Below, piece after piece: positions 1-33,561 of a stretch of 33,561 bases of DNA; the stretch's first letter is position 1, and each line of letters opens with the position of its first letter. Origin of the DNA: Gemmatimonadota bacterium (lineage in GTDB: Bacteria; Gemmatimonadota; Gemmatimonadetes; Palauibacterales; Palauibacteraceae); NCBI GenBank assembly GCA_023554245.1, contig JAMJQL010000148.1, positions 1 to 33,561 of the forward strand, read 5' to 3'. The notes under the pieces were generated by a model that made no database searches, had not been told where the DNA came from, and saw only the letters and a list, made by a program, of their open reading frames with translations. Both the position numbers and the translations under genes were made by a program.

Positions 1-12
1 GCCCCTGGGGCG

Positions 13-42
13 TTGCGCTCCGGGGGTGTTCCGGGCTATTCT
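13..42 (+). promoter_or_regulatory. Candidate sigma70-type promoter for recF
   Basis: A TTGCGC hexamer at 13-18 and a TATTCT hexamer at 37-42 are separated by 18 nt. They match the -35 and -10 consensus at about 3/6 and 4/6 positions. The expected start site, near 49-50, falls only a few bases before the recF ATG at 53. That fits with the absence of a Shine-Dalgarno sequence in front of recF. Bases 1-12 hold only a short GCCCC/GGGGC inverted repeat, perhaps the tail of an upstream gene or its terminator. The call rests on consensus matching only. Confidence 0.3.
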
Positions 43-52
43 TACGTGATAT

Positions 53-1222
53 ATGCAGACCGCCAGCAGTACTTCGATCCAGGTCGCGGAGCGGGCCGAG
101 CCGGCCTCGCTCCACCGCCTTCTGATCCGGGATTTCAGGAACTTCCGGGAGCTCCGGCTGGATCTGCCGGAGGCCGGCGCGATGATCATCGGGCCGAACG
201 GATCAGGCAAGACAAACCTGCTCGAGGCGATCTACTATCTCGAGGTGTTCCGGTCGTTCCGGGGCGCTCGCGATTCGGATCTCATCAGGTTCGGAGAAGA
301 CGTATTCCGGATCGAGGCGACGATCCAGCGAGACGGAGGGACCGAGGAGCTGGCGGCGGCGTTTCAGAAGACAGGCCGGCGAAAGAAGGTAGAGCGCGAA
401 GGGGCGGAAGTGGACCGGATCACGGGTGCGATCGGGGCCTTCGGCGCGGTCGTGTTCGATCTCGATGACGCGGGTCTGGTGTCCGGGTCGCCCGGCCGAC
501 GGCGTCGATTCCTGGACATCCTCCTGTCGCTGGTGGTGCCGGGTTACGTGGCGGATCTCCAGCGGTATCGTGCGGTCCTCGCGCAGCGCAACGAGGCGCT
601 GCGGGCGGGACGCGACGAAGTGGTCGATGCCTGGACGGAAGGACTGATCGTTCCCGGCGCGAAGCTGATGGCCGCACGTGACGGTTGGGCTCGACGCCGG
701 GCCGATGGATTCCGGGGCTATCACCAGCAGATCTCGGGTGGAGCGGGGGCCTCGCTCGAATACGAGACGTCGCTTTCGGCGCCGCAGGAGGACGTTGGCT
801 GGGAGATGAGATTCCGCAGCGGACTCGAGGCGAGTCGGACGAGAGATTTCCGTCGCGGCTTCACGACCGTCGGCCCGCACAGGGACGACCTGGCGATCCG
901 GGCCGAAGTTGACTCAGACGGCCCGGAGAGAGACCTGCGCAGCTTCGGATCCGGAGGTCAGAAACGGACCGCAGCTATCGCCTTGCGCTTGACGGAAGCG
1001 GACAGCCTGCGCGAAGCGAATGGCAGGGATCCGGTGTACTTGCTCGACGACGTGTTCGCGGAATTGGACCGCGAACGTGCCGAGCGCGTGTTCCGCCTCC
1101 TGGACGAGGGCCGGAGTGGCCAGGTGTTCTTCACGGCGCCGAAGCCGGCCGACATGCCGTTCCGCGATGGTGCGCTGGCCCGCTGGCGGATCAGCGACGG
1201 AGCTCTCCTGGACCATGCCTGA
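53..1222 (+). CDS. recF: DNA replication and repair protein RecF
   Basis: RecF is an SMC-like ATPase that acts with RecO and RecR to load RecA at single-stranded gaps and stalled forks. The 389-aa product has a Walker A motif GPNGSGKT at residues 47-54. The ABC-type signature SFGSGGQ lies at about 297-303, and a Walker B with the acidic pair D332-D333 (YLLDD) follows. The length is only slightly above the usual ~360-370 aa. The ATG at 53 gives a short nonconserved N-terminal extension before the conserved RLLIRDFRNF segment. No Shine-Dalgarno is visible, so the message may be near-leaderless. It is the first gene of a tight + strand block with dciA and gyrB, the classic order near the origin (dnaN would be expected upstream, outside the window). 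The identification is secure. Confidence 0.97.
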   Translation: MQTASSTSIQVAERAEPASLHRLLIRDFRNFRELRLDLPEAGAMIIGPNGSGKTNLLEAIYYLEVFRSFRGARDSDLIRFGEDVFRIEATIQRDGGTEELAAAFQKTGRRKKVEREGAEVDRITGAIGAFGAVVFDLDDAGLVSGSPGRRRRFLDILLSLVVPGYVADLQRYRAVLAQRNEALRAGRDEVVDAWTEGLIVPGAKLMAARDGWARRRADGFRGYHQQISGGAGASLEYETSLSAPQEDVGWEMRFRSGLEASRTRDFRRGFTTVGPHRDDLAIRAEVDSDGPERDLRSFGSGGQKRTAAIALRLTEADSLREANGRDPVYLLDDVFAELDRERAERVFRLLDEGRSGQVFFTAPKPADMPFRDGALARWRISDGALLDHA

Positions 1223-1234
1223 GGATCGGGCCCG

Positions 1235-3524
<2,290 letters not shown>

Positions 3525-3525
3525 G

Positions 3526-4509
3526 ATGGAAACCCGACGTCCGACGAATCCGGCAGCGGAGGAGATCCTCGGCGGGTACTTCCCGGTGCTCGACCACGGC
3601 TTCGTGTCGCTGATCGACTACATGGGAAGCGATGAGTCCATCGAGCAGGCGGCGCGCGTCAGCTACGGGTTCGGAACCCGTAAGACGAGTGCCACTCGGG
3701 GGCTGATCCGATACCTGCGTCGTCACAGGCATACGACCCCCTCCGAGATGGTCGAGCTGAAGTTTCACTGTGCGATGCCGATGTTCGTCGCCAGGCAGTG
3801 GATCCGGCATCGGACCGCGTCCGTGAACGAGTACAGCGGACGCTACAGCCTTATGCCACTGCTCTTCTATCGCCCCGGGTACGAGCAGTTCGCCATGCAG
3901 AGCGAATCGAATCGCCAGGGACGGGAGGGAGAGCCTGCGGGAGCCGAGGTCTACGGGGAGGCCGTGCGGCGCTGGGATGAGCTTCGCCAGTCCTCGGCTG
4001 ACACCTACGGATGGCTGGTCGGGGAAGAAGTCGCGCGAGAGCTGGCCCGGATCGATCTGCCGCTGTCGACCTACACGCAGTGGTACTGGAAGATCGACCT
4101 CCACAACCTGTTTCACTTCCTGAGCCTTCGCGCCGACCCGCACGCACAATGGGAGATCCGGGCCTTTGCCGAGGTGATGGCGGGTATGCTGAAGCGTGTC
4201 GCTCCACTCAGCTACGAGGCATGGCTGGACTACGAGTTCTGCGGATCGCACATGAGTCACGGAGAGCTCGAAGTGATGCGTGCCCTGCTGGTCGCGGACG
4301 ACGAGGAGCTATCGGTGAGATCCGACGCGCCATCACTTTCGCTCGAGCGCCTGAAGTCGTTCGGGCTCTCGGCGCGCGAGGCGCGTGAACTTCTCCACAA
4401 GCTGGGGCCCGCCAGGCGACCGGACTTCGAACTGAATCTCTCCGAAATGAAGCCGGCGGAGGAGTTCGAGAGCCGGATGCGAGAGGCCGTTCCCGGGGAC
4501 TTCGAGTGA
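3526..4509 (+). CDS. thyX: Flavin-dependent thymidylate synthase ThyX
   Basis: ThyX makes dTMP from dUMP using methylenetetrahydrofolate and FAD/NADPH, independently of ThyA. The 327-aa product contains the signature RHRx7SxR exactly: R94-H95-R96, seven residues, S104-G105-R106. It is preceded by the conserved PMFVARQWIRHRT context. A second conserved His-rich block is KIDLHNLFHFLSLR. The protein is longer than the ~220-250-aa ThyX of Thermotoga or mycobacteria and belongs to the longer version with a C-terminal extension. The ATG at 3526 begins one nucleotide after the gyrB TGA; an upstream in-frame start would overlap gyrB and lacks support. The gene sits in a replication block, which fits a DNA precursor role. 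No thyA or folA is seen in the window. Confidence 0.95.
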   Translation: METRRPTNPAAEEILGGYFPVLDHGFVSLIDYMGSDESIEQAARVSYGFGTRKTSATRGLIRYLRRHRHTTPSEMVELKFHCAMPMFVARQWIRHRTASVNEYSGRYSLMPLLFYRPGYEQFAMQSESNRQGREGEPAGAEVYGEAVRRWDELRQSSADTYGWLVGEEVARELARIDLPLSTYTQWYWKIDLHNLFHFLSLRADPHAQWEIRAFAEVMAGMLKRVAPLSYEAWLDYEFCGSHMSHGELEVMRALLVADDEELSVRSDAPSLSLERLKSFGLSAREARELLHKLGPARRPDFELNLSEMKPAEEFESRMREAVPGDFE

Positions 4510-4643
4510 ACCGGAGGCACTTTACCGCCGTTCGTTCGTAGAACGGGAGGATGGCGTGCGGGGCAGGGCCCCGACGCCGCGGCTTCGCAGGGGCGGAGTC
4601 CGCGTGATCGGTGGGTGTGGCGGCTACAGGTGGAGGCTCTCTC
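4510..4643. other. Intergenic region between thyX and the secreted trio
   Basis: This 134-bp gap holds two small inverted repeats. One has arms CCGTTC (4528-4533) and GAACGG (4541-4546) with a 7-nt loop. The other has arms CGGGGC (4559-4564) and GCCCCG (4568-4573) with loop AGG. Neither is followed by a T tract, so they are not convincing intrinsic terminators. A GGAGG at 4632-4636 serves the next gene. No convincing promoter hexamers were found. Confidence 0.5.
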
Positions 4644-5711
4644 ATGTCCGGTCTGGCTCGCAGGGGACACGCACGCGGGACGCGCTGCGACGGCTCGACG
4701 CCCGAGCAGAGCATTCGATTGGCTGCGCTGTTCCTGGTCTTTTCGCTCCCCGTCTATCCAGCACTGCCCCGAGCGGCTCATGCGCAGGGGTCGGGTGTTT
4801 CGACCCAGGACGCCTTCTCGCAATTGGAATCGAGCGCGGGGAGCCGAAAGGCGGGAGCATTTCCCTTCGACTACCAGCACCTGGTCTTCTACCCGTCGGC
4901 GGCCGGTGAAGTCGATCTGTGGACGGCAGTCAGTGTGCACGCAGGCCGCGTTCGGGGCGTATTCGAAGGCGGTTGGAAGTACGAGCTCGAACTTCGGACG
5001 ATCATCTATCGCGACGGTGAAGAGATCGCCCGTGACGAGTCGCGCGTTCGGCACTTGCTCAACGCGCTCATCCCGCCCAGGACCACGGATGGATTCCCGA
5101 TCCAGACCCGAATCCGGGTTCTTCCGGGTGAGTACAGGTACAGGATCGAGGTACGGGATCTCAACTGGGAGGGAGATCGGGCTCTGAACGTTCAGGAGGG
5201 AGAGGTCGTAGTGCCTCCATTCGACCGAACCGGTCCGTTCGTCAGTTCCGTAGCCGTCGCGGCGGACTCGGGGGGCGCCTGGAGTCCATCTCCCGGCGTC
5301 GAACTGAAGCTGAACGCCGCGAAGATGGTACAGACGGATGCGCGGCCCTTCGTCTACTTCGAGGTATATGGGCTGACGCCCGGCGAGACGCACAGGGGAG
5401 AGGTGCGGCTCGTTTCGAATTGGGCGCCGATGGGAAAGGGAGAGACCTTCACGGGTGTCCGGCAGCCTTTCCAGCTCCAGTATAGAGGGACGACGCCCGA
5501 TGAGCCTGAGCGCCCTGTACGGTCAGTCCTGCGGCTCGAAATGAAGGACACCCGGCCAGGTCCATACAAGGTGCTCGTACGCTTTACGGACGCTGCGACG
5601 GGTGAGAAGACCGAGGTGCGAGCGACTGAGATCAGGGTGCGAGATCCGGAAGACCGCGGCGCGGAACAGCCGATCGCAGAGGTCGGAGACGAGGTAAGGG
5701 GAGGACGATGA
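4644..5711 (+). CDS. Secreted protein, C-terminal module of the GWxTD-associated trio
   Basis: The 355-aa product has a basic N terminus, a hydrophobic stretch (LAALFLVFSLPVYPALP) and an AHAQG signal-peptidase-like site near residue 48, so it is probably exported. The mature part has two beta-rich halves. Residues ~60-195 contain LPGEYRYRIEVRD, and residues ~200-330 begin with SSVAVAADSGGAW. Both halves align by eye with the C-terminal parts of the two following proteins (for example SDVAVASDSGGSW and SDIAVAPDSGGAW). It lacks their N-terminal helical and GWxTD-like region. The ATG at 4644 is chosen because GGAGG (4632-4636) lies 7 nt upstream; a GTG at 4611 is an in-frame alternative. Its stop overlaps the next start (ATGA), indicating coupling. 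The molecular function is unknown. Confidence 0.8.
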   Translation: MSGLARRGHARGTRCDGSTPEQSIRLAALFLVFSLPVYPALPRAAHAQGSGVSTQDAFSQLESSAGSRKAGAFPFDYQHLVFYPSAAGEVDLWTAVSVHAGRVRGVFEGGWKYELELRTIIYRDGEEIARDESRVRHLLNALIPPRTTDGFPIQTRIRVLPGEYRYRIEVRDLNWEGDRALNVQEGEVVVPPFDRTGPFVSSVAVAADSGGAWSPSPGVELKLNAAKMVQTDARPFVYFEVYGLTPGETHRGEVRLVSNWAPMGKGETFTGVRQPFQLQYRGTTPDEPERPVRSVLRLEMKDTRPGPYKVLVRFTDAATGEKTEVRATEIRVRDPEDRGAEQPIAEVGDEVRGGR

Positions 5712-7807
5712 TGCGGCGATCGAGGCAGCGAATTCGACGGAATCGGTTTCTCGAGCTTCCCCTGCGCGCCGGATTGATCGCGGCGGCTGCAATTCTGGGG
5801 CTCGGACCGACCGGAGTCGAAGGCCAGACGATGCCGACACAGGTCTACTTCGATCTCGGCAACGCGGGGCACGAAAAACTCGCCAAGCGGATCTCGAAGA
5901 AACTGGAACTTCGGGCCGACCCCGATGGAGACGACGTCGTCGGGCTTCTGAAGCGTTGGGAGGAAGAGACCGGCGGGCCGGTGACGGGTTGGGATCAGGT
6001 AGCCGTGGCGCGCCTGTGGATTCGGGCCGACAATCCCGATTCGGCCCAGGTGGCCCTCGATCTTGCCCGCAATTCGGGTGACGTGCCCGAGGCGGCCCTT
6101 CTGCTGGATGAGGCCCGAATAGAGTTCCTCCGGGGCAATCCGGATCTTGCGGCGGCAGCCTACTGGAAGGGCTGCCGATCCGCGGATGAGGCCGCGTCAC
6201 TGGAATACTGGCTGGACATCGAGTCGCTGGCGACGCCGGCCGAAATGGAAGAATGGGATCGGTTTCGACGGCTTCCCGTTCCACAGCGCGACCTCTGCGC
6301 CCAGTTGCGCCGCTTCTGGGCGGAGCGTTCGCTGGCGTCGGGCTTGCCGCTCGACGCCCGGATGAGCCTGCACTACGAGAGGGTTCGCCGCGCGATGGAC
6401 GTCTACCGAAGACGCGGTGGAAAGAAATCGCCCACGTTCACCAATGACCTCGGTCGACCCCGCAACGCGATGTTCGATGATCGCGGCCTGATCTTCGTGC
6501 GTTTCGGAGAGCCGGATCGCGTCACGTCTTTCGCGGGCAATCCTTCTCTCCCTTCGGATATCGTGAGCGCAGAGTGCTATCAGCCCAACGAGTCCTGGGC
6601 CTACGATTATCCGGGCGCGACGAGGGTCTACCACTTCAGTGCCTCGGGCGGCATCGACGATTACTGGTTGATCGAGAACCTGGGCCTGGTATATCGGTGC
6701 GGAAACCCGACGGCCGGCGCGAGCGGGACCGGCGTCAGGGCGCGCCTCACTCCCGTCAACGAGAATCGGTTCGTGCCGATGGGGACAGCGGCGGCCCTGG
6801 TTCTGACCGATCTGTACATGTCCCGACAGGGCCTGGACACGCGGTACGCGCAGGCGGCGTCCCGCATGTCCGACCGCAGCGCGCAGGTGACCCTCAACAG
6901 CTCGGGAGGCAAGGCCCTCGAGGCGACCAAGGTGCTGCAGGAGGAGCGGATCTGGACCCGGGAGGACGGGGAGTTCGCCATCTCCACGATACCCGAGCGT
7001 CCGGAGGTGAAGGAAGACGTCCGGATCCTGATCGAGGAGCTCCAGTATCTCGCCGTCGATGGTGATTCCAGCCGCGTGTGGCTCAACGGTGTGGTCGAGG
7101 GACAGAATCTGACACCGGCGGCGGAACCCGGCGGAGGCTACCGTTACCACGTGGATGCTCGCTGGGTTCTCGTTGACGAGTTCGGTGAGCTGCGACGCGT
7201 GCAGTCGAGCTTCGAGGCGGTCTCACGACAGCGACTCGGGCGGGACCAGAGCATACCCGTCCGATTGGCGGTCGAACTCCCGGCTGGAGAGTACCGGTAT
7301 ACCTTCATCGCGCGGGATGGCTTCGATGGGTCGGTGCAGGGGAAACCGAGCGGGAACTTCCACCGCGGCCAGATCCTGGTGCGCAGCTTCGCGGTGGCGA
7401 TTCCGGACCTGTCGGACGTGGCGGTCGCCTCGGATTCCGGCGGCAGCTGGCAGCCCGCGGGCCCCGGTGGCACCGTCGTCGGCATCCGCCCGAGTCCGGC
7501 CCACCTGACCGGTCCGGACGGTGTCGCGTTCGTCTACTTCGAGACCTATGGCCTGGGACCGGGCGCGCGCTACACGACCCACGTGCGGCTCGAGCCGCTG
7601 GATGGGGATGGCGATCCATTCGATCTCTCGTTCCCGGGCGAAGCGCCGATGGAGCCCGGGCCACGGGTGGGACGAGTCCTGCGGCTCGACCTGTCCGACT
7701 CGGAGCCCGGCACCTACCGCATGTCGCTGAGCGTCGAAGACGACTCGCGGGGCGAACGCACTCTTCCGTTCGACACGGAGATCGTGGTTCGCAATCAGCG
7801 GAACTGA
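5708..7807 (+). CDS. GWxTD-like domain secreted protein (trio member 2)
   Basis: The 699-aa protein has an export signal (hydrophobic residues ~17-38 ending VEGQ). An alpha-helical, TPR-like region follows (~40-220), including ADNPDSAQVALDLA. A segment resembling the GWxTD family core comes next: FDDRGLIFVRFGEPDR at ~256-271, then NESWAYDYPGATRVYHF at ~294. The last ~260 residues form two beta-rich modules, the final one starting SDVAVASDSGGSW (~569). The literal GWxTD residues are replaced by MFDDRG. GWxTD proteins are known from Gemmatimonadota and Acidobacteriota but have no assigned function. A strong GGGGAGG at 5698-5704 precedes two tandem ATGs (5708, 5711); the second has better spacing. 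It overlaps the previous gene by 4 nt and is followed 4 nt later by its paralogue. Confidence 0.82.
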   Translation: MMRRSRQRIRRNRFLELPLRAGLIAAAAILGLGPTGVEGQTMPTQVYFDLGNAGHEKLAKRISKKLELRADPDGDDVVGLLKRWEEETGGPVTGWDQVAVARLWIRADNPDSAQVALDLARNSGDVPEAALLLDEARIEFLRGNPDLAAAAYWKGCRSADEAASLEYWLDIESLATPAEMEEWDRFRRLPVPQRDLCAQLRRFWAERSLASGLPLDARMSLHYERVRRAMDVYRRRGGKKSPTFTNDLGRPRNAMFDDRGLIFVRFGEPDRVTSFAGNPSLPSDIVSAECYQPNESWAYDYPGATRVYHFSASGGIDDYWLIENLGLVYRCGNPTAGASGTGVRARLTPVNENRFVPMGTAAALVLTDLYMSRQGLDTRYAQAASRMSDRSAQVTLNSSGGKALEATKVLQEERIWTREDGEFAISTIPERPEVKEDVRILIEELQYLAVDGDSSRVWLNGVVEGQNLTPAAEPGGGYRYHVDARWVLVDEFGELRRVQSSFEAVSRQRLGRDQSIPVRLAVELPAGEYRYTFIARDGFDGSVQGKPSGNFHRGQILVRSFAVAIPDLSDVAVASDSGGSWQPAGPGGTVVGIRPSPAHLTGPDGVAFVYFETYGLGPGARYTTHVRLEPLDGDGDPFDLSFPGEAPMEPGPRVGRVLRLDLSDSEPGTYRMSLSVEDDSRGERTLPFDTEIVVRNQRN

Positions 7808-7811
7808 TCCG

Positions 7812-9776
7812 ATGCCTTCCGTGCGCATGCGTCGGCTGGTCGCTGCCGTCGTCTGCATGGCCGGGCTGGTGGCGGCCGGTGAGACAAGCGCGCAGTCGAT
7901 GCCGGGTCCGGTCTATTACGACCTGTACGAGCGTGGTGCAGGTGACCTGGCGGAACGGATGCAGCGCCGACTCGAACCTCGCGCCGATCCAGACCGCGGT
8001 GACGTCGAAGACCTGCTCAGGCGCTGGGAGCGATCCACCGGCGGGCCGCGCGACAGCTGGGACTGGCTGGCGGTTTCCCGGCTATGGGTGCGGGCGGGAG
8101 ATGCCGATCGGGCAGCGGATGCTCTCGAACGCGCAGGGGAGGGCATTCCCGACGCACTCCGCCGGCTGGAGCTGGCACGAATCGGATTCCTCGAGGGACG
8201 TGACGACGCCACCGTCCACTGGTGGGCAGCCTGCGCCACCGCCACCGAGGAATCCGCTCTGGAAGCATGGACCGATCTCGTTCCGCTGGCTACTCCCGAT
8301 GAGATAGAGGCCTGGGACCGGTTTCGCGCGCTTCCCGCCGGTCAACGGGACGATTGCGCATTCTTCCGCCGCTTCCTGAACCGACGCGCGATCGCGTCCG
8401 GCCTGACGCCCGACGCGCGTCTCGAGCAGCACTACCGGCGACTCCGGCATGCCCGGGATCTCTACCGCAGACGCGGGAAGGAGACCGGCACCACGACGAT
8501 GCGCCACGGGCTGCCCCGCAGCCCGGCCTTCGATGACCGTGGAACGCTCTACCTGCGAATGGGTGAACCCGATCGTTCTGCCTCGTTCCAGGCCGACGAG
8601 TGCTATGAACCGAACGTCACCTGGGCCTACGAGGATCCGGACGGGATACGGCTCTACCACCTTTCGTCGCTCGGCGGCACCGATGACTGGTGGCTGCTCG
8701 AGAACCTCGCAGGCGTGTTCCGCTGCCCCGTGGACCCCGCCACCGGTCGGATCATCCGCACTCGAAATCCGATGGTCGCCCTCTCACCGGTACTGCCGCT
8801 GATCCCGGCCTGGCTTCTGGCGGATCTGTACAACTCCCGGTCCGTTCTCGACCCGGAATACGCTCGCATGGCCAACCGTTTCGACCGGAATCGGACGATC
8901 GAGCAGCTGCAGATCGAAAGAAATATGACCGGGGCGGATGCCCGTACCGCGATCGACGGGATACCCGAGCGGCCTGACGTGGACCTGGCCCTGAACTTCG
9001 ACCGCGAGTGGCTTCAGTTCCGGTCTCCGCGTCCGATGCAGACGCGGGTCTGGGTGAACGTGGAGCTGCCGGGAAGCGAAGTCGAAGCGGTGATCCGTTC
9101 CGGGATCAGTCCGCGTCTAGAAGCCGTGTTGACCCTGCTCGACGAGGATGAAGAGGTCCTCGTGACCGTTCCGGCGGAGTTCGACCTCGATCCTGCCGAA
9201 GCGTCCGATCCGAACGCGGTCCTCGGTTTGAGAATCCCTGCCGAGGTGCCTCCGGGGCGGTATGCCACCCTCTTCCAGGTTCGGTTTCCGGCATCGGAGG
9301 ATGGCCGCGCCCGGGGCAACTTCGTGGCAGATTCTCTCGTGGTTCGCGACTTCGGCGGGGCGCTGCCCCTGCTCTCCGACATAGCGGTCGCACCGGATTC
9401 CGGCGGAGCCTGGAGACCACGCCCCGGACTGGCCATGCGGCCGTCTCCATCGCATCGGACCGGCGCAGATGGCGTCGCCTGGATCTATCTCGAGGCATAC
9501 AACATGACGCCCGGCGGAGCGTACACGGCCCGAGTACGACTGCAGGAAGCAGAGGCCGTTGGCACCGATCCGCCGGCATTCGAGCAGGAGTACTCGGGCA
9601 CGGCCGCGTCGGGGGCGCGAATCCTGTCGCCGGTGATTCTCCGCCTCGAGCTGAACGAGGTGCCGGCGGGCGATTATGAGCTGAACGTTCGCCTCACCGA
9701 CAGTGCGACCGGAGTGCGAACTCTCGATTCCAGGACGAGGCTGGTGATCCCGGCGAGCGTCGACGCACGTCCTTAG
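7812..9776 (+). CDS. GWxTD-like domain secreted protein (trio member 3)
   Basis: The 654-aa protein is a full-length paralogue of the preceding one. A signal peptide is clear (basic start, hydrophobic ~9-23, TSAQS cleavage region). Parallel landmarks follow: VYYDLYERG, RADPDRGDVEDLLRRWE, LATPDEIEAWDRFRALP, HYRRLRHARDLYRRRG, then the GWxTD-like core FDDRGTLYLRMGEPDR (~240-255). VTWAYEDPDGIRLYHL comes next. The C-terminal beta modules include SDIAVAPDSGGAWRP (~522). It starts 4 nt after the upstream stop with only a weak ribosome binding site, so it is likely part of one operon. It converges with gyrA; a small CCGAG/CTCGG hairpin (9778-9790) lies just past the stop. The role is unknown; an envelope or extracytoplasmic location is inferred. 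Confidence 0.82.
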   Translation: MPSVRMRRLVAAVVCMAGLVAAGETSAQSMPGPVYYDLYERGAGDLAERMQRRLEPRADPDRGDVEDLLRRWERSTGGPRDSWDWLAVSRLWVRAGDADRAADALERAGEGIPDALRRLELARIGFLEGRDDATVHWWAACATATEESALEAWTDLVPLATPDEIEAWDRFRALPAGQRDDCAFFRRFLNRRAIASGLTPDARLEQHYRRLRHARDLYRRRGKETGTTTMRHGLPRSPAFDDRGTLYLRMGEPDRSASFQADECYEPNVTWAYEDPDGIRLYHLSSLGGTDDWWLLENLAGVFRCPVDPATGRIIRTRNPMVALSPVLPLIPAWLLADLYNSRSVLDPEYARMANRFDRNRTIEQLQIERNMTGADARTAIDGIPERPDVDLALNFDREWLQFRSPRPMQTRVWVNVELPGSEVEAVIRSGISPRLEAVLTLLDEDEEVLVTVPAEFDLDPAEASDPNAVLGLRIPAEVPPGRYATLFQVRFPASEDGRARGNFVADSLVVRDFGGALPLLSDIAVAPDSGGAWRPRPGLAMRPSPSHRTGADGVAWIYLEAYNMTPGGAYTARVRLQEAEAVGTDPPAFEQEYSGTAASGARILSPVILRLELNEVPAGDYELNVRLTDSATGVRTLDSRTRLVIPASVDARP

Positions 9777-9823
9777 CCCGAGGGTCTCGGAGCGGGACTG
9801 CGGCAGTCGACTTCGCCCGACGC

Positions 9824-12403
9824 TCAGCTTCCTCCTTCGAGCTCGAGCTCGACCTGCCCCGGCCCGCTATCCCCGTCCTGCTCTGCGGAGACCGCAGCTT
9901 CGCCCGAGGGCTCCGTTTCGGACTCGTCGATCCGAGTCGGGATCTCTATCGCCGGAAGCTCCTCGTCCCCGGCACCTGATGTAGACCGCGAACGCAACGG
10001 GTGCACCGCGATCAGGGGACCGGCACGCTTCGCGATCTCGGGAATCCGGACGCTCGCTCCCCGCCGCGGGCGTTCGCTGAACCGATCGGCATCGAGCGGA
10101 ATCGACTCGCCTCCGGCCAGCTCCACCACCACCCGGTCACCCGGATGGGCCTCGACAACGGCCACGAGGGCACCCGACGTTCCCCGCTCGGGGAGAATCG
10201 TCACTCCCTTGCCGGCCCGACCCTGTCGTTTGACCTCGGTGTACGGCACCCGCTTCGCATGCCCGTTCGCGGTCAGAGCGGCCAGCGAAGCATCCCTGCG
10301 AGGCATCAGGGCACTGACTACCGAGTCCTGCTCGTCGAGATCGATGCCCTTCACCCCCCGGGCGGTTCGCCCCATCGGTCGGATATCGTCCTCCGCGAAC
10401 CGGATCACCTGTCCCAGGCGGCTGGCCAGCACCACGTCTCCCTGCCCCCGGGTGAGGTGGGCTGCAAGCACCCGATCGCCCTCTGACAAGCCGGTTGCCC
10501 GGATTCCTCCACTCCGGATGTTGGCATACTCATCCAGGGCAGTCCGCTTCACCTGACCTGCTACAGTGGCGACCAGCACCAGTCGCCCGGGGTCGAATTC
10601 ATCAACCGGGATGACGGAGACGATCCTCTCGTCCGGCTCGAGCGTCACGTGTTCAGCAAGCGGACGACCCCGGGAGCTTCGGGTGCCGGGGGCCAGGTCG
10701 CACACCGGCACCGAGTGCACGGCTCCCAAGTCGGTGAAGCACAGGAGCTGCGAGTCACCTCGCGCGACGAAAGCCTGGGAGACGAAATCTCCCTCCCGTT
10801 CCTCCATTGCCTCGGCGCCTGCCACGCCGCCCCCGGACCCTCGAACGGTCTGTGCCTTCACGAATCCGCGACGGCTGAGCATGACGAGCGCGGACTCTCC
10901 CCCGTTGCCCGACGGCAGCGGATACGGCTCGTTCTCGTCGAGGACTTCCGTGCGCCGTACATCCCCGTAGCGGGCTACGATGTCGGTGAGTTCCTCTAAC
11001 AGCAGGGACCTGCGCGCGGAGTCCTCCTCCACGAGGTGGCGCAGTTCCTCGATCCGGGCGATGAGCGAGTCCAGCTCGTCCTTCAACTTGCGACGCTCCA
11101 GCTGAGTGAGCCTGGCCAGACGCATCGCGAGGATCGCCTCGGCCTGCCTGTCGGACAGCCCCAGTTCGGCGCACAGGCGATCGGCGGCCGCCTTCGGAGA
11201 GGTGGATGCCCGGATCAGCTCGATGACCCGATCGATGTCGTCAAGGGCGGTCAGCAGGCCCTCCAGCACGTGCGCCCTGTCCTCCGACTTCCTCAGCTCG
11301 TACTCGGCTCGTCTGCGGATTACCTCGAGCCGATGGTCCACGAAACTCGACAATGCCTGCTTCAGGTTGAGCTGCTCCGGCCGGCCGTCCACGAGGGCCA
11401 GCATGATCACGCCGAACGTGGTCTTCAGCTGTGTCTTCAGAAACAGGGTGCGGACCAGCTTGTCCATGTCCGCATCGCGCTTGAGCTCGATCACGAGGCG
11501 GAGCCCATCACGGTCAGACTCGTCGCGCAGATCGGTGATCGCATCGGCACGTCCGGCCCGGACGATCTTCGTGATCTGTTGAATGACGCGCGACTTGCTG
11601 ACCTGATACGGAAGCTCGGTGACGACCAGGGACTTCTTTCCGTAACTTCCTTCCTCGAGGTGCATGCGTGCACGGACTTCGATCAGGCCGCGGCCGGTCC
11701 GATAGGCATCACCGATTCCTTCCCAGCCCCAGATGTAGGCACCGGTCGGGAAGTCGGGACCTTCGATGAGCTCTACGAGGTCGTCCACCTGACAATCGGG
11801 GTGCACGATCAGGTGCTGGGTCGCGGTGAGAAGCTCCCGGAGGTTGTGCGGCGGGATCTTCGTGGCCATGCCGACCGCGATCCCGTCCGAGCCGTTCAGC
11901 AGCAGATTGGGCAATCGCGCCGGTAGTGATGTCGGCTCCTCCAGCCGACCGTCGAAATTCGGGACGAAGTCGACGGTCTCCATGTCGATGTCGGTCAGCA
12001 ATTCCAGCGAAATCGGCGCCAGCTTCGCCTCGGTGTACCGGTAGGCAGCCGCTGAATCACCGTCGATCGACCCGAAGTTGCCCTGTCCGTCGATCAGCGG
12101 GTAGCGAAGCGAGAAGTCCTGCACCATCCGGACGAGCGTGTCGTAGACCGCGCTGTCGCCATGAGGGTGGTACTTGCCGAGAACGTCACCAACGACCGTG
12201 GCGCTCTTCTTGTGGTCCCGGTCCGGGAGGAGTCCCAGCTCGTACATGGCGTACAGTATGCGCCGGTGCACGGGTTTCAGCCCATCCCGGGCGTCCGGGA
12301 GGGCGCGCTGAACGATCACGCTCATCGAATAGTCGATGAACGAGTCTCGCAGCTCTTCCTCGATCAGGCGGGGAACGATTCGTTCCTTGTGAGCGGTTTT
12401 CAT
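9824..12403 (-). CDS. gyrA: DNA gyrase subunit A
   Basis: GyrA is the DNA cleavage/religation and wrapping subunit of gyrase. Numbered from the ATG at 12403 (859 aa), the catalytic tyrosine is Y123 in AYRYTE. The quinolone-determining region reads [10 protein letters not shown] with S84 and D88, the residues associated with susceptibility. The C-terminal beta-pinwheel carries a GyrA-box variant QGRAGKG at about 727-733, which supports GyrA over ParC, and the protein ends in an acidic tail. The ATG at 12403 gives an N terminus ([22 protein letters not shown]) that lines up with standard GyrA. A GTG at 12487 would add 28 Pro/Asp-rich residues. Neither start has a strong Shine-Dalgarno. The gene lies downstream of rho and a 140-aa unknown on the same strand. 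Confidence 0.96.
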
Positions 12404-12538
12404 GAGCCGGGCTGCATTCTCCGTCGGGTGTTCGGGGTCGGGTTTCGGGTCACCTTCGGCAAGGTCGGGGGGGGCAGAGAACGGCACAAGGGCGACAGCA
12501 GGATCGATTCGGAGCGCGAGTCGTCCGGGAACGATTTC

Positions 12539-12961
12539 TCACCCGGCGAGCAACGCCATGGTCTCCCTCTGCGGGAGGGTAGGTTCACGGGGGGCCAGAA
12601 TGACGAGGGCCTTTCGCTTCGGATCGGAGGGGAGATGAAGGAACAGCCGTCCTTTGCCGGGAGTCTCCGGTGCCGGTCTCGCACGCCCGGTTGCATCGAC
12701 CTCGACGACTTTCCCGGGACTCACCCGTTGCGCCAGCCAGCAACCGTATTCCAGCCAGGCGGCGACGGGATCATCTCCGTCGGATGCGAGAGAAGGAGCC
12801 AGCTTCTCCTGGTAGCGTCGGGTCGCTTCACCGAAAGCCTCCGGGTCCCTTTCCTTCAGGTCACGCAGGAGATTGCGAAGGGCCGGCCTCGGATCGTCGA
12901 GACCGGCCCTGTTCAGCGCCTCAGCAGTACGCCGGTTGCCCCGGGAAACAGAGTCAGCCAC
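12539..12961 (-). CDS. Conserved hypothetical protein between rho and gyrA
   Basis: The 140-aa protein is not a family I can name. It is charged and predicted mixed alpha/beta. An N-terminal helical half contains [30 protein letters not shown], broken by a Gly/Asp turn, then [14 protein letters not shown]. The C-terminal half contains [24 protein letters not shown]. There is no signal peptide or membrane segment, so it is probably cytoplasmic. The GTG start overlaps the rho stop (GTGgcTGA), and there is no strong ribosome binding site, so translation is likely coupled to rho. Codon use looks like its neighbours. The position in a rho-gyrA transcript suggests a housekeeping-type role, but this is inference only. 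Confidence 0.78.
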
Positions 12962-14207
12962 CGGCCGCCATCGAGTCGAGGAATTCCTGGTTGTCCTCGG
13001 TCCGCTTGAGTCTTTCGATCAGGAACGAGATCGCCTCGGCAGGAGGCATGTCCGCCAGGAAGTTACGCAAGAGATAGATCCGGTTGAGCTCCACATCGTC
13101 CAGCAACAATTCCTCGCGCCGGGTGCTCGAGCGATTGACATCGATCGCGGGATAAATCCGCTTGTCGGCGATCTGGCGGTCGAGCACGACCTCGCTGTTT
13201 CCAGTGCCCTTGAATTCCTCGAAGATCACCTCGTCCATTCGGCTTCCGGTCTCGACCAGGGCGGTGGCGATGATCGTCAGGCTGCCGCCTTCTTCGATAT
13301 TGCGTGCCGCGCCGAAGAACCGCTTGGGCTTGTGCAGCGCATTGGCGTCCACGCCGCCCGAGAGAATCTTCCCGGAGTGCGGGACGGTGGTGTTGTAGGC
13401 CCGGGCAAGCCGGGTGATCGAGTCGAGCAGGATGACCACGTCCTGCTTGTACTCGACCAGTCGCTTCGCCTTCTCGAGCACCATCTCGGCCACCTGCGTG
13501 TGCCGGTCGGCCGGCTCATCGAAGGTCGAAGAGATGATCTCGGCGTTCACGTTCTCTTCCATGTCCGTCACCTCTTCGGGCCGTTCGTCGATGAGCAGCA
13601 CTATGAGGTGGACGTCCGGATCGTTCTCGAGAATCGCGTTGGCCGTCTTCTGCAGCAGGATCGTCTTACCGGCCTTCGGCGGCGAAACGATCAACATCCT
13701 CTGACCCTTGCCTACCGGACTCATCAGATCCATCACGCGCATCGAGATATCGCCGTCGGCGCGCTCGAGGCGAAGGCGCTCTTCCGGATATCTGGGCCGG
13801 AGGTTGTCGAACGCGATCCGGTGCTTTGCCCTTTCCGGGTCCTCTCCGTTCACCTCCTCCACCTTGAGGAGGGCGAGATACCGTTCTCCCTCTTTCGGCG
13901 GACGCACCTGACCGAGAATCGTGTCTCCCGTTCGCAGGTCGAAGCGCTTGATCTGAGAGGGCGACACGTAGATGTCGTCAGGTCCGTAGAGGTAGTTCCA
14001 GTCCTGACTCCTGAGAAAGCCGTAGCCCTCCGGCAGGATCTCCAGCACGCCTTCTCCGCGAAGCACCACGTCCGAGTCCAGGAGATTCTGCTCGATCCGG
14101 AATATGAGGTCCTGTTTCCGCAGGCCCGAGAAGTTGGCGATCTCCAGCTCCTCGGCCATGTCGTGCAGTTCGGCTATGGATTTCGATTTCAGTTCGGCAA
14201 TGTCCAC
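12954..14207 (-). CDS. rho: Transcription termination factor Rho
   Basis: Rho is the hexameric RNA-dependent ATPase helicase that ends transcription of untranslated RNA. The 417-aa protein has the N-terminal helical domain ([20 protein letters not shown]) and the cold-shock-like RNA-binding fold with the RNP-like GYGFLR at 61-66. It also has the Walker A PPKAGKT with K181 and the Walker [17 protein letters not shown]. The length equals the canonical ~419 aa, without the large insertions seen in some phyla. The start is GTG at 14207, preceded by GGAG with an 8-nt spacer. A perfect 8-bp hairpin lies in the leader at 14363-14383. The gene overlaps the downstream 140-aa gene by 8 nt. The assignment is certain. 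Confidence 0.97.
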
Positions 14208-14362
14208 GAGGGTCGCTCCGTCGGTGTGCGGTCCGGGGACCGGACGAAGGTTGGCCGTTTCGTCGGTCCGGGGACGGTGGGTGACGTGAATTGTAACTGG
14301 ACTTCCTGCGTCGCTCCGGCGCTTCGTACGATGGTGAGAATCGGAGGCGGTCAGGGCACCTT

Positions 14363-14383
14363 ACCGCCGGTTTTGCCGGCGGT
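14363..14383. promoter_or_regulatory. Perfect 8-bp hairpin in the rho/119-aa gene divergent region
   Basis: Arms ACCGCCGG (14363-14370) and CCGGCGGT (14376-14383) flank a TTTTG loop. The hairpin sits in the 256-bp divergent region 14208-14463, about 156 nt upstream of the rho start and 80 nt upstream of the 119-aa gene. A TACAAT box (- strand, 14290-14295) nearby could be a rho -10 element, but no good -35 pairs with it. There is no T tract on either strand, so it is more likely an operator or leader structure than a terminator. Nothing else gene-like is seen in this gap. Confidence 0.4.
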
Positions 14384-14452
14384 CAAGATCGCGCACCGGT
14401 TCGACCACGTATACGTTCGTCCCCTCACAGGGTTCCCCAGGTCGGCGACGAT

Positions 14453-14460
14453 GGGAGGAG
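14453..14460 (+). promoter_or_regulatory. Strong ribosome binding site for the 119-aa gene
   Basis: GGGAGGAG ends 3 nt before the ATG at 14464, and its GGAGG core gives a 5-nt spacer. It selects this ATG over the in-frame ATG at 14494 (residue 11). Confidence 0.7.
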
Positions 14461-14463
14461 TCG

Positions 14464-14823
14464 ATGGCGCGGCACAATCGGGAGACTAAGGGCATGGACC
14501 AGGTCGGCCGTCTGTGGCGGATCGACTTTCAGCCCGACTGGCTGAGTCGGATCAAGATATCACGGCCTCTTCCCGACGGACGGCGCCGATCCAGTCAGAC
14601 GCTGTTCCGAAACCCTGCACGCAGGGCCGAGGCGCCGCCCGGACGCGTGGTGCGAACGACGATCAGTTCAGTTGACGGAAAGGCGCGCTTCCGGGTAGCC
14701 GTCGAGGACCCCCAGAGGATCGTGGAGGAGGTGATTGTCGTCACGCGTCAGGGAGGAAAGGGAAAAAGAGGCGAGATCGTGAAATTCGCGATCGAGTCCC
14801 GGCTTCCCGGTCCGAAGCGGTGA
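14464..14823 (+). CDS. Small basic conserved hypothetical protein
   Basis: The 119-aa product is strongly basic, cytoplasmic by appearance (no signal or membrane segment) and not assignable to a named family. Residues ~14-50 hold a Trp/Arg-rich segment (GRLWRIDFQPDWLSRIKISRPL). The second half looks beta-rich, with RVVRTTISSVDGKARFRVAVEDP and EEVIVVTRQGG, then a basic GKGKRG turn. Such composition is compatible with nucleic-acid binding, but no motif proves it. The strong GGGAGGAG upstream and normal codon use support a real gene. It is divergent from rho and convergent with the orphan MCE gene. Confidence 0.72.
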   Translation: MARHNRETKGMDQVGRLWRIDFQPDWLSRIKISRPLPDGRRRSSQTLFRNPARRAEAPPGRVVRTTISSVDGKARFRVAVEDPQRIVEEVIVVTRQGGKGKRGEIVKFAIESRLPGPKR

Positions 14824-14851
14824 CCGCCAGCCGCCGCCCCCGTTCCTTTCG

Positions 14852-15817
14852 TCAGAACAGGCGGATCCGCAGCCATGCCAGCGGATTTGCCCCCAGCTCC
14901 GTGGTCAGTGAGTCGAGAGCGGCACGCGTTCGGTGAGCCGCTGCGCTCAGAGCCGAGTCCTCCACGGCTCGACCGACCGAGCCTTCCGCGGCGCCGATCC
15001 GCGCGGCAATCCCACTGGCTCTCAGACGCAGGCTCTCGAGCGCCACGCCGACAGCGCGAGCCGAGTCCAGGGAGGACCGCATCGCGTCGGACTCGAGCAA
15101 CTCCTCGATCAGAGCTGAAGATCGAGCCAGGGTCGCCTTGAGGGAGTCGTCCGCTGCGATTCGGTGCAGTCCCCGACCGTCACTCCACGCAGTGGAAATG
15201 TGCCGAGCATGCACCCGAGCCGAATCCAAGCGGGACAGGAAGCCCTGGTCTGCCATGAACCGGGCTGCCGAGCCGTCGCCCTCGACTGCCTCCTGACGCA
15301 GCCTCGAGACGTCCTCCGCCGCGGCCACGAAAGCGTCTCGAACCGAGTCGGCCATCGAACGGAAGTCTTCCAGGTCGGGCCGCTGCGCGGCTCTGAGCGT
15401 GTCTCCGTCTCCGACCCTGGATGCTCCTGGAGATCCGGCCCCGATCTTGACCACAGAAGGCGCCATGAGCCCCGAGGCCCCGATCGTCACGCGCGCATCC
15501 TCCCTCAGGTAGGGGATCGCCTCACGCAGCAACACGGCATCGATCACGACTCGCTCGTCAGGCGGGCCACCTGGCTCGAGAAAGCGGAGCGCGAGGACGC
15601 GGCCCGACGGCTTGCCCGCCAGCCAGACAGCCGAACCGCGCTCCAGTCCCCCTACCTCGGGCGCGAGGATGGTCAGGCGCGGGCCTTCTGCGGTCGCTCG
15701 ACGCACGGTGTCGCCGAAGAAGGTGACGAGCGAAACGACGACCAGGGCGGCGAGGATGAGCAGCCCGGGCCAGACGTCGGTCCAGGCCGGAAGCAGTCCT
15801 GATTTCCACGGGTCCAT
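14852..15817 (-). CDS. MCE/MlaD family protein (orphan, divergent from mlaEFD)
   Basis: The 321-aa product has one N-terminal transmembrane segment (~17-35, WPGLLILAALVVVSLVTFF). An MCE-like beta domain follows (~45-140), with PRLTILAPEVGGLERGSAVWLAG, then GASGLMAPSVVKIG. The rest is a long Asp/Arg/Ala-rich helical tail. MCE proteins form hexameric rings that bind phospholipid between the membranes. It is clearly related to the MlaD at 17489-18478 in layout but divergent in sequence, for example WLAGKPSGRV where MlaD has STRGVAIGTV. It starts with ATG at 15817 without a good ribosome binding site. The gene is read away from mlaE across an 83-bp gap, suggesting shared or divergent promoters. 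Partnership with MlaE-MlaF is inferred. Confidence 0.8.
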   Translation of the reverse strand: MDPWKSGLLPAWTDVWPGLLILAALVVVSLVTFFGDTVRRATAEGPRLTILAPEVGGLERGSAVWLAGKPSGRVLALRFLEPGGPPDERVVIDAVLLREAIPYLREDARVTIGASGLMAPSVVKIGAGSPGASRVGDGDTLRAAQRPDLEDFRSMADSVRDAFVAAAEDVSRLRQEAVEGDGSAARFMADQGFLSRLDSARVHARHISTAWSDGRGLHRIAADDSLKATLARSSALIEELLESDAMRSSLDSARAVGVALESLRLRASGIAARIGAAEGSVGRAVEDSALSAAAHRTRAALDSLTTELGANPLAWLRIRLF

Positions 15818-15900
15818 GACGCATGGTATTCGAGCCGGTGCCCGTCGTCGAGCGGCTGAGCCTGCTGGCCGGTCGCGAGAGCGACCTGTAGTGTCATGAC

Positions 15901-16677
15901 ATGGGCATCGATTCGGCAGTCGCCTGGATCGGGAAGACGACGATCGAGGGCGTCGCGCGGGTTGGCCGGGCAGCTGCGTTCACGGGCGCGATCGCTCGCT
16001 CGCTTCTCGATCTGAGAACCTGGGTTCCGCAGGCGGCTTCTCAGGTGCGCCGCATCGGAGTCGACTCGGTACCGGTGGCTCTGTTCATAGCGGTCTTCAC
16101 CGGAATCGTGCTCGCACTTCAGAGCTCTTACACCTTCACGGGGGTCGTCCCGCTCTACTTCGTCGGCGTGCTCGTGGCGAAGTCCATCATGCTCGAGCTC
16201 GGACCCGTGCTCACGGGTCTCGTGCTCTCCGGAAGGGTGGGAGCGAACATCGCCGCGGAGATCGGAACGATGCGGGTTACCGAGCAGATCGATGCACTCG
16301 AGATGCTGGCGTACGAACCGGTTTCGTATCTCGTGGTCCCGCGCGTGGTGGCTGGCATCATCGCGTTCCCGGTGGTGACGGCTCTCGCTCTCGTAGCCGG
16401 GATCGGGGCCGGCTGGCTGACATCCGTCAACCTCCTCGATCTCTCCACCCAGGAGTTCATTCGGGGTGTCCGGATGTTCTACGAACCGTTCGATCTCCGT
16501 TATCCCCTGATCAAGGCGGCCAGCTTCGGCGCGGTAGTCACAACCGTGGGGTCCCTCTACGGTTTCTACGCGCGCCGCGGCGCCGAGGGAGTCGGGATCG
16601 CGGCAACGCGCGCCGTGGTCGTGGGAGCCATGCTGATTCTGGTCCTGGATGCATTCTGGGCCGTCGTGCTGCTCTGA
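15901..16677 (+). CDS. mlaE: MlaE-type ABC transporter permease
   Basis: MlaE is the inner-membrane permease of the Mla phospholipid transporter, working with the ATPase MlaF and the MCE ring MlaD. The 258-aa protein is strongly hydrophobic with about five membrane helices. It carries the family block ELGPVLTGLVLSGRVGANIAAEIGTMRV followed by EQIDALEMLA, which identifies MlaE. The length is standard (~260 aa). The ATG at 15901 follows a GTCATGAC palindrome and lacks a Shine-Dalgarno. mlaF begins 3 nt after the stop codon. No mlaB or mlaC homologue is in the window, so the periplasmic carrier and STAS subunit must be elsewhere or absent. Confidence 0.93.
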   Translation: MGIDSAVAWIGKTTIEGVARVGRAAAFTGAIARSLLDLRTWVPQAASQVRRIGVDSVPVALFIAVFTGIVLALQSSYTFTGVVPLYFVGVLVAKSIMLELGPVLTGLVLSGRVGANIAAEIGTMRVTEQIDALEMLAYEPVSYLVVPRVVAGIIAFPVVTALALVAGIGAGWLTSVNLLDLSTQEFIRGVRMFYEPFDLRYPLIKAASFGAVVTTVGSLYGFYARRGAEGVGIAATRAVVVGAMLILVLDAFWAVVLL

Positions 16678-16680
16678 TCG

Positions 16681-17427
16681 ATGATCCAACTCGAAGCCGT
16701 CCGTAAGTCGTTCGGGTCACAGATCGTGCTGGATGGTGTCGATCTGGAGATTGCCACCGGGGAGACGGTGGCCGTGCTGGGGCGATCGGGGTCCGGGAAG
16801 AGCGTTCTGCTGAAGCAGGTCGCGCGATTGCTGCGTCCCGATGGCGGGGTGGTCAGAGTCGGCGACGTGGAGATGTCCGGGGCCGACAAGTCGACCGTGA
16901 TGCGTGTTCGCAGCTCGATGGGCTACGTGTTTCAATTCGCCGCCCTGTTCGACTCGCTCACGATCGGGGAGAATATCGCTCTGCCGCTTCGCCGTGCGGG
17001 AATCTCTGCCGAGGAGTCCCGTACCCGGGTCATCGACGTGCTCGAGACGGTAGGTCTGCCCGACCAGTCGGATCGCTACCCGGCAGAGCTATCGGGCGGC
17101 ATGCGCAAGCGAGCCGGGATCGCCCGCGCGGTTGTAGCGCGGCCGAGCTATCTTCTGTACGACGAGCCGACGACCGGCCTGGACCCCGTCACCACGGCGG
17201 TGATCGATGGGCTGATGCTGGAGATGAAGCGGGATCTTCAGGCGACGAGCATCCTCGTGACCCACGATATCCAGAGCGCGTTTCGGGTGGCGGATCGTCT
17301 CGCGCTGCTCCACGGGGGCCGGGTTCGCTTCGAGGGGACGCCCGACGAAACGCGGAGTTCCGACGACCCGCTCGTTCGTGCATTCGTCGAAGGACGTCAG
17401 GAATTGTGGCCGCCGGATTCCGTGTAG
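16681..17427 (+). CDS. mlaF: MlaF-type ABC transporter ATP-binding protein
   Basis: This is the ATPase subunit that powers MlaE-mediated phospholipid transport. The 248-aa protein has all ABC elements. Walker A is GRSGSGKS with K40, and the Q-loop is VFQFAALFDSLT. The signature is LSGGM at ~137-141, and Walker B is LLYDEPTTGLDP with D161-E162. The H-loop is LVTHD. The FQFAALFDSLT segment and the LSGGMRKRAGIARA version of the signature are typical of the Mla/Mkl group rather than other importers. The ATG lies 3 nt after the mlaE stop, implying coupling. The C terminus FVEGRQELWPP is the usual family end. It is followed by mlaD after 61 nt. Confidence 0.95.
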   Translation: MIQLEAVRKSFGSQIVLDGVDLEIATGETVAVLGRSGSGKSVLLKQVARLLRPDGGVVRVGDVEMSGADKSTVMRVRSSMGYVFQFAALFDSLTIGENIALPLRRAGISAEESRTRVIDVLETVGLPDQSDRYPAELSGGMRKRAGIARAVVARPSYLLYDEPTTGLDPVTTAVIDGLMLEMKRDLQATSILVTHDIQSAFRVADRLALLHGGRVRFEGTPDETRSSDDPLVRAFVEGRQELWPPDSV

Positions 17428-17488
17428 CGGGCCACGGCAGAGTACGAGGAGACCAGATGCGCCGCCTGCCGAACCAGGGGGTCAGCAA

Positions 17489-18478
17489 GTGACCCGACGC
17501 AACGAGATCATCACGGGCCTCTTCGTCCTGCTCGGGATCGCGGTCGTCGCCTGGGCTTCGATCTGGCTGGCCGGTGGCCGCTGGCGGGAGCAGGGAGCCA
17601 CGATCACCGCCCGCTTCCATGGAGTCGGTCAGCTCAAGGAGGGGAATCCCGTCTCCACGCGCGGAGTCGCGATCGGCACCGTGGAGTCGATCCGGCTGGT
17701 GGACGGAGGCCTGGTGGACGTCACGATGCGGATCCGGGAGGGAGTCAGTCTGCCCGATGAGCCGGTGGCTCTCCTGCAGGCGTCGTCGTTGTTCGGCGAC
17801 TGGGAGGCCACGATCGTGAATTCCGACGAGCGGCCGGACGCGCTTCTCGATTCGGCGGTGATCGCTCCGGGCGTGATACCCGGGGCCGCCGTCCCCGAGT
17901 TCTCGAGGCTCACCGATCACACGGCCCGGATCGCAGAGAACCTCCGCGGGATTACCGACCGACTGGACCGGGCGATCAGCCAGGAAACGGCGGATCAGCT
18001 GGCCGAAGCGATCAGCAACATCAACCAGGTGACAGTCGAGCTTCGTGATCTGCTGCGCGGTCAGCGCGCCGCGTTCGATACCCTGGCCGGGGATGTGACG
18101 GCAACGGGACGTGCGGTGCGAGAGACTTCGGACGCTCTGCTCGCGACCGTGTCGCGTCTGGACTCCGCTACCTCCGGCGAACGGCTGGAGTCGATTCTCG
18201 CTGATGCCGAGGTGACGGCGAGGCAGCTCGTGAGCCTCTCCTCCGAGTGGTCGGAAGCCGGCGGCCGGGCCAACCAGGTGCTCGCCCGTGCCGACACCGC
18301 GCTCGCCCAGGCGAGCCTGGTTCTCGGCCGGATCGAGAAAGGGGAGGGCAGCCTGGGACAGCTCTCCGCTGATACGGTTCTCTACGAGAACACGGCCGCG
18401 GCCCTGTCCGAGCTGCGGGCCCTGCTGGATGAGATCAAGACCAACCCGGACCGGTATTTCAACTTCTCGATCTTCTGA
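17489..18478 (+). CDS. mlaD: MlaD-type MCE domain protein
   Basis: MlaD forms the membrane-anchored hexameric lipid-binding ring on MlaE. The 329-aa product has a short cytoplasmic start (TRRNEI), one membrane helix (~7-29) and the MCE domain (~37-118). The domain includes FHGVGQLKEGNPVSTRGVAIG, with the typical V.RGV.IGTV strand, and ASSLFGDWEATIV. A long helical C-terminal region (~140-315) resembles the coiled-coil tails of YebT/Mce-type proteins. The GTG at 17489 is chosen because AGGGGG (17476-17481) sits 7 nt upstream and the protein then begins right before the membrane helix. The long in-frame extension back to 17378 overlaps mlaF and reads as noncoding. It completes an mlaE-mlaF-mlaD operon. 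Confidence 0.92.
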   Translation: MTRRNEIITGLFVLLGIAVVAWASIWLAGGRWREQGATITARFHGVGQLKEGNPVSTRGVAIGTVESIRLVDGGLVDVTMRIREGVSLPDEPVALLQASSLFGDWEATIVNSDERPDALLDSAVIAPGVIPGAAVPEFSRLTDHTARIAENLRGITDRLDRAISQETADQLAEAISNINQVTVELRDLLRGQRAAFDTLAGDVTATGRAVRETSDALLATVSRLDSATSGERLESILADAEVTARQLVSLSSEWSEAGGRANQVLARADTALAQASLVLGRIEKGEGSLGQLSADTVLYENTAAALSELRALLDEIKTNPDRYFNFSIF

Positions 18479-18555
18479 CCCGGCCCACAGGACGAAACGC
18501 CAACTGTCCGAACCCTCGTTCCCGGGTCCCTCCGCACCTCGCAACATATCCGGCA

Positions 18556-18578
18556 GCGCCGCGCGAGACGCGCGGCGC
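18556..18578. promoter_or_regulatory. Perfect 10-bp GC hairpin upstream of ssb
   Basis: Arms GCGCCGCGCG (18556-18565) and CGCGCGGCGC (18569-18578) flank a 3-nt AGA loop. It lies in the 125-bp gap between mlaD and ssb, 14 nt before the AGGAGG at 18593-18598. No T tract follows on the + strand. It could end mlaEFD transcription in a Rho-aided way, protect an mRNA end, or regulate ssb translation. The structure is certain; its role is not. Confidence 0.55.
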
Positions 18579-18592
18579 CTCAATCCCGAGCG

Positions 18593-18598
18593 AGGAGG
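18593..18598 (+). promoter_or_regulatory. Ribosome binding site fixing the GTG start of ssb
   Basis: A perfect AGGAGG lies 5 nt before the GTG at 18604, an ideal spacing, and settles the non-ATG start of the single-stranded DNA-binding protein. Confidence 0.8.
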
Positions 18599-18603
18599 TA
18601 CGA

Positions 18604-18987
18604 GTGGGCCGCTCCGTGAATCGAGTGATACTTGTCGGCAACGCTGGAGCTGACCCGGACGTGAGACGGACCTCGTCCGGCAGGACCGTGGCGCACCTGT
18701 CGCTCGCCACCAACAGGGTCTTTCTTCGGGACGGCGAAGAACAGCGTCGCACGGACTGGCACAGACTCACGTTCTGGTCGGGAGCGGCCGAAACGGTGGA
18801 GCGGTTCGTTCACCGTGGAAGCAGGCTCTACGTGGAGGGGCGGCTCGAGTATGGGGCGTACGACCGGGACGGAGTCTCGATACCGACGGCAGACGTGATT
18901 GTCCAGGAGTTCGTGATGCTCGATGGGAAGAACGGGTCCGAAGCTGCAACCGGCCCCGGCGCGGAGCGCGACGATCCACTTGCCTGA
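18604..18987 (+). CDS. ssb: Single-stranded DNA-binding protein
   Basis: This OB-fold protein coats single-stranded DNA during replication, repair and recombination. The 127-aa product has the standard N-terminal SSB block SVNRVILVGNAGADPDVR and RTSSGRTVAHLSLATNR. TDWHRLTFWSGAAETVERF and GSRLYVEGRLEYGAYDRDG follow, so the OB domain covers about residues 4-108. The tail is very short (~20 aa). It ends ERDDPLA instead of the conserved acidic DDDIPF-type tip that recruits partner proteins. It may therefore be an accessory SSB or a diverged main copy. GTG start with AGGAGG. It is followed by a 7-bp GCCCCGC/GCGGGGC hairpin at 19017-19037 before the next gene. Confidence 0.92.
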   Translation: MGRSVNRVILVGNAGADPDVRRTSSGRTVAHLSLATNRVFLRDGEEQRRTDWHRLTFWSGAAETVERFVHRGSRLYVEGRLEYGAYDRDGVSIPTADVIVQEFVMLDGKNGSEAATGPGAERDDPLA

Positions 18988-19016
18988 AGATCCCGACCGG
19001 GCATTCTGACCCATTC

Positions 19017-19037
19017 GCCCCGCCCGTTGCGCGGGGC
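19017..19037. terminator. Hairpin downstream of ssb, possible terminator
   Basis: Arms GCCCCGC (19017-19023) and GCGGGGC (19031-19037) flank a 7-nt loop, 30 nt after the ssb stop and 50 nt before the next start. There is no T-rich tract after it, so an intrinsic terminator is only a possibility. The rest of the 100-bp gap has no clear promoter hexamers. Confidence 0.3.
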
Positions 19038-19087
19038 CTGGAAACCGGGAATCTTCGACATTCCGCACCAACGTGACAGGAGCGTGC

Positions 19088-20098
19088 ATGTCGATGGACC
19101 CGTTTCCGGCTTCGGACGACGAGTCAGCCGGGCAGGGCGCCGGACAGCTGTCCACCAGCGAGCTGATGCAGCCCGTGAAATCGGAATTCCAGGGCTCGCT
19201 TCGCGTGCTGGTCACGGGAGCCGACGGATTCATCGGACGACATCTTCTGCCACGACTCGTGTCTCGCGGGCACCGGGTTCGGGCGCTGGTTCGAAGACGC
19301 CGCGCTGCACCGAGCAGCTCCACGAAAGGGATCGAATGGTGCGTCGCCGATCTCACGGATCGAGGCGCGCTCGCCGGTGTCGCCAGCGGCTGCGACCGTG
19401 TCGTGCACCTCGCCGGCAACTTCGAAACCGTGGACGGAGTGCGGCTCGGGCGGGTCCACGGGACGGGAACCCGTAATCTCGTCTGGGAGATCCTGAAATC
19501 GGATGTCGATCGCATCGTGCTGGTCAGCGCTCTGGGCGCGAGCCCCGACGGAGGGGAGTTCTTCCGATCGAAGTTCGAGGCCGAAGACATCGTCCTTTCC
19601 TGCTCCGTGGAGCACCTCATCCTTCGACCCTCGGTCGTCTACGGGCCGGGAGATCACTTCACGGTGCCCGTGGCCCGTATCCTGAAGTCGCTTCCGGTCT
19701 TCCCGATGATGGGCGACGGAACCTTCCAGCTGCAGCCGCTGGCGGTCGAGGACATGGTGGACATCCTGACTCAGGGTGTCGAGAGATCGGATCTCGGGGG
19801 ACGCTCGGTCGATCTGGCCGGTCCGGAACGGCTGAGCTTCGTGCGCATCGTACGTATCGTGGGTAAGACGATCGGTCATGCCCGGCCGATTCTCCCGTTG
19901 CCCGCCGCTTTCGCCGCACCGACGGCGAGAATCGCGGCCGCTCTGGGACTGCCGAGGCCGTTCCCGGAGTCGCAACTGGACATTCTGCGCTACGGGAGCG
20001 TACTTCAGACCGACGTGAACCCGGTGCGAAGCCTGTTCCATATCAAGCCGCTACCCTTCGCGGACGCGGTTACAGACTACCTGGAGCTCGACCGATGA
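19088..20098 (+). CDS. Atypical SDR NAD(P)-binding protein (NDUFA9-like)
   Basis: The 336-aa product has an Asp/Gln-rich N-terminal ~35 residues, then a Rossmann fold opening with RVLVTGADGFIGRHL (GxxGxxG at 44-50). It continues through CDRVVHLAGN and RIVLVSALGASPDGG. The active-site region reads FFRSKFEAEDIV, then LILRPSVVYGPGDHFT. The usual catalytic Tyr of the YxxxK motif is replaced by Phe, a trait of the atypical SDR_a5/NDUFA9-like group. Members of that group often bind NAD(P) without classical dehydrogenase activity. The ATG at 19088 has AGGAG (19078-19082) 5 nt upstream; the GTG at 19073 overlaps no such site. The CDP-alcohol phosphatidyltransferase follows 23 nt downstream. The substrate is unknown. 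Confidence 0.82.
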   Translation: MSMDPFPASDDESAGQGAGQLSTSELMQPVKSEFQGSLRVLVTGADGFIGRHLLPRLVSRGHRVRALVRRRRAAPSSSTKGIEWCVADLTDRGALAGVASGCDRVVHLAGNFETVDGVRLGRVHGTGTRNLVWEILKSDVDRIVLVSALGASPDGGEFFRSKFEAEDIVLSCSVEHLILRPSVVYGPGDHFTVPVARILKSLPVFPMMGDGTFQLQPLAVEDMVDILTQGVERSDLGGRSVDLAGPERLSFVRIVRIVGKTIGHARPILPLPAAFAAPTARIAAALGLPRPFPESQLDILRYGSVLQTDVNPVRSLFHIKPLPFADAVTDYLELDR

Positions 20099-20121
20099 TG
20101 CGGACCGGCCCCGCGACCTGA

Positions 20122-20670
20122 ATGAGTGAGCGAGACGCGGCGTCCCACGAGGACGCGGGATTTCTCACCGCCGCGAACTTCCTTTCGCTCGTGCGGATTC
20201 CACTCGGGGTGGGCTTCCTGGCGGCTCCCGACCCTGGCTGGAGTGCCGCGATCGTCGCCGTCGGTGCGGCCACCGATCTGCTGGACGGTTGGATCGCCCG
20301 GGTGACACGCACTCAGAGCGAGATCGGGGCCCTGCTGGACCCGCTGTGTGACAGGGTGTTCGTCTTCCTCGGCCTCGTGTCGTTCCTGCCTTCGGGAAAC
20401 CTCGACTGGGCGGGATTCGTGATTCTCGTGCTGCGAGACATATTCACGGGAGGGGTGTTCGTGGTGACCAGGCTGGCAGGGCAGCATCTCCCGTTCCATT
20501 CCCGGCAAGGTGGGCGTCTCACCACGGCCCTGCAGGTGCTGGCCCTGTTCACCCTCATATTCGCACCGACCTACATCAATATTCCGATCCTTCTCGTCGG
20601 TGCGGCTTCGGTTTACGCGATACTCGATTACGGAACGGCGGGACTCCGGCTTTCGTGGGATGGGCCGTAG
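20122..20670 (+). CDS. CDP-alcohol phosphatidyltransferase family protein
   Basis: These membrane enzymes transfer a phosphatidyl group from a CDP-lipid to an alcohol such as glycerol-3-phosphate or inositol, in phospholipid synthesis. The 182-aa protein shows the full catalytic signature: D52-x2-D55-G56-x2-A59-R60-x8-G69-x3-D73-x3-D77. All four Asp that bind metal and substrate are present. About four to six hydrophobic helices surround it, including segments at ~20-50, 75-90 and 145-175. The length matches PgsA-like enzymes. The acceptor alcohol cannot be told from sequence. The ATG at 20122 directly follows an in-frame TGA, so it is the earliest possible start; there is no clear Shine-Dalgarno. 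It converges with the efflux operon after 24 bp. Confidence 0.88.
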   Translation: MSERDAASHEDAGFLTAANFLSLVRIPLGVGFLAAPDPGWSAAIVAVGAATDLLDGWIARVTRTQSEIGALLDPLCDRVFVFLGLVSFLPSGNLDWAGFVILVLRDIFTGGVFVVTRLAGQHLPFHSRQGGRLTTALQVLALFTLIFAPTYINIPILLVGAASVYAILDYGTAGLRLSWDGP

Positions 20671-20694
20671 CGAAACGACCTGCTCCGACGGCTA

Positions 20695-21813
20695 TCAGCC
20701 GGAGGATCTTTCGACCACGTTCGGAGCGACCGGAGCGCCCTCACCCAGCCGTTCGACTCCGCCGACCACCACCTGCTCGCCCGCCGAGATGCCCTCGCGT
20801 ATTTCGACGAAGCCGGATGTGCGCACGCCGATACTGACTTCTTTGCGTGTTGCCGTTCCCTCGGGTGTCGCGACCCACACGAAGTCCTGCCCGGAGAGGG
20901 GCAGAATCGCGTCTTCCGGAATGACGACGGCTTCGGGCCGGACGTCCACCACGAGTCGCGCCTCGATGAACATCCCCGGCTTCAACGAACGGTCGTCGTT
21001 CTCCACCAGTGCCTTTACGGTAATCGTGCGGCCGGGCAACTGGACTCTGGGGTCGACGAAATCGACTACACCCGAGAATTGCCGTCCCGACATCGCCGCG
21101 ACCTCGAAGCTCACTTCCTGCCCGACTTCCAGCAGGCCGGCGTAGCGTTCCGGAACACGGAAGGTCGCGCGCTGAGGATCGACGGTCTGAAGCGTGGTGA
21201 GCTGGGTCTGCGGCGTAATGTAGTCGCCCACACTGACGAGGCGCTCTCCCACGACTCCCGAAAAGGGCGCACGGACCACCGTCCGCTCCAGTCTCGTCTG
21301 CTGCAGCTGGAGGTCGGCACGCGCGCTCCGGGCCGTGGCTTCGGCCTGCTCGAGATCCGCCTGCGAGGACGCGTTCCGCTCGAGGAGATCGCGAGTCCGA
21401 CTGAGCGCCTGTTCCGCCAGGTCGAGCTGAGCTTCGAGTCGCGCGACCTGCGCCACGAGCTCCGAGTCGTCGATCTTGAACAGTGGGGCACCTCTTCTCA
21501 CTTCCCGACCCTCGGAAGCGTAGATGCCGGCAAGCCTGCCCGACACTTCCGGCTGCAGACGGATCGATTGGACGGCCTCGATCTGCCCGGTAGCCCGAAT
21601 CTCCTCGAGCACCGTGTCCTGCATCGCTACCGCGACGTCGACGGGCATGGGAGGCGGACCTCCTTCTCCACCCCCCGGGCCTCCTGGTGGCCCACCCGCA
21701 GCACCGCTCTCCGAATCGCCACCGCACGCGCCGGAGATGGCGATCACCGCCACCAGTATGGTCGTCCGCCACGCCGGGAAACCCGTCGTCGCCCCGAACT
21801 GCTCCCGCATCAT
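20695..21813 (-). CDS. RND efflux periplasmic adaptor (MFP/HlyD family)
   Basis: The adaptor bridges the inner-membrane RND pump and the outer-membrane channel. The 372-aa protein starts with a hydrophobic signal ending in SGAC, suggesting lipidation at C30 although the -3 residue is Ser rather than Leu. A Gly/Pro-rich linker follows (~38-58). The lipoyl half-motifs are SIRLQPEVSGRLAGIYASEG and RTVVRAPFSGVVGERLVSVGD. An alpha-hairpin lies between them, and the beta-barrel and membrane-proximal domains follow to SGQDFVWVATPEGTATRKEV. The start overlaps the stop of the TolC-like gene (ATGA), and a second ATG follows at once. It is the last gene of the pump-channel-adaptor operon. The substrate is unknown. 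Confidence 0.92.
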   Translation of the reverse strand: MMREQFGATTGFPAWRTTILVAVIAISGACGGDSESGAAGGPPGGPGGGEGGPPPMPVDVAVAMQDTVLEEIRATGQIEAVQSIRLQPEVSGRLAGIYASEGREVRRGAPLFKIDDSELVAQVARLEAQLDLAEQALSRTRDLLERNASSQADLEQAEATARSARADLQLQQTRLERTVVRAPFSGVVGERLVSVGDYITPQTQLTTLQTVDPQRATFRVPERYAGLLEVGQEVSFEVAAMSGRQFSGVVDFVDPRVQLPGRTITVKALVENDDRSLKPGMFIEARLVVDVRPEAVVIPEDAILPLSGQDFVWVATPEGTATRKEVSIGVRTSGFVEIREGISAGEQVVVGGVERLGEGAPVAPNVVERSSG

Positions 21814-23267
21814 CGTGTCTCCGTGAGTCGTCGGCCCAGGATCGCCTCGACACCAGCGCGGGCCAGTCTAGTCGTGTAGCGCGACTGAACGAGCCCCGCC
21901 TCCGCTTCCGTCAGGTCGACCTGCGCCGTGACGAGGTCAATGATCGTCGTCGCTCCCGCCCGATACCTCTCTTCCTGCACCCTGAGGTTTTCGCGCGCGA
22001 CCAGCACGGCATTGCCTGCCAGCTCGGCACTCGCTCTGGCCGTGTTGTACGCCTGGTAGGCCTCGGCCATGTCCCGTCCGATCCCGAGTTCGGTATTCCT
22101 GCGTGCCGCCTCAGCGATCTGTCGCGCGGTGCTCGCCCGGTAGATGCGAATCTCGCGCTGGGCACCATCCCAGATCGGGAAATTGAGCGAAAGCCCGAAT
22201 GTGGCTCGTTTCGTCGCATCCGGCACGATGTCGTCGTCAAACCCGTTCCAGCTTCCGAACAAGCTCAGCGAGGGCAGATACGCCGAGCGCTCCGACTTGA
22301 ACAGTGCGTTCGTTCTCCGCTCTTCGGCCCGGGCCACCTCGACGATCGGGCTGATTGTGACCGCCTCCTCGATCGCCTGCGCCTCCGTGATCGGGAGCGC
22401 TGGGGCGGCGAGAGTGTCCAGTTTCGCAGCGTCGACCGGGCCCGGAATCCCGGTACGCCGACCGAGCTGGAGTCGCGATACCGCCACTGCCGACTCCTGG
22501 CGGAGAAAGTCCACCTGCGCTCGCGTCAGCTCCAGGAGCAACTGCAGCGAATCCGTCTGAACGGCCGCGCCTGCCAGGACGCGGGCACGGGCGACGGCCA
22601 ACTGTCCCTCGGCACGCCGTACCCGTTCTTCTGCGACGCGAAGCAGCTCGGACTGTGCCAGCACGTCGTAGTAGTCGGCTTCGGTGCCAAGGGCCGTTGT
22701 GAACCGCTGGCGCCGTTCGTTCGCAGCGGCTCCATCCACACTGGCGTTCGCAGCCTGCATGTCGAATATCCGACCCCCGCCCGCGAACAGCGTGTAGGAG
22801 CCGCTGAGACTGAACTGAGTCAGGCGGTCGGTCTCTTCGCCGGTACCGATGTTGAACTGAGGGCTGGAGTACTTGCTGAAATTCCAGCGGAAATCGACAA
22901 CCGGTAGCAGGAATGCGGACCAGGCCGACCGTCTGACCCAGTTCGCGTCTCCGACGCCTCGAAGAGCGGCGACGTAGTCCGGGTCGACCCCGGCCGCACG
23001 CTGGAGCGCTTCGGCAAGCGTCACCGTCGCCAGCGGGGTGCCCTCCGCTGATCTCCGGGCGAGCTGTGCACTCGTGAGTCCCTCCGCCGGGTCCTGCACG
23101 ACGGTCGGCTCCTGCGCCACCACCGGCTGCATACCGGCCGATGCGAGCAGCGAGCCGATTGCCAGCCACACGACCGGCGCCGTGCGCCTCGGTGAGCCCG
23201 AAAGCCCGGCGCGCGTAGCTGTTCCCCTGGACTCAGTTCCGGGGCGGCGCAGCCTGGACCGGCTCAC
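21810..23267 (-). CDS. TolC-family outer-membrane efflux channel
   Basis: The 485-aa protein is a TolC-like channel that forms a trimeric beta-barrel and periplasmic alpha-tunnel. An unusually long basic N terminus precedes a hydrophobic stretch (VVWLAIGSLLASAG) and a VVAQEP cleavage region near residue 51. Duplicated long-helix regions follow, with the typical end-of-repeat signature VQEERYRAGATTIIDLVTAQVDLTEAEAGLVQSRY near the C terminus. It starts with GTG at 23267, overlapping the pump stop (GTGA). The downstream adaptor overlaps it by 4 nt, so all three proteins are probably made in coupled fashion. A second TolC-like gene begins at the right window edge. Confidence 0.92.
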   Translation of the reverse strand: MSRSRLRRPGTESRGTATRAGLSGSPRRTAPVVWLAIGSLLASAGMQPVVAQEPTVVQDPAEGLTSAQLARRSAEGTPLATVTLAEALQRAAGVDPDYVAALRGVGDANWVRRSAWSAFLLPVVDFRWNFSKYSSPQFNIGTGEETDRLTQFSLSGSYTLFAGGGRIFDMQAANASVDGAAANERRQRFTTALGTEADYYDVLAQSELLRVAEERVRRAEGQLAVARARVLAGAAVQTDSLQLLLELTRAQVDFLRQESAVAVSRLQLGRRTGIPGPVDAAKLDTLAAPALPITEAQAIEEAVTISPIVEVARAEERRTNALFKSERSAYLPSLSLFGSWNGFDDDIVPDATKRATFGLSLNFPIWDGAQREIRIYRASTARQIAEAARRNTELGIGRDMAEAYQAYNTARASAELAGNAVLVARENLRVQEERYRAGATTIIDLVTAQVDLTEAEAGLVQSRYTTRLARAGVEAILGRRLTETR

Positions 23268-26200
23268 GCCTCCGCCTCCACCGGCTCGAGCTTCTCGACG
23301 CGGCGCGCCACCCTGGCCCGTGCCTCGTCCAGAAGGATGTAGACGACCGGAACGAGATAGAGGGTCAGGACCGTGGAGAACAGGAGCCCTCCTACGATCG
23401 CATAACCGAGGGGCCGCCGGCTCGCAGACCCGGCCCCGAGACCCAGTGCGATCGGCGTCAACGCAATGACTGTCGCCACCGAGGTCATCATGATCGGACG
23501 GAGCCTGATGCGCCCCGACTCGAGCATCGCTTCGGTTCCGCTCATTCCTTTTCGTTTCAACTGGTTCGCGTACTCGACCAGCAGAATCGAATTCTTGGTG
23601 ACGATTCCGATCAGGAGGATCATCCCGATCTGGCTGAACAGGTTCAGAGTAGATCCCGCCACCAGCAGGGTGGCCAGTGCCCCGGTCACGGCCAGCGGAA
23701 CGGCCAGCAGGACCGTGAAGGGGTGAACGAGAGACTCGAACTGGGCTGCGAGAACCATGAACACGACGATCAATGCCAGCACGAAGGCGAAGTACAGGGC
23801 GTTGCCGCTCTCTTCGAGCTCCCTCGATTCTCCGGCCAGGGCGATGCTGCTGCCGGGCGGCAACACCTCTTCCGAAATGGCGTGAAGCGAGTCGATCGCC
23901 GAACCCAGCGGGAATCCATCCGCCAGGCTGGCCGACAGGGTGAACGACCGGACTCGCTCGAAGTGATTCAACTGACGCGGACCGACGCCCTCCTCCACCC
24001 GCGCGATGGCATCAACGGATACGAGCACTCCATCACGGCCTCTGACGTAGAGGTCCGACATGGCCTCGGGGGTGGATCGGGCCTCGGGCTCGAGCTGGAT
24101 GATCACGTCGTACAGCTTGTTGTCCCGGGTGAACGTGCTCACACGCTGACCGCCCAGCATCACCTGCAGCGTGCCGGAGATATCGGCAATCGCGATGCCA
24201 AGGTCTTCGGCGCGATCCCGCTCGTACTCTACCGTCAGCTCGGGTTTGTTGACGCGCAGATCGGTGTCGACGTTGATGAGGCCCGGGACCTGCCTTGCCC
24301 GGGCCGTCATCCGGTCCATCCCGGCGGCGAGCGAGTCGAAGTTCGGATTCCGCACGACGTACTGCACGGGACTGCCGAACCCGATTGCCGCAGGCGCACT
24401 GGCGAATGCCAGAACTCCGGGTATCCCGAACAGTCGGGGCCGGATTTCGTTGGTCACCTCCTGGGCCGTGCGCTCACGGTCTTCCCAGTCGACAAGCCTG
24501 GCGAAGATGATACCCCGGTTCACGCTGCCCAGGAAGCCACCGACGATGCTGAAGTAGCTCTGGATCTCGGGAACGCTCCCGAGCACCTGCTCGACCTGCA
24601 TCTGGTACTCGTTGGTATATTCCAGCGAAGCACCCTCGGGTGCGATCACGAAGGTGAGGATCGCCCCGCGGTCTTCCGGCGGGAGGAACTCGCGCTCCAG
24701 ACGGTTGAACACCAGGACGGCGAGTCCAACCACCAGTACGGCTCCGAGAACGACGAACGCGCGATGGCGCACCGCGAACTCGAGGCTCTTCTGATACTTC
24801 TCCGCGATGGAGAGGAAGGTGTTTTCGAACATCAGGAACAGCTTGCCGTGCGTCTTGGGAACGCGGAGGATCTTGGCGCAGAGCATCGGCGTCAACGTCA
24901 GCGCTACGAAACTCGAGACGATCACGGCACCCGTCAGCGCGATTCCGAACTCGTTGAACAGACGTCCTGCCGTCCCCTGCAGAAAGGCGAGCGGGGTGAA
25001 TACGGCTACCAGCGCGACCGTCGTCGCAATGACGGCAAAGGCGATCTCGCTGGTTCCCTGTTGAGCCGCGACGGTCGGGCTTTCGCCCAACTCCTCCTGA
25101 TGTCGATAGGCATTCTCCATCACGATGATCGCATCGTCCACCACGATTCCGATGCCGAGAATCAGCGCGAGTAGAGTGAAGTTGTTGATCGTGAATCCGA
25201 GAGCGTACAACACCGCGAACGCGGCGAGAATCGAGGTCGGGATCGCGAGGCCCGGGATGATCGTCGCCCTGAAGTTCCGCAGGAATACGAAAATGATGAC
25301 GATGACGAGGATGCCCGCGAGTACCAGCGTTTCCTCCGCCTCCTTGATCGACCGACGCACGAAGAGCGCCTGATCGAAGCCGATATTGATCGTAACGCCG
25401 GGCGGCAGCGCTGCCTGAATCGCGGGGAGCTCCTCCCGCACCGCATCGGAGACCTCGATCAGGTTGGCCTTCGACTGACGGATCACGCCGATCGCGATGG
25501 CCGGCCTGCCGTTGTACCGGAGCGCAGATCGATAGTCCTCGGGTCCCAGCTCGACCCTCGCGACGTCCTGAAGCCGGACGACCTGCCCGTCCTGGCTGGA
25601 GACCACCAGGTTCCCGAACTCTTCGGGTGTCTTGAGCTCGCCCAGGGACCGTACGGTGAATTCCCGCCGTTCCGACTCGATACGTCCGGCCGGAATCTCC
25701 ACGCTCCGCGTGCGGATCGCCGCGCGCACGTTCTGAACAGTCAACCCTCGCGCGGCCAGTTCCCTGGACTTGAGCCAGATGCGCATCGAGTAGCGCCGCT
25801 CCCCGGCGATCAGCGCTCGGCCAACGCCGTCCAGGGATTGCAGCCGACGCTTGACCTCGCGGTCGGCGACATCGGAGAGTTGCAGCAGGTCGTAGTTCTC
25901 GGCCGAGAGCGCGAGCCACAGAAAGGGCTGTGCATCGGATTCCTGCTTGGCGACTACCGGGTCGAGAACATCTTCCGGAAGTCGGCCCCGAACTCGCGAA
26001 ACGACGTCGCGGACGTCCTGTGCGGCGAGTTCCAGGTCCCGATCGAGTTCGAATTCGAGACTGATATTGGTGGACTGCTCGGAGCTGGTACTTCGGAGGG
26101 TCCGCACGCCGGGGATGGTGCTCAGCTCCTCCTCGAGCACGTCCGTGACCGTCGACTCCATGACGCGCGGGTTGGCACCGCGCAGAAAAACGGAGACGGA

Positions 26201-26335
26201 GACGTTCGGCGTATCTACATCGGGCAGCTCCCGAACCGAGAGTCGCGTGAAACTGATGGCCCCGAACAGGACGAGCGCGAGGGCGACCATGGACGTGAGC
26301 ACCGGTCTTCGAATGCTCGTGTCAGACAGAAACAA
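23264..26335 (-). CDS. RND family efflux pump permease (AcrB/MexB-like)
   Basis: This is the proton-driven inner-membrane pump of a tripartite exporter. The ~1023-aa protein has the N-terminal FLSDTSIRRPVLTSM. Two duplicated halves of a large periplasmic loop plus six-helix bundles follow, with FRATIIPGLAIPTS opening the first bundle. The proton relay is intact: D400-D401 in GIVVDDAIIVMENA and a Lys near 914 in VTKNSILLVEYANQ. This fits an HAE1-type multidrug exporter rather than a metal pump. The start is taken as TTG at 26335, with GGAGG (26341-26345) 5 nt upstream, giving the usual family N terminus; an ATG at 26359 adds 8 residues and has no ribosome binding site. It is first in its operon. 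Confidence 0.94.
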   Translation of the reverse strand: MFLSDTSIRRPVLTSMVALALVLFGAISFTRLSVRELPDVDTPNVSVSVFLRGANPRVMESTVTDVLEEELSTIPGVRTLRSTSSEQSTNISLEFELDRDLELAAQDVRDVVSRVRGRLPEDVLDPVVAKQESDAQPFLWLALSAENYDLLQLSDVADREVKRRLQSLDGVGRALIAGERRYSMRIWLKSRELAARGLTVQNVRAAIRTRSVEIPAGRIESERREFTVRSLGELKTPEEFGNLVVSSQDGQVVRLQDVARVELGPEDYRSALRYNGRPAIAIGVIRQSKANLIEVSDAVREELPAIQAALPPGVTINIGFDQALFVRRSIKEAEETLVLAGILVIVIIFVFLRNFRATIIPGLAIPTSILAAFAVLYALGFTINNFTLLALILGIGIVVDDAIIVMENAYRHQEELGESPTVAAQQGTSEIAFAVIATTVALVAVFTPLAFLQGTAGRLFNEFGIALTGAVIVSSFVALTLTPMLCAKILRVPKTHGKLFLMFENTFLSIAEKYQKSLEFAVRHRAFVVLGAVLVVGLAVLVFNRLEREFLPPEDRGAILTFVIAPEGASLEYTNEYQMQVEQVLGSVPEIQSYFSIVGGFLGSVNRGIIFARLVDWEDRERTAQEVTNEIRPRLFGIPGVLAFASAPAAIGFGSPVQYVVRNPNFDSLAAGMDRMTARARQVPGLINVDTDLRVNKPELTVEYERDRAEDLGIAIADISGTLQVMLGGQRVSTFTRDNKLYDVIIQLEPEARSTPEAMSDLYVRGRDGVLVSVDAIARVEEGVGPRQLNHFERVRSFTLSASLADGFPLGSAIDSLHAISEEVLPPGSSIALAGESRELEESGNALYFAFVLALIVVFMVLAAQFESLVHPFTVLLAVPLAVTGALATLLVAGSTLNLFSQIGMILLIGIVTKNSILLVEYANQLKRKGMSGTEAMLESGRIRLRPIMMTSVATVIALTPIALGLGAGSASRRPLGYAIVGGLLFSTVLTLYLVPVVYILLDEARARVARRVEKLEPVEAEA

Positions 26336-26340
26336 CCGGA

Positions 26341-26345
26341 CCTCC
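26341..26345 (-). promoter_or_regulatory. Ribosome binding site supporting a TTG start for the RND pump
   Basis: On the minus strand GGAGG ends 5 nt before the TTG at 26335-26333. The resulting protein begins MFLSDTSIRRP, the common start of this family. The ATG 24 nt upstream (26359) has no comparable site. Confidence 0.65.
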
Positions 26346-26468
26346 GTGATTGCGTACATTCCACGGCTCGACGCGACCCGTGAAGAACACGCGGGGCGAA
26401 CGAACCGTTGGGTCGACTGTAGATGAGAGCGACGGGGTGGCCTATGCCCCGGCGCGCTGATCGGCCGT

Positions 26469-26474
26469 ATTGTA
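26469..26474 (-). promoter_or_regulatory. Candidate -10 element in the efflux/epimerase divergent region
   Basis: A TACAAT hexamer (5/6 to consensus) on the minus strand has a weak TTAGCC 19 nt upstream (26494-26499). It would start the efflux message about 125 nt before the TTG. On the + strand an overlapping TTGTAA (26470-26475) could serve the 26529 gene, with only a poor -10. The whole 26360-26528 gap is the likely control region of both divergent units. No gene is seen in it. Confidence 0.3.
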
Positions 26475-26528
26475 ATGTCATAGCATCGTTGGCGGCTAAC
26501 CCGCGACTCCAGACCGGGACGCGAATCG

Positions 26529-27935
26529 TTGGGACTCCAGGTATTCCGGAAGACGAGCCGGATCGGACATTCGGCGCAGACGGTCTATGACTGGCATGCA
26601 CGCCCGGGCGCGTTTCAGCGCCTCGCACCTCCGTGGGACTCGGTGCAGCTGATCGAGCACACGGGCGGGATCGAGGACGGCGCCCGTGCAGTGCTGGAGT
26701 TGCGCGTCGGCCCGGTTCCGGTGACCTGGGTCGCGGAGCATCGCGACAACGTCCCCGGCCGACAGTTCACCGATGTTCAGGTTGAGGGCCCTTTTGCCCG
26801 CTGGGAACACGCTCATCGCTTCGAACCGATCGAGGCCGAGGCGTGCCTACTGGAGGACCGCATCGAATATGCGTTACCCCTCGAAGCCGTCCACTCCCTG
26901 ATCTCCCGGGGGTTCGTCGAGGCACGCCTGCAGCGAGGGTTCGATTTCCGTCACCGGGTGACGCGCCGGGACCTGGGCATGCACGCCGGCATCGGGCTCG
27001 AGCCGGGACAGCGATTCGCCGTGAGCGGCGCGTCCGGCCTGCTCGGATCCACTCTGACGGAGGTGCTGGCTACCGGAGGTCACCACGCATGGTCGCTGGC
27101 CCGGACAGGATCCGCGTCGCGAGTTCCGCTCGCCTCGGCGGGTTCCATTTCCTGGGATCCGCGGAAAGGATCGATCGACGCCGCGGCGCTCGAAGGGACC
27201 GACTACGTAGTCCATCTGGCGGGGGCGTCGATCGCCGATGGTCGCTGGTCCGAAGAGCGTCGGTCCCTGATTCGCGAGAGCAGAGTGCAGGGAACGCGAC
27301 TGATCGCGGAGACCCTCGCGGCACTTGATCGACCGCCGAGGGCGCTGATCTGTGCCTCGGCCACCGGCTGGTACGGCGATCGCGGTGACGAACGCCTCGA
27401 TGAGAGCTCGCGGCCGGGTGAGGGATTCCTTCCGGAAGTCTGCCGGGATTGGGAGGCGGCCGCAGACCCGGCCCGCGAAGCAGGAATCCGGGTCGTTCAC
27501 CTGCGTTTCGGCATGATCCTCTGGCCGGATGGCGGAGCGCTGGAACGGATGTTGATGCCATTCCTTGCGGGAGCCGGCGGCCGGATGGGGTCCGGCGATC
27601 AATTCTGGACGTGGGTATCCTTGGACGACGCCGTGGCGGCCGTCATGCATGCTGCCGCCCGTCAGGACCTGGAGGGACCCGTCAACGTCGTGGCGCCGGA
27701 GCCGATACGGAATCGGGACTTCACGGCGGCTCTCGGCTCGGTGCTGCAGCGCCCGACTCTGGTTCCTGCGCCGGCCCCGGCGCTTCGTCTGGCGCTCGGG
27801 GCGATGGCAGATGAGTTACTGCTCGCGAGCGCCCGGGTTTACCCGAAGCGCCTGGAGGCGACGGGATTCCCCTTCCGTGACCCCGAGCTCGAACCCGCCT
27901 TACGTCACATGTTGGGACGCACGGAGCGCAAATGA
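26529..27935 (+). CDS. SRPBCC-TIGR01777 fusion, epimerase-like SDR
   Basis: The 468-aa protein fuses two domains. Residues ~1-155 are a START/SRPBCC-like ligand-binding fold, with the family-typical VYDWHARPGAFQRLAPPW and WVAEHRD. Residues ~160-465 are a TIGR01777 (YfcH-like) extended SDR with nucleotide-binding SGASGLLGS (166-174). DYVVHLAGASIADGRWSEERR, CASATGWYGDRGDERLDE and FWTWVSLDDAV follow. The reaction is not established for this family; a link to membrane or light-stress regulons is reported in other bacteria. The only usable start is the TTG at 26529, because an in-frame stop lies at 26481 and no ATG or GTG follows before the conserved region. Its stop overlaps the next ATG (ATGA). 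Confidence 0.9.
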   Translation: MGLQVFRKTSRIGHSAQTVYDWHARPGAFQRLAPPWDSVQLIEHTGGIEDGARAVLELRVGPVPVTWVAEHRDNVPGRQFTDVQVEGPFARWEHAHRFEPIEAEACLLEDRIEYALPLEAVHSLISRGFVEARLQRGFDFRHRVTRRDLGMHAGIGLEPGQRFAVSGASGLLGSTLTEVLATGGHHAWSLARTGSASRVPLASAGSISWDPRKGSIDAAALEGTDYVVHLAGASIADGRWSEERRSLIRESRVQGTRLIAETLAALDRPPRALICASATGWYGDRGDERLDESSRPGEGFLPEVCRDWEAAADPAREAGIRVVHLRFGMILWPDGGALERMLMPFLAGAGGRMGSGDQFWTWVSLDDAVAAVMHAAARQDLEGPVNVVAPEPIRNRDFTAALGSVLQRPTLVPAPAPALRLALGAMADELLLASARVYPKRLEATGFPFRDPELEPALRHMLGRTERK

Positions 27936-28942
27936 ATTCGGCAACGAAAGCGAGCTCGGCACTGCAGGGTGCCAGCGGTCCGGGTGACCCGAGCGAGAGT
28001 CTCCGGCTCGGCATCTCGTCCTGCCTGCTCGGACAGGAAGTACGGTTCGATGGGGGCCACAAGCGGGACCGGTTTCTCACCGACACACTCGGGCAGTACG
28101 TCAGCTGGGTCCCGGTATGCCCGGAGGTCGAGATCGGTCTGGGCACACCTCGTCCGACCATACGTCTGGAGGAGACGAGCGAGGGTGTCCGGCTCGTCAT
28201 GCCCTCCACCGGGGACGACCTCACCGGGACGATGCGGGAGTATTCGGTGGATCGAGTCCGGCGACTCGAAAAGCACGGTCTCGCCGGCTACGTGCTGAAG
28301 AAGGACTCTCCCAGTTGTGGCATGGAGCGGGTGAAAGTCCGGGACCGAAACGACGTCCCGGCCCGGACCGGAGTCGGCGTGTATGCGGCCGAGTTGATGC
28401 GTCTCGCACCGGATCTTCCGGTCGAGGAAGAAGGCCGACTCAATGACCCCAGGCTGCGGGAGAACTTCATCACGCGAATATTCGCATATCAACGCTGGCT
28501 GGACCTGGTCGGTGCCGGGCCCACCCGCAGGTCGCTGATGGAATACCACGCGGCTCACAAGTACGTGTTGATGTCGAGGAATCAGGCCGGAATGCGTCGA
28601 CTCGGGAAGCTGCTCGGGGAAGCAACCAAGGACGCCCCGGTGAACCGGCTCGCAGAGGAGTATCAGACTGGAATGACTGCCGTGATGCGCCGAGTCCCGA
28701 CCCGGAAGGGGCACACGAACGTGCTACGGCACATGGCGGGGTACGTATCCGACCTGATGGATTCGGAAGACAGGGCCGAGCTCACCGAGGCGATCGGCCA
28801 GTACCACGCCGGCCTGCTGCCGCTGATCGTGCCGATCACGCTGTTGCGGCACTACGTCCGCAAGTTCGACGTGGAGACCCTTCAGAACCAGGTGTATCTC
28901 TGGCCGCATCCCCACGAGATGATGCTGTTGAATCACGTCTGA
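27932..28942 (+). CDS. DUF523 (TudS-like) - DUF1722 protein
   Basis: The 336-aa protein has an N-terminal DUF523 domain (~24-165), starting GISSCLLGQEVRFDGGHKRD. A C-terminal DUF1722 domain (~190-325) follows, with YHAAHKYVLMSRNQAGMRRLG and LRHYVRKFDVETLQNQVYL. DUF523 includes TudS, a [4Fe-4S] enzyme that removes sulfur from thiouracil. The three Cys expected as ligands are here: C31 (ISSC), C63 (VCPE) and C129 (PSCGM). Desulfidase activity is thus plausible but untested for the fused form. DUF1722 has no known function and is often found near photolyase genes; none lies in this window. The gene overlaps the upstream epimerase by 4 nt, so both are coupled. It converges with the patatin gene. 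Confidence 0.88.
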   Translation: MNSATKASSALQGASGPGDPSESLRLGISSCLLGQEVRFDGGHKRDRFLTDTLGQYVSWVPVCPEVEIGLGTPRPTIRLEETSEGVRLVMPSTGDDLTGTMREYSVDRVRRLEKHGLAGYVLKKDSPSCGMERVKVRDRNDVPARTGVGVYAAELMRLAPDLPVEEEGRLNDPRLRENFITRIFAYQRWLDLVGAGPTRRSLMEYHAAHKYVLMSRNQAGMRRLGKLLGEATKDAPVNRLAEEYQTGMTAVMRRVPTRKGHTNVLRHMAGYVSDLMDSEDRAELTEAIGQYHAGLLPLIVPITLLRHYVRKFDVETLQNQVYLWPHPHEMMLLNHV

Positions 28943-28965
28943 GATTCCGCCTGTCGGCGCGCCCG

Positions 28966-30159
28966 TCAGCCGGGATCGCTGGACTGCGAACGACCCGTCC
29001 CTGCCTCGAAGAACTTGCGGATTCTCAGCCAGTTTCGCTCCGCGTCCCGCTCGCCGAGCCGAATGAGCTCGGCGAGATACTCCCCTTCGAACATGAGATA
29101 GGAAAGGAGATCCGGGCTGGCCACCCGGCCGGAGCCCAGTCCGCGAATGAGATAGCGGAGAGTCCGTGGCAGTTCGGCCTCGTGCCGGGCAGCCATCCGC
29201 CCGAGATCACTGGAAGGCCGGATCACCAGAAAGCTGACCTCCCGCTCGGGCACCAGCCAGTGCTTTTCCTCGGGAATGCGAGCCACGATGGCGTTGATTC
29301 GCTCCAGCCTCTCTGCGTCGGCGTCGAGGTTGTCGAGAAAGATCGAGTTGAGCATCAGGCCCAGAATCTGGGCAGCCGGCGGATATCCATCGTCATCTCG
29401 TCCGATCGGCTCGCGGGTCTCGGTGCTGTAGCGGGACGAGACGGCCAGAATCCGATCGGCTCCGAGGAAGACGGCAGGCGAGAGAGGACTTCCCTGGCGC
29501 AGGCTTCCATCGCCGAACCACTCGCCGCCGACCTCTCGGGCCGGGAAGAACAGGGGAATGGCCGAAGAGGCCATGACCTGGTCCACCCCGATCCTGGCGG
29601 CAACCGACTCCCGTCTGCTGCGCGACCACATTCGTGCGCCCTCGGCCGCCTGGACGAAGGTCACCGTTCGTCCACTGGCATAGGATGTCGCCGAGACGGC
29701 AACGGCGTGGAGGCGGCCCGTATCGATATTCTCTGCGATCCGCTGGGGCGAGAGGACCCGGGCAAGCGTTCTCTCGAGGGGGCTGGTGTCTACGAGGCCG
29801 CGGACGCCGGGCGCGAGCCTCGACCCGCCGCTACCGAGGTTCAAGGCGACCTTCAGGGCGTTTCCAATCAGAGAAATGAAGTCGGCCCGAAGAATATCCT
29901 CGGTAGACAGGTCACTCCAGAGTGCAGCCAGACGATCCACCGCTTCCGGCAGCGGCTCGGGTCGGCCGGCCAGGTAGGCCGCGTTGATCGCTCCCGCCGA
30001 TACTCCTGTGAGCACGGGAATCCGTAAGTCCGGGTACTGCCGGGCGATCCAACGGAGGACTCCGACCTGGTAGGCTCCTCTCGCACCGCCGCCGGAGAGG
30101 ACGACGGCGGTCGTGGAGCCCGGAGGCTGCAGCCGGCTGTCGGTCTCCCGAGTGTTCAA
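28966..30159 (-). CDS. Patatin-like phospholipase
   Basis: Patatins are Ser-Asp dyad acyl hydrolases acting on phospholipids or other acyl esters. The 397-aa protein shows the oxyanion hole SGGGARGAYQVG (22-33), the nucleophile elbow GVSAG with S54, and the catalytic Asp as DGS with D217. The rest (~260-395) is a charged helical C-terminal region. There is no signal peptide, so it is likely cytoplasmic or membrane-associated. The start is TTG at 30159, with GGGAG 5 nt upstream inside the end of the preceding gene, 12 nt after that gene's stop. It is the last gene of the export operon, so a membrane-lipid or secreted-lipid connection is possible but not shown. Confidence 0.9.
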   Translation of the reverse strand: MNTRETDSRLQPPGSTTAVVLSGGGARGAYQVGVLRWIARQYPDLRIPVLTGVSAGAINAAYLAGRPEPLPEAVDRLAALWSDLSTEDILRADFISLIGNALKVALNLGSGGSRLAPGVRGLVDTSPLERTLARVLSPQRIAENIDTGRLHAVAVSATSYASGRTVTFVQAAEGARMWSRSRRESVAARIGVDQVMASSAIPLFFPAREVGGEWFGDGSLRQGSPLSPAVFLGADRILAVSSRYSTETREPIGRDDDGYPPAAQILGLMLNSIFLDNLDADAERLERINAIVARIPEEKHWLVPEREVSFLVIRPSSDLGRMAARHEAELPRTLRYLIRGLGSGRVASPDLLSYLMFEGEYLAELIRLGERDAERNWLRIRKFFEAGTGRSQSSDPG

Positions 30160-30171
30160 CGAAGCTCCCGT

Positions 30172-30663
30172 TCAGAGGAGTCGCGCGTGCCAGGACTCCG
30201 CGGTTCGTCGCTCCAGACGGTTGACACGGGCGGTCCCGACGTCCGTAATCGTCAGGTCGAAGACCCGGGTATCGGGTCCCACGAGTCCCTCCTCCGAAAG
30301 CCGTCGGAACTCGTCCCGTGCCACTGACCTGATTTGGTCGTCGGCGTCCCTGTACCATATGGGGGTGGAGTCGGTCAGACGAATGCCCAGCTCGGTCTCG
30401 AGAGCCGCAAGACGGCCCATCAGGGCATCGATGGAGCAACCGGACGCTCCCACCTGACTCTCGTCGAGACCGACGAGCAGGAATCGCTGGTGCCACCAGT
30501 CGAATGCGGCGACCAGTTCAGCGCGGTGCGCGGTCCAGCCCTCCAGAAATGCCTGCATCGCGTCCAGCAGTCGCGCGGTTTCCCGCGGTCCCGGCTCCGG
30601 CTCGGCAGCGAAGCACCAGACTCGGGCGGAATCGGGAAGGGAACCGAATGGAACCTGGCTCAT
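30172..30663 (-). CDS. Conserved small protein with SGCSID motif
   Basis: The 163-aa protein opens MSQVPFGSLPDSARVWCF. It contains WWHQRFLLVGLDES, the motif GASGCSID near residue 83, then a charged helical stretch ending in RLERRTAESW. From memory it resembles a short family in Bacteroidota and relatives that databases sometimes label ABC transporter ATPase. However, it has no Walker A, signature or Walker B, so it is not an ATPase. The conserved Cys of SGCSID could be functional. There is no signal or membrane segment. The ATG at 30663 lies 7 nt after the permease stop; the longer in-frame reading back to 30813 runs through the permease and is discarded. The function is unknown. Confidence 0.78.
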   Translation of the reverse strand: MSQVPFGSLPDSARVWCFAAEPEPGPRETARLLDAMQAFLEGWTAHRAELVAAFDWWHQRFLLVGLDESQVGASGCSIDALMGRLAALETELGIRLTDSTPIWYRDADDQIRSVARDEFRRLSEEGLVGPDTRVFDLTITDVGTARVNRLERRTAESWHARLL

Positions 30664-30670
30664 GATCGGT

Positions 30671-31879
30671 TCATTCGTACCGGAGCGCATCGATCGGATT
30701 GAGCGAAGCGGCGCGCCGGGCCGGCCACAACCCGAAGAACAGGCCGACCGTAGCAGAGAATGCGACCGCCAGCAGCACAGCCCTCGGCGAAACGGCCGTA
30801 TTCCAGTTCGCAAGCTCCGATAGAGCGTATGCTGCCCCGAAACCGAGACCGATTCCGATCAGACCACCGACCAGGCATAGAACCAGTGCCTCGAACAGGA
30901 ACTGGCCGAGCACGTTCTTCCGGGTCGCGCCCAGCGCCATCCGGATTCCGATCTCCCGCGTCCTCTCGGTGACCGAGACCAGCATGATGTTCATGATCCC
31001 GATTCCGCCTACCAGCAGGCTGACGAGCGCGATGCCTGCCAGGAGGTAGGTGAATGTCTTGGTGGTCTCCTGCTGAGTGCCCATCAGCTCGGCACGATCC
31101 TGGATCCAGAAATCGTTCTCCTCGCCGACCCGTAGCCTGTGCTCCCGCCTCAGAACCTCCTCGATCTGCGCCATCGCGAGCGTCTGGCTCGCTCCGTCCC
31201 TGACTTCGGCGTTGAAAGAGCCGATCCTCTCGGTGCCGAACAGGCGGAATTGGGCAGTGTAGATGGGAACGAAGATTCGCTCGTCCATGTTGAACCAGCT
31301 CCACCCGCCCTTCTCGGCCAGGACTCCCACGACCTCGAAAGTCACGTTCCGGATCGAGACCTTCTCGCCCACGATCATTTCGGCCGTCGTCCCGAGCACT
31401 GCGGGGACCGCTCCGCCGAGGACTGCCACGCGGCGCCGGCCTTCGTTCTCCTGGTCGTCGAAGAATCGGCCCAGCAAAACCTCGTAGTTGTTGACTTCGT
31501 GATAGTTGGGCGTGGTCCCGGTTACGCGCAGATTGGCGTTGCTTCGGCCGTACTCGATCTGGGAATTCGACATCATCTCGGGGGCGACGGCGGTGACCGA
31601 GCTCGCCTCGCGCTCCACGGCCAGCGCGTCCTTGACCTCCATCTTCGCGTCGCCACCCCGGGTACCGCGGAACCAGGCCTGGCCCGGCCGCACCGACAGC
31701 ACGTTCGTGCCCAGTTGATCGATTTGTTCCTGCACTGCCCGCTGGGCGCCCGTTCCGAGGGCGACCATCGTGATCACGGCGGCGACGCCGATCACGATCC
31801 CGAGCATCGTGAGCAGGCTTCTCAGCTTGTTGGCGGCGATGGCCTCGAGGGCCACCCGCATGATCTCTCCGAACAGCAT
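30671..31879 (-). CDS. MacB-like FtsX-family ABC transporter permease
   Basis: The 402-aa protein is the permease half of a MacB-type mechanotransmission ABC exporter. An N-terminal helix (LRSLLTMLGIVIGVAAVITMVALG) is followed by a periplasmic domain of ~230 residues. Three C-terminal helices carry the FtsX block (ALVSLLVGGIGIMNIMLVSVTERTREIGIRMALGA). E. coli MacB has its ATPase fused in front; here the protein has none, and no ATPase gene adjoins it in the window. AGGGAG just upstream of the ATG is a good ribosome binding site, 15 nt after the MacA-like stop. It probably works with the adjacent adaptor and the TolC-like protein at the window edge. The substrate is unknown. Confidence 0.92.
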   Translation of the reverse strand: MLFGEIMRVALEAIAANKLRSLLTMLGIVIGVAAVITMVALGTGAQRAVQEQIDQLGTNVLSVRPGQAWFRGTRGGDAKMEVKDALAVEREASSVTAVAPEMMSNSQIEYGRSNANLRVTGTTPNYHEVNNYEVLLGRFFDDQENEGRRRVAVLGGAVPAVLGTTAEMIVGEKVSIRNVTFEVVGVLAEKGGWSWFNMDERIFVPIYTAQFRLFGTERIGSFNAEVRDGASQTLAMAQIEEVLRREHRLRVGEENDFWIQDRAELMGTQQETTKTFTYLLAGIALVSLLVGGIGIMNIMLVSVTERTREIGIRMALGATRKNVLGQFLFEALVLCLVGGLIGIGLGFGAAYALSELANWNTAVSPRAVLLAVAFSATVGLFFGLWPARRAASLNPIDALRYE

Positions 31880-31894
31880 GCTCTCTCCCTGTCC

Positions 31895-33325
31895 TCAGCT
31901 TCGGCTGACGCCGGGGATCGAGGTCCGACTCCGGATCCGCTCCAGGAATTCGGACTGCTGCACGAGCGCCATCGGAACCTGCACCACCGGCTCGCCCTCT
32001 TCGAGCCCGCCCAGCACCTCCGTGAATTCCCAGCTGGAAAGGCCTATTCGGACTGGTCTCAGAGTCAGCAGACCCTGCTCGTCATCGACGAAGACGAACG
32101 CATCCTTCGGAGCGCTCGGGTCACCGCGGGAAGCCTGCTCCTGCTGTTCACGCAACTGCTGGAACATCGCGAAGAGCTTCTGCCGCTGCGCTGGTTCGAG
32201 GTCCTGAATCAGCTCCATTCGCTCCTCTCGTGACATGGCCTGCAGAGCGGCCATCGTCGGAAGACCGTCCTCGGTCGTCTCTGGCTCCTCGGCGGCGGCC
32301 TCGAGAGGCTCCTCCGCATCAGCCTCGTCATCTGAAGGCACTCGCGCCTCCAGGAGTTCCGGGTCCATTCCCAGCGCCGTCACCAGCTGGCGAGCCTCGT
32401 CGGGTGTTCGAATGGCGGTGTTGGGGAGAGACAGCACGTCCTCGCGGACGCCGATGAGTACTTCGACGTCGGCGTTCATGCCGGGCCTGAGCAGATCCTG
32501 CTCGTTCCGGATTCGCGTGAGAACTGCGAACAGCGTGACGTTCTGCTCGACCACGGCCTGGGGCTCGACCTTCAGCACCTGCCCTCGAAACTCCTGGTCC
32601 GGGTAGGCTTCCACTCGAATCGTCGCCCCGAGGCCCGGCTTGATCGAGCCGATGTCGGTCTCGTCGACCAGAGTGCGGACCTGGACTTCGTTCAGATCCG
32701 CCATCCGCATCAGGATCGTGCCACCGGTCATTTCGCGCGCCGAAGTGATGATCTGGCCTTCTTCCGCCGTCTTCTCGACGATCGTTCCCGCGATCGGGGA
32801 GCGTACGGTCACGTCGTTCAGGCGGTCCTCGGCCAACTCGATGTTGGTCTCGGCCTTGACGAGGGAGGCCTTCGCATTGGCTGCCTCCAGCATCGAGTTC
32901 TCGTATTCTTCCTCGGTGACGACCTGCCGTTCACGCAGCGAGCCGGCTCGCTCCAGCTGGCGCTCGGCAATCGTGCTGCGGGCGCGCGCGACTTCCAGGT
33001 CGGCAACCGCCTGATCGTACGAGTTGCGGACGTCGCGCGGATTGATTCGGACCAGGAGCGCCCCCTTCTCGACCTTGTCGCCGAGCTCCACCGGGACCTC
33101 GAGCACCTCGCCCGAGGCCTGCGACTTGACGTCAATGATCGTGATCGGCTCGATCGTGCCGGTAGCCGCGACGCTCGATGTGATCTCACGACGTTCGGCG
33201 GTTACGCTCTCCAGGCCCATCGACGGTTCGTCGGCCTGTGACTGGCCGCATGCCGAAACAGCTGCCGAGGCCATGACGAGTCCAAGCCCGGCGGCCAACG
33301 CCCGGCGGTGATTCCAGTTGCTCAT
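31895..33325 (-). CDS. MacA-like periplasmic adaptor lipoprotein with large insert
   Basis: The 476-aa adaptor has a signal sequence ending VSAC (predicted lipidation at C26). Its lipoyl halves are IIDVKSQASGEVLEVPVELGD and DVTVRSPIAGTIVEKTAEEG. An alpha-hairpin (~105-165) lies between them, and barrel and proximal domains follow (FVDDEQGLLTLRPVRIGLS near the end). An extra ~100 residues (~308-408) interrupt the barrel region. They hold an acidic Glu/Asp-rich run and amphipathic helices with LEPAQRQKLFAMFQQLRE. The start is ATG at 33325, with AAGGA upstream and the signal peptide at the N terminus; ATG 33343 and GTG-type extensions to 33394 are alternatives. It sits between a TolC-like gene and the FtsX-type permease. 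Confidence 0.9.
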   Translation of the reverse strand: MSNWNHRRALAAGLGLVMASAAVSACGQSQADEPSMGLESVTAERREITSSVAATGTIEPITIIDVKSQASGEVLEVPVELGDKVEKGALLVRINPRDVRNSYDQAVADLEVARARSTIAERQLERAGSLRERQVVTEEEYENSMLEAANAKASLVKAETNIELAEDRLNDVTVRSPIAGTIVEKTAEEGQIITSAREMTGGTILMRMADLNEVQVRTLVDETDIGSIKPGLGATIRVEAYPDQEFRGQVLKVEPQAVVEQNVTLFAVLTRIRNEQDLLRPGMNADVEVLIGVREDVLSLPNTAIRTPDEARQLVTALGMDPELLEARVPSDDEADAEEPLEAAAEEPETTEDGLPTMAALQAMSREERMELIQDLEPAQRQKLFAMFQQLREQQEQASRGDPSAPKDAFVFVDDEQGLLTLRPVRIGLSSWEFTEVLGGLEEGEPVVQVPMALVQQSEFLERIRSRTSIPGVSRS

Positions 33326-33425
33326 AGGGTCCGGTTCCTTCATTCCAGTCGTTTCAGGTACGTCGACAGCCGGGAGTTGCCCTGTCTGTCGCAAATTCGT
33401 CGTCTGCTGCTTGCGGCGCCTCGGG

Positions 33426-33561
33426 TCAGGGTCGCAGGTCGGCGCCGAGCAGGGCCTCGAGTCGGGCGAGCCCGATCTGGTAGTCGAAGCGTCGGCGGAT
33501 GAGATCGACCTCGGCGGCGCGCAGCGCGATCTGGGCGCTCTGCAGGTCGAGGATCGTCGCC
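33426..33561 (-). CDS. TolC-family outer-membrane protein, C-terminal fragment (cut by window edge)
   Basis: The minus strand from the right edge reads 44 residues before a TGA at 33428-33426. It contains ATILDLQSAQIALRAAEVDL, then RRFDYQIGLARLEALLGADL. This is the C-terminal end-of-repeat signature of TolC-like channels, comparable with the VTAQVDLTEAEAGLVQSRY segment of the channel at 21810-23267. It is incomplete only because the window stops. It lies about 100 bp upstream of the MacA-like gene; that gap (33326-33425) shows no gene or clear promoter. It would complete a MacAB-TolC-type exporter. Confidence 0.85.
   Translation of the reverse strand, partial: ATILDLQSAQIALRAAEVDLIRRRFDYQIGLARLEALLGADLRP

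Follow-up and report, generated by a model that had tools for sequence, protein, structure and literature searches.

Organization of the operon

Within the window, i.e. the complete stretch of 33,561 nucleotides that was analysed, three consecutive co-directional genes, here named P1, P2 and P3, encode exported proteins (Table 1). P1 and P2 overlap by four bases (ATGA at 5708-5711), and a gap of four bases separates P2 from P3. Type I-like signal peptides, each with a hydrophobic N-terminus and an AxA-like site, were recognized by eye in all three proteins, with predicted cleavage between AHA and Q in P1, VEG and Q in P2, and SAQ and S in P3. The initial annotation of this DNA as three consecutive exported proteins whose genes overlap or touch could thus be confirmed, and the open reading frames were found at the coordinates it had given. 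The gene overlap suggests that the proteins are produced together. They are probably located in the periplasm. A promoter and terminator scan of window positions 4300-9950 gave no signal above chance. The genome that carries the operon comes from an uncultured Gemmatimonadota bacterium, is 2.9 Mb in size and 92% complete, and has MAGs of this phylum as close relatives in public records.

Table 1. Features of the P1-P2-P3 operon and its flanking genes (positions in the window)
Feature	Position	Strand	Basis
thyX, conserved upstream neighbour, preceded by gyrB	3457..4509	+	synteny in L040-L043 and L046; named by sequence and position
P1: exported, 355 aa, signal peptide followed by the two-sandwich (B) module only	4644..5711	+	open reading frame
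P1 B module	about 4896-5684	+	hhalign against P2/P3 modules, E=1e-40
P2: exported, 699 aa, signal peptide, helical repeats, GWxTD-type domain, two sandwiches	5708..7807	+	open frame, TIGR04514, AlphaFold2
P2 helical-repeat (TPR-like) solenoid	5837..6403	+	AlphaFold2, mature residues 5-193, pLDDT mostly >90
P2 GWxTD domain, degenerate motif AMFDDRG, TIGR04514	6239..6604	+	hmmscan; profile E=1e-16 against canonical domains
P2 C-terminal B module: two Ig/FN3-like beta-sandwiches, SDVAVASDSGGSW motif opening the second	6998..7804	+	AlphaFold2, Foldseek, hhalign
P3: exported, 654 aa, same architecture as P2	7812..9776	+	open frame, TIGR04514, sequence comparison
P3 GWxTD domain, degenerate motif PAFDDRG, TIGR04514	8277..8633	+	hmmscan
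P3 C-terminal B module with SDIAVAPDSGGAW	8970..9773	+	alignment, hhalign
gyrA, conserved convergent downstream neighbour	9824..12487	-	synteny in L040, L043, L046 and L047; named by sequence

Two further gene groups were observed downstream in the window. Positions 14852-18478 carry genes for MlaD-like proteins together with permease and ATPase genes (assigned by eye) of a lipid-asymmetry-type transporter, and an RND efflux operon consisting of adaptor, TolC-like channel and permease is located at 20695-26359.

Homology and domain architecture of the three proteins

P2 and P3 share 44% identity over 675 residues (E=6e-132). P1 aligns to the C-terminal third of P2 with 36% identity over 221 residues (E=7e-26) and also matches P3 (E=1e-21). 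The part common to all three proteins comprises the C-terminal ~260 residues and is predicted to form two beta-sandwiches. Comparison of P1 orthologues with the C-terminal modules of the P2/P3 type by hhalign (E=1e-40) showed that the shared beta module proposed in the initial annotation is homologous at profile level and larger than originally noticed. No Pfam or NCBIfam match was obtained for P1, and no GWxTD region was found in it by Pfam/NCBIfam scans or by alignment. The earlier description of three homologous GWxTD-like proteins therefore holds for their homology and for the GWxTD-like nature of P2 and P3, which also share the long N-terminal helical region, while P1 consists of the two-sandwich module without GWxTD.

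For the GWxTD region, TIGR04514 scores just below its curated cut-off of 28 bits were obtained by hmmscan (27.4 for P2, 27.8 for P3); the scores were 33.7 bits when neighbours in frame were included and 30.3 bits in the genome search. At profile level, the GWxTD domain of the P2/P3 type matched that of canonical members with E=1e-16 over 111 columns (hhalign). The literal GWxTD motif has mostly disappeared from both proteins and only its D-R-G part is kept, and the residues R, H, R, DDRG, R, G, P, W and Y are invariant across 24 relatives.

A structure model of mature P2 was calculated by AlphaFold2 with 24 aligned sequences (mean pLDDT 86.5, pTM 0.85). In this model the solenoid is followed by the GWxTD region (mature residues 219-282, one helix and three strands), a helical linker and the two sandwiches at 401-519 and 533-655. 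Foldseek searches with the whole model returned mostly Ig/FN3-like sandwiches, and the top match, RbmA (E=9e-8), fitted poorly at the global level. A sequence profile search for solved homologues yielded none of value. The layout of one helix and three strands led us to consider a BamE/SmpA-like fold for the GWxTD domain; as the isolated domain model gave no significant match in the PDB (best E=0.9), this fold is not claimed.

The canonical GWxTD proteins of Gemmatimonadota carry their two sandwiches first and the GWxTD domain last. Their N-terminal region matched the C-terminal module of P2 and P3 with E=1.6e-16 over 222 columns (hhalign), while ten column-shuffled controls of this comparison gave E values of 0.1 or worse. 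These module profile matches define three layouts in the family: sandwiches-GWxTD in the canonical members, solenoid-GWxTD-sandwiches in P2 and P3, and sandwiches alone in P1. The operon, the homology of its products and their architecture can be regarded as firm.

Conservation and origin of the operon

A search of 60 related genomes showed that the P1-P2-P3 order is kept in three genera, the window's own and two others of the family. In public contigs (L043, L046 and partial contigs), the order gyrB-thyX-P1-P2-P3 continues into convergent gyrA and rho. The triple is absent from sister genera, in which gyrB, thyX and gyrA are kept with unrelated genes between them. The interval between thyX and gyrA (window positions 4510-9823) appears as a variable slot, occupied by other genes in sister genera (L056, L057, L061, L063). 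The genes thus co-occur in related genomes, as expected from the tandem operon described in the initial annotation.

Pairwise dN/dS values of about 0.07-0.25 indicate that the three genes are under purifying selection. P1 was also considered as a decayed pseudogene, an explanation rejected in view of its low dN/dS and of a frame that is open and conserved in its orthologues. Phylogenetic analysis of the sandwich module placed P1, P3 and a fourth paralogue (P4) in supported groups of their own; the P2 group was less supported (74/93), and P2 and P3 were closest to each other as sister groups. These groupings indicate that the triple predates the split of its three genera.

Other families of the class contain single-gene relatives with the TPR-GWxTD-sandwich architecture, and P1-P2-P3 is a lineage-specific expansion of this wider Gemmatimonadota family, whose members are usually found as single genes. 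The genome that contains the window encodes the fourth paralogue (contig C19) and two canonical GWxTD genes (contigs C49 and C62). The fourth paralogue adjoins a gene for a small exported protein (L006:1272-2972), and in the sister species it shares a single frame with an N-terminal CarboxypepD_reg domain (L049:1581-4400). The idea of an undescribed extracytoplasmic system, put forward in the initial annotation, therefore stands as far as export and a conserved operon are concerned, but the system is not an isolated one, with single-gene relatives being widespread in other families. Neither the GWxTD domain nor TIGR04514 or PF20094 was named in this sense by any paper in the literature searched, in line with the annotation of the proteins as having no known function.

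Genomic neighbourhoods of the relatives

Among 119 genomes, 18 PorV orthologue loci from five families were identified at E<=1e-38. According to the coordinates, a canonical GWxTD gene is the next same-strand gene after the PorV/PorQ-family gene in 16 of them (e.g. L065:494-3157, L075:11290-14013, L079:2180-4852, G131:C44, G117:C154 and G119:C64), the exceptions being G035 and one of the two loci of G062. The canonical gene on C62 of the window's genome directly follows a PorV/PorQ-family gene (NF033709, 127.9 bits, cut-off 90), whose own upstream neighbour encodes a type IX sorting-like tail. Among the loci examined, such pairs are often found downstream of a large gene whose product has a type IX sorting-like C-terminus. 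The distance from sprA to such a gene is 12-22 kb in several genomes, while in others it is far off. Genes of the P2 type were found near a PorV-GWxTD pair in three genomes (L075, L080 and L070 in G043, G087 and G044).

A type IX system has been described as possibly present in Gemmatimonadetes (PMC11285876), while in an earlier survey its occurrence was confined to Bacteroidetes (PMC4793230). A gene for SprA, the outer-membrane translocon of type IX secretion, is present in the genome of the window (G000:C39:6447-10868, TIGR04189, 454.6 bits with neighbours in frame). Of the 119 genomes, 62 carry both SprA and GWxTD, 18 only SprA, 11 only GWxTD and 28 neither (Fisher 3e-7). Outside the window's family (f1), co-occurrence in this set was not significant (p=0.15), so the type IX link of P1-P3 themselves is weak. 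A strict co-dependence of SprA and GWxTD was considered in view of a nearly perfect pattern in a set of 22 genomes (14 with both, seven with neither, one with only GWxTD and none with only SprA), and was rejected since significance was lost in the larger set once that family was left out. No match to the type IX component families (PorU/V/Q/Z, SprA, sorting tail) was found in P1-P3, and the operon is flanked by the housekeeping genes gyrB, thyX and gyrA, not by PorV, SprA or a receptor.

Other relatives adjoin different functions. In a MAG recorded as Bacteroidetes, SusC and SusD genes are followed by a small lipoprotein-like gene and, next in the row, a GWxTD relative (L054:1496-9277). A tandem TPR-GWxTD-sandwich pair directly follows an N-acetylmuramoyl-alanine amidase gene, with a PP2C-like gene before it (L051:6737-12928), a P2-like gene adjoins another such amidase (L069), and a canonical GWxTD lipoprotein gene lies between a large exported TonB-type-receptor-like protein and a lytic transglycosylase (L064:2475-9374). 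Owing to these amidase, PP2C-like and lytic transglycosylase neighbours, the signal is a mixed one. Taken with the PorV/PorQ-linked and Sus-type loci, the neighbourhoods of the relatives suggest that the GWxTD family serves outer-membrane machines.

Proposed role and alternative explanations

The explanation favoured here, possible though still somewhat short of probable, is that P1-P3 form a periplasmic heteromeric scaffold complex that serves an outer-membrane beta-barrel machine. According to this model, the three proteins would be soluble in the periplasm, made together from one transcript and assembled at the outer membrane. In P2 and P3, binding of a client or partner protein would fall to the N-terminal helical solenoid, the GWxTD domain would represent the conserved functional core of the family, and the C-terminal sandwich pair would offer a rigid contact surface. 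P1, possessing the sandwich pair only, could accompany them as a subunit that caps the sandwiches of P2 and P3 or pairs with these. Candidates for the machine served include a secretion apparatus of type IX (PorV/SprA-type) and a TonB/Sus-type receptor. That the proteins form a complex is a reasonable inference from the coupling of the genes and the fixed sandwich-only form of P1; the outer-membrane machine as its target is suggested by the neighbourhoods of relatives and not by that of P1-P3.

The main rival is an expansion of paralogues without a dedicated complex. In this case a TPR-GWxTD-sandwich gene would have been duplicated beside thyX, the P1 copy would have lost its N-terminal half, and the proteins would act separately in the role of the single-gene relatives. 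Such an ordinary origin agrees with the common occurrence of single-copy relatives in other families, with the tandem pair that arose elsewhere (L051), with the sister-group position of P2 and P3 and with the confinement of the triple to three genera whose sister genera have other genes in the slot. It accounts less readily for a P1 that has the sandwich-only size in every orthologue seen and is under purifying selection, and for an order and tight spacing maintained across genera, and we regard it as somewhat unlikely. An accessory role in peptidoglycan remodelling, in which P1-P3 would recruit periplasmic amidases and lytic transglycosylases or hold them back, was suggested by the amidase genes beside P2-like genes (L051, L069) and the lytic transglycosylase gene beside a canonical lipoprotein gene (L064). 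Most of the examined loci had no such cell-wall neighbours, however, while canonical members are more regularly linked to PorV, and domain scans found no peptidoglycan-binding domain, making this role improbable. Even less credence is given to a cell-surface or matrix scaffold, with the sandwiches forming extracellular adhesive fibres similar to RbmA, which is built of tandem FnIII domains and occurs in Vibrio biofilms. RbmA ranked first in the fold search with the complete P2 model, but the agreement is confined to the generic tandem-sandwich fold (TM 0.34 on the target, rmsd 11), the fold matches are mainly Ig/FN3-like proteins of unrelated functions, and P1-P3 have no detectable type IX sorting tail.

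Returning to the scaffold complex, its extension to the entire family is more doubtful than the complex itself and also slightly less likely than the separate action of paralogues. GWxTD proteins would then be an unrecognised accessory set of outer-membrane machines (type IX translocon, Sus-type receptors) in the Bacteroidota-Gemmatimonadota group, and P1-P3 a heteromeric, module-permuted derivative with one sandwich-only subunit and two solenoid-bearing subunits. The two opposite module orders, the fixed three-gene version and the PorV/PorQ adjacency together offer a first testable role for GWxTD, and the PorV-GWxTD pairs provide bench-accessible relatives in which this role can be tested.

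Comparison with known systems

P1-P3 are not PorU, PorV, PorQ or PorZ of the type IX attachment complex, and none of these is encoded in the window; the connection consists in GWxTD relatives encoded directly after PorV/PorQ-family genes. No GWxTD protein has been described as a type IX component in the literature searched. RbmA of Vibrio cholerae, a biofilm scaffold of tandem FnIII domains, has the generic tandem beta-sandwich fold in common with P2, but it has neither the helical nor the GWxTD part, and its global superposition on the P2 model is weak. No homology beyond the generic sandwich fold was found, RbmA being missing from the sequence profile search. The single-gene relatives (e.g. 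L021, L023, L025 and L027) and the paralogue on C19 (G000:C19) share the architecture of P2 and P3, including the invariant DDRG..R.G.P and W.Y. They differ from the operon in their location, being usually alone or paired and away from thyX-gyrA, with no P1-like companion seen. Compared with P2 and P3, the canonical GWxTD proteins (TIGR04514, PF20094; PorV-linked type) have the reversed module order and an intact GWxTD motif and are without a helical solenoid, and P1 is without GWxTD altogether; the GWxTD domain and the two-sandwich module are common to the canonical proteins and P2/P3.
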